A DNA stretch of 35,634 nucleotides from Syntrophaceae bacterium (GTDB lineage: Bacteria > Desulfobacterota > Syntrophia > Syntrophales > UBA2185), in NCBI GenBank assembly GCA_003142635.1, contig PLMX01000197.1, positions 1 to 35,634 of the forward strand. The letters are read 5' to 3'. Each line of letters opens with the position of its first letter. Within the stretch, counting starts at the first letter, position 1. The translations under genes were made by a program, and so were the position numbers. Shown one piece after another: positions 1-35,634 of the stretch. The notes beneath the pieces are model-generated. The model did no database searches. It saw nothing but the letters and a program-made list of their open reading frames with translations, and was not told the origin of the DNA.

Positions 1-536
1 TCCTGTTTAGTAATGACTATGCTTCTGTGGGGCAGCTGCAAGGTCTGACCGGGATATATCATGTTGTAGTTTCTGATGTCCGGATTCAACTGCTTGATAT
101 CTTCTACGACTTTTCGAAGCTCGGGCATCTTCACATTCAGCTCGCGCATGGCGATCCGGCTTATGGAATCGCCTTTTCTTATGGTATAATTTAATGTTTC
201 GGAACTCTCTTTCCCTTCCGGAGCAGCGCGCCGTTCCGCTTCGGGGAGTATAACGACCTGGCCGGGTTTGATTTTGTTTAGATCTTTTATTTCCGGATTC
301 AGTTTTTTTATCAGCGTGAGTCTGTGTGCAGTTACTCCCGCCTGGGCTCTCATGATTTGAAACAGCCACTCCCCTTCCTTAACTACGTACGGGCGTGTCT
401 TTGCGCTTAGCGTTGCTGTCTTTTGAAAGGAAAGATGGGCAGTATCCTCCTCGGCGAAAGAGTATTGCGCTGTAACGGTGAGAAACGTCATGGAAAAGAG
501 AATGAGACAGATTAATCTCAGACCGGCATTGCCCAT
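1..536 (-). CDS. LysM-domain exported protein (3' end outside window)
   Basis: Read on the minus strand from an ATG at 536-534, preceded by a GAGGT ribosome-binding site about 8 nt upstream. About 178 residues are visible with no stop before the window edge, so the C-terminus is missing. The N-terminus (MGNAGLRLICLILFSMTF then a small-residue region near TVTAQ) looks like a Sec signal peptide. Two LysM-like repeats follow: one starting YVVKEGEWLFQIM and ending KPGQVVILP (about residues 50-98), a second starting NYTIRKGDSISRIA and ending YPGQTLQLP (about 115-172). LysM modules bind N-acetylglucosamine polymers, so the protein probably acts at peptidoglycan in the envelope. The second repeat has an insertion between its helices. 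Any catalytic domain would lie beyond the edge, so no specific function can be given. Confidence 0.8.
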   Translation of the reverse strand, partial: MGNAGLRLICLILFSMTFLTVTAQYSFAEEDTAHLSFQKTATLSAKTRPYVVKEGEWLFQIMRAQAGVTAHRLTLIKKLNPEIKDLNKIKPGQVVILPEAERRAAPEGKESSETLNYTIRKGDSISRIAMRELNVKMPELRKVVEDIKQLNPDIRNYNMIYPGQTLQLPHRSIVITKQ

Positions 537-716
537 AACTATACCTCATTAAAATATTGCACTGCTTTAGAATGCAAAAAAGTAGTTCTTGCAAACGGCG
601 TAATGAGCCATGTTATTAGCATAATTATTGTCGCTGTGCAAAGTAAAATCTCAATATCATTAGGTTCATTCAATACCGGGATCATGTGCTGCGGGGATTT
701 TCGGACTGCCTTTATT

Positions 717-830
717 GAATTCGGCAGCGACCGCATTCCGGGCAGCCTGCTGCGGGGTAAGCGAGCGAACGACGAACGATGCTGTTCCCTAAGAATCGAA
801 GATTCTCCGCAGCTCCCTCCGGAGAGCTTC
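717..830. repeat. Dispersed hairpin-rich intergenic repeat, copy A
   Basis: A 114-bp unit running from GAATTCGG to GAGAGCTTC. It aligns over its whole length with copy C (21550-21659) and, with an internal deletion, with copy B (1820-1866). It holds two imperfect hairpin segments in the positions where copy C has clean ones. Its right edge enters a 14-bp tandem duplication, TTCAATATCAATGG at 828-841 and 842-855. Short ORFs across it are not credible genes. Together with the promoter at 856-883 this explains most of the gap 545-932. Confidence 0.75.
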
Positions 831-855
831 AATATCAATGGTTCAATATCAATGG

Positions 856-883
856 TTGCAAGAACCGGCATTAATGATATAAT
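856..883 (+). promoter_or_regulatory. Sigma-70-type promoter for the 933-1737 gene pair
   Basis: TTGCAA at 856-861 (4/6 match to TTGACA) and a perfect TATAAT at 878-883 are separated by 16 bp. The predicted start of transcription, near 890, lies about 43 nt before the ATG at 933. The promoter begins at the right edge of repeat copy A and its tandem duplication. Confidence 0.6.
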
Positions 884-932
884 AAACGCGATTGATGAAG
901 AGATGACCGCATTTCCCAAATGAGGATAGCGA

Positions 933-1151
933 ATGGCTAATATGGAAAATAATCCGGCTTTTGTCAAAGAGCTCCAGGCGAGGTTTGATAAAAAATTAAA
1001 GGAAAACGAAATCTCGGTATTGGAATACTGGAAAGCACAGATTGATAGACTGCTGGCCATGAAACCGGACGGTATTGCATCACTCCAGTCGCAGATAAAG
1101 AGAGTCTCGGATATGATGGATACGAGAATAAGAACGATGAAAAGGGAATAA
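933..1151 (+). CDS. Small hypothetical coiled-coil protein
   Basis: A 72-residue, strongly charged, mostly helical protein with no recognisable domain, signal peptide or membrane segment. The start at 933 is supported by GAGGAT 6 nt upstream; a second in-frame ATG lies 3 codons later. Heptad-like spacing of Leu, Ile and Met (residues 14-65) suggests a coiled coil. It ends one base before the HD-domain gene starts, so the two are almost certainly co-transcribed from the promoter at 856-883. Function unknown. Confidence 0.65.
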   Translation: MANMENNPAFVKELQARFDKKLKENEISVLEYWKAQIDRLLAMKPDGIASLQSQIKRVSDMMDTRIRTMKRE

Positions 1152-1152
1152 T

Positions 1153-1737
1153 ATGGAGAGCATAGCGAATTTCTTATTTGAAGTGGGCATGTTAAAGAGA
1201 ACTCCGAGAACAGGCTTCAGGTTCTTGGGATCGGGCTGCGAATCGGTGGCTGAACATATTCTGCGAACGATATTCATCGGCTATGCCTTAAGTAAGCTTG
1301 AACCCGGTCTGGACGAATTGAAGGTGCTGAAGATATGTCTTGTCCATGACCTCCCCGAAGCCAGAACCGGCGACATGAACTATATGTATAAGAAATATGT
1401 CACCGTGCACGAGGAAAAGGCCGTACGGGAACTCACGCAAACAGTGTTCTTCGGCGATGAAATTAAATCCGTCATCGACGAATTTAACGAGAAGAAGACG
1501 AGAGAGGCTCTCATTGCGCACGATGCCGACCAGCTTGCTCTAATTCTCCAGCTGAAAGAATACGGCGACCTTGGCAACAAATACGCCGACGAATGGATCG
1601 AGTTTGCGAGAAGGCGACTTCATACTGAAACTGCGAAAAAACTGGCACTCAGCATCATTAAGACGGATTCCTCCGAGTGGTGGTTCAAAGACAAGAGCGA
1701 TTGGTGGGTGAATGGTTGCAGCGCCGATAATGAATAG
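1153..1737 (+). CDS. HD-domain phosphohydrolase (YfbR/HDDC2-like)
   Basis: A 194-residue protein of the HD superfamily, closest in pattern to the 5'-deoxynucleotidase YfbR and HDDC2 group. The metal-binding set is visible: His35 in SVAEH, His65-Asp66 in LVHDLPEARTGD, and Asp126 in the segment HDADQLALILQLKEY, which matches the LDQ...LQ..EY signature of HDDC2 proteins. Glu69 occupies the place of the conserved acidic residue after the HD pair. Family members hydrolyse the phosphate of nucleoside monophosphates in the cytoplasm; the substrate here cannot be read from sequence. The start ATG has AAAGGGAA just upstream and lies 1 nt after the preceding stop. The tail after residue 170 is Trp-rich and unremarkable. 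Confidence 0.85.
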   Translation: MESIANFLFEVGMLKRTPRTGFRFLGSGCESVAEHILRTIFIGYALSKLEPGLDELKVLKICLVHDLPEARTGDMNYMYKKYVTVHEEKAVRELTQTVFFGDEIKSVIDEFNEKKTREALIAHDADQLALILQLKEYGDLGNKYADEWIEFARRRLHTETAKKLALSIIKTDSSEWWFKDKSDWWVNGCSADNE

Positions 1738-1819
1738 AAATGAAAATCTTCCGCAGGTTGGTCCTTGAAACGCCCTCCCAGAACAAACCCGGACAATCTA
1801 ATTTTTCCACGATCCAATT

Positions 1820-1866
1820 GAATTCGGTGGCTACCGCATCCCCCCGATGTTACTGCGGAGAGCTTC
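1820..1866. repeat. Dispersed intergenic repeat, copy B (internally deleted)
   Basis: A 47-bp version that keeps both ends of the family (GAATTCGGTGG...CGCATCCCCC and ACTGCGGAGAGCTTC) but lacks the middle seen in copies A and C. It lies in the 1738-2271 gap, which otherwise contains only the RNA-like segment and promoter listed next; the small ORFs there show no coding character. Confidence 0.6.
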
Positions 1867-2052
1867 AAATCAGCATGTCGCCTCTTGCGCAGCGCGTGAT
1901 TTAAGGCGAGGAGCTGTACGGTATTTTGTTGCGGCGGGCGTAATCCTGCAGCGAAGCGGATCGGGAACTCCGCATGATTGGAGGATGCACACCTGTCAGA
2001 ATGTCTGCCGATTCAGTATTCCTCTCAGGGATGAAGTGGCGTCGTAATATTA

Positions 2053-2174
2053 GCGGAGAGGTCTGTCAGTCGGACAAGGTCTCACGACAGGGAATTCTTA
2101 CAAGCTCTCAGCCCTGGGCTGGACAATGGGCTTTCGTGAGGCGTCGAATTGGCATTTCTGAAGCCTCTCTTCGC
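2053..2174 (+). ncRNA. Candidate structured RNA of unknown family
   Basis: Inside an otherwise empty 534-bp gap, three helices nest neatly. A closing stem pairs GCG-GAGAGG (2053-2061) with CCTCTC-TT-CGC (2164-2174). A first inner hairpin pairs CTGTC (2063-2067) with GACAG (2086-2090). A second pairs CTCA-GCCC (2107-2114) with GGGC (2128-2131) and TGAG (2137-2140). This resembles a small three-way-junction RNA, but I do not recognise it as 6S, SRP, RNase P or tmRNA, see no U-tract after it, and find no clear promoter before it. The strand is assumed. Confidence 0.22.
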
Positions 2175-2206
2175 CTTGACAACGATGGTTGGATTCTGTT
2201 CTCTGC

Positions 2207-2235
2207 TTGACAGTAGTGCAAAAATACCCTACATT
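2207..2235 (+). promoter_or_regulatory. Sigma-70-type promoter for the GerMN/EF-G genes
   Basis: TTGACA at 2207-2212 (6/6) and TACATT at 2230-2235 (4/6) with an ideal 17-bp spacer. Transcription would begin near 2242, 30 nt before the ATG at 2272. The same pair of hexamers with the same spacing occurs upstream of clpB (18571-18599). Confidence 0.65.
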
Positions 2236-2271
2236 ATCGCCGCTTTTAGTAATTCAGGAGAAGAGTTGACC

Positions 2272-2889
2272 ATGGCCACAAAAAAAAAGAGAAGAACGGA
2301 TGAGATAAAGGTAAAGAAAAAGAAGAAGCGCATGAAGAAGTCTATTCTTTTTTTGATTATCACTACGATTGTGGCGTGTCTCATATTTTTCTTTGTAATC
2401 ATTTTCGAGTATGTGTTCCCGACAACCAGGGATAACGCCGCAAGGAAGGAAAAACAAGAGGTGGTACTATACTTTTCCGATGCGAATGAGCGGTTTTTAG
2501 TTCCGGAAAAGAGGTATATTCCCAAGGAAGAGAATGACCAAGCCAAGGCCGGGGAATTGGTAAAGGCTTTGCTCGAAGGTTCGAAGACAAAGCTTGTAAG
2601 GACCTTCCCGGAAGGCGTAGCGCTCGACAATGTCAGAATAGACGATAAACAAACCGCTTATGTCAGCTTTGACAAGAATCTTGTCAAACAGCATCCCGGC
2701 GGCAGTACCAGCGAAATGGCGACAATATATTCGCTGACCAACACCCTGATGCGCAACATCAACGGCATCAAGAGGGTGAAGTTATTGATAGATGGGAAGG
2801 AAGTGGAGTCTATCAAAGGGCATGTTGATACGAGGCAGCCGTTTACCATGAATAAGGACATGTTCGCGCCGGGTGCAAAAGAAGGGTAA
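2272..2889 (+). CDS. GerMN-domain membrane-anchored protein
   Basis: A 205-residue protein with a very basic N-terminus, one membrane-spanning segment (about residues 24-48) and a GerMN (sporulation/spore germination) domain at about 70-195, starting VVLYFSDANERFLVPEKR and containing LVKALLEGS and the VSFDKNLV strand. In non-sporulating bacteria GerMN proteins are predicted to be extracytoplasmic and near peptidoglycan; the molecular role is not established. I chose ATG 2272 over the longer reading frame from 2149 because of the GGAGAAGAG ribosome-binding site just upstream and because 2149 precedes the promoter at 2207-2235. Its stop overlaps a possible start of the next gene (TAATG), suggesting co-transcription. 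Confidence 0.8.
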   Translation: MATKKKRRTDEIKVKKKKKRMKKSILFLIITTIVACLIFFFVIIFEYVFPTTRDNAARKEKQEVVLYFSDANERFLVPEKRYIPKEENDQAKAGELVKALLEGSKTKLVRTFPEGVALDNVRIDDKQTAYVSFDKNLVKQHPGGSTSEMATIYSLTNTLMRNINGIKRVKLLIDGKEVESIKGHVDTRQPFTMNKDMFAPGAKEG

Positions 2890-2924
2890 TGCAGGGATAC
2901 AGGGATTCACTTTCAGGTTGGCCC

Positions 2925-4958
2925 ATGGCTACAAAAAAGAAACTTTCAAGAACAAGAAATATCGGTGTGGTGGCCCATATAGATGCAGGCAAGACCACTG
3001 TCACCGAAAGAATACTCTTCTACACGGGGATATTGTACAAGATGGGAGAGGTTCATGACGGCGAAGCCGCAATGGACTGGATGCCGCAAGAGCAGGAGAG
3101 GGGAATAACGATTAGTTCCGCTGTTACGGCCTGCACCTGGGAGAATCATGATATCCAGATAATTGATACTCCGGGCCATGTGGATTTTACCATGGAGGTT
3201 GAACGGTGCCTGAGAGTTCTTGATGGGACGTTAGTCGTGTTTTGCGCCGTTGGCGGTGTTGAACCACAATCAGAAACAGTCTGGCACCAGGCGGATAAAT
3301 ATGGCGTCCCCAAAATAGCTTTTATCAATAAGATGGACAGGGTCGGCGCTGATTATTTCGGTACCGTCAAGATGATGGGTGAAAGGTTTAATTCAATACC
3401 GTTACCGATACAGATACCTCTCGGTGAGGAAGATCAGTTCAGGGGCATCATAGACCTGATCAGACAGAAGGCGGTCACCTGGGATGACAGTACGCTAGGG
3501 TCGTCTTATTCGGTGTCAGATATTCCATCTGACGTTCTTTCGCAGGTCAAAGAGCATCGTGAGAAGCTGATTGAATCACTCGCCGAGATGGATGATCATA
3601 TTGCGGAGAACTATCTGGAGGGAACAGTCGTTTCGGAAAAAGAAATGATAAGAGCCATCAGGCAGGCGACAATCTCTCTAAAGGCTGTTCCCGTAATGTG
3701 CGGTTCCGCCTTGAGAAATAAAGGCATTCAGCCGATACTTGATTCTATCGTTAATTTTCTTCCTTCGCCGGATGATATCCCTCCCGTTAGGGGTTTCAAT
3801 CCTGTGACGAAGAAGAAAGAGGTGCGACACAGCCGTGAAGATGAGCCCCTTGCAGCCCTCGCGTTCAAGATCAGGCAGGATGAGGGCAGAAAGCTGACGT
3901 ATCTGAGGGTTTATTCGGGTCTCATAAAGGTGGGCGATGCAGTGTATAATGCCAGCATCGGGAAAAGGGAAAAAATTGCGCGACTATTGAAGATGCACGC
4001 CAATAAACGGGAAAGAATCGAAAGGTGCGGTGCCGGAGATATCGTTGCCGTTCTGGGTCTCAAGGACACGACGACGGGAAATACGATTTGCGATGAATCC
4101 CATCCGATTCTTCTCGAACCTATTGAGTTTTATAAACCCGTCATAAGCCAGGCCATAGAGGCCAAGACGCCGGCTGATCAGGAAAAACTGACAGTCGCGC
4201 TGGCCAAGCTTATAGAAGAGGATCCCACAATTGAGGTGAAGTATAATGATGAGACCGCTCAAACCGTAATTTCGGGCATGGGCGAGCTTCACCTGGAAAT
4301 AGTCATTGATAGATTGAAAAGAGATTTCAGTGCCCATGTTAATGTCGGTAAACCGCGAGTTGTGTATCGGGAAACAATTCAAAAGAAAGTAGAAATCGAA
4401 GGAGTCTTTGAAAAGGAGCTTGGCGAGAAAAAACATTTTGGTCATGTTCGTCTGTTGCTTGAACCGAGGGGCAGGGGAGAGGGTAACGAAATTGTCATAC
4501 AGACCGCCGATGCTGCAATACCGGAAGAATTCCATACCTCCATCCATGAAGGCATTGAAGAAGCGACCCTCAGCGGTGTAATTAAGGGTTACCCGATCGT
4601 GGATATCAGGGTAACCGTGACCGGGGGATCCTTTAAAGAAGGGGAATCTACGACGCTCGGGTATAAGATAGCGGCGTCATCCGCTGTCAGAAATGGTTGT
4701 TTGCAGGCCGATCCGATACTGCTTGAGCCGATCATGATGGTGGATGTCATCGTGCCCGGAGAATTTATGGGCGAAGTAATAGGGGATATAAATGCAAGAG
4801 GCGGAGAAATTCAAGCCATCACGCCGAAGGGAACGATAAGTGAGATCAGGGGCAAGGTACCCCTGAGGGAGATGTTTGGATATTCAACGGACCTGCGCTC
4901 TGCAACTCAGGGCAGGGCCACTTTCTCCATGCGATTCTTCGAATACGGTAAGAGTTGA
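2925..4958 (+). CDS. fusA: Elongation factor G (secondary copy, EF-G family GTPase)
   Basis: A 677-residue translational GTPase. G-domain motifs numbered from ATG 2925: P-loop AHIDAGKT (18-25), RGIT of switch I (59-62), DTPGH (81-85), NKMD (135-138) and CGSA (about 263). The downstream EF-G domains are all present, including the GMGELHLEIVIDRL segment and the C-terminal domain ending near FGYSTDLRSATQGRATFSMRF. EF-G moves tRNAs and mRNA through the ribosome and helps recycle it. The gene stands alone rather than in a str operon with rpsL, rpsG and tuf, so it is probably a second EF-G. An upstream ATG at 2889 would add 12 residues and overlap the previous stop; I prefer 2925 because homologues begin close to the MATKKKLSRTRNIG segment. 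Confidence 0.9.
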   Translation: MATKKKLSRTRNIGVVAHIDAGKTTVTERILFYTGILYKMGEVHDGEAAMDWMPQEQERGITISSAVTACTWENHDIQIIDTPGHVDFTMEVERCLRVLDGTLVVFCAVGGVEPQSETVWHQADKYGVPKIAFINKMDRVGADYFGTVKMMGERFNSIPLPIQIPLGEEDQFRGIIDLIRQKAVTWDDSTLGSSYSVSDIPSDVLSQVKEHREKLIESLAEMDDHIAENYLEGTVVSEKEMIRAIRQATISLKAVPVMCGSALRNKGIQPILDSIVNFLPSPDDIPPVRGFNPVTKKKEVRHSREDEPLAALAFKIRQDEGRKLTYLRVYSGLIKVGDAVYNASIGKREKIARLLKMHANKRERIERCGAGDIVAVLGLKDTTTGNTICDESHPILLEPIEFYKPVISQAIEAKTPADQEKLTVALAKLIEEDPTIEVKYNDETAQTVISGMGELHLEIVIDRLKRDFSAHVNVGKPRVVYRETIQKKVEIEGVFEKELGEKKHFGHVRLLLEPRGRGEGNEIVIQTADAAIPEEFHTSIHEGIEEATLSGVIKGYPIVDIRVTVTGGSFKEGESTTLGYKIAASSAVRNGCLQADPILLEPIMMVDVIVPGEFMGEVIGDINARGGEIQAITPKGTISEIRGKVPLREMFGYSTDLRSATQGRATFSMRFFEYGKS

Positions 4959-4960
4959 TT

Positions 4961-4978
4961 TATCATCCATGGATGATA
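4961..4978. promoter_or_regulatory. Perfect 18-bp palindrome after the EF-G gene
   Basis: TATCATCCATGGATGATA is a perfect 18-bp palindrome 2 nt after the EF-G stop. As RNA it could fold only as a 7-bp AU-rich stem with a CATG loop and no following U-tract, so an operator-type protein site is at least as likely as a terminator. Confidence 0.35.
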
Positions 4979-5044
4979 TTGTTGAGCATTCCATACCGAG
5001 GGAAACGTAGCTGACCGGGTGCAGCGTAATTATCTGAGCAACAT

Positions 5045-6214
5045 ATGGCGATGATCTTGAAGTTCATGAAAAGATTGTACAGGGAGCGCTTTGTTCAGAT
5101 CGCCACTGTCATCCTGAGTGTTATCTTCATCAGTGCAACCAGCGTCTATTATTTTGAACGTGCCGGCGAAGAATCCACCATTCGTTCTTTATGGGATGGA
5201 GTCTGGTGGGCCGCAGTAACCATGGGCACTGTCGGTTATGGCGACATATATCCCGTGACGGCGGGCGGAAGAGCGGTCGGGTTGATACTCATCTTTGCAG
5301 GTGTGGGATTGATGTCCCTTTTCACGGCAACCATCGCCTCCATATTTGTTGAACGGAAAATTAAGGAGGGAAAAGGCTTGGAAACTGTCAAGGAGAAAGA
5401 CCACATTGTTCTATGCGGCTGGAATCAGCATACCGAAGAAGTCCTCCAGGTGCTGACGACATACGGCTCCATGAAAGATACGCCCATCATCCTGATAAAT
5501 GAACTTCCGGTTGACGATGTAGATTCCCTCAAGCTCAAATATGACAAATACAATCTTAAATTTCTCAGGGGTAATTACGTTCATGAAGACGTTCTTTCGA
5601 GGGCCAATATAACTAAGGCCGCCTTTGCCTTAATAATGGCAGACACATCAGGAAGCCATCCGCATGAGCGGATTGATGAAAGAACAACCCTTGCCGCCTT
5701 GACAATCAAGTCTATAGCGCCCAACGTTAAGATCGTTGCCGAGCTTCTCGATAGTGAAAACAAGCAGCATTTAAAACGGGCAAATGTTGATGAAATCGTT
5801 ATCAGAGGCGAACATGTGGGTTCGCTGCTCGCCAGTGCGATTAATTCCCCAGGTCTCCCCAAGATATTTTCGAGCATGCTGTCTACGGGCGGCACCAACA
5901 AATTGTTGCGGGCAGAAATCCCCCGAAGTTTTGTCGGCAGCACATTTAAAGAGCTGTCGTCATTTTACAGGGAAAAACAGCACGCTATCCTGATAGGTGT
6001 CCTGACGGAAAAGAAGGCAATGAAGCTTGCGGATATTTTATCGGATGATACATCCATTATTGATACCTTTATCAAGGATAAGATAAGGGAATCAAAAAAA
6101 GATTTTTTTTATAAGAAAGAAGAGACGCAATTCATCTTGAATCCTGACGACGGATATATCTTAAAAGACGGCCAATTTGCCGTCATACTTTCGAGGGCAA
6201 TGCCGGCGAGATGA
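5045..6214 (+). CDS. Voltage-independent K+ channel with RCK (TrkA-N) domain
   Basis: A 389-residue membrane protein of the two-transmembrane potassium channel class (MthK-like). TM1 lies at about residues 17-37, the pore helix and selectivity filter TVGYGD at 62-67, and TM2 at about 75-100. A cytoplasmic RCK/TrkA-N domain follows from about residue 117 (DHIVLCGWNQHTEEVL, a Rossmann fold in which the usual GxGxxG is replaced by GWNQHTE), then a TrkA-C-like region (about 285-386). It should assemble as a tetramer in the inner membrane and pass K+ under ligand control of the RCK ring. Two close ATGs (5045, 5051) precede the hydrophobic start and the ribosome-binding site is weak, so the exact start is uncertain. 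The regulator genes at 6324 and 6850 follow on the same strand. Confidence 0.88.
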   Translation: MAMILKFMKRLYRERFVQIATVILSVIFISATSVYYFERAGEESTIRSLWDGVWWAAVTMGTVGYGDIYPVTAGGRAVGLILIFAGVGLMSLFTATIASIFVERKIKEGKGLETVKEKDHIVLCGWNQHTEEVLQVLTTYGSMKDTPIILINELPVDDVDSLKLKYDKYNLKFLRGNYVHEDVLSRANITKAAFALIMADTSGSHPHERIDERTTLAALTIKSIAPNVKIVAELLDSENKQHLKRANVDEIVIRGEHVGSLLASAINSPGLPKIFSSMLSTGGTNKLLRAEIPRSFVGSTFKELSSFYREKQHAILIGVLTEKKAMKLADILSDDTSIIDTFIKDKIRESKKDFFYKKEETQFILNPDDGYILKDGQFAVILSRAMPAR

Positions 6215-6323
6215 AGTGATGAGAAAGAGTCTCTCATGCGTCTCGCATAGGAGGCTCCGAAAGTTTCTGGGACATAGTAGATGCTGCAAGACCGGCAGAG
6301 GTTTATGCTTGGAGGGATGATTG

Positions 6324-6833
6324 ATGGATACGGACATTGCTGCATTGAAGGATATTGCCCTTTTTAAGAACCTGGCCCCGGAAAAAATCCAAAGCGTTAT
6401 GCATATCCTGCGTAAAGTCACCTTTTCGGCCAATGAAATCATCATGAGAGAGGGCGATATCGGAGACACGATGTATATTATTCTGGACGGCACCGTCGAG
6501 ATCGCAAAGAGTCTTATTCTGGACGATGCAGATAATGAGGAGTCGGGGAAGAACAAGGTCTTTACGAGACTTGACGGCGAACAACATGCGGTCTTTGGGG
6601 AGATGGCGCTCCTTGAGGAACTGAGGAGGACCGCCTCTGTAAAGGCGGTTACGGATTGCGTTATGTATGAAATGAAGAAGGATGACTTCTTGAAGGCTGC
6701 TGAAGAAGACCATGAACTTGGCTACCGTATACTATTGAATCTGGGGCGGATTGTGAGCGCAAGATTAAGGAGAGCGGATGAGGACACAGTAAAACTTACG
6801 ACAGCCCTCAGCATCATGTTGCACGAGGCATAA
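6324..6833 (+). CDS. Cyclic-nucleotide-binding domain protein
   Basis: A 169-residue protein made of one cAMP/cGMP-binding (CAP_ED) beta-roll, from FKNLAPEKIQSVMHIL through IIMREGDIGDTMYIILDGTVEI to VFGEMALLEELRRTASVKAVTDC. The FGEMALLEELRRTASV stretch matches the phosphate-binding cassette, with Arg in the phosphate-contacting place. No DNA-binding domain follows, only a C-terminal helix, so it is probably a signalling subunit rather than a CRP-type transcription factor. ATG 6324 has GGAGGG 7 nt upstream; a TTG three bases earlier is too close. It lies 16 nt before the sigma-54 activator gene and is probably in one transcript with it. Confidence 0.82.
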   Translation: MDTDIAALKDIALFKNLAPEKIQSVMHILRKVTFSANEIIMREGDIGDTMYIILDGTVEIAKSLILDDADNEESGKNKVFTRLDGEQHAVFGEMALLEELRRTASVKAVTDCVMYEMKKDDFLKAAEEDHELGYRILLNLGRIVSARLRRADEDTVKLTTALSIMLHEA

Positions 6834-6849
6834 TTATTCTGGAAAGGGA

Positions 6850-9000
6850 ATGATTTTAACAATGGCAAGAATAAATGATGATGAAGATTTCCGCAACGAA
6901 GCATTCAACCCACCTCTGCTTGACAAGGATAAATTGCTGAAGAGTATTTTTCGGATAAGTACTTTTCTTACGGCTCCCTCCAATGTGGATGAAATACTAT
7001 CCAAAATTTTGGATGAAGTTGTCGATACCATGGGTTTCGACATGGGGATAATCAGGCTTCTTGATGAGACAAAGCAGTATCTGGAAACGAAGGTCGTAAA
7101 AAACTACAGCCCTGAAGAGACGGAGAGGGCATTTTCCGTAGCCCTGAATATCTACGAACATGATTGTCTGTCGACAAAGGTGGCAAAATCAGGCCAGGTC
7201 ATTGCCATCGAGGATGCGGCGACTGATCCGAGAATCACGGAAACTGATCGTTTGCTGACGAAGATTCTCAGTAAGGGCTCCATTGTATGTGTGCCCCTCA
7301 GGATAGGCGATGATGTCATCGGGACAATAGCGGCGTGGTGCAAAGAGAAAACAAAATTTTTCACCGAGGAAATCAGCCTCTTTTTGACATTTGCCAGTCA
7401 GATGAGCATTGTCATCCACAACACCCGGCTCTTTGAGACAAATGCGGAGAAGATCCGTCAGTTGATGATTCTTCAGGAAGCCGTTTCGGAAATAAACTTG
7501 AGTCGTGTCCTCGATAATCGCATACTCGACATTCTCAATAAGAGTGCGCTGAAAATTGCCAGCGCCGACAGAGTGCTCGTATATTTCCTGGACATCGAAA
7601 AGGATCGATGTCTCGTCACGGATGGCGGCAAAGTGTTCATCGAGGATAGAAAGGCCTATGATGGGATGATAGGCAAGAGTATCATTAATGAGGCAATGGA
7701 CAATAATAATATTGTCGTCAGGCGCGAATCTGATGAGCGGTCTCTGACCCTCTTGCCCGTTTATAAGGGTTTCTCATCGGAAATAGCCTTTCCACTTCAT
7801 ATTAAAGACAAGTTTAAAGGGGCGCTGTATCTCGCGAAGCGGACAGGCACCTACTCAGAGGATCAAATCAATATCCTGGATATACTCGTTAAGAATGCAG
7901 TTACCTCATATGACAACGTCATTATGCATTCCATGCTTTCACTGGAAGCGGAGTCCCTCAAGACGGAAGTTGAAAAACTGAAGGAGAGGGAAGATATTCT
8001 CTTAGGCTTTCATAATATTCTCGGCAAATCAAAGAAGATGATCGGTATCTTCCACGTGATTGAGGAAGTGGCGTCACACAATACAAACATATTGATTCAG
8101 GGCGAAAGCGGCACTGGCAAGGAATTGATTGCCCGCGCCATTCACAGGCAGAGCAACAGGTCGCCCAGGCCCTTCGTCGATGTTAATTGCGCTGCTATTC
8201 CAGGGACGCTATTAGAAAGTGAACTATTTGGATATGAGCCGGGGGCCTTTACGGATGCACGGAAAAGAAAAATAGGCCTTCTCGAATATGCCAACGGTGG
8301 TACGTTGCTGCTTGATGAGGTTGGAAATATGAGCATCCAGCTGCAGGTAAAATTTCTGCGCATGCTGGAAAATGGTTATGTGAGACGCCTTGGTGGAACG
8401 GAAAATATACCAATCGATGTGAGGTTCATTTTTTCAACGAATATGGATCTTGCCAAGATGGTCAGTGAAGGGTCTTTTCGCGAAGACCTCTTTTACAGAA
8501 TAAGAGTAGTCCCTATTGTTATGCCGCCGCTCCGTGAAAGACCGGATGATATACTCCTCCTGGCAAGGCACTATATAGAAGAATTTAATAGGAAGTTCGG
8601 CAAAAAAGTGAGGGGGTTCAGTAAAGAGGCAGAGCTGATTTTGAAGGTCTATACTTGGCCGGGGAATGTACGGGAGTTGAAAAACATAATTGAGCGGGTC
8701 ATGATCCTGCAGAAATTCGGCAGCGCCCTTTCGCCGGAGGACCTTCCAGCAGAAATAAAGGTGGTTCCCAATTATAAATACCTCAAAGTTGAGATTGAAA
8801 AGTTTCTTCCTACTCTTTCGTCCGGTGAAATAGATTACACCTTGGTGACACAGAAAATTATGAGCGACATTAAAGAGAAAATCCTTGAAAATGCCCTCGA
8901 AATAAGCGGCGGAAACAAGACTGCCGCGGCCAGGCATTTAAGTATTTCCCGTTACAAATTCATCAGGGAGCGAAAAAAAATTGATAAGCATATCAATTGA
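6850..9000 (+). CDS. GAF-GAF sigma-54-dependent transcriptional activator
   Basis: A 716-residue enhancer-binding protein. Two GAF sensor domains (about 40-190 and 205-365) are followed by a short coiled linker, an AAA+ sigma-54 interaction domain (about 388-625) and a Fis-type helix-turn-helix (about 670-710). Visible motifs are Walker A GESGTGKE (418-425), the L1 loop GAFTDA (465-470, normally GAFTGA), Walker B LLLDEVGNM (Asp489-Glu490) and the sensor segment FREDLFYRIRVVPI. No receiver domain is present, so the signal probably binds the GAF domains. Such proteins remodel RNA polymerase-sigma-54 at distant enhancers. The Gly-to-Asp change lies in the loop that touches sigma-54. The start is uncertain between ATG 6850 (Shine-Dalgarno-like GGAAAGGG almost abutting) and ATG 6862. 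Confidence 0.88.
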   Translation: MILTMARINDDEDFRNEAFNPPLLDKDKLLKSIFRISTFLTAPSNVDEILSKILDEVVDTMGFDMGIIRLLDETKQYLETKVVKNYSPEETERAFSVALNIYEHDCLSTKVAKSGQVIAIEDAATDPRITETDRLLTKILSKGSIVCVPLRIGDDVIGTIAAWCKEKTKFFTEEISLFLTFASQMSIVIHNTRLFETNAEKIRQLMILQEAVSEINLSRVLDNRILDILNKSALKIASADRVLVYFLDIEKDRCLVTDGGKVFIEDRKAYDGMIGKSIINEAMDNNNIVVRRESDERSLTLLPVYKGFSSEIAFPLHIKDKFKGALYLAKRTGTYSEDQINILDILVKNAVTSYDNVIMHSMLSLEAESLKTEVEKLKEREDILLGFHNILGKSKKMIGIFHVIEEVASHNTNILIQGESGTGKELIARAIHRQSNRSPRPFVDVNCAAIPGTLLESELFGYEPGAFTDARKRKIGLLEYANGGTLLLDEVGNMSIQLQVKFLRMLENGYVRRLGGTENIPIDVRFIFSTNMDLAKMVSEGSFREDLFYRIRVVPIVMPPLRERPDDILLLARHYIEEFNRKFGKKVRGFSKEAELILKVYTWPGNVRELKNIIERVMILQKFGSALSPEDLPAEIKVVPNYKYLKVEIEKFLPTLSSGEIDYTLVTQKIMSDIKEKILENALEISGGNKTAAARHLSISRYKFIRERKKIDKHIN

Positions 9001-9016
9001 TGACAGACGGCATATC

Positions 9017-9051
9017 GTGCCAATGCAGCACGATACGTGCTGTATTGGCAC
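9017..9051. terminator. Strong 16-bp hairpin after the activator gene
   Basis: GTGCCAATGCAGCACG (9017-9032) pairs with CGTGCTGTATTGGCAC (9036-9051) across a 3-nt ATA spacer, 16 pairs with one G-U. It begins 16 nt after the stop at 9000. No T-tract follows, so it could be an RNA stabiliser, a factor-dependent terminator or an operator instead. Confidence 0.5.
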
Positions 9052-9708
9052 AATTACCGAACCATGCGATATCTTAGAATTAGTTCATTTGCGGACAAAT
9101 ATATTGTGCTCTTAGCGCACAAATAATTCCCGGAAATATTAGTCAAATCCTTTCTTCTTAAGATAATCGCTTCATTTCAAAGACAGAGCGGTCCTTACTG
9201 TAATTTGTAAATTATTGATTTATAAAACTTATACTCTTATTGTGATTTCCTCGCTCTAAATTCACACACACAGATTGGCGGCAGCATTAAAGTGGCAGCA
9301 ATTTTGCAGAAGTAAATTACAACTTGAAGAGACCTCTCGAGAACGTAAGAAACCTTTAGGAATAATAGCCGATAGAGCAAAGATGAAAGGTAGATCTCAG
9401 AGGTCTCACGAAAATTTATTACAAATATATATATTAGATGAAAAAGGAGGAAGAACGCAAAGACAAAGATAGAAATCAGGAAGACAAGATCCCAGGCGAG
9501 AGCTCCGATCTCGGCGAATTCGGTACTGAGCATGAGTTTTTTATCACTGATGATGCCAGGGTTAAAGAGGAATTATCGGATGGAGTTGATGCGAGGGAGA
9601 CTGTAAAAATGGCAGACGATAGAGATCAAAGCAAAACATTTTTCCTTCCTGATTTTTTCCCCTGCAAAGATTAGCTCTCCTTGCCTCGTAAAATTCTCTA
9701 AGTTTGAG
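9052..9708. other. Gene-poor AT-rich stretch
   Basis: I find no convincing gene here. A small inverted repeat, TTGTGC (9104-9109) with GCACAA (9117-9122), is visible. A 78-residue plus-strand frame at 9438-9674 is highly charged (starts MKKEEERKDKDRNQEDK) but has no ribosome-binding site and no recognisable domain. The minus-strand hydrophobic frame at 9237-9533 also lacks support. Confidence 0.5.
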
Positions 9709-9748
9709 TCGGTGGATGGTATTCCTTCCCTCCTTTGCCATCCACCGA
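9709..9748. repeat. Perfect 11-bp inverted repeat
   Basis: TCGGTGGATGG (9709-9719) is the exact reverse complement of CCATCCACCGA (9738-9748), with an 18-nt pyrimidine-rich spacer. No T-tract follows on either strand. It directly precedes the response-regulator relic. Role unknown; terminator, operator or mobile-element end are all possible. Confidence 0.45.
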
Positions 9749-9751
9749 TCC

Positions 9752-9847
9752 CCCGGGCAGACAAATGATGAAGGGTCAAAGATTGTCGTCATAGTGGATG
9801 ACACGGCTATGTTCATCCTCTCAGGTGTCCTTCATCCCGATAAATAA
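9752..9847 (+). pseudogene. Possible relic of a response-regulator receiver N-terminus
   Basis: In one plus-strand frame the segment reads SKIVVIVDDTAMFILSGVL then HPDK and a stop. This strongly resembles the first strand and helix of a CheY-like receiver domain (KILIVDD followed by a helix), including the paired acidic residues. There is no in-frame start codon and the frame ends after about 24 recognisable residues, before the phospho-acceptor Asp. It could be a decayed regulator once linked to the upstream activator. The resemblance rests on a short stretch only. Confidence 0.3.
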
Positions 9848-9872
9848 CCTTTGCTCCAATGGACGATTGTAT

Positions 9873-10967
9873 TCAGACATGAAATCGGAAGTAAGCAATA
9901 TCGCCATCGGCTATGATATAATCTCTTCCTTCGATCCTGATCAGTCCTGCTTCCCTCGCTGAAGATAAGCTGCCCGCTCGAATAAAATCGGTGTAGTGTA
10001 TTATATCCGCTTTTATGAACCCCTGCTCCATATCGCTGTGTATCTTCCCCGCAGCTTCCGGCGCTTTCGAACCGCGGGGCACGGTCCAGGCCCGGAGTTC
10101 CGGGCCGACCGTTGTGTAAAAAGTTAGCAATTCCAAGAGAGCGTACCCTGCCCGAATTAGCTTACTAAGGCCCGGCTCCTCTAAGCCCAGACCATTGAGA
10201 AATATCTGTTGCTCGTCCTTAGGAAGTTCTGCTATTTCCGCTTCCAAATCCCCGCAGATGGCGATTGCGTTTGAATCTTCCTTGCGTGCAATCGATTCCA
10301 CTTTCAGGATGTAGTCAGTAGCACCCTTGAGAACAGCCTCGCTGACATTAGAAACATACAGGACCTTCTTTGACGTGAGCAGGTGAAGGTCTCGCACGAT
10401 CATCTGCTCATCTTCCTGGAAGGTCATCTCGCGTGCAACGGTTCCCGTTGAAAGAACATCCTTGACACGGAGACATGTATCTAACTCTTGACGAGGGACC
10501 TTGTCTCCTGTTTTTACGAGCCTTTCGATCTTTGCAATTTTTCTTTCGACGGTCTCCAGATCGGCTATAATCAATTCGGTGTTTATTATCTCTATGTCAC
10601 GTTCAGGATCGACATTGCCATAGATATGGACGACAGACGGATGATCGAAGCATCGTACGATGTGCACGATAGCATCAACTTCCCTGATATGGCCCAAGAA
10701 CTTGTTGCCAAGACCTTCACCTTTGCTTGCACCTTTGACGAGCCCGGCGATGTCAAGGAATTCTATGGTGGCAGGAGTGACTTTCGGAGGCCTGACAATT
10801 TCGGCAATTCTTTGCAGCCGTTCATCCGGAACTTGTACAATCCCGATATTGGGGTCGATGGTGCAGAAGGGATAATTGGCCACTTCTGCTCCTGCGGCGG
10901 TCAAGGCATTGAATATTGTGGATTTCCCAACATTGGGAAGCCCGATAATGCCGCACTTGAAGCCCAC
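9873..10967 (-). CDS. ychF: Ribosome-associated ATPase YchF (Obg family)
   Basis: A 364-residue Obg-family P-loop protein, full length for the family. P-loop GLPNVGKS (9-16); [29 protein letters not shown] covers switch II; the base-recognition motif reads NVSE where the family has NMxE, the Glu being the feature that makes YchF prefer ATP over GTP. A coiled-coil insertion (about 130-200) and a C-terminal TGS domain (about 278-362) complete it. YchF binds the ribosome and influences translation and stress responses. It is the last gene of the minus-strand run, 75 bp after pth, an order common in this lineage. Confidence 0.95.
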
Positions 10968-11042
10968 GGTATCCTCCTTTGTCAGGCCGCTGTTCTTTTA
11001 CAGCTTTGATTCTTTAACGGCTGTATGGTGTATCGGGATAGA

Positions 11043-11648
11043 TCAAGGTAACACCGCATCGTTCTCGTTCCCCAATTGACTGGCAGGTTTCTCATTGTAA
11101 AGATTCATGGCCGCCTGAATTCCGGATGTGGCAATCATTGTCACTGCATTGCTTACGGTTCTCAGGATTTCGGGCAGCAGTTTCACATCATCCTCGGCAA
11201 ACTGTTCCAGGACGTATCTCTCAACCGTTAATTTATCAAAAGGTCTTCCGATACCGATTCTTACCCTGATGAATTCCGGATTGACGAGGTTGTCTATTAT
11301 GGAGATTAGTCCTTTATGGCCGGCGTGACCGCCGCCTGCCTTCAACCGGATTGTCCCGAAGGGGAGATCTATGTCGTCATGAATGACGATGATGTCGTGT
11401 ATGTCAATCTTGAAGTAGTCTACGATCTTCTTTACTGCAGAGCCGCTGATATTCATGAAGGTCATGGGCTTGACCAGCAGGATCGGAATATCGTCAATCC
11501 TGCCTTTTCCATAACAGGCGTCAAAACCTTTCAATTGTACGGGAATGTTGTTACCGGCGGCGATTTCATCAACGGCCAGGAATCCACTGTTGTGCCTGGT
11601 GATCTGGTACTTGAGACCCGGATTTCCCAGCCCTATTATAAGCTTCAA
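11043..11648 (-). CDS. pth: Peptidyl-tRNA hydrolase
   Basis: A 201-residue enzyme that cleaves peptides from tRNA after ribosome drop-off, recycling tRNA in the cytoplasm. Numbered from the chosen start: KLIIGLGNPG at the N-terminus with Asn9, the catalytic His19 in TRHNSG, Asn in TFMNISG and the GGGHAGHKGL substrate-binding loop. I chose the TTG at 11648-11646 because GAGGTG lies 5 nt upstream and the family motif begins at the second residue; the open frame continues to 11768 but those 40 residues resemble nothing. It lies between rplY and ychF, as in many Desulfobacterota. Confidence 0.95.
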   Translation of the reverse strand: MKLIIGLGNPGLKYQITRHNSGFLAVDEIAAGNNIPVQLKGFDACYGKGRIDDIPILLVKPMTFMNISGSAVKKIVDYFKIDIHDIIVIHDDIDLPFGTIRLKAGGGHAGHKGLISIIDNLVNPEFIRVRIGIGRPFDKLTVERYVLEQFAEDDVKLLPEILRTVSNAVTMIATSGIQAAMNLYNEKPASQLGNENDAVLP

Positions 11649-11790
11649 ACAGTCACCTCTAAGTGGGGATAGAAGTCTTACACTTGACCGGGAGTGCATC
11701 CCGCAAACGCGGCTTTGTAGGCAGAGGTCGAACCTGAGAATATTGTCTTTGCCGGGGACGTACCGCACTGCAATCGGAAAACTTCAGTGC

Positions 11791-12429
11791 TTACTTGCCT
11801 TTTTCTTCTTCCGGCGTTTCTACTACTACTTCTTCTTGTTCTTCTTCTACTGCCTCAGCTTTCACGACGGCTTTCGGTGCCGCAACCGATGCTATTATCG
11901 TATCTTGCGGATCGAGGACATTTACGCCATCAGGCAATTTTATATCCTGCACTTTTACCGAATCGCCTATGTCAAGACCACTTATATCGACCTCAACAAA
12001 TTCCGGCAGAACTGTGAAGAGGCAGGATACTTTTATTTCTCTTTTTATATGATGCAGCTCTCCCCCGTTATCGATGCCTATAGCCTGTCCCTTGAAATGA
12101 ATAGGTACGTCGAGGGTAATAGCTCGTTCCATGTCAATCTCGCAAAAATCAACATGAAGGAATTTCCTGCTGACAGGGTCTATCTGCAGTTCCTTAATGA
12201 GGGTGAACTTTTCCATATTTCCGCCGTTGACTATCTGCAGGTTAATGAAAATGTTTTCCTCCTTGCCCTTTAGTATCTTCTTCAAATCCGTAGAATTCAC
12301 TGCCAGTAGGACAGGTTCGCTCTTGGGGCCATAGAATACTGCCGGTGTCATCCCTTCTTTTCTAAGTCTTCGGGAAACACCTTTTCCGGAACTCTTCCGA
12401 TGACTGGCCTTTAATTCACTTATTTGCAT
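11791..12429 (-). CDS. rplY: 50S ribosomal protein L25 (Ctc form)
   Basis: A 212-residue long-form L25. The N-terminal 5S-rRNA-binding domain (about 1-92) contains KGVSRRLRKEGMTPAVFYG and KFLHVDFCEI; the C-terminal beta domain (about 93-185) contains VEVDISGLDIGDSVKVQDI; a Glu/Val-rich acidic tail ends the protein. L25 binds 5S rRNA in the central protuberance. It is 9 bp downstream of prs, so the two are surely one transcript with pth. Confidence 0.95.
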   Translation of the reverse strand: MQISELKASHRKSSGKGVSRRLRKEGMTPAVFYGPKSEPVLLAVNSTDLKKILKGKEENIFINLQIVNGGNMEKFTLIKELQIDPVSRKFLHVDFCEIDMERAITLDVPIHFKGQAIGIDNGGELHHIKREIKVSCLFTVLPEFVEVDISGLDIGDSVKVQDIKLPDGVNVLDPQDTIIASVAAPKAVVKAEAVEEEQEEVVVETPEEEKGK

Positions 12430-12438
12430 CTATTCCTC

Positions 12439-13380
12439 CTATATGAAAAGCGAATGTACTGAATCGTTGTAATAAATGCGTCTGACTGCTTCACTTATTA
12501 GTCCTGCGACAGAGAGTACTTTGATGCGATTGCAAGTCTTAGCCATGTCGTGCAGGGGAATGGTGTCAGTGACGATAATCTCCTTAAGGGTCGAACTCTC
12601 GATCCTTTCTATTGCAGGTCCGGAAAGGACGGGATGGGTACAGCATACAGAAACCTCCACGGCCCCCGCTCCTTCGAGTGCTCGGGCCGCCTGCGTTATC
12701 GTGCCCGCTGTATCGATCATATCATCAAGCACAATGACGCGTGCACCTTTCACGTCGCCGATAATATTCATTACCGCCGACTCGTTGGGGCCTTCCCGTC
12801 TCTTGTCCACGATGGCAATATTGACGTCCAACCGCTTGCCGAACGCCCTCGCCCTCTCCACGCCGCCCGTATCGGGAGATACGATGACGATATTGCCCTG
12901 ATAATATCTTCTGATGTAATCCAGGAGTACGGGGGTGGCGAAGAGATTGTCAACGGGGATATTAAAAAAACCTTGGATCTGGCCGGCATGGAGGTCTATC
13001 GAAAGAACACGAGAGGCGCCTGCCGCCGTGATAAGATCTGCCACAAGCTTTGCTGAAATGGGCGCCCGCGGTGCCACCTTTCTATCCTGTCTCGCATAAC
13101 CATAATATGGTATTACAGCAGTTATGCGGTCTGCAGAAGCCCTCTTCATGGCATCGATCATGATGAGGAGTTCCATGCAGGTGCTATTGACGGGCGGACA
13201 GGTCGATTGAATAATAAAAGTGTCCATACCACGCACGTTTTCATTTATTTCCACCCTTGTCTCACCGTCACTGAACGTTGTCACGCTGGCCTTGCCGAGC
13301 GATACCCCCAGGTTTTCACAGACCTTCTGGGCGAGAGGCAAGTTCGCATTCCCGGAGAAAATTCTCATTCTATCAAGCAT
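12439..13380 (-). CDS. prs: Ribose-phosphate pyrophosphokinase
   Basis: A 313-residue PRPP synthetase, making 5-phosphoribosyl diphosphate from ribose 5-phosphate and ATP for nucleotide, His and Trp synthesis. Visible motifs: PYYGYARQDRK (91-101), active-site His131 in SIDLHAGQIQGFF, the flexible KRREGPNE loop (193-200) and the PRPP-binding signature VLDDMIDTAGT (217-227). ATG 13380 has GAAGGG 6 nt upstream; a second Met at residue 5 is a possible alternative. tRNA-Gln lies immediately upstream on the same strand. Confidence 0.97.
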   Translation of the reverse strand: MLDRMRIFSGNANLPLAQKVCENLGVSLGKASVTTFSDGETRVEINENVRGMDTFIIQSTCPPVNSTCMELLIMIDAMKRASADRITAVIPYYGYARQDRKVAPRAPISAKLVADLITAAGASRVLSIDLHAGQIQGFFNIPVDNLFATPVLLDYIRRYYQGNIVIVSPDTGGVERARAFGKRLDVNIAIVDKRREGPNESAVMNIIGDVKGARVIVLDDMIDTAGTITQAARALEGAGAVEVSVCCTHPVLSGPAIERIESSTLKEIIVTDTIPLHDMAKTCNRIKVLSVAGLISEAVRRIYYNDSVHSLFI

Positions 13381-13411
13381 GTAAATCCCTTCAAAAAAAA
13401 GTTATTATATG

Positions 13412-13486
13412 TGGCTGGGGCGGGAGGATTCGAACCTCCGTATGCAAGAACCAAAATCTTGTGTCTTACCGCTTGACGACGCCCCA
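13412..13486 (-). tRNA. tRNA-Gln (anticodon TTG)
   Basis: On the minus strand the 75-nt sequence folds as a complete tRNA: acceptor TGGGGCG with CGCCCCA, anticodon stem CAAGA/TCTTG around the loop TTTTGGT (anticodon TTG, reading CAA/CAG), T-arm GGAGG-TTCGAAT-CCTCC, and an encoded CCA end. It sits between ispE and prs, a conserved position in this lineage. Confidence 0.95.
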
Positions 13487-13549
13487 TTATTAACTGACGT
13501 AGCAGCAGAGGAAAACGAGATTCACGACGGGGGAATGACGAAACGCGCA

Positions 13550-14392
13550 TCATATAGAGCGAGCCGCGAATACCGACCATTCTCTCCCACCGGCGTTCTC
13601 CAAAGCCTTCTCTGCCGTAATCGCGCCTTGTTCATCTGCGAAAATTCCCATAACCGTCGGGCCGCTACCGGACATTAGCGCGCCAAGAGCGCCATTTTGC
13701 ACTAAAATGTTCTTAAAATACCGCAGAATGGGATGAAGGACCAGAGTGACCCTCTCCAGATCGTTATGGAGTCCTTTTACTACGTCATCGACAGTATGAA
13801 GCACTGGACATTTATAATTTACCACGCGTTTTGTCAATCTTAAATTAAGGTTGTCATAAACCATTTTTGTGGAGATCCCAAAGCCGGGATTTATCAGGAC
13901 AAACCACAAAGGAGAAACATTGTCGGCAGCTTGAAGCCGATCGCCGATGCCGGATGCCCAGGCCGCCTTCCCGAAGATAAAAAAGGGGACATCTGCACCG
14001 AGTTTTGCTCCGACTTTCATCAGCTCATCGATGGTATAGTGAAAATCCATTAAATCGTTTATGATCATAAGTGCCGTCGCTGCATTTGAACTTCCGCCGC
14101 CAAGTCCTGCTGCCACAGGGATCTTTTTCTTAATGGTGATATGTATGCCTGGAGGATGAGAGAGACGCGAGAGAAGGGCATCTGCCGCTCGGTACACGAT
14201 GTTACTATTATTTTCCGGGATGGCGCTGCCGGGGCAGCTCAAGGTGATGCCGTGGTCAGTGGGGGAGAATATCATTTCATCATAAAGACTTATCCTTTGC
14301 ATCAATGTTGAAATATCATGAAAGCCGTCTTTCCGCTTACCCAGGACGCGGAGATGGAGATTGACTTTTGCGGGCGACAGTTTGCTGATCAT
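13550..14392 (-). CDS. ispE: 4-(cytidine 5'-diphospho)-2-C-methyl-D-erythritol kinase
   Basis: A 280-residue GHMP kinase of the non-mevalonate (MEP) isoprenoid pathway; it phosphorylates the 2-hydroxyl of CDP-methylerythritol with ATP. Visible: SPAKVNLHL with Lys9, the ATP-binding glycine loop PVAAGLGGGSSNAAT (92-106), the catalytic Asp134 in LGADVPFF and the C-terminal GALMSGSGPTVMGIF motif. Its ATG overlaps the stop of the DUF1844 gene by 4 bases (14389-14392), implying translational coupling. Confidence 0.96.
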   Translation of the reverse strand: MISKLSPAKVNLHLRVLGKRKDGFHDISTLMQRISLYDEMIFSPTDHGITLSCPGSAIPENNSNIVYRAADALLSRLSHPPGIHITIKKKIPVAAGLGGGSSNAATALMIINDLMDFHYTIDELMKVGAKLGADVPFFIFGKAAWASGIGDRLQAADNVSPLWFVLINPGFGISTKMVYDNLNLRLTKRVVNYKCPVLHTVDDVVKGLHNDLERVTLVLHPILRYFKNILVQNGALGALMSGSGPTVMGIFADEQGAITAEKALENAGGREWSVFAARSI

Positions 14393-14811
14393 CCTGTTTC
14401 CTTCTCTTTGACGTATCTTATCATCAGCTCATACAGGATTCCCTCGAGGAGCCCTTTTTCATCGTTATCGAGATTTCCCGCCGTTTTAATTTTTATCATG
14501 TTGAGCATGTCGATTGTTTGTTTAGCCGCAGCGAGATTCTTTTGTGCTTTATTTGTCGCGGGGTCGGGAAAATCACCGAGATGATACATGACCGTTGTAC
14601 TCAGTGAAAGAACGAAATTGGAAAAGGTGACTTCCGGGATATATTCTTCCCGTGTCCCTGCCTCATCATTTTCTTTCACAGATTTCTCCTCTGATGTCTT
14701 ACCGCCTGCCGTCTCCTCTTTCTTTAAATCTTCCGCGCGTACTTCCCCGGATTCATCAAAAATTCGTTTATCCTTGATCACAAATCCCTTCTCTTTTTTT
14801 CCATCGTCCAT
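14389..14811 (-). CDS. DUF1844 family protein
   Basis: A 140-residue cytoplasmic protein. The first 60 residues are charged and low in complexity (many Lys and Glu); the conserved DUF1844 core follows (about 61-135), recognisable from FSNFVLSLSTTVMYHLGDFPDP, the KNLAAAKQTIDML helix and the KTAGNLDNDEKGLLEGILYEL end. Function unknown; it is widespread in Desulfobacterota. AAGGAG lies just upstream of the ATG, and the gene overlaps ispE by 4 bases. Confidence 0.88.
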   Translation of the reverse strand: MDDGKKEKGFVIKDKRIFDESGEVRAEDLKKEETAGGKTSEEKSVKENDEAGTREEYIPEVTFSNFVLSLSTTVMYHLGDFPDPATNKAQKNLAAAKQTIDMLNMIKIKTAGNLDNDEKGLLEGILYELMIRYVKEKETG

Positions 14812-14942
14812 GATAGTCTCCTTCTATGCCAACAAGCATCCGTGTTCTTCATTAAGCCTGGACTGATTCTCCGGAATAAGGCTACATGTGAAATTAACGA
14901 CACTTAATTAAGCGCTTCACAACGAGCATTTACCATCTATGC

Positions 14943-15791
14943 TCACATGGGCTTCATGCTTCTTAACCGTGCAACGCGTTCTTCAATGGGAGGATGTGTA
15001 CTGAAGAGATTCATAAGAGATTTTCCCGTCAGCGGGTTGACTATAAACATATGAGCGGTTGAAGGGTTTGCATCCATCGGCATTGCCTGCGATGCCTTCG
15101 ACAGTTTTTCAAGGGCGCCTGCCAGGCCGTATGGTTTGCCTGATACACGGGCCCCGCCTTCATCGGCGAGATATTCCCTCGACCTGGAAATTGCCATCTG
15201 TATAATAGTTGCCGCAATAGGTGCAAGAATCGCCATTGCGATGAGACCGATGACGCCGCTTCCTTCCTCGCTGTCGTCGCGGTTTGAACCGCCGAAGATA
15301 GCCGCCCACTGGGCCATATTTGCCAGCATAACGATGGCTCCGGCAAGGGTTGCTGCAATGGAACCGATAAGCATGTCCTTGTTCTTAATGTGCGTCAATT
15401 CGTGGGCAAGAACGCCTTCCAGTTCTTCCCTGTTGAGAATTCTTAGGATTCCTTCTGTCACAGCGACGACGGCATGGTCGCGATTACGTCCCGTGGCGAA
15501 GGCATTGGGCGTTTCGCCGGGGACAATATAGACTTTCGGCATGGGAAGGCCGGCCTTCAAGGCCAAGTTCTTCACCACGGCGTAGAGTTGGGGCGCCTGG
15601 CTTTCTCCCACCTCCTGTGCTTTATACATGCGTAATATGAGTTTGTCGGAAAACCAGTACGCTCCGAAATTCATCACCGTAGCAAAAATAAAGGCGATGA
15701 CAACGCCCTGCTTGCCGCCGAAATATCCCCCTATCAGCATTAACAGACCCGTCAGGACGCCGAGCAACAGGCCCGTCTTAATGGTATTCAT
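14943..15791 (-). CDS. htpX: Membrane zinc metalloprotease HtpX
   Basis: A 282-residue M48-family protease of the inner membrane. Two N-terminal membrane segments (about 6-24 and 30-47), the zinc motif HELTH (130-134), two further hydrophobic segments (about 143-165 and 182-203), and the third zinc ligand Glu in SREYLADE (about 208). HtpX degrades damaged membrane proteins and belongs to heat-shock or envelope-stress regulons. It lies 19 bp downstream of clpB, so it probably shares the clpB promoter. Confidence 0.95.
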
Positions 15792-15810
15792 CGATAAACC
15801 TCCTTGTTAC

Positions 15811-18402
15811 CTACTTCTTCCTCTTAAAAATCATCTCACCGTTTTCTTTCGCATCAACGATGATATGTTCCCCTTCAGCAAACTTTCCTTCGAGAATTCC
15901 CATGGCAAGGGTGTCGAGAAGCAGTTTCTGGAGAGCCCGCTTCAAGGGCCGCGCACCATACACCGGGCTGTATCCGGTCTTTGCTATATAATTTTTTGCA
16001 TTTCCTGTCAATTCAATGGTCAATTTGCGGTCTTTGAGTCTTTTCTGAATAAGATCGATCTGGATGTCGATGATCCTGTCGATATCGTCTATGGTCAATG
16101 ACCTGAAGGTAATGATGTCGTCTATGCGATTCAAGAATTCCGGCCGGAACGTAGACCTTAAGGCCTCCATCGTCTTCGCCCGCCTTTCTTCATCGTTCAT
16201 GGTCATATCGTGAGTCCATTGGCTGCCGATGTTAGATGTCATAATCACTATGGTGTTCTTGAAATCAACAGTTCTGCCATGGCCATCCGTCAATCTGCCG
16301 TCATCCAGGATCTGCAAGAATATGTTGAATACATCCACGTGCGCCTTTTCAATTTCATCGAAGAGCACAACCGTATACGGCCTTCTCCGTATCGCCTCAG
16401 TGAGGTAGCCGCCTTCGTCGTATCCCACATATCCGGGGGGTGCGCCGATCAGCCGGGCGACGGAGTGCTTTTCCATGTACTCGGACATGTCAATTCTGAT
16501 CATGGCCTGCTCATTGTCAAACATGAACTCCGCGAGTGCGCGCGCCAGCTCTGTCTTACCTACGCCCGTGGGCCCGAGAAAAATAAAAGAGCCGATAGGC
16601 CTGTTGGGGTCCTGGAGGCCTGAACGGGCCCTCCTCAAGGCGCTCGACACGGCGGCTATGCCCTCGTCCTGGCCTATGACCCTCTTCTTGAGCCTGTCTT
16701 CCATATGGATAAGTTTCTGAACATCACTTTCCAACATGCGCGAAACGGGAATGCCGGTCCAGTTTGCCACAACCTCCGCCACGTCTTCCGCATCTACCTC
16801 TTCCTTTAGCATCTTATTATCTTTCTGGATCGTAGAGAGATTCGCGTGTTCCCGCTCCAATTCCGTGTTCAGTTCGACAAGCTTTCCGTATCGTATTTCG
16901 GCCGCCCTGGCCAGGTTACCCTCCCTCTGGGCGTTCATCTCCTCTGTCTTGTATTCTTCGATTTTGCTCTTGATAGACTGAATATTCTTGATGATCTCTT
17001 TTTCTCGAGCCCAGTGCGTCTTCATCTTTTCCATTGAGTCCCTGAGCTTCGTCAGTTCCTTATCGATTTTGTTGCGTCTATCCTGCGTCGTTTTATCCGA
17101 TTCATTCTTGAGGGATTGGCGCTCGATCTCCAGTTGCGTTACCTTTCTTTCGATCGCATCGATTTCAGAGGGCATGCTGTCGAGTTCAATCCGCAGGCGG
17201 GAGGCAGCCTCGTCAATCAGATCAACCGCCTTGTCAGGCAAGAACCTGTCGCTGATGTAACGGGCGGAAAGCGTCGCCGCGGCGATGATTGCAGAATCCT
17301 TGATCCTCACCCCATGGTGCACTTCATAACGCTCTTTTAGTCCCCGGAGGATTGCAATAGTATCCTCAACGGAAGGTTCCCTCACAATGATGGGCTGGAA
17401 TCTCCGTTCAAGGGCAGGGTCTTTTTCGATGTGTTTGCGGTACTCATTCAGTGTCGTCGCACCTATACACCTCAATTCACCCCGCGCAAGTGCAGGTTTC
17501 ATCATATTGGACGCATCGACGGCTCCCTCAGCGGCTCCCGCGCCGACTACAGTGTGGATCTCATCGATGAAGAGGATGATTTCCCCCTGTGCGCTTGTTA
17601 TTTCCTTAAGCACTGCCTTGAGTCTTTCTTCAAATTCTCCGCGGTACTTGGCGCCGGCAATCAAGGCACCTATATCTAAACCGACAACACGCTTATCCTT
17701 CAGGCTGTCCGGTACGTCACCGTTTACGATCCGCTGCGCAAGCCCCTCTACAATAGCCGTCTTGCCCACGCCCGGTTCACCTATAAGAACAGGATTGTTC
17801 TTTGTTCTTCTGGAGAGCACCTGCATGATTCTCCTGATTTCATCGTCTCTTCCAATGACGGGGTCAAAAGATCCTTTCTTGGCAAGTTCATTGAAGTCCC
17901 GGGCATAACGCTTCAGGGCCTGATATTTCTCTTCCGGATTCGGATCTGTAATCCTCTGGTTGCCTCTGATTTCGAGGAGGACCTTGAAGATATTATCCTT
18001 CGTAACCCCTTTGCCCTTAAGAATTTTTCCGGCGACTCCGTCCTTTTCTTCCGCCATCACAATCAGGACGTGCTCGGCGCTTACATATTCATCCTTCAAA
18101 CGTGCCGCTTCGACGAGGGCATCGTCCAATACTTTATTTAATCTCGGCGTCAGGTACGACTGGCCGATACCGGTACCTTCAACTCTCGGCAATTTTTCGA
18201 GAGATTTCTTGATTTCGGTTTCAATTCCTCTTGGATGTGCTCCCAGTTTTTTCAGTATTTCTCCGACAATGCCTTCCGGCTGCAGGAGAAATGCGGCAAG
18301 AAGATGCTCGACATCGACACTCTGGTTTCCATACTTCTTTGCAATGTCCTGAGCCTCCTGCAGGGCCTCTTGAACCTTTAACGTAAATTTGTCAAATCTC
18401 AT
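15811..18402 (-). CDS. clpB: ATP-dependent disaggregase ClpB
   Basis: An 863-residue Hsp100 chaperone, full length. The Clp N-domain repeats (about 1-150) are followed by AAA+ module 1 with Walker A GEPGVGKT (208-215), a long coiled-coil middle domain (about 405-525), and AAA+ module 2 with Walker A GPTGVGKT (about 609) and the substrate-loop motif [11 protein letters not shown]. With DnaK it threads aggregated proteins through its hexameric ring. GGAGG lies 5 nt before the ATG. The promoter at 18571-18599 drives it towards htpX, and an rpoH-type sigma factor is divergent from it. Confidence 0.97.
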
Positions 18403-18570
18403 GATACCTCCAGTGATCCCTGGTTTCTCCTTATTTCATCTGTTTTTACCGGCAACATCTAACCCTCATGGGATATGCGCTCGCGGCGAAGAAAGATACG
18501 CCGCAATCCGGGCCTTCATGGTGTTTACGGAGCCGCGCTCCAGGCGTTCAAGGAGTGAATTATATTCATC

Positions 18571-18599
18571 AATGTAAACATGGATATGCAATCTGTCAA
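18571..18599 (-). promoter_or_regulatory. Sigma-70-type promoter upstream of clpB
   Basis: On the minus strand TTGACA (18599-18594) and TACATT (18576-18571) are 17 bp apart, the same hexamers and spacing as at 2207-2235. The segment CTTGACA...CCATGTTT faintly recalls a heat-shock promoter, but its spacing is too short for one. Confidence 0.5.
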
Positions 18600-18620
18600 G
18601 GTATGCGCCATGAAGAAAAA

Positions 18621-18642
18621 ATGTGTCAAAGATGTGTCAAAG
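18621..18642. repeat. Two tandem 11-bp repeats in the clpB-rpoH intergenic region
   Basis: ATGTGTCAAAG occurs twice head-to-tail (18621-18631, 18632-18642), ending 4 nt before the rpoH -35 box and 22 nt from the clpB -35 box. The position between divergent stress-gene promoters suggests a regulator site. The 18403-18717 gap holds nothing else beyond the two promoters. Confidence 0.4.
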
Positions 18643-18645
18643 ATA

Positions 18646-18675
18646 TTGACGGGAGGATCGAATGCATAATAGAAT
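18646..18675 (+). promoter_or_regulatory. Sigma-70-type promoter for rpoH
   Basis: TTGACG (18646-18651, 5/6) and TAGAAT (18670-18675, 5/6) are separated by 18 bp. Transcription near 18682 would leave a leader of about 36 nt containing the GGAGAGG ribosome-binding site. Confidence 0.55.
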
Positions 18676-18717
18676 TACAAGTTAGAAGTCAAACAAAGAA
18701 ACTTGGAGAGGTATTAA

Positions 18718-19584
18718 TTGGAACTGCCGTCAGTCACGAGTACTCTTGACATCTATATAGCGCAGATCAATCGCTATTCCCTTCTCAGTGCGGATGAAGA
18801 ATTCAGGTTTGCCGTCAAATTCAAGAAATATGATGACATGGAGGCGGCCGAGATGCTGGTCATTTCGAACCTGAGGTTCGTGGTCAAGATTGCGCACGAA
18901 TACAGAAATTACGGGATCAAACTCGCCGACCTGATTCAGGAAGGAAATATAGGGCTCATGCATGCCGTGAAAAAGTTTGATCCTTATAAAGGATACAGGC
19001 TAATATCTTATGCGGTGTGGTGGATAAGGGCATACATACAAAATTTTATAATTAAATCGTGGAGTCTTGTAAAAATCGGGACTACGCAGGCCCAGAGGAA
19101 ACTCTTTTTCAAGCTTGGTCAGGCGAAAAAGAAGATTGAGGCCCTGTCGCAGAAGAACGCTGAATTCGGGGAAATTGCGGAGTCTCTTGGCGTCAAGGAA
19201 ACAGAAATTGCAGAAATGGACCAGAGGCTCACGTATCGCGATCTGTCGCTTGATTCATACATCGGCCAAGAGGGAGAAACGTCTCATCTCGATCACTTGA
19301 CTTATGAGGGCGAGGATCAGGAGACCTCCCTGATTAAGAAAGAGGAGATGGATATCGTAAAAAGAAACATTGCCGGCGCCCTCACAAATCTCAATGAAAG
19401 GGAGAGCTATATCGTCAGACACCGTATCATGACGGACAACCCGCAAACCCTTCAGGAGATCGGAAATAAGTACAACATTACCAGGGAAAGGGCCAGACAG
19501 ATCGAGAAGCAGGCCCTGAAAAAATTGCGACTGGCCATTCCATATTTAGGAAAAGAGCTGGAGTTGCTCCCTGCCGAGACATGA
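18718..19584 (+). CDS. rpoH: RNA polymerase sigma-32 type factor (RpoH)
   Basis: A 288-residue group 3 sigma factor. Regions 1.2-2 cover about residues 8-115, with the core-binding DLIQEGNIGLMHAVKKFD and the -10-recognising YAVWWIRAYIQNFI segment. The RpoH box QRKLFFKL (126-133), diagnostic of heat-shock sigma factors, follows, then region 4 with the helix-turn-helix TLQEIGNKYNITRERARQIEKQALKKL. It directs polymerase to heat-shock genes. The start is a TTG at 18718 with GGAGAGG about 7 nt upstream; no ATG fits. Its location beside divergent clpB-htpX is consistent with regulating them, which remains inference. Confidence 0.93.
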   Translation: MELPSVTSTLDIYIAQINRYSLLSADEEFRFAVKFKKYDDMEAAEMLVISNLRFVVKIAHEYRNYGIKLADLIQEGNIGLMHAVKKFDPYKGYRLISYAVWWIRAYIQNFIIKSWSLVKIGTTQAQRKLFFKLGQAKKKIEALSQKNAEFGEIAESLGVKETEIAEMDQRLTYRDLSLDSYIGQEGETSHLDHLTYEGEDQETSLIKKEEMDIVKRNIAGALTNLNERESYIVRHRIMTDNPQTLQEIGNKYNITRERARQIEKQALKKLRLAIPYLGKELELLPAET

Positions 19585-19715
19585 CAGCGTCGGACGATGT
19601 AGTAGATTCTAACGGTACGACATCGTAGAGATCGCCGATTTTTTGATATGGTACGTTGTGCGGAAACTTCCGGAGAAGATGAAGCGCAAGCTTCAACCCA
19701 TATTTTCCCGTCTGG

Positions 19716-21086
19716 CTAAGATTCGATATCAATGCCTCGGGCGAGGTTTTCAAAACGGGCATACTTGTCCTGAAATGCCAGCTTGACCATGCCCGTCGGT
19801 CCGTTTCTTTGCTTGCCGATAATTATCTCGGCCATGCCTTTTTCAGAATTCTCCTCGGACTTCTCATAGACTTCATCTCTGTAAATAAAGGCAATCAAGT
19901 CTGCATCCTGTTCAATGGCCCCCGAGTCCCTCAAGTCCGCCATTTGCGGCCGCTTATTGGTTCTGTCTTCCAGTTTCCTGTTCAGCTGGGAAAGCGCAAC
20001 GACGGGGACATTAAGCTCCTTCGCAAGGGCTTTCAGAGAACGGCTGATTTCTGATATCTCCTGCTCCCGTGATTCCCTGTAGCCGCCGCTTCTCATGAGT
20101 TGGAGATAGTCCAGTATGATCAGGCCGAGGTCTACGGTAGATTTCAGGCGTCGCGCCTTTGCCTTCATTTCCAATGCCGTAATTGCCGATGAATCATCGA
20201 TGAATATCTGCGCCTCGGAAAGCCTTCCCGCGGCGGAGATCAGCCTCGGCCAATCAGCCTCTCCGAGGAATCCTCTCCTGATTCTCTGCGAATCGACCTT
20301 TGATTCCGAGGAAAGCATGCGCAGGGCAAGCTGCTCTTTTGACATTTCGAGAGAGAAAATAGCAACGGCGACATTGGCTTCGAGGGCTGCATATTGAGCG
20401 ATATTCAGTGCGAAAGCCGTTTTCCCCATGCTGGGACGGCCTGCAATTATTATTAAATCGGATTTTTGCAGGCCTGACGTAATGTCGTCTATCTTTTCAA
20501 ATCCGGTGGGAACGCCGGTTACAAGCTCTTTCCTCTCATAAAGCTTCTCGATGGTCTTGACGCTTTCCTTGATGATGTCTTTAAAAGGGCTGAAGGCAGG
20601 CCTTATCTTATTTTCCGATATATCGAATATGGCACGTTCAGCTTCGTCGAGCACCGTATCGATGTCTGTACCCGCATTATAACTCTTGCTCAGAATATCC
20701 GTCGCCGTGCTGATCAAGCTGCGCAAAATTGACTTTTCTTTTACGATTTTGGAATAGTGATCTATATTGGCTGCCGACGGTACATTATCCGCGAGGGAAG
20801 ATAGGTAAGATGCTCCTCCTGCCTGATCGAGTTGATTCTTGCTCTTCAGTATGTTGCTCAGTGTGATGAGATCGCTTGGCTCATTTCTGTCGTAGAGCTC
20901 TATAATGGCGGCGAATATTTTGCGATGAGCTTCGCTGTAAAAATCCTCTACATGGAGCACTTCCAGAACGCTGTTCAGCGCCTGGTTATCAAGGAGGATT
21001 CCTCCTATAACGGACTGCTCAGCCTCGAGATTCTGGGGCGGCACCCTATGCAATGAGGTGTCGATATCTTTCGTATACTGCTTCAC
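19716..21086 (-). CDS. dnaB: Replicative DNA helicase DnaB
   Basis: A 456-residue hexameric helicase that unwinds DNA at the replication fork. The N-terminal primase-interacting domain (RVPPQNLEAEQSVIGGILLD, about 14-33) and linker precede the RecA-like domain with Walker A GRPSMGKT (216-223), LIILDYLQLM (Walker B) and the LSQLNR...KRPQMADLRDSGAIEQDAD motif. No intein is present. The ATG overlaps the rplI stop by 4 bases (21083-21086), so translation is coupled. The 130-bp gap between it and the convergent rpoH holds no clear terminator. Confidence 0.97.
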   Translation of the reverse strand: MKQYTKDIDTSLHRVPPQNLEAEQSVIGGILLDNQALNSVLEVLHVEDFYSEAHRKIFAAIIELYDRNEPSDLITLSNILKSKNQLDQAGGASYLSSLADNVPSAANIDHYSKIVKEKSILRSLISTATDILSKSYNAGTDIDTVLDEAERAIFDISENKIRPAFSPFKDIIKESVKTIEKLYERKELVTGVPTGFEKIDDITSGLQKSDLIIIAGRPSMGKTAFALNIAQYAALEANVAVAIFSLEMSKEQLALRMLSSESKVDSQRIRRGFLGEADWPRLISAAGRLSEAQIFIDDSSAITALEMKAKARRLKSTVDLGLIILDYLQLMRSGGYRESREQEISEISRSLKALAKELNVPVVALSQLNRKLEDRTNKRPQMADLRDSGAIEQDADLIAFIYRDEVYEKSEENSEKGMAEIIIGKQRNGPTGMVKLAFQDKYARFENLARGIDIES

Positions 21087-21529
21087 GCTTCACCAATGAC
21101 AGTTATTTTTATCTCCGTCATTACCCCCGGCTGAAGTTTGATCTTCACCGGGAATTCGCCGGGAGTCTTTATAGGCTCTTCAAGGATTATCATTTTTCTG
21201 TCGATCTCAATACCCAGTTCCTGGAGGGATTGTTCTATATCTTTTGTGGTGACTGATCCGAACAACTTATCCTGTTCCCCTACGCGCCGGCTGAGGCTCA
21301 ATGTCACTCCCGCGAGCCTCTCAATCATGACCTCTGCCTTTTTCTTTTCAGTTTCGATCTTTTTCATTATTTGGGTTTTTTCATTTTCCAAAGCCTTGAG
21401 AGACCAATTGCTTGCCTCCACTGCGAGCCCCTTGGGAACCAGATAGTTCCTTGCATAACCATCGGCAACCTTCACCGCATCTCCCGCCTTTCCGAGAGAA
21501 TCAACATTCTGCTTCAATATGACCTTCAT
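21083..21529 (-). CDS. rplI: 50S ribosomal protein L9
   Basis: A 148-residue L9, standard length. The N-terminal rRNA-binding domain has GYARNYLVPKGLAVEAS (about 24-40); a long connecting helix and a C-terminal domain with GSVTTKDIEQSL and PVKIKLQPGV follow. It binds 23S rRNA near the L1 stalk. It lies in the rpsF-rpsR-DUF2232-rplI-dnaB run, though a 354-bp gap with a repeat and a possible terminator separates it from DUF2232. Confidence 0.97.
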   Translation of the reverse strand: MKVILKQNVDSLGKAGDAVKVADGYARNYLVPKGLAVEASNWSLKALENEKTQIMKKIETEKKKAEVMIERLAGVTLSLSRRVGEQDKLFGSVTTKDIEQSLQELGIEIDRKMIILEEPIKTPGEFPVKIKLQPGVMTEIKITVIGEA

Positions 21530-21549
21530 ACACTCTCCTTATAAAATTT

Positions 21550-21659
21550 GAATTCGGTAGCGAGCGCACCCCGTAGCTTGCTTCGGGGCAAGCGAGCGAA
21601 TGACGAACTATTATTCCTTAAGAATAGAAGATACTCCGCAGCTTGCTGCGGAGAGCTTC
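21550..21659. repeat. Dispersed hairpin-rich intergenic repeat, copy C
   Basis: The best-preserved copy, 110 bp. It has two stem-loops: CCCCGTAGC-TT-GCTTCGGGG (one mispair) and the perfect CTCCGCAGC-TT-GCTGCGGAG. Its ends match copies A and B (GAATTCGG to GAGAGCTTC). It is inserted just upstream of rplI, inside an operon, so it would be transcribed. Confidence 0.8.
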
Positions 21660-21883
21660 TATTTCACTATTTTAGTCGTAAGCGAAAAAAAAGAAGCCCG
21701 GCAACTGGAACTAACCGGCATCCCTTTTGGCGTGCTATGCAACTCTTTCTTTCAGTTAATCCGCGCACACCGGGCGGGGATCTATGCTCCACGCGGCCCC
21801 TATCTCTCGCGAAGCCCGCCATTCTTACTCCTTGCACATCTCTTTTGCGTAGATCACTAACTATAGATTTTTCATAATCCTGT
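21660..21883 (-). other. Structured operon spacer with doubtful 51-residue ORF
   Basis: Between DUF2232 and repeat copy C. GGCGGG (plus 21773-21778) can pair with CCCGCC (21815-21820) around an inner GGG/CCC helix. A minus-strand ORF at 21667-21822 (starts MAGFARDRGR, ends FFRLRLK) has AAGGAG 6 nt before its ATG, but its composition is that of translated structured RNA and I doubt it is a protein. An RNA element or processing site between the two halves of the operon is the simplest reading. Confidence 0.3.
21685..21718 (-). terminator. Possible rho-independent terminator or attenuator
   Basis: On the minus strand a short CCGG/CCGG stem (21718-21715 with 21701-21698) is followed by TTC and a run of eight T (21692-21685). 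The stem is only four GC pairs, so termination would be partial. It would reduce read-through from rpsF-rpsR-DUF2232 into rplI-dnaB. Confidence 0.35.
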
Positions 21884-22888
21884 TTAAGGGGTGGAGTATG
21901 TTGCCGGTTTAATAAATTTTCTAAAATCAACCCACAGGTCAAAGACGCCCACGAAAGCTATCAGCAGGATTATATATTGTTGGGCAAAAATAAGGCAATA
22001 ACAAAGTATCCTGAAAGATCTGTGAACATTTTTTATCTTGAATAAAAAACTTATGATTGACAGACCCTGGAGGAAGTACACAAACAGACAAACGATTACG
22101 AGATTAAGGCTTATAATCCTTGCCAATGAAACAGGGATTAAAAGCAATGCCCCGGCGGCAATGAGAAGCCAGATCAGCCCGTCCGGAGCCCTCCAGCGCG
22201 AAAGATCTCCGAAATCGGGATACCACATTCCGGTTCTTTGAAATATCGCTCTTGAGGCCAGTATATTTAGCCACACTATGAAAGAGGCGCTTACCAGGAC
22301 AAGAGCAGGGAATATATTTGCAAAGAAGCTCGTTATCTGTTTAAAATTATCCTTGAGAAGATCTATCTGTTCCGCCGGAATATCCAATTGAGCATATAAT
22401 TGAATGCTTTCCTGGATATTTTTCCCGATGTAATCCTCAACCAGATGCCAGGGTTCTACCCCTGCGGAAAGGCTCTCAAAGACAATGAAAGAGCACCATA
22501 GCAGCAGGATCACCGTCACAGGGTAAACGACAGTTTTTTCGATGGAGTATTTCCTGCGAAAAATTTCTGAAAGAATGATTCCTAAGAATCCCGTTATAAG
22601 TATGAATGGCAGATTTGCAGCGAAACCGGAAAATGTCAGCACTACGGCGACCAGAAAAAAGGATATGAGGAATATTGCCGATCCCTGTATCCTGCCCGTC
22701 TTGGAATAATAATAAATAATCGGCAGCGGTGTCAGGATAAAAAAGAAAGCACCCAGCATAGGAATGAGCGAGGCAGCGAGAAAGGCCAGGGAGGATACGG
22801 CTATACCCGTGAAAAAGATATTCTTAAAAAATGCACCCCTTTCCTTGCTCAAAGTCTGAATCCGCTGATCTTGACCTGATGCGGCCAT
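21884..22888 (-). CDS. DUF2232 integral membrane protein
   Basis: A 334-residue polytopic inner-membrane protein with about eight hydrophobic segments spread across the sequence, for example residues 26-56, 72-110, 117-135, 190-212, 240-262, 262-285 and 300-318. It matches the DUF2232 (YybS-like) family by length, topology and position: such genes recur next to rpsF, rpsR, rplI and dnaB in Desulfobacterota and Firmicutes. Function is not established. It starts 14 bp after rpsR. Confidence 0.8.
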   Translation of the reverse strand: MAASGQDQRIQTLSKERGAFFKNIFFTGIAVSSLAFLAASLIPMLGAFFFILTPLPIIYYYSKTGRIQGSAIFLISFFLVAVVLTFSGFAANLPFILITGFLGIILSEIFRRKYSIEKTVVYPVTVILLLWCSFIVFESLSAGVEPWHLVEDYIGKNIQESIQLYAQLDIPAEQIDLLKDNFKQITSFFANIFPALVLVSASFIVWLNILASRAIFQRTGMWYPDFGDLSRWRAPDGLIWLLIAAGALLLIPVSLARIISLNLVIVCLFVYFLQGLSIISFLFKIKNVHRSFRILCYCLIFAQQYIILLIAFVGVFDLWVDFRKFIKPATYSTP

Positions 22889-22902
22889 CTTCCAATATCA
22901 TA

Positions 22903-23181
22903 TTACCATTCGGAGACAACAAAGGGCAACAGGGCTATGGTCCTCGCCCTTTTTATAGCCACGGTAACTTCCCTCTGATGTTTGGCGCAATTTCCCGTAA
23001 TTCTTCTGGGTATGATCTTGCCCCTGTCAGTTATATAGTCCTTGAGGACAAGGGGCTCCTTATATTCAATTCTTATATCTGAGTCCGTGCAAAAGCGACA
23101 AAATTTTCTCTTGTGATAAAATTTCTTCTGCGGCCTTGAATCCGTCCTTGGTGGCCTTGTATCTCTTGATGGTGTTGGCAT
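22903..23181 (-). CDS. rpsR: 30S ribosomal protein S18
   Basis: A 92-residue S18. The core [20 protein letters not shown] and the end [14 protein letters not shown] are typical. It retains CRFC near residue 28 and GNCAKHQR near residue 64, so it appears to be the zinc-binding (C+) version of S18. It binds 16S rRNA with S6 on the platform. The ATG lies about 14 nt after GGAGGG, a long spacing, so the start is slightly uncertain. 38 bp downstream of rpsF. Confidence 0.95.
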
Positions 23182-23219
23182 TTGTTATACTTTTTCCCTC
23201 CGTTTCTGTATATCGATGT

Positions 23220-23657
23220 TTATGCGGGTTCTGATGGTACAGAGTCTTTGTTCGCAACGGCCTCGGTCTTCGGTCCGGCGCTTTCCCGGCTTTCAAAAAC
23301 CAGTGCCGCACGCGGTGCTTCAGGCTTATCTGCTTCTTGCCTTTCTTTCTCTATCGCCGCGAGATCAACGTTGCTGTCCTTCATTATTGTCATGAATTTA
23401 AGGATCTTGTCATCGATCTTGAAATTTCTTTCCAGTTCATCGATGATGGCGCTCTTGCCTGCGAAATCAATCAGGATATAGTTGCCGTTTGATTGCTTCT
23501 TAATTTCGTAAGCTAATCTTCTTTTGCCCCATTTTTCGACTTTGATGACGGTGCCTTTAAGGGCCGTTACGATTGCTCTGTATCGTTCGATGATACTGTT
23601 GATCTCATCGATGGGAAGGTCAATTTGGACAATAAACAGGGTTTCGTATCTTTTCAA
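23220..23657 (-). CDS. rpsF: 30S ribosomal protein S6
   Basis: A 145-residue S6. The ferredoxin-like core (about 1-96) is recognisable from YETLFIVQIDLP, KWGKRRLAYEIKKQSNGNYILI and the KIDDKILKFMTI end; the last 45 residues are an extra charged Ala/Glu-rich tail. S6 pairs with S18 on the 30S platform. Translation starts at TTG (23657-23655), with GAGGAGGT 7 nt upstream; no ATG fits. First gene of the rpsF-rpsR-DUF2232-rplI-dnaB run. Confidence 0.95.
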   Translation of the reverse strand: MKRYETLFIVQIDLPIDEINSIIERYRAIVTALKGTVIKVEKWGKRRLAYEIKKQSNGNYILIDFAGKSAIIDELERNFKIDDKILKFMTIMKDSNVDLAAIEKERQEADKPEAPRAALVFESRESAGPKTEAVANKDSVPSEPA

Positions 23658-23743
23658 CTTTCTACCTCCTCATGGCTCTGAAGTCCGAACTGTCTGTCCG
23701 AACAAGGAGTCGTGCGTATTAAGATTTTGTGTGGATTTTGACT

Positions 23744-23770
23744 TGTATAGTATTCTTTTGAATAAATCAA
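23744..23770 (-). promoter_or_regulatory. Possible promoter of the rpsF operon
   Basis: On the minus strand TTGATT (23770-23765) and TATACA (23749-23744) lie 15 bp apart, about 85 nt before the rpsF start. The spacing is shorter than ideal, so this is tentative. Confidence 0.35.
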
Positions 23771-23862
23771 GATTTTTTATGCAGGGGCTCGGATGCACCG
23801 CTAATGGCGATTTCGGGGCTAAAAAGAGCACACTTATGAAAACTCAACGGTAAATTCTTACG

Positions 23863-23986
23863 GTGCGATAACAACCAGCCTGAAGTCGGTTGTAAGTGAC
23901 GAGAGAAAACGAATCCCACTTGGGAAAGGATGAAGACAGAGTCGCCTGGCTGACAACCAGGTAGGTTTGTCTATGAAAAATGATTC
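23863..23986 (+). ncRNA. Structured RNA, possible 5' remnant of a group II intron
   Basis: The plus strand folds into nested helices: ACAACC (23871-23876) with GGTTGT (23888-23893); a CCC-ACTT-GGG tetraloop hairpin (23915-23924); GAATC (23911-23915) or, alternatively, the tetraloop with GATTC (23982-23986) closing AGACA (23934-23938)/TGTCT (23968-23972) and CCTGG (23945-23949)/CCAGG (23957-23961). The segment begins GTGCGATAAC at 23863, like the GUGYG start of bacterial group II introns, and the fold recalls domain I. No domain V and no reverse transcriptase follow, so it would be a truncated remnant. No gene lies in 23658-23991. Confidence 0.35.
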
Positions 23987-23991
23987 GCGCC

Positions 23992-24504
23992 CTAATTAAA
24001 AAATCGGAGCCACGATTTCTTAGCAGGACAGAACGCTTCTATCCATTTAGCAGGAAGTTCATCTGGTCCGTAATATTGCCACTCATTGTTACCAGCAATC
24101 GAGACGCCCATGATGCGACCGGATGCATCACGATCTATAAATCTAAGAAAACGAATGCCCCTGTCAGTACAGTTTACCTCAGTAAAAAATAAGGTCTCTT
24201 TATAATTTTCGTATCCCTTCGTGGATTTGGATGATTTTTCCCTTTCCTTTATTCTGGCTTTTCGAGCTGTTTCCGATCTGGCTACTTTTTTGAGCCACAC
24301 CCTGATTCTATCTTTTGAGGGCTGAGTCACATTTTTCTTATCATAATAAATGTCATAATCTGCATTTTCAAATAAATGGTTTACGTCAAAATGGCCAGAA
24401 TGTAGGAATACCCAATCGCCATTTTCTTCATTATCAGCCTTATGACATCCAAACGTCATCAGGACGATCATTATCATTGCAAGACTACATATAACGTGCT
24501 TCAT
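23992..24504 (-). CDS. Lipoprotein, surface-adhesin-E-like
   Basis: A 170-residue predicted lipoprotein. A lipoprotein signal peptide (MKHVICSLAMIMIVLMTFGC) puts the lipidated residue at Cys20. The mature part resembles the surface-adhesin protein E family: a first strand around DWVFL, YDIYYD, a VWLKKV segment, then VNCTDRGIRFL, the WQYYGP segment and a C-terminal WIEAFC. I chose ATG 24504, with GAGGAG upstream, over the open frame from 24549 because it begins the signal peptide. Family function is not settled; it is probably attached to the outer membrane. Its GC content looks lower than that of the housekeeping genes to the left. Confidence 0.7.
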   Translation of the reverse strand: MKHVICSLAMIMIVLMTFGCHKADNEENGDWVFLHSGHFDVNHLFENADYDIYYDKKNVTQPSKDRIRVWLKKVARSETARKARIKEREKSSKSTKGYENYKETLFFTEVNCTDRGIRFLRFIDRDASGRIMGVSIAGNNEWQYYGPDELPAKWIEAFCPAKKSWLRFFN

Positions 24505-24707
24505 AACAGAACATCCGCTCCTCGCATTTACACATCGATACTCTGCCAACCATTGCGATTCTCTCTGTCATGTTCGCAGCAACAAATATTAGAAAATAAG
24601 AACCTTCCGCATAACAACGTGTTATCATAATATTCGGCAGTTTCGCCCAAATGCTTTAATGTCATAGCAGCCACAGGAAGCCTTCTTTTATAATCTGTAG
24701 ATTTTGT

Positions 24708-24754
24708 CCCCCTCTTTCGGTGCAAGGGCTGATGTCCTTCCGCACAAGAGGGGG
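24708..24754. repeat. Long stem-loop between the two lipoprotein genes
   Basis: CCCCCTCTT (24708-24716) pairs with AAGAGGGGG (24746-24754); inside, GTGC pairs with GCAC and AAGG with CCTT around an 8-9 nt loop. No T-tract follows on either strand. It is the only notable structure in the 24505-24798 gap and could be an RNA end-stabiliser or the end of a lost element. Confidence 0.45.
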
Positions 24755-24798
24755 TAGGGAGCCTACGAAAGATACCTCTTAACGCTGGAAGAGAATTC

Positions 24799-25245
24799 TT
24801 ATCGAATTGTAGTGCAATATTTCAAATTTTTAATCTCAGATGAACCAATTTTTTCTGTAACTCTTGCGATATTGGGAGTCATCACCCACATTCCTAATGA
24901 TGTTCTGCAGTCTATATAATATGTTTTCCCCGCCTCAACATCGAAATAGACATTGCTTCTGGCTTCTGTTTCTGCCCAAAAAAAATGCGCACCCGGTTCG
25001 GCTTCATAGAAGAAGTAACATCCAGATCTGATGGCCCCAATCTTTTTGTCTGAATCCCACATATAATAAAGCGTTTGGCGCCAATCTTCCGTCGCATAAA
25101 AATAAACAATAGCTTTATCTGCAGACGGATTGACATAAACATTGTTAGAGTGAATCTTGAAGTCATCATACCTTGGCATCTCGGCACAGCCAGATACTGA
25201 AACTAAAATGAAAACAATAGCTAAAAGCCGAATGTAAAACATCAT
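24799..25245 (-). CDS. DUF2846-type lipoprotein
   Basis: A 148-residue predicted lipoprotein with a signal peptide whose lipobox ends SVSGC (lipidated Cys20). The mature region matches the DUF2846 pattern: AIVYFYATEDWRQ, KIGAIRSGCYFFYEAEPG, a following HFFWAETEA strand and VEAGKTYYIDC. These proteins are small envelope beta-sandwich lipoproteins of unknown function. GGAGGAG precedes the ATG closely. Confidence 0.75.
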   Translation of the reverse strand: MMFYIRLLAIVFILVSVSGCAEMPRYDDFKIHSNNVYVNPSADKAIVYFYATEDWRQTLYYMWDSDKKIGAIRSGCYFFYEAEPGAHFFWAETEARSNVYFDVEAGKTYYIDCRTSLGMWVMTPNIARVTEKIGSSEIKNLKYCTTIR

Positions 25246-25318
25246 TTTTTATCTCCTCCTTCAAATAACATATAATAAATCTCCATTATGCCTCAAAGAA
25301 GCATTCTCACAAAACACA

Positions 25319-25347
25319 AAACCCCGCACTGTTGAGAAACGGGGTTT
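25319..25347 (-). terminator. Rho-independent-type terminator
   Basis: On the minus strand AAACCCCG (25347-25340) pairs with CGGGGTTT (25326-25319), followed by a T-rich tract (TTTTGTGTTTT). It would end transcripts from the small genes at 25402-26356. Confidence 0.5.
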
Positions 25348-25401
25348 CAGTAATCAGCCCATAAATACCTCGCAAAGGTAAGGGTTATTGCATCGAGTGA
25401 C

Positions 25402-25527
25402 CTAATGCAGTGTCCGCTTGGGAAGAATGCCCTTCCTTTTCAATCGCATCAGAAATGCTTTGCTCAAAGTATCCGCGATTATTTTCAGGCGTCCTTCCTT
25501 GGTTCGTGTCGGGCGGATGGATGCCAT
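25402..25527 (-). CDS. Putative 41-residue basic protein
   Basis: Starts MASIRPTRTKEGRLK and ends RKGILPKRTLH; strongly basic, one likely amphipathic helix, no recognised domain. GAGGAG stands 6 nt before the ATG, and the terminator at 25319-25347 follows. Coding status is uncertain because of its length. Confidence 0.4.
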   Translation of the reverse strand: MASIRPTRTKEGRLKIIADTLSKAFLMRLKRKGILPKRTLH

Positions 25528-25574
25528 GCTCTGCTCCTCGAAGCTACATCAGAAAGGCCGTCTGCTCACGTTTT

Positions 25575-25763
25575 TTAAAATAGATTGATTGTCCATTTTG
25601 CAATGTAGAATAGAATGGTTAGCGTAATAGTTGTAACGATTGCTTCAATGATAAAAATTCGTATGCTGAAAGTCAGCTTTTTTTCGGCATGACCGACATT
25701 CGTATAGAATTGACGACCGAGTGAAACTAAAATTGCAATGGCAATTATCCAGAAGATTGCCAT
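25575..25763 (-). CDS. Small membrane protein
   Basis: A 62-residue protein with two predicted membrane helices (about 2-18 and 34-58) joined by a polar loop (RQFYTNVGHAEKKL). A good ribosome-binding site (TAGGAGG) precedes the ATG. No family recognised. Confidence 0.6.
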   Translation of the reverse strand: MAIFWIIAIAILVSLGRQFYTNVGHAEKKLTFSIRIFIIEAIVTTITLTILFYIAKWTINLF

Positions 25764-25903
25764 ATTCTTTGACCTCCTATGATTTCTTGCGCGACTGTTA
25801 TTTTGAAGCGTGTTTTGGGCTTATTTCTTTGGTTTCTTGTCCTGCTTCTTGAGACCCTTGGAATGTTATTCATCGGGGCGTTTGTTTAAAAACCTGCCTC
25901 TAT

Positions 25904-26161
25904 CTACTGGGGCTCAATATCACTAAGCTTGCGAATCTTGTTTCTGAGTTCATCCGTCTTTTTTTTGTGGTCTTTCTTAATGTCAGATATTTCCTTATTC
26001 TGAGCCTCTTTCAAAGTATCAAGTTCAGACTGAAGACTGTTTTGCTCATTTTCAGAGTTCTTCAACCGAGAGGAAAGATCCCTACACTTAAGAACCAACC
26101 CAAGCGCGAGGCAGGTTAAGCTGACAATCAATGTCCATATTGCATACTCGGGCATGAGCAT
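25904..26161 (-). CDS. Small membrane-anchored coiled-coil protein
   Basis: An 85-residue protein with one N-terminal membrane segment (about 7-25) followed by a long charged coiled coil (SSRLKNSENEQNSLQSEL and onward). The start is uncertain (Met1 or Met3) and no clear ribosome-binding site is seen. Topology resembles phage spanin-type or division-associated small proteins, but nothing identifies a function. Confidence 0.5.
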   Translation of the reverse strand: MLMPEYAIWTLIVSLTCLALGLVLKCRDLSSRLKNSENEQNSLQSELDTLKEAQNKEISDIKKDHKKKTDELRNKIRKLSDIEPQ

Positions 26162-26212
26162 ATCGTCAACCAGGCATATAAATGAAAACTAAAAAACAGG
26201 TAAATAATATTT

Positions 26213-26356
26213 TCACGTTTTCTTTTTTTCGTACTTTTTCAAGGGGTCTTTAATAGCTTCTTCTAAGAGGTCGTTTTGGCGCTTGTCAGTCTCGATGGAA
26301 AGACATCTCGATGATGGTGTTTTTGTTTTGCATTTCTTACGTTCTCTTTTCCACAT
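26213..26356 (-). CDS. Putative 47-residue basic protein
   Basis: Starts MWKRERKKCKTKTPSSR and ends KDPLKKYEKKKT; very rich in Lys, no recognised domain, no strong ribosome-binding site. It lies just outside the integrated element. Weakly supported. Confidence 0.3.
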   Translation of the reverse strand: MWKRERKKCKTKTPSSRCLSIETDKRQNDLLEEAIKDPLKKYEKKKT

Positions 26357-26444
26357 ATCTTTACTTTATCATGTATTTACAACAACTTCAAATCTAAAAT
26401 AAACAATGGTTGACAATCAATCAGGATATTTCTTATTGAAATTA

Positions 26445-26490
26445 TGGCGGGCGATCCGGGACTTGAACCCGGGGCCTCTGGTTCCGGAGA
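26445..26490. repeat. Left attachment repeat (displaced 3' half of tRNA-Arg)
   Basis: 46 bp, 43 identical to 34322-34367, from the encoded CCA end to the anticodon loop. The three differences are at 26459, 26462 and 26469 (all C or G here, A or T in the tRNA). Two of them are the partners of a single T-stem pair (G-C here, A-T in the tRNA), so the pairing is kept. This is the expected remnant of the original tRNA 3' end. Confidence 0.88.
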
Positions 26491-26597
26491 GGGTTCAAGG
26501 AGGGTAGAGCAAGAAGTTGAAATTGTGCAAGTAATTGATTTTTCAGAAAGCAGGTTGTATAAACAGCTTACAGTAAATACGGTAAAAAAAAGGAAAG

Positions 26598-26614
26598 TGT
26601 CACATTTTGTCACA
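26598..26614. promoter_or_regulatory. Left arm-type site pair, TGTCACA-N3-TGTCACA
   Basis: TGTCACA at 26598-26604 and 26608-26614, one helical turn apart. An identical arrangement occurs inside the right end (34248-34264). Their location about 110 bp inside the attachment repeat suggests integrase or excisionase arm sites. Confidence 0.5.
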
Positions 26615-26638
26615 ATCCGGGGATAGCGATTCGAACTG

Positions 26639-26669
26639 GGGGTTACGGTTTACGCCGTGACCCCTTTTT
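26639..26669 (+). terminator. Rho-independent terminator reading rightwards from the element's left end
   Basis: GGGGTTACGG (26639-26648) pairs with CCGTGACCCC (26655-26664), ten pairs including one G-U, with a TTTACG loop and then TTTTTCTT. It would block plus-strand transcription entering from the chromosome. The last codons and the stop of the minus-strand gene at 26643 lie inside it. Confidence 0.7.
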
Positions 26670-27380
26670 CTTGGATTGCGGATGTTCTCTCTTCCTATTG
26701 TGTTGACTTGTAAGGTCGTGGTTTGATGTTTTCCTCCGGTTCCAAGACCAATAGAGGTTGGTACAGTGGGTAGAGCACCGGGCCTTAGTTTTATTCTTAG
26801 TGCGGTCCACAAACCATTTTCCGCAAACGCTACACTTCTTAAGCCTTCCTAAATCTATATTTTGAGAATAGCACTCCCAGAGTAAAAAAAGAATTTTCTG
26901 ACTTTTAGTTATGAACCGGGACCGTTCAGGGTCGGAAATCAATTTTTTTTGTAGCTCTGGATTATCTTTGAGGAGTATTTCAAAGATGGGTAATGGTAGA
27001 GTGGTTGCTTGAATTTCAATGTTTCCTGTAATTCTACGTCCTTCAAATCTCATCAAAAAAGGAAGATGTGTTGCAATATCATTGAAACGGAAAAGGGGCG
27101 TCCTTGGCGCGGGCTCAAATCTCGTTTGTATTATTTCATCTCTCAGTTCAACCCAATCTGTTCTAGATAAGGGTTTGCTGAGCAGCTCTTCAAGACCTAT
27201 GACTAATGGATAAGCGGGATCGCTAGGCGGGGTATTATTCAGAGTAAAAACGAAAAAATCTAATTTGCGCCACTTGTCCCTGTAAAGGAAGAGCTGCGAA
27301 ATATCAGAATAGGTTGGATCTTCACCTACAAGTTGAAAAATTTTTTCTCTCTCTTTTTTAGTTAGTTCGTATTGTCTCAT
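26643..27380 (-). CDS. CGNR-like zinc-finger protein
   Basis: A 245-residue protein whose C-terminal part carries a four-cysteine finger: Cys183, Cys186, Cys202 and Cys206 in CSVCGKWFVDRTKN and RCSTHC. This matches the CGNR finger of predicted stress-type regulators (C-x2-C-x-x-FVD-x-(S/T)-x-N), except that the final CGNR is replaced by CTNLYW. Residues 1-160 would be the ligand or ABATE-like domain, and a basic tail follows. It is probably a DNA-binding regulator. AGGGG stands 6 nt before the ATG. The gene is divergent from the excisionase operon, with an inverted-repeat operator between them, as expected for a switch gene or for a cargo regulator. Confidence 0.65.
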   Translation of the reverse strand: MRQYELTKKEREKIFQLVGEDPTYSDISQLFLYRDKWRKLDFFVFTLNNTPPSDPAYPLVIGLEELLSKPLSRTDWVELRDEIIQTRFEPAPRTPLFRFNDIATHLPFLMRFEGRRITGNIEIQATTLPLPIFEILLKDNPELQKKLISDPERSRFITKSQKILFLLWECYSQNIDLGRLKKCSVCGKWFVDRTKNKTKARCSTHCTNLYWSWNRRKTSNHDLTSQHNRKREHPQSKKKGSRRKP

Positions 27381-27418
27381 ATCAATCCCCTACTAGCTTT
27401 CAGCGTTATCTTTGATGA

Positions 27419-27466
27419 CATACAAGGTATAGCGATTTGACTTTGTATGGCATTATGAAGTATTGT
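27419..27466 (+). promoter_or_regulatory. Operator-promoter between the CGNR gene and the excisionase operon
   Basis: TTGACT (27437-27442) and TATTGT (27461-27466) with an 18-bp spacer form a plausible promoter for the rightward operon. An inverted repeat, CATACAA (27419-27425) and TTGTATG (27443-27449), overlaps it and is suited to repressor binding. Confidence 0.45.
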
Positions 27467-27501
27467 TTCATAAAAAGCAAGGAATATTAAGAGGGGTTGA
27501 T

Positions 27502-27681
27502 ATGGAAAGGTTATTGAACGTTAAACAGGCGGGGGAAAAACTTTCTATCAGTGTCTACACCATCCGGGCGTGGGTTGCTGAAAGACGACTTCCACACGTC
27601 CGGTTAGGGCGTCGAGTAGCTTTTCGCCCAGAAGACCTTGAGGCATTCGTCAAAACCAATACCGTCGCGGCCCGAAAATAA
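27502..27681 (+). CDS. Excisionase-family helix-turn-helix protein
   Basis: A 59-residue MerR-like HTH of the excisionase DNA-binding family: MERLLNVKQAGEKL, SVYTIRAWVAERRLPHVRLG and RRVAFRPEDLEAFV form the recognition helix and wing. Such proteins bend DNA at attachment sites or act as small regulators. ATG 27502 has GGGG 5 nt upstream; the open frame from 27463 adds 13 residues that do not belong to the family. It is the first gene of the replication operon. It may be the true excisionase, with the HTH at 30068 acting as an AlpA-type regulator, or the reverse. Confidence 0.75.
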   Translation: MERLLNVKQAGEKLSISVYTIRAWVAERRLPHVRLGRRVAFRPEDLEAFVKTNTVAARK

Positions 27682-27729
27682 GGATTCAAATCATCCACGG
27701 CTTTTTTTACGATATTGGAGAGAAAAGAA

Positions 27730-27987
27730 ATGAAAACAAAAGTTACAGAAAAGATGATTCCTGTCCATGATCCGCACCTAGTCGCATTTCTTCTACTGCG
27801 AAGTTTCATTCCAAAACTCACAATACTGAACGGCCGCATCACCTGGAGTTATGAGGACCCGACGGTCAGCGAGGCTATTCAGGATTTTTATGGTGGGCAG
27901 CGCGTCACGGCCATTGACTTTGTGGAGGCTTTGAAAAAAGTCAAAAGTCAGATGTATGGCGCGAAGAGCATGGGGGCGGGCCGATGA
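27730..27987 (+). CDS. DUF5659-like small protein
   Basis: An 85-residue protein: a variable start, then VHDPHLVAFLLLRSFIP, a beta region (ITWSYED) and a helix YGGQRVTAIDFVEALKKVKSQM. The pattern resembles DUF5659 proteins common in phages and satellites next to replication genes. GGAGAGAA precedes the ATG; the TTG at 27715 is part of that site. It overlaps the replication gene by 4 bases (ATGA), so the two are translationally coupled. Function unknown. Confidence 0.6.
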   Translation: MKTKVTEKMIPVHDPHLVAFLLLRSFIPKLTILNGRITWSYEDPTVSEAIQDFYGGQRVTAIDFVEALKKVKSQMYGAKSMGAGR

Positions 27988-29669
27988 CTAGTGACCTTCA
28001 CCCTGACCATCGACGGGACCTTGAAAAATCCGGGCTATCCCCCGAGACGATAAAAGGCGCTGGCGTCTACTCTGTCCCGCCGGATCAGATAAAGAAGATC
28101 ATGGGATGGGATGCGCCGGTTAATTCCCTGCTTGCTTTCCCCTACCACGGAACGGATTTTATCCGATATAAATTATTCCCGCCATTGACTGACAAGAACG
28201 GCAAGGATCAAAAATATTATCAACAGCGAGGCTCCGGGATTCGTTTATACAGGCCGGTCGGATTTGATGACAAGGCCGCTGTAATTCGATTTACTGAAGG
28301 TGAAAAGAAGGCTCTAAAAGGCACGCAGGAAGAGCTCAATGTGTGTGCCCTGGGTGGGGTCTGGAATTTCGGAACGAAAGATGACAACGGCCAGGCGTGG
28401 CTCATTGAAGACTTTGACCAAATTGAATTAAACGGGCGGATCGTTGAGATTGTCCCGGATGCTGACTTCCGCATAAAGGAATCAGTCGCACACGCTGTTT
28501 ACAGATTCGGGACCCTTCTTGAGAGCAAGGGCGCAACGGTCAAGGTTGTGTGTCTCCCCGGCGTGATGAAGCTGGACGGCTACCTTGTAAAATACAGCAC
28601 AGAAGATTTCCTCAAGCTCCCGCGTATTACTATTGATGATCCCTTTTTCCGGCCTTCTATCGTTAGGGAAAAGGGTCTTGCCTATGCGATAGGTCAATCA
28701 GTCCTCAGCATACAATCGCTCTTGAAGAAAAAGATCGAACCCCGGCCCTTCTACCTTTGGCCCTGGCTGCGTGCGGGTACGCTTGCCATGATTTACTCAA
28801 CGAGGGGATACGGGAAAACCTTCCTCTCGCTTGTCATATCCCTGGCGCTCACCCGGAAGCTGTCAATAGGAAATTGGCGCACCGATAAAATTGTGGGTGT
28901 TCTTTATGTAGATGGGGAAATGCCTCTTGAGGACGTAAAAGACCGGGCGGACCTTCTGATAAAAGGGTTATCGCCTGAGCTCGCACCATTTCATATTTTA
29001 TCGGCAGCAGCTATGCAGGCGGACGGATGGCCTACTCCTAACCTGACAAACGTGAGATGGCGCGAGGCCCTTTCGCAGTATCTTACCGAATGCGGAATAT
29101 ATCATGTGCTGATTCTCGATAACATTGCATCGCTGACGCCTGGGGTCCCGGAAGGTAAAAAAGAAGATTGGGACGAAGTCAACCAGTGGCTGCTATCGCT
29201 GCGCTTTATGGGCCTGGCTGTCATTCTGATTCATCACGCTGGCAAGAGCGGAGATCAGCGAGGGACGAGCGGAAGGGAAGATGCTCTTGACGTTACGATA
29301 AAGCTCACACGCCCGGCGGGATACAGGCCAGAGGATGGCTGCGTCTTTGATGTGGAATTTAGTAAAGCACGCGGCGTTTATGGAAGCGGCGCCGCGTCTT
29401 TCAATTTCCGGATTGTCCAGAATGGAGAGGGCGGCCTGTCCTGGACTACCGACGCCGTAGGATCGGACAGCAAGGGGAAAATTGTTGCCTTAATAGGTAA
29501 CGGGATAGCTCAGAAGGATATATCCGCTCTCCTGGGTTGCTCTAAGGCATGGGTGAGCAGGTGCAAGAGCAAGGCCGTGAAAGATGGATACCTCTCAAAG
29601 AGCGGAGAACTTACACCGGAAGGGAAAATTTATTGTGAGGAAATTGACGTTGATGAACTGCTTGTTTGA
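27984..29669 (+). CDS. Replication protein: toprim-like domain plus RepA-type RecA-fold helicase
   Basis: A 561-residue two-domain protein. The N-terminal half (about 40-215) resembles the DUF3854/toprim primase fold: TEGEKKA (about 103-109) supplies the Glu and PDADF (Asp159, Asp161) the DxD metal site. The second half is a RepA/AAA_25 ATPase: Walker A STRGYGKT (272-279), with Ser in place of the first Gly; Walker B VLILDNIA (about 374-381); and the HHAGKSGDQRGTSGRED sensor segment. The C-terminal 70 residues contain a helix-turn-helix (GIAQKDISALLGCSKAWVSR). Primase-helicase fusions of this kind start replication of phages, plasmids and satellites. The iteron-like array begins 18 bp after its stop, so this is the likely initiator for that origin. 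Confidence 0.78.
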   Translation: MTSDLHPDHRRDLEKSGLSPETIKGAGVYSVPPDQIKKIMGWDAPVNSLLAFPYHGTDFIRYKLFPPLTDKNGKDQKYYQQRGSGIRLYRPVGFDDKAAVIRFTEGEKKALKGTQEELNVCALGGVWNFGTKDDNGQAWLIEDFDQIELNGRIVEIVPDADFRIKESVAHAVYRFGTLLESKGATVKVVCLPGVMKLDGYLVKYSTEDFLKLPRITIDDPFFRPSIVREKGLAYAIGQSVLSIQSLLKKKIEPRPFYLWPWLRAGTLAMIYSTRGYGKTFLSLVISLALTRKLSIGNWRTDKIVGVLYVDGEMPLEDVKDRADLLIKGLSPELAPFHILSAAAMQADGWPTPNLTNVRWREALSQYLTECGIYHVLILDNIASLTPGVPEGKKEDWDEVNQWLLSLRFMGLAVILIHHAGKSGDQRGTSGREDALDVTIKLTRPAGYRPEDGCVFDVEFSKARGVYGSGAASFNFRIVQNGEGGLSWTTDAVGSDSKGKIVALIGNGIAQKDISALLGCSKAWVSRCKSKAVKDGYLSKSGELTPEGKIYCEEIDVDELLV

Positions 29670-29686
29670 CAAAATCGTTGACCGCC

Positions 29687-29878
29687 GGTTTACCAGTACA
29701 AATGTACCCTTTGTACTTGGTAAACTTCCGGTTGTTTACTGTTACAGTTTACTGGTTAACCAAGTCTATCTTGTTGAATTAATAAGATTATTGAAAGGCA
29801 GTTTACTAAGGCAGTTTACTGGTAAACCAGTTTACTACCCAAGTGCCAGTTTACTACCCATTTTTTACTGGTAAACTG
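29687..29878. repeat. Iteron-like array, candidate replication origin or operator
   Basis: Ten GTTTAC cores in 190 bp. Seven read on the plus strand, at 29688, 29734, 29747, 29801, 29814, 29830 and 29849, the last six as GTTTACT and five of them as CAGTTTACT. Three are inverted, as GTAAAC at 29720, 29822 and 29871. Two copies meet as the palindrome GTTTAC-TG-GTAAAC (29814-29827). No ORF covers it. The array lies directly after the replication protein gene, which is typical of iteron origins; multiple repressor sites would look similar. Confidence 0.7.
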
Positions 29879-29880
29879 AG

Positions 29881-30067
29881 TTCAGGGGGCATCGTGAAGA
29901 AGTCCAGAAGAGAGAAAAAGGTTCCTCATGTAAGCCCCGTTAACTCGTTTAAAAAACTTGCGCACCGAGACAGCGGGTAGTAGAAAAACGCCCCGAGCGT
30001 CGCCAGGGGGGGCAAGGGGGGCCGGACAGGAGTCCCTTAATGGCCCCGTACTTTTAGGAGTGAGAGG
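29881..30067 (+). other. Leader with long G-runs before the AlpA-like gene
   Basis: Between the iteron array and the HTH gene. It holds two long G-runs, G7 (30006-30012) and G6 (30016-30021) separated by CAA, with quadruplex potential, and a 28-codon frame starting GTG at 29892 that is too short to call. No clear promoter is visible. Confidence 0.35.
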
Positions 30068-30292
30068 ATGGAAGGAACGCAGCACATAGAAGTTGATCCA
30101 TTGTTAGACGCGAAGCAGGTCAAGCAGCTTCTGAGATGCAGCCTTCCGTTTGTGTATAAGCTGGCAGAGAGGGGGCAGATCGCTTGCATCCGCATACCGT
30201 GTCAAACCTTAGGGACCAGGAGGAAGGAGCTCGTAAGGTTCAAGCATGAAGATGTGACTCGTTTTATTGAGGCCCATTACCGGAGGGTATGA
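30068..30292 (+). CDS. AlpA-like helix-turn-helix protein
   Basis: A 74-residue winged HTH: LLDAKQVKQLLRCSLPFVYKL, then LAERGQIACIRIP and the wing RFKHEDVTRFIEAHY. This is the AlpA/excisionase fold found in P4-like and PICI-like satellites, where AlpA switches on integrase and excision functions. GGAG stands 9 nt before the ATG. It follows the iteron-like array and could regulate from, or bind, it. Confidence 0.7.
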   Translation: MEGTQHIEVDPLLDAKQVKQLLRCSLPFVYKLAERGQIACIRIPCQTLGTRRKELVRFKHEDVTRFIEAHYRRV

Positions 30293-30359
30293 CCTCTGGT
30301 TATGACATCAGGGTACGTGACGAATAGTTCAATAATATCAAGGCATAAAAAACAGCGTG

Positions 30360-30436
30360 TGACATGAAGTGTCAATTAATCGGGTTGAGGGAAACAAGGC
30401 TCGTTAGCAAAGTTCTCAAGAGGGGAGGTTGAGAAC
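30360..30436 (+). promoter_or_regulatory. Inverted repeats in the leader of the terminase-small-like operon
   Basis: TGACA-N5-TGTCA (30360-30374) is a palindrome suited to a dimeric repressor. Further on, GTTCTCAA (30412-30419) pairs with TTGAGAAC (30429-30436) around a GAGGGGAGG loop, 52 nt before the start of the operon's first gene. Confidence 0.4.
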
Positions 30437-30488
30437 CCTCAGAGGGTCAACAAGGGGTAACGTTAATAAATGTAGGAGGGGAACACAG

Positions 30489-31082
30489 ATGGAGAAAGAA
30501 AGTGTAGACAGAAACCAGCGGATACTTCAACTTCGCCGGGAGGGAAAGAGCATCCGGCAGATCGGGAAGGAAGTGGACTTGTCGGGTCCACGGGTACACA
30601 AGATTTTGAAGAGGATGCTGCCCAGGCCGGAGAGCATGGAGAGGTTGACCAAGAAGGAGCAAAATTTTGTACTTGCAGTAATCGAGGGGAAGACGCCGAC
30701 AAATGCAGTACTCGAAAGCCATGATGTAAATTCAAGAGAGAGCGCTAAGGCCCTGCAGAAGACCCTTTTGAAGAAGGATGACATTAAACTTGCCATCTCG
30801 GAGTATCTACAGATTTACGGCTTAACCAAGGGCTACAGGGTGAAGAAGCTGAAATCGCACGTTGATAATCGTGACCCAATTATTTCTCTTCGGGCCCTGG
30901 ACCAAAGCTGGCGCCTGGATTCTTATCCTGCAAGCAATGTGAATATCGTTAGTGTGAATATTACACCCGTCGATCTAAGCCGGTATCTCAACAAAGGGCC
31001 AAAGACAGAGACCGCAGCGGAAGAAGTCATTGACATAACGCCCACAAAAAATGAAGACGAAGAAAAACATAAGGAGGATTGA
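30489..31082 (+). CDS. HTH protein with terminase-small-subunit-like region
   Basis: A 197-residue protein. Residues 6-40 form a resolvase-type helix-turn-helix (RILQLRREGKSIRQIGKEVD). Residues 50-130 (LTKKEQNFVLAVIEGKTP, then NAVLESHDVNSRESAKALQ and a helix ending with ISEYLQ) resemble small terminase subunits of the phBC6A51 type, whose hallmark is LTxKQxxFVxxxxxG followed by AA-type helices. Its 60-residue tail is acidic. Small terminase subunits recognise the pac or cos site; in PICI satellites a private copy redirects packaging. It stands apart from any large subunit. AGGAGGGG precedes the ATG at 30489. Alternatively it is simply a DNA-binding regulator, since the resemblance was judged by eye. 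Confidence 0.45.
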   Translation: MEKESVDRNQRILQLRREGKSIRQIGKEVDLSGPRVHKILKRMLPRPESMERLTKKEQNFVLAVIEGKTPTNAVLESHDVNSRESAKALQKTLLKKDDIKLAISEYLQIYGLTKGYRVKKLKSHVDNRDPIISLRALDQSWRLDSYPASNVNIVSVNITPVDLSRYLNKGPKTETAAEEVIDITPTKNEDEEKHKED

Positions 31083-31084
31083 AC

Positions 31085-31483
31085 ATGGAAGAAGAAGCAA
31101 GACACCTAATCGACCCAGAAGTATCGGCTAGCACCAAAGGTTATACCCCTTTGAGAATGCCCCGGCCCCCACAACCCAGAGTAAGCTCCACCGGCGTGGA
31201 TACGGTCTTTGTGCGCGATCTCCCGCGATTCCTACTGGACCGATTCCGCTCGACATTAAAATGGGAAGGCCCCCGGCGCTTACATGAGAGCATGCGCTAT
31301 TACGTGGAGCTCCTGGGTGAGGCCCGCGTCCTTGACGCTCGGACCGCGCGGAATCTGGAGGCCCAAGCAAGGAGCATAGAGGAAAACCCTGGGGAAGCAG
31401 GCGAATTTTTAAAGAGTGAAATTGAACCATATCTAAAAGAACTCGAGGCGACGGCCCGGGGAGAGGGGGAAAACGATGGATGA
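31085..31483 (+). CDS. Unknown protein of the terminase-small-like operon
   Basis: A 132-residue soluble protein with a Pro-rich, flexible N-terminus (about 1-40) and helices after residue 55 (SMRYYVELLGEARVL and EAQARSIEENPG). No domain recognised. GGAGG lies 7 nt before ATG 31085; it starts 2 bases after the preceding stop and overlaps the next gene by 8 bases. Confidence 0.6.
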   Translation: MEEEARHLIDPEVSASTKGYTPLRMPRPPQPRVSSTGVDTVFVRDLPRFLLDRFRSTLKWEGPRRLHESMRYYVELLGEARVLDARTARNLEAQARSIEENPGEAGEFLKSEIEPYLKELEATARGEGENDG

Positions 31484-32075
31484 CACGATTTTTGACAAAA
31501 ACATAAGAGCCATAATGAAGTTGGTTGGAGATCTTCGGGAGGCGCACCGGGTGTCTCTCTTTGACAAAACCGCAGCCGCACAAGAGCCTCTCACAAAAGA
31601 GTTAGCGGCAAAGGAAGCCGAGGCCCTTGAGCTGGCCGAGTTATATGAGAAAACAAAACCCGTGGCGGAAGCAAAGATCAGGCTATTACAACATGATGCA
31701 GACGTAGCCATAGTGAAGGGTGATGAGGCTAAGGCCATTCGTCTTCGTCAAGAGGCAGAGGCCGTCAAGAAAGACCTCGCCGCAATCAAAGAGCGCGAAC
31801 AAAAGTGCTATATTCAAGAGCTGACTAAATTTAAGTTGCGGGGGGCCGCCGGAGAGATTTACGAGGCCGTCTATCCGGGAATTAGAAAATCCCTGATTGA
31901 CATTCAAAAGCTACTCGTCGAACTGCTTGATGGCACAGTAACCCTGCTCGAATCCTTCAACCAGGCCCACAACCTTCATGGGAGAGTTGACCCCAACGAC
32001 TTGACCCCACAAGAATACGGCGTAGAGGAGCCGGTCTGGCGATCCCTCTGGATGTGGTACTCCGGGCGGAAATGA
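31476..32075 (+). CDS. Long coiled-coil protein, unknown
   Basis: A 199-residue protein, helical and Ala/Glu/Lys-rich from about residue 30 to 110 (ELAAKEAEALELAELYEK and following), suggesting a coiled coil, followed by a compact C-terminal part with a Trp-rich end (WRSLWMWYSGRK). It overlaps the upstream gene by 8 bases. Coiled-coil proteins in this place could act as scaffold or size-control proteins of a satellite, but no motif shows it. Confidence 0.6.
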   Translation: MDDTIFDKNIRAIMKLVGDLREAHRVSLFDKTAAAQEPLTKELAAKEAEALELAELYEKTKPVAEAKIRLLQHDADVAIVKGDEAKAIRLRQEAEAVKKDLAAIKEREQKCYIQELTKFKLRGAAGEIYEAVYPGIRKSLIDIQKLLVELLDGTVTLLESFNQAHNLHGRVDPNDLTPQEYGVEEPVWRSLWMWYSGRK

Positions 32076-32166
32076 TTTGTTACCCGGGGTTTCTCAGTAT
32101 CGCATGACGGCAAAGATACCAGAGATAATGCGTAGGACGCATTTTTAAGGGGCTTTATGACCGGCA

Positions 32167-32361
32167 ATGAAGAATTCTATCATGCTGCCCTGCCCGATCT
32201 GTGGCGAGCCCTTTAAAAAGGCCAGGCCGTGGCAAAAAGTATGCTCCCCTGTGTGCCGTCGCAAGAAGTGGCAGATCAAAATGTTTTCGGATATGGTCAA
32301 GCAGATCGCCGACAATATGATTTCCGATTTTGCCCGTAAGGTGAAGGCTAAAGAGAGTTAA
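32167..32361 (+). CDS. Small zinc-ribbon protein
   Basis: A 64-residue protein with Cys9, Cys12, Cys26 and Cys30 (CPICGEPFKKARPWQKVCSP then VC), a likely single Zn site, and a basic helix behind it. The C-x2-C...C-x3-C layout parallels that of the protein at 26643. Probably nucleic-acid-binding. The ribosome-binding site is weak. Confidence 0.55.
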   Translation: MKNSIMLPCPICGEPFKKARPWQKVCSPVCRRKKWQIKMFSDMVKQIADNMISDFARKVKAKES

Positions 32362-32367
32362 AAAAAT

Positions 32368-32423
32368 GGGAATTATATATTTGCGTAAACCAACGTAATG
32401 GGTTACTTATGTATATAATTCCC
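32368..32423. repeat. 56-bp palindromic element, copy 1
   Basis: Arms GGGAATTATATA (32368-32379) and TATATAATTCCC (32412-32423) are perfect 12-bp inverted repeats; inside, GTAAACC pairs imperfectly with GGGTTAC around AACGTAAT. Copy 2 (32854-32909) is 53/56 identical. Confidence 0.85.
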
Positions 32424-32463
32424 ATAATTTAAGATTCAAGTGAATCTTTGGCAGGAGGTGAAT

Positions 32464-32853
32464 ATGAAAAAACTTTTCCTTCTAATCTTTATCGTGCTTC
32501 TGTTCCCTTCCACATCATTTTGCGGGGGTTTTACTTCTTACGATTTTTTTGGACCCACAAGCTGTCACTTTGTCACTGATCCGCTGTTTTCCAGGGACAG
32601 GATCGCCCAGGAAGAATTTCTACCTAAGTGCATTAATGATTTGATTAGGGGAATAGAGGAAACGCGTGAGAAAACCTCGGAGGACAGTAAACTCTTGCCC
32701 CTAAGAATCGACACGCTTCAGGAGTCGCAGCATTTCCTGGAAGATAAATTGAAAGACGCGGAATTAGAAATAGAATCGCTCACAAGAAGAATCAACATGC
32801 TCGGAGATGAAGTTAGGTTTCTCAAACAAAAAGCAATGAGAAAGAATAAATAA
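32464..32853 (+). CDS. Secreted coiled-coil protein bracketed by twin palindromes
   Basis: A 129-residue protein with a clean Sec signal peptide (MKKLFLLIFIVLLFPSTSFC), a short region with two further Cys, and a long C-terminal coiled coil (TREKTSEDSKLLPL; SLTRRINMLGDEVRFLKQ). GGAGG lies 5 nt before ATG 32464. The gene sits exactly between the two 56-bp palindromes, and the second starts at the base after its stop. It is probably a cargo gene acting in the periplasm or at the cell surface. No family recognised. Confidence 0.72.
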   Translation: MKKLFLLIFIVLLFPSTSFCGGFTSYDFFGPTSCHFVTDPLFSRDRIAQEEFLPKCINDLIRGIEETREKTSEDSKLLPLRIDTLQESQHFLEDKLKDAELEIESLTRRINMLGDEVRFLKQKAMRKNK

Positions 32854-32909
32854 GGGAATTATATATTTGCGTGACCCAACGTAATGGGTTACTCATGTAT
32901 ATAATTCCC
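32854..32909. repeat. 56-bp palindromic element, copy 2
   Basis: Same 12-bp arms as copy 1 (32854-32865 and 32898-32909), with inner stem GTGACCC/GGGTTAC. It differs from copy 1 at three positions, all in the inner part. Confidence 0.85.
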
Positions 32910-32933
32910 TAAAAAAATATTTCATTTTTCCCC

Positions 32934-32968
32934 TTGACAATGGTGTAAACATGGTTTATATGAGAGTT
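32934..32968 (+). promoter_or_regulatory. Promoter and self-operator of the Xre repressor
   Basis: TTGACA (32934-32939, 6/6) and TATATG (32957-32962, 4/6) with a 17-bp spacer predict a start at 32969. The palindrome TAAAC-ATG-GTTTA (32946-32958) spans spacer and -10, suited to autorepression, and its half-site GTTTA is the core of the iteron array. Confidence 0.6.
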
Positions 32969-33154
32969 ATGAAGAGCTGGACAGGTGACCAAATAAAGAG
33001 ATTTAGAAAGCGCCTTAACATGACACAGGTTGAGTTTGCTGCCATGACGGGTGTGTCCAGGGTTTTCATAAACTATCTTGAAAGGGGGCTGAGAAATCCG
33101 AACAAGACCATGAAGCTATTGTTGACTTGTCTTGAAAAGCAGAAAAGGAAATGA
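32969..33154 (+). CDS. Xre/Cro-type repressor, probably translated from a leaderless mRNA
   Basis: A 61-residue helix-turn-helix protein: QIKRFRKRLNMTQVEFAAMT, then GVSRVFINYLERGLRNPNKTM. This is a minimal lambda-Cro/Xre fold with no C-terminal domain. The open frame begins at 32951, but the promoter predicts transcription from 32969, exactly the first base of an in-frame ATG, so I take that as the start, without a ribosome-binding site (compare lambda cI from PRM). It lies 15 bp before the integrase gene and is probably co-transcribed. It could be the element's master repressor. Confidence 0.7.
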   Translation: MKSWTGDQIKRFRKRLNMTQVEFAAMTGVSRVFINYLERGLRNPNKTMKLLLTCLEKQKRK

Positions 33155-33169
33155 AAGGGGGAAAGTGAA

Positions 33170-34288
33170 ATGGCAGTAAGAAAACGCGGTAGCACCTGGC
33201 AGATTGATTATATCGATCCTGCTGGGAAGCGGATCCGGAAATCCTTCAAGAAAAAGAAAGACGCCGATGCCGAGCTCGGGAAGCGTGTCTCTCTTATCGC
33301 TGAGGGCCGGTATCTCGACGTTAAGAAGGATTGTAAAACGACAATGGGTGAGCTGCTTGATCGCTATGAGGAAAACTTCAAGGATCAACGGAGCTTCTTT
33401 AGCTGGAAATCATTATGCGTAAAGAAGTTCAAGGAGTATTTCGGAGAGAAATCCCTGCTAAGTCAGATCAGATTCGTTGATATTGAAACCTACAGAAACC
33501 GCCTGAGACAGACTCCGGTGAGAGGCAAGGCTCAAAAGGTGCGTAGTGTAGCAAGTGTAAACCGGGAAATGGCAGTCATGCATCACGTCTTTCAAAAAGG
33601 TGTCGAATGGGAGATGATCGAGAAAAGCCCCTTTGAACGTGGCAAGGGTATCTTCTCTAAAGAGAATAACACACGGACGCGGTATTTGACGCATGAGGAA
33701 ATCTCAAGGCTCCTGAGTAGCTCCCCGGATCACTTGAAGGATATCATCGTTTGTGCCGTGCATACCGGAATGAGGAAATCGGAAATTCTCTCGTTGAAGT
33801 GGTCACAGATCAAGGGCGGTTTCATATACCTGACGAGGACGAAGACGGACGAATCCCGGCAAGTGCCTGTCAGTGACGAATTGAAAAAGCTGTTTGATGA
33901 TGTGCGCCGAAAGCAGGGCGGAAAATCAGATTATGTTTTCCGGTATGAGAGACCTTCAAAGAAAGAGGAAGGGCACAAGGTCGTTAAGTTGGTTGTGGAC
34001 AATAATCCGATATTGGACGTTAAGCATTCATTCACAAGTGCCGTGAAGAAAGCCGGTATTGAGGATTTCAGGTTTCACGATTTGCGTCATACGTGCGCAA
34101 GCCATTTAGTGATGAACGGAGCAAGCCTCAAGGACGTGCAGGAGATCCTGGGCCATAAGGATATGACCATGACCCTGAGATATGCTCATCTTTCACAGGA
34201 GCACAAAAAGAAAGCGGTCAATCTTCTGAATGGACTGACCGCCAGCGTGTCACAAAATGTCACAAATGCCGCTTTTGACCTGCCTTGA
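33170..34288 (+). CDS. Tyrosine-type site-specific integrase
   Basis: A 372-residue phage-type recombinase. The N-terminal arm-binding domain (about 1-58), SAM-like core-binding domain (about 60-160) and catalytic domain follow in order. Catalytic residues: Arg202 in HTGMRKSEIL, Lys225 in TKTD, His303 and Arg306 in HDLRH, His329 in GHKD and nucleophile Tyr338 in RYAHLS. It integrates and excises the element at the tRNA-Arg site, which begins 34 bp after its stop. Its last codons contain the right-arm TGTCACA pair. GGGGGAAAGTG precedes the ATG. Confidence 0.95.
   Translation: MAVRKRGSTWQIDYIDPAGKRIRKSFKKKKDADAELGKRVSLIAEGRYLDVKKDCKTTMGELLDRYEENFKDQRSFFSWKSLCVKKFKEYFGEKSLLSQIRFVDIETYRNRLRQTPVRGKAQKVRSVASVNREMAVMHHVFQKGVEWEMIEKSPFERGKGIFSKENNTRTRYLTHEEISRLLSSSPDHLKDIIVCAVHTGMRKSEILSLKWSQIKGGFIYLTRTKTDESRQVPVSDELKKLFDDVRRKQGGKSDYVFRYERPSKKEEGHKVVKLVVDNNPILDVKHSFTSAVKKAGIEDFRFHDLRHTCASHLVMNGASLKDVQEILGHKDMTMTLRYAHLSQEHKKKAVNLLNGLTASVSQNVTNAAFDLP
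34248..34264. promoter_or_regulatory. Right arm-type site pair, TGTCACA-N3-TGTCACA
   Basis: TGTCACA at 34248-34254 and 34258-34264, the same 10-bp period as the left pair (26598-26614), inside the end of the integrase gene and about 60 bp from the attachment repeat. Confidence 0.5.
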
Positions 34289-34321
34289 CTGTCTCTAATG
34301 CTCACTAAGTAGTTGATATCT

Positions 34322-34367
34322 TGGCGGGCGATCCGAGATTTGAACTCGGGGCCTCTGGTTCCGGAGA
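34322..34367. repeat. Right attachment repeat inside tRNA-Arg
   Basis: The tRNA's 3' half, matching 26445-26490 (43/46). The uninterrupted 21-bp block nearest the 5' half (34347-34367, over the variable loop, anticodon stem and loop) is the probable exchange region. Confidence 0.88.
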
Positions 34368-34398
34368 CCAGCGCTCTATCCAACTGAGCTAATCGCCC
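34322..34398 (-). tRNA. tRNA-Arg (anticodon CCG), integration site
   Basis: A complete 77-nt tRNA on the minus strand with encoded CCA: acceptor GGGCGAT/ATCGCCC, anticodon stem CTGGT/ACCAG around CTCCGGA (anticodon CCG), T-arm CCGAG-TTCAAAT-CTCGG. Because the element is inserted at its 3' side, bases 34322 to about 34367 come from the element and the 5' half from the host. Confidence 0.95.
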
Positions 34399-34508
34399 GA
34401 TGTGCGGGGACTTAATTATCGGCGCAGAGTCGATGCAAGTGAGATGTGTCCATATACCTTATGGCTCACATACTCTACTGCCTTCTCAGCATCTACATTC
34501 TTTGTTAG

Positions 34509-35378
34509 TTACCGAGACAGTGAAAGCTCCGCTAATATCTTTTTTACCGGATGGCTCTTATTCATGCAGTAAAGGTGGAGACCGGCTATTTCATTCTTTA
34601 TCAGATTATCGATCTGAATAATCGCGTATTCTATTCCATATTTTTCAACCTCTTGCGGCTTGTCCTTGTTCATCTCCGCCTTCTCACGCAGCCGGGGAGG
34701 TATCCTGACACCGGCAAGAGTTGCGATCCTTATGATCTGACTATAGTTCAGGATGGGAAAAATTCCTGGTAACATGGGGACGTCAATTCCAAGTGCTGTT
34801 GCCTGATCCCGGAAATTGTAAAAAGCGTCATTATCGAAGAATAGTTGGGTAATAATAAAATCCGCCCCTGCATCTACCTTACGCTTCAGATTAATCATAT
34901 CTGCCTTCAGGCTGGGCGCCTCGATATGCCCTTCCGGATAACCGGCCACTCCCACTGAGAAATTATTACGTGCCTTAATGAACTGTACGAGTTCGTTTGC
35001 ATACTCAAATCCACCCGCTGTTTTTATGAATCTCTCCGTGCCTTCGGGCGGGTCACCCCGCAGGGCAAGGATGTTCTCAACATTTTCCTCCTTGAGCAGG
35101 TCGAGAATGACTGCTATGTCATCTTTCGTGGACTGCACGCAGGTTAAATGGGCCAGTACTTCGAGATTAAATCCATTCTTGACCCTCGAGGAGATCTCTA
35201 TGGTTTTCTCCCTCGTGCCTCCTCCCGCGCCATAGGTTACAGAGATGAAATCAGGCTTCAACTCCCCGAGCTCCGTAATCGTCACATAGAGGTTTTCAAG
35301 ATTACCTTCCCTCTTGGGTGGGAAGACCTCAAAGGAAAGGATAAATCTCTTTTGAGAAAAGAGGTTCTTAATTTTCAT
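34509..35378 (-). CDS. metF: 5,10-methylenetetrahydrofolate reductase
   Basis: A 289-residue flavoprotein with a TIM-barrel fold that reduces methylene-THF to methyl-THF, feeding methionine synthesis and, in acetogenic or syntrophic metabolism, the methyl branch of the Wood-Ljungdahl pathway. Motifs: FEVFPPKREGN (with the catalytic-type Glu), FISVTYGAGGG, HLTCVQST, ILALRGDPP, the AGYPEGHIEAPS loop and ADFIITQLFFDN. No C-terminal zinc or SAM domain, so it is the short bacterial form. No neighbouring metV is visible, so coupling to that partner cannot be assessed. Confidence 0.95.
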   Translation of the reverse strand: MKIKNLFSQKRFILSFEVFPPKREGNLENLYVTITELGELKPDFISVTYGAGGGTREKTIEISSRVKNGFNLEVLAHLTCVQSTKDDIAVILDLLKEENVENILALRGDPPEGTERFIKTAGGFEYANELVQFIKARNNFSVGVAGYPEGHIEAPSLKADMINLKRKVDAGADFIITQLFFDNDAFYNFRDQATALGIDVPMLPGIFPILNYSQIIRIATLAGVRIPPRLREKAEMNKDKPQEVEKYGIEYAIIQIDNLIKNEIAGLHLYCMNKSHPVKKILAELSLSR

Positions 35379-35634
35379 AGATCGGCTCCCGTAAACGTGC
35401 TTGGGAAAATGTCATCATGAGAAGAAATTGTCAATATATTTTATGTTTCTGGAGGCGTTACGGAACTCGCCTGGGTGAATGCGGGTCCCGCCCTTGGATG
35501 CGTTTTAATCTTTTCTTGTGCTCGGGCACCTTCATCTTGCACGGACATACATGGAGTCTGTCGGAGTCAGTGCTTTGTGACATGCGAGTTTCTGCGGTTT
35601 TATCTTACAAGAGGTTCATCCGGTTGATGCGTAC
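35379..35634. other. Region upstream of metF to the window edge
   Basis: No firm gene is visible. A plus-strand frame from about 35498 stays open to the edge and a 41-codon minus-strand frame ends near 35461, both without a ribosome-binding site. On the minus strand TTGACA lies about 58 nt before metF but no fitting -10 box follows. Confidence 0.4.

Follow-up and report, generated by a model that had tools for sequence, protein, structure and literature searches.

What is the 7,877-bp island that lies inside the tRNA-Arg(CCG) gene of a Syntrophaceae bacterium (order Syntrophales, phylum Thermodesulfobacteriota; contig PLMX01000197.1), and which kind of mobile element does it represent? The first-pass annotation of this DNA had proposed a phage satellite, and the present analysis supports that proposal. 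The island is most probably an intact-looking PICI-like phage satellite of an undescribed family, with its own small terminase subunit (TerS) that would redirect the packaging motor of a helper phage. Support comes from the insertion site, the empty site in a sister species, the gene content, the homology of TerS, and the recurrence of the element in relatives. For the genes that had been left without a function, no homologs among structural, plasmid-transfer, or conjugation genes were found. All positions below refer to the window, which is the whole stretch of 35,634 bp that was analyzed.

Insertion site

The tRNA-Arg(CCG) gene occupies positions 34322 to 34398 on the minus strand and was predicted by both ARAGORN and Rfam (Rfam tRNA score, 69 bits). 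Two direct repeats of 55 nt with 89% identity, at 26436 to 26490 and 34313 to 34367, are spaced by exactly 7,877 bp, which is the element size given in the first-pass annotation. The longest exact core of these repeats is 21 bp long (CGGGGCCTCTGGTTCCGGAGA; 26470 to 26490 and 34347 to 34367) and falls in the anticodon-stem part of the tRNA, and strand exchange must have occurred within this core. In a sister species (G001, contig L111), both flanks of the island join at a single tRNA with 85 to 96% DNA identity; the left flank aligns through window position 26490 to L111 position 16138, and the right flank aligns from window position 34322 to L111 position 16093, with an overlap of 46 bp. The tRNA-Arg site is thus empty there, which implies that the insertion took place after the two species split or that the element was precisely lost.

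The left attachment site, attL (26445 to 26490, minus strand), is the displaced original 3' end of tRNA-Arg(CCG), and 46 of its 46 bases are identical to the empty-site tRNA of G001. The right site, attR, forms part of the reconstituted tRNA gene (34322 to 34398, minus strand), whose 3' part comes from the element and differs from the empty site by three substitutions. These are base changes in the T arm, and two of them are compensatory halves of one T-stem pair, so that T-stem pairing, as judged by eye, is kept. Since attL equals the empty-site tRNA and attR differs from it, the element supplied its own 3' tRNA end and moved the original end to the far side.

Integration, regulation, and replication genes

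The integrase that had been annotated is a 372-aa tyrosine integrase (33170 to 34288, plus strand), which matches XerA/XerD profiles with E values of 1e-26 to 5e-22 and is 63% identical to the integrase of a related island, L026. The earlier description of excisionase-like HTH proteins holds for two short proteins. One is an HTH_17/AlpA-type excisionase-regulator (27502 to 27681, plus strand; HTH_17, E of 3.7e-12; PHROG 66 "excisionase," E of 1.1e-9), and the other is a second HTH_17 excisionase-regulator (30068 to 30292, plus strand; HTH_17, E of 5.1e-8), which is 61% identical to the protein in the same place in L026. The description fails for the HTH protein beside the integrase (32951 to 33154, plus strand), which is a cI/antitoxin-type regulator (PHROG 2104, E of 6.5e-11). 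Its gene lies directly upstream of int, and a cI-like gene likewise precedes int in L025, L056, L064, L089, and L090. The cI-like, integrase, primase, and TerS genes are all on the plus strand, and the minus strand carries only the gene for a CGNR-like protein.

The replication protein is a 561-aa primase-helicase (27984 to 29669, plus strand) with matches to the AAA_25 (E of 3.4e-22) and DUF3854 (E of 1.5e-10) profiles and a C-terminal HTH, in agreement with its earlier annotation. Directly 5' of it lies the gene for an 85-aa DUF5659-like protein (27730 to 27987, plus strand; PF18903 above the cut-off), homologs of which immediately precede the replication genes in L025, L056, and L088 and lie near them in L090. 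After the primase-helicase gene, an intergenic, origin-like iteron array (29688 to 29880) is built of (A)GTTTACT/GGTAAAC units. This array, also noticed before, is real: 10 GTTTAC/GTAAAC sites occur in 206 bp, versus a maximum of 3 in 5,000 shuffles, and 25 occur in the whole window. In the window island, L025, L026, L017, L023, L090, and L055, no other part of equal size in the element contains a 7-mer as highly repeated as that in the stretch just past the primase or replication gene, and the repeated motif differs from element to element; the 7-mer counts of L025, L023, and L055 do not exceed their shuffle maximum, and L088 has no top-repetitive stretch behind its replication gene.

A predicted small terminase encoded by the island

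The gene at 30489 to 31082 (plus strand) encodes a 197-aa protein with an N-terminal HTH and a Terminase_2-like domain (PHROG 51 terS, E of 1.4e-5), which had been listed as a possible small terminase. Profile and fold similarity now support its prediction as a small terminase subunit. In an alignment of twelve homologs, all from Syntrophales genomes, 12 of 12 members match two small-terminase families, PHROG 51 (best E, 1e-12) and PHROG 641 (best E, 9e-9); the same alignment is too diverse for pattern scans. The AlphaFold2 model of TerS is confident over residues 11 to 110 (block means, 80 to 94). When BFVD was searched with Foldseek, the two best matches and many further named ones were terminase small subunits (E of 1e-3 to 0.05; probability of ~1.0); their whole-chain TM-scores are low, as the C terminus of TerS is disordered.

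Queried singly, TerS matches Pfam Terminase_2 with an E value of 0.065. The PDB fold search with TerS alone returned insignificant matches only, among them the NV1 small terminase (E of 1.2), and sequence profiles found no TerS relative with a solved structure. The weak matches of TerS alone to Terminase_2 and NV1, like the nondivergent position of the regulator, count against a PICI-like reading.

These genes could also belong to a self-replicating integrative island, either integrated-plasmid-like or mobilizable by conjugation, in which the TerS-like protein would bind DNA as a regulator and take no part in packaging. A primase-helicase of its own and iterons are plasmid-like features, and the TerS family has a generic HTH that also matches sigma- and transposase-type HTHs. 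Such an origin is nevertheless unlikely, as the Pfam, PHROG, and NCBIfam scans of the island found no transfer gene and no relaxase, the mark of an integrative mobilizable element. The similarity of the 12-member TerS family to terminase profiles extends past the HTH, and sister elements pair the gene in the TerS position with a large terminase (TerL) gene (L026, L066, and L074) or have a DNA-ejection protein (L059).

Accessory genes and missing functions

In the putative satellite, TerS is followed by two overlapping orphan genes that may be cotranslated. The first encodes a 132-aa protein (p134; 31085 to 31483, plus strand), which adjoins TerS and has no match in Pfam, PHROGs, or PADLOC, and the second encodes a 199-aa all-helical protein (p199; 31476 to 32075, plus strand), which has no homolog in phage records. 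A single-sequence AF2 model of p199 contains two long antiparallel helices (block-mean pLDDT of 84 to 93 for residues 51 to 110); p199 appears scaffold-like, and a role as a scaffold or in capsid size would be compatible with these helices. Equating p199 with the helical protein beside the TerS-position gene in L074 was rejected, since the two show no similarity.

The only minus-strand gene (26643 to 27380) encodes a 245-aa putative accessory or cargo protein with a CGNR-like zinc-finger C terminus (zf-CGNR, E of 0.0039, below the Pfam cut-off). It has no homolog in phage records, and its matches among 155 Syntrophales genomes are short and weak, so that, like p134 and p199, it has no informative homologs; this leaves some of the gene content without an explanation, a further point against a PICI-like reading. 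A 64-aa zinc-finger/HNH-like protein (32167 to 32361, plus strand) matches PHROG 1271 HNH (E of 6e-5) in the zinc-binding part only. The next gene (32464 to 32853, plus strand) encodes a 129-aa exported coiled-coil protein with a signal-peptide-like N terminus, as judged by eye, and no convincing family match; it may be a cargo or envelope protein. This gene is bracketed by two 62-bp palindromic repeats (32362 to 32423 and 32848 to 32909) that are 92% identical (fold z, -5.5 and -7.7) and have no further copy in 149 genomes; an integron attC-like nature was weighed by eye and dropped.

As annotated before, no structural, lysis, or large-terminase gene was found in the island by the Pfam, PHROGs, and NCBIfam scans, and Pfam and PHROGs revealed no capsid, portal, or connector gene. 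No recognizable anti-phage system is present, unlike in some related islands. A defense role for the island's own orphans was considered and found no support in PADLOC, the sole match (LmuB, E of 0.007) being located in a coiled coil. The host assembly, which is 95% complete, contains no convincing large terminase; the weak matches in it were rejected as RecD/PhoH-type ATPases.

Related islands in two phyla

Related elements in other tRNA genes, which the first-pass annotation had proposed searching for, were found in several other combinations of site and host. Six more islands, 7.7 to 11.0 kb in length and with an attachment repeat at either end, are present in Syntrophales, a Geobacteraceae, and a Nitrospira, and each has an integrase, replication genes, and either TerS or a terminase pair. 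Those in Syntrophales are L025 (8,518 bp; tRNA-Arg ACG), L026 (11,029 bp; tRNA-Lys CTT), L055 (10,548 bp; tRNA-Gly CCC), and L060 (10,181 bp; tRNA-Leu TAA). L055 spans metK, and part of it may therefore be host or cargo DNA. The others are L088 in a Nitrospira MAG (10,868 bp; tRNA-Leu TAG) and L090 in a Geobacteraceae MAG (7,733 bp; tRNA-Gly CCC). In addition, L089 (Nitrospirae, tRNA-Lys) has TerS, HTH_17, cI-like, and integrase genes. The order DUF5659-like, primase/helicase, TerS, cI-like, and int is common to the window island, L025, L056, and L090 (in which the primase role was assigned by profile only) and is partly kept in L089. In the closest of the islands, the tRNA comes next after int.

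Among Syntrophales genomes, the island's own included, strong relatives of the integrase family occur in 10 of 155, TerS family relatives also occur in 10 of 155, and primase relatives occur in 13 of 149. In the TerS tree, the window protein groups with members from Nitrospirota, Geobacteraceae, and L054/L055 (99/98), whereas in the integrase tree it groups with L026, L064, L066, and L074 (99/100); these different partners indicate that modules have been exchanged. The gene set, i.e., an integrase, a cI-like HTH protein, TerS, and a DUF5659-like protein/primase at a tRNA, provides a search model for satellites in anaerobic and mostly uncultured bacteria.

The recurrence of this gene set also bears on whether the island is a degenerate temperate prophage, stripped of structural genes but still with those for lysogeny, replication, and terS. 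Integrase, cI-like, primase, and terS genes are prophage genes too, and a host genome with no convincing large terminase would fit such decay. The core genes, however, have intact reading frames, and the same compact gene set, 7.7 to 11 kb long, recurs in several tRNAs and two phyla. None of 50,697 phage records contained a phage with this TerS, and a scan of viral contigs with close TerS members gave no match, which together make a decayed prophage quite improbable. The primase likewise has no close match in the phage records and no close relatives in the scans of viral contigs and genome contigs.

Comparison with known phage satellites

Phage satellites are described as att-flanked elements of 7 to 20 kb that have int and regulatory/replication genes and are without viral structural genes (PMC13376191). 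The putative satellite agrees with this description in its length of 7,877 bp, its att pair and empty site, and its gene scans. Satellites are also carried and spread in the particles of a helper phage, as is proposed below for the island. The literature consulted describes phage satellites for the most part in Gammaproteobacteria, Firmicutes, Actinobacteria, and marine groups, and full-text literature searches found none from Desulfobacterota or Nitrospirota, although absence from these searches is not proof.

PICIs (SaPIs and Gram-negative PICIs) are typically about 15 kb long and have divergent stl/xis genes, with int on the repressor side and xis-pri-ori on the other (PMC6092414). The island resembles them in being integrated, in its int, its xis/AlpA-like HTH gene, and its primase-helicase followed by ori, in the private terS that is optional in PICIs, and in its lack of structural and lysis genes (PMC6092414). 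It differs in size, the relatives also being only 7.7 to 11.0 kb long, and in layout, since almost every gene has the same orientation and a cI-like regulator immediately precedes int, in place of the divergent stl and xis of PICIs (PMC6092414). Its DUF3854-AAA_25 replicase and the hosts, Thermodesulfobacteriota and Nitrospirota, are further differences from PICIs. PICMIs are likewise small satellites with int, an HTH_17/AlpA-like gene, and a primase, but they are fis adjacent and have a DUF3987/DUF5906 primase, whereas the island lies in a tRNA, has a DUF3854 and AAA_25 primase, and contains terS (PMC10803314). cfPICIs encode capsid, portal, connectors, and TerS/TerL (PMC10690885); of this capsid and packaging set, the island has TerS only, and some relatives are more similar to cfPICIs in having a TerS-position gene with TerL (L026, L066, and L074) or an HK97-type capsid (L020). 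Because it lacks defining features of PICIs, PICMIs, and cfPICIs, the island is set apart from all three. The PHROG scan of the island gave no match to P4 marker genes (sid, psu, delta, and others). VEIMEs and tycheposons (named in PMC11389934 and PMC10803314) are likewise environmental integrating islands that are thought to be borne by phage virions, a likeness of description alone.

Proposed life cycle and packaging variants

For a PICI-like satellite of this composition, we infer that regulation, excision, replication, helper dependence, and packaging would proceed as follows. The cI-like protein, as its position before int suggests, would keep the island silent until a helper arrives. For excision, the integrase would act together with one of the HTH_17 proteins as the excisionase and recombine the ends of the island within the anticodon-stem region of tRNA-Arg(CCG). 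The island would then be replicated, as a circle or concatemer, by its primase-helicase, which would work from the iteron array. The private TerS may divert the TerL motor and procapsids of the infecting helper onto the satellite genome, perhaps with the assistance of the two orphans behind TerS. As no convincing large terminase is encoded in the host genome, the helper, if any, would be an incoming phage, as with satellites of virulent phages.

Packaging genes vary among the relatives. L026 and L074 encode an HTH protein in the TerS position, which has no convincing TerS profile match, together with a large terminase (PHROG 2, E of 1e-25 and 1e-28, respectively), and they have a 219- to 228-aa protein in common; L066 has a gpA-type large terminase plus the same partner gene. 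The L074 contig, which is listed as viral by IMG/VR, holds a related island end with the TerS-position gene and TerL. L059 contains a DNA ejection family match (PHROG 26400, E of 2e-7) behind TerS, and in L020 an HK97-type capsid gene (Pfam, 9e-78) lies close to a related primase. In our estimate, there is an even chance that the islands of Thermodesulfobacteriota and Nitrospirota belong to a single satellite lineage that crosses phyla, in which the integration and replication core is fixed and the packaging module can be swapped, the latter consisting of TerS alone, TerS and TerL, TerS and a DNA-ejection protein, or a capsid gene. If so, a graded series from TerS-hijacking PICIs to capsid-forming PICIs would exist within one family. 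Comparing the different packaging genes offers a way to test how helper dependence evolved.

Cargo genes differ as well. In the primase set, L019 carries a type I restriction-modification system and Septu PtuA/PtuB, and L022 carries a DNA methyltransferase; L019, L020, and L022 have a related primase without this TerS family and are thus more distant. The anti-phage systems of some related islands would suit a satellite that is now defective and retained merely as a defense or cargo island, but this is highly improbable for the window island, which has no such system, whose int, primase, and terS genes are open and similar to those of relatives, and whose empty site in the sister species implies insertion after the split or precise loss. 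As a family of PICI-like satellites, these islands suggest that syntroph-type hosts carry phage parasites and, in some relatives, anti-phage cargo. In the TerS set, L053 carries a DUF6036 nucleotidyltransferase as cargo.

Satellite-like islands with terminase or capsid genes

The host genome (G000) may carry a second phage satellite besides the window island, because a replication gene related to the primase-helicase of that island lies together with a terminase small subunit (TerS) gene at another locus (L029, contig C56, 1306-5080). The replication gene, which has a DUF3854-type N-terminus, is related to the window protein at 40%, and behind it lies a small-subunit gene with a clear match to Terminase_2 (Pfam, 5e-20). 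The Syntrophaceae relative G110 contains three TerS-family islands (L054, L055, and L058), each on a separate contig, and the TerS sequences of two of them are near-identical. In a further island, L053, an IS21-type transposase/helper pair (3694-5986) lies just upstream of TerS and may have severed the replication part of the island.

Three tRNA-adjacent islands with integrases of the same family as that of the window island, L026 (12129-14857), L074 (1061-3733; a contig listed as viral in IMG/VR), and L066 (4377-7125), carry an HTH/TerS-position gene and a large terminase gene, which are accompanied by a conserved partner protein of 211 to 228 aa. In the TerS-bearing island L059 (4489-8226), TerS is followed by a DNA-ejection-like protein and a second large protein. 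In L020, an HK97-type major capsid gene (8843-10027) lies within a few genes of a related primase, and an integrase is also present; no further recognized structural gene was noticed in its vicinity, and L020 is possibly a capsid-forming satellite. The related integrase/primase island L019 (5882-13948) carries a type I restriction-modification operon as cargo, within which a Septu pair (PtuA/PtuB) is inserted.

Palindromic repeats and insertion site of the window island

In the window island, the gene for the exported coiled-coil protein (32464-32853, plus strand, 129 aa) is flanked on both sides by strongly palindromic 62-bp repeats (32362-32423 and 32848-32909) that are 92% identical. Further copies were found neither in the host's own genome nor in 148 relatives, and in its placement around the gene the pair resembles the ends of a small cassette. 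The surroundings of tRNA-Arg(CCG) are variable: in the sister genome G002 (L113, 2392-3420), both the 3' end of the tRNA gene and the DNA behind it differ, and the DNA to the left of attL (window 23785-26436) is not constant among the sister genomes. By this comparison, the tRNA-Arg(CCG) gene appears to be a hotspot for insertions.

Follow-up and report, generated by a model that had tools for sequence, protein, structure and literature searches.

Ten GTTTAC cores clustered directly 3' of the replication gene rep very likely form, as judged from sequence, the replication origin of a small element integrated in the genome of a Syntrophaceae bacterium, and the product of that gene, Rep, is very probably the protein that reads them. 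The DNA analyzed, called the window here, is a stretch of 35,634 nucleotides (GenBank assembly GCA_003142635.1, contig PLMX01000197.1). An iteron-like origin beside the replication gene had been proposed in a sequence-only reading of this DNA, and the proposal is now supported both by arrays lying 3' of rep in most of the relatives whose Rep carries a helix-turn-helix (HTH) domain and by covariation of the core with that domain. We consider it highly probable that the array is the origin of a satellite-resembling integrated element and that it would work as follows. The C-terminal HTH of Rep would bind the GTTTAC cores, giving two groups of bound Rep on either side of an A+T-rich center of 48 bp; this center would melt, and Rep's own RecA-type helicase ring would load and unwind the DNA, with primers made either by the TOPRIM-like part of Rep or by a partner. 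After excision, the element would be expected to replicate autonomously.

The array consists of seven direct and three inverted cores in 189 bp (Table 1). Their positions matched those given earlier, as did the count of five copies of CAGTTTACT, the perfect palindrome GTTTAC-TG-GTAAAC (at 29814 to 29827), and the 18-bp spacer between the end of rep and the first core. The window as a whole contained 25 copies of GTTTAC compared to 9.3 expected (0 of 100 shuffles). When the 211-bp region was subjected to 2,000 dinucleotide-preserving shuffles, the best 6-mer was present in 3.3 copies on average and 9 at most, with 10 copies reached in 0 of the 2,000, and no 6-mer occurred seven or more times in any other 200-bp stretch of the window. 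These shuffles demonstrate that the clustering of the cores is far beyond chance and that dinucleotide content does not account for it. The cores fall into two sets around the A+T-rich center, a layout that was absent from the sequence-only reading, as was the integrated element.

Table 1. Positions in the window of the array, of rep, and of the other features of the integrated element
Feature	Position	Strand	Remarks
Integrated element	26445-34321		insertion site, 3' end of tRNA-Arg(CCG); length, 7,877 bp
attL	26445-26490		duplicates the 3' end of tRNA-Arg; 46-bp repeat, 3 mismatches to 34322-34367
HTH_17 regulator	27463-27681	+	left of the rep operon; family match
Rep	27984-29669	+	561 aa; DUF3854/TOPRIM-like domain, AAA_25 RecA-type helicase domain, C-terminal HTH
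Rep HTH	29469-29582	+	residues 496-533; three-helix prediction; proposed iteron-reading domain
Iteron array	29688-29876		ten GTTTAC cores; putative replication origin
Left iteron set	29688-29752		cores on + strand at 29688, 29734, 29747; on - strand at 29720
Hairpin	29695-29717		AGTACAAA-TGTACCC-TTTGTACT; palindrome between the convergent cores at 29688 and 29720
A+T-rich center	29753-29800		48 bp; 71% A+T (77% in 29763-29797); proposed melting region
Right iteron set	29801-29876		cores on + strand at 29801, 29814, 29830, 29849; on - strand at 29822, 29871
HTH_17/excisionase-like regulator	30068-30292	+	family match
Terminase-small-subunit-like protein	30429-31082	+	weak match, PHROG 51 E=8e-6; relative in L053 E=3e-9
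XRE-like regulator	32951-33154	+	from sequence; homologue at the same position in L053
Tyrosine integrase	33170-34288	+	abuts the tRNA; Pfam Phage_integrase E=3e-36
attR	34322-34367		inside tRNA-Arg(CCG) 34322-34398, - strand

Rep matched the Pfam families AAA_25 (E=3e-22) and DUF3854 (E=1.5e-10), and residues G275, G277, and K278 of its nucleotide-binding loop were invariant. No solved structure was close to Rep by sequence, and none of the phage records held a relative covering most of the protein. An AlphaFold2 model (built on 14 sequences; mean pLDDT of 80 and pTM of 0.55) was matched by Foldseek to T7 gp4 over its length and to the RSF1010 RepA helicase, with TM scores of 0.71 to 0.75 when normalized by target; as modeled, the protein contains the RecA-fold helicase core of the RepA, DnaB, and T7 gp4 group of hexameric helicases. 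Rep is like RSF1010 RepA in the predicted fold of its helicase domain and like T7 gp4 in its overall primase-helicase order. In RSF1010, the iterons are bound by a separate protein, RepC, and T7 gp4 is not known to have an origin-binding HTH; the Rep of the window, by contrast, combines HTH and helicase in one polypeptide.

Relatives of Rep were found by an alignment search, whereas a single-protein search of genome and viral contigs gave nothing. Searches of the order, the phylum, named genome contigs, and viral contigs provided approximately 170 loci with a Rep match (171 in the neighbor-gene count), and those that are named belong mostly to Desulfobacterota and Nitrospirota. For 111 nonredundant Reps with enough downstream sequence, the 300 bp directly 3' of rep were scored for a strong array. 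One was present there in 67 of the 90 loci with an HTH versus 2 of the 21 that lack the HTH (Fisher P=5e-8); of the remaining HTH-bearing relatives, 14 had a weak array only and 9 had none within 300 bp. An array missing from relatives that share this replication protein had been named in advance as the result that would count against an origin, and with these numbers the proposal held. The 61 arrays with a defined core had a median of 9 exact cores, a median span of 185 bp, a first core at a median of 15 bp past the stop codon, and a commonest same-strand spacing of 11 to 12 bp. Their central gaps were mostly 35 to 71 bp long and in 46 of the 61 were richer in A+T than the rest of the array (P=4e-7). 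The core itself varied among elements and included GTTTAC, GTTTAG, GTTGAC, GTTCAC, GTTTCC, TGTCCC, and others.

The identity of the core was found to follow that of the Rep HTH, which answers a check suggested by the sequence-only reading, namely whether array and replication protein covary among relatives. Core similarity was correlated with HTH identity after ATPase identity had been removed (partial r=0.35; 0 of 1,000 permutations), and the corresponding value for the linker at residues 441 to 490 was r=0.003 (P=0.47). A weaker, separate effect remained for ATPase identity (r=0.24), as ancestry would lead one to expect; ancestry is controlled only in part by these tests, and the loci compared were those in which an array had been found. 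Across 42 elements with GTTNNN cores, the four columns that best predicted the core, out of approximately 280 Rep columns, were those of R526, S520, A522, and Q510, all within the HTH. At residue 520, Asp went with GTTGAC (4 of 5), Ala with GTTCAC (5 of 6), and Ser or Thr with GTTTCC (18 of 19), and at residue 526, Lys went with GTTTCC (19 of 19), Gln with GTTTAG (3 of 3), and Arg mostly with GTTTAC and GTTGAC; the Rep of the window (S520, R526) agrees with its GTTTAC core. An ATPase tree of 58 tips required at least 24 changes of core, and the same residue-core pairings were seen on separate branches of it. Identity at residues 520, 522, and 526 was 0.31 in the closest pairs with different cores compared to 0.78 in pairs with the same core, and in one pair of loci whose ATPases are 86% identical (L086 and L088), the change from GTTTCC to GTTGCC was accompanied by T520N and K526R.

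Several further structures were noted in or near the arrays. A hairpin of a C run and a G run (four to nine C residues, a short T/A-rich loop, and four to seven G residues) was present between two iterons in 25 of 69 related arrays (36%) and in 1.4% of background windows; examples are L007 (about 3263 to 3278), L020, L068, and L099. The iterons flanking it were nearly always convergent, and it possibly has a role in priming or strand opening. The convergent pair in the window encloses a hairpin of a different type, which is a possible counterpart of that of the relatives. The G7-CAA-G6 run at 30006 to 30021, which had been suggested to belong to the same origin, was present as described. This part of the proposal found no support in the window, and the run was not counted in the origin because it lies 130 bp past the array and has no unusual structure (z=-0.76). 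Weak terminator-like stems were seen near it on the minus strand (29987 to 30008). Among the relatives, dense hexamer arrays away from rep were noted in L138 (ATTCAG, 18 copies), L141 (AAAGAT, 17 copies), L161 (CTTGGC, 21 copies), and L075 (GTTGCA, 15 copies). A second DUF3854 protein, an 841-codon frame, is encoded at 1469 to 3991 of L173, on a contig of the window's own genome (C56), with nine copies of AGCGTCA around the 3' end of the frame (about 3600 to 4000), and L174 has seven copies of GACGATA at the same place. The DUF3854 proteins of these two loci possibly form a sister family in which the array overlaps the rep gene.

The boundaries of the element were defined by comparison with a sister genome, G001, in which the DNA corresponding to window positions 25553 to 26490 and 34322 to 35627 is adjoining. 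The two matches overlap by exactly the 46-bp repeat, which demonstrates an empty site in the sister genome and precise integration. Like phage-inducible chromosomal islands (PICIs), the element has an integrase, here beside tRNA-Arg, and a specific attachment site. It also encodes a DUF5659 protein and several proteins without an assigned family, and a scan of ten proteins of the element revealed no phage structural genes.

The element is probably a phage satellite. The 15 relatives bounded by att sites were 6.7 to 11.7 kb in size and nearly all located at tRNA genes, and one of these, L053, has an order close to that of the window (rep, array, terminase-small-subunit-like gene, HTH_17, XRE, integrase, and tRNA-Arg). 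A lone phage gene for capsid or packaging functions is present in some relatives, as it is in satellites, and the sizes and gene contents of the relatives together fit phage satellites. A less favored though still plausible reading, which overlaps the best explanation in that the array would remain an origin, would make the element a plasmid-like one, small and integrative, or else a prophage that has decayed. The weakness of the terminase-small-subunit match, the lack of a known helper phage, and the genes at 31079 and 31476, for which no family match was found, are in its favor; the size range of the att-bounded relatives, however, is unlike random decay, and a single weak partial match to Rep was obtained in 72,556 plasmid records. 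In att-bounded relatives of 9 to 12 kb, a lone phage gene for a head component (the major head protein or a head protease) or for the large terminase subunit was noted at L064:9665-10864, L065:6786-7910, L058:10882-12027, and L092:11372-12994, a content that capsid-forming satellites might have.

We also weighed roles for the array other than that of an origin. It could be an operator or control region for downstream genes, bound by HTH_17, XRE, or another repressor of the element, since a clustered and partly palindromic array is able to hold a repressor, the HTH_17/excisionase-like regulator is encoded 190 bp downstream, and the XRE-like regulator also lies within the element. The array, however, accompanies rep across many elements whose other genes differ, and homologues of the downstream HTH_17 protein and of the XRE protein were present in only 5 and 1 of 171 loci, respectively. 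In addition, no sigma-70-like promoter was found in 29600 to 30200, approximately ten sites over 190 bp are many for an operator, and the covariation of the core with the Rep HTH argues against an array bound by a repressor only, making this role very improbable. Plasmid iteron arrays can also serve as control loci, and binding alone is no proof of initiation, so that the array might be a Rep-binding control or incompatibility locus (acting in copy number control, handcuffing, or partition) with the true origin elsewhere in the element. In most loci, however, no comparable second array was found, and the layout of two sets around an A+T-rich center is that of the plasmid-replicating origins of PICIs (PMC6092414). 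We give a control locus very little credence. The AAA_25 helicase-type domain of Rep does not fit a replicon of the type in which a helicase-less iteron-plasmid initiator recruits the host helicase. As a separate observation, L111 has a second cluster of its core (GGGACA, seven copies) about 3.8 kb downstream of rep, apart from its main array.

The interpretation of the array as an origin was compared to known systems. Origins of PICIs are located immediately 3' of rep and have two iteron sets around an A+T-rich region, and the rep-ori segment of EcCICFT073 replicates a plasmid (PMC6092414). The window has this same arrangement and, like EcCICFT073, a Gram-negative PICI whose origin (L176) contains 11 copies of GGTAGA in the 300 bp after rep, combines a short-core array with a small, integrase-carrying element. 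The order of rep-ori followed by a terminase-small-subunit-like gene (a weak match) would be compatible with that of PICIs, but the integrase of the window is at the right end and in the same direction, whereas that of EcCICFT073 is at the left. The two initiators fall in different Pfam families (D5_N/DUF5906/Pox_D5 for EcCICFT073 and DUF3854/AAA_25 for the window), and no HMM or meaningful BLAST match was obtained between them, in a comparison that covers the EcCICFT073 Rep only among PICI Reps. At the level of sequence, the origin layout is therefore one already known from PICIs, and the Rep type differs from the PICI Rep tested. By analogy, the replicon of the window may work like that of a PICI, and the element is a candidate PICI. 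In SaPI Rep and SCCmec Cch2, the C-terminal domain of an initiator helicase serves to read iterons located downstream (PMC7581432), as is proposed for Rep of the window. Their helicases are of the DUF927 or D5/Primase_Cterm types and the SaPI primases are AEP (PMC7581432), and these published descriptions set them apart from the AAA_25/RecA-type Rep with its TOPRIM-like domain. PLE of Vibrio cholerae is likewise a satellite whose own initiator binds iterons in its origin (PMC7145576). In a literature search that reached few subscription journals, no paper was found that connects satellites with a Rep of this type, nor any report of satellites in the phyla concerned.

An origin that belongs to a satellite or a plasmid has to stay private, and a joint change of initiator and origin specificity is seldom visible. 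The relatives described here provide dozens of natural origin-initiator pairs distinguished by a core of 6 bp and by a small number of HTH residues, making the code directly testable by single substitutions. They also indicate that the same origin layout is served by initiator helicases without detectable homology, and the combination of an AAA_25-HTH gene with an iteron array after it offers a sequence signature for finding such elements. Taken together, we see an even chance that these loci represent a widespread satellite-like lineage in Desulfobacterota and Nitrospirota, in which a single primase-helicase-HTH protein of the T7 gp4/RepA type would act as a self-loading origin reader, the layout of PICI origins would have been reached with an unrelated initiator, and a readable code centered on residues 520, 522, and 526 would underlie more than 20 switches of origin specificity.
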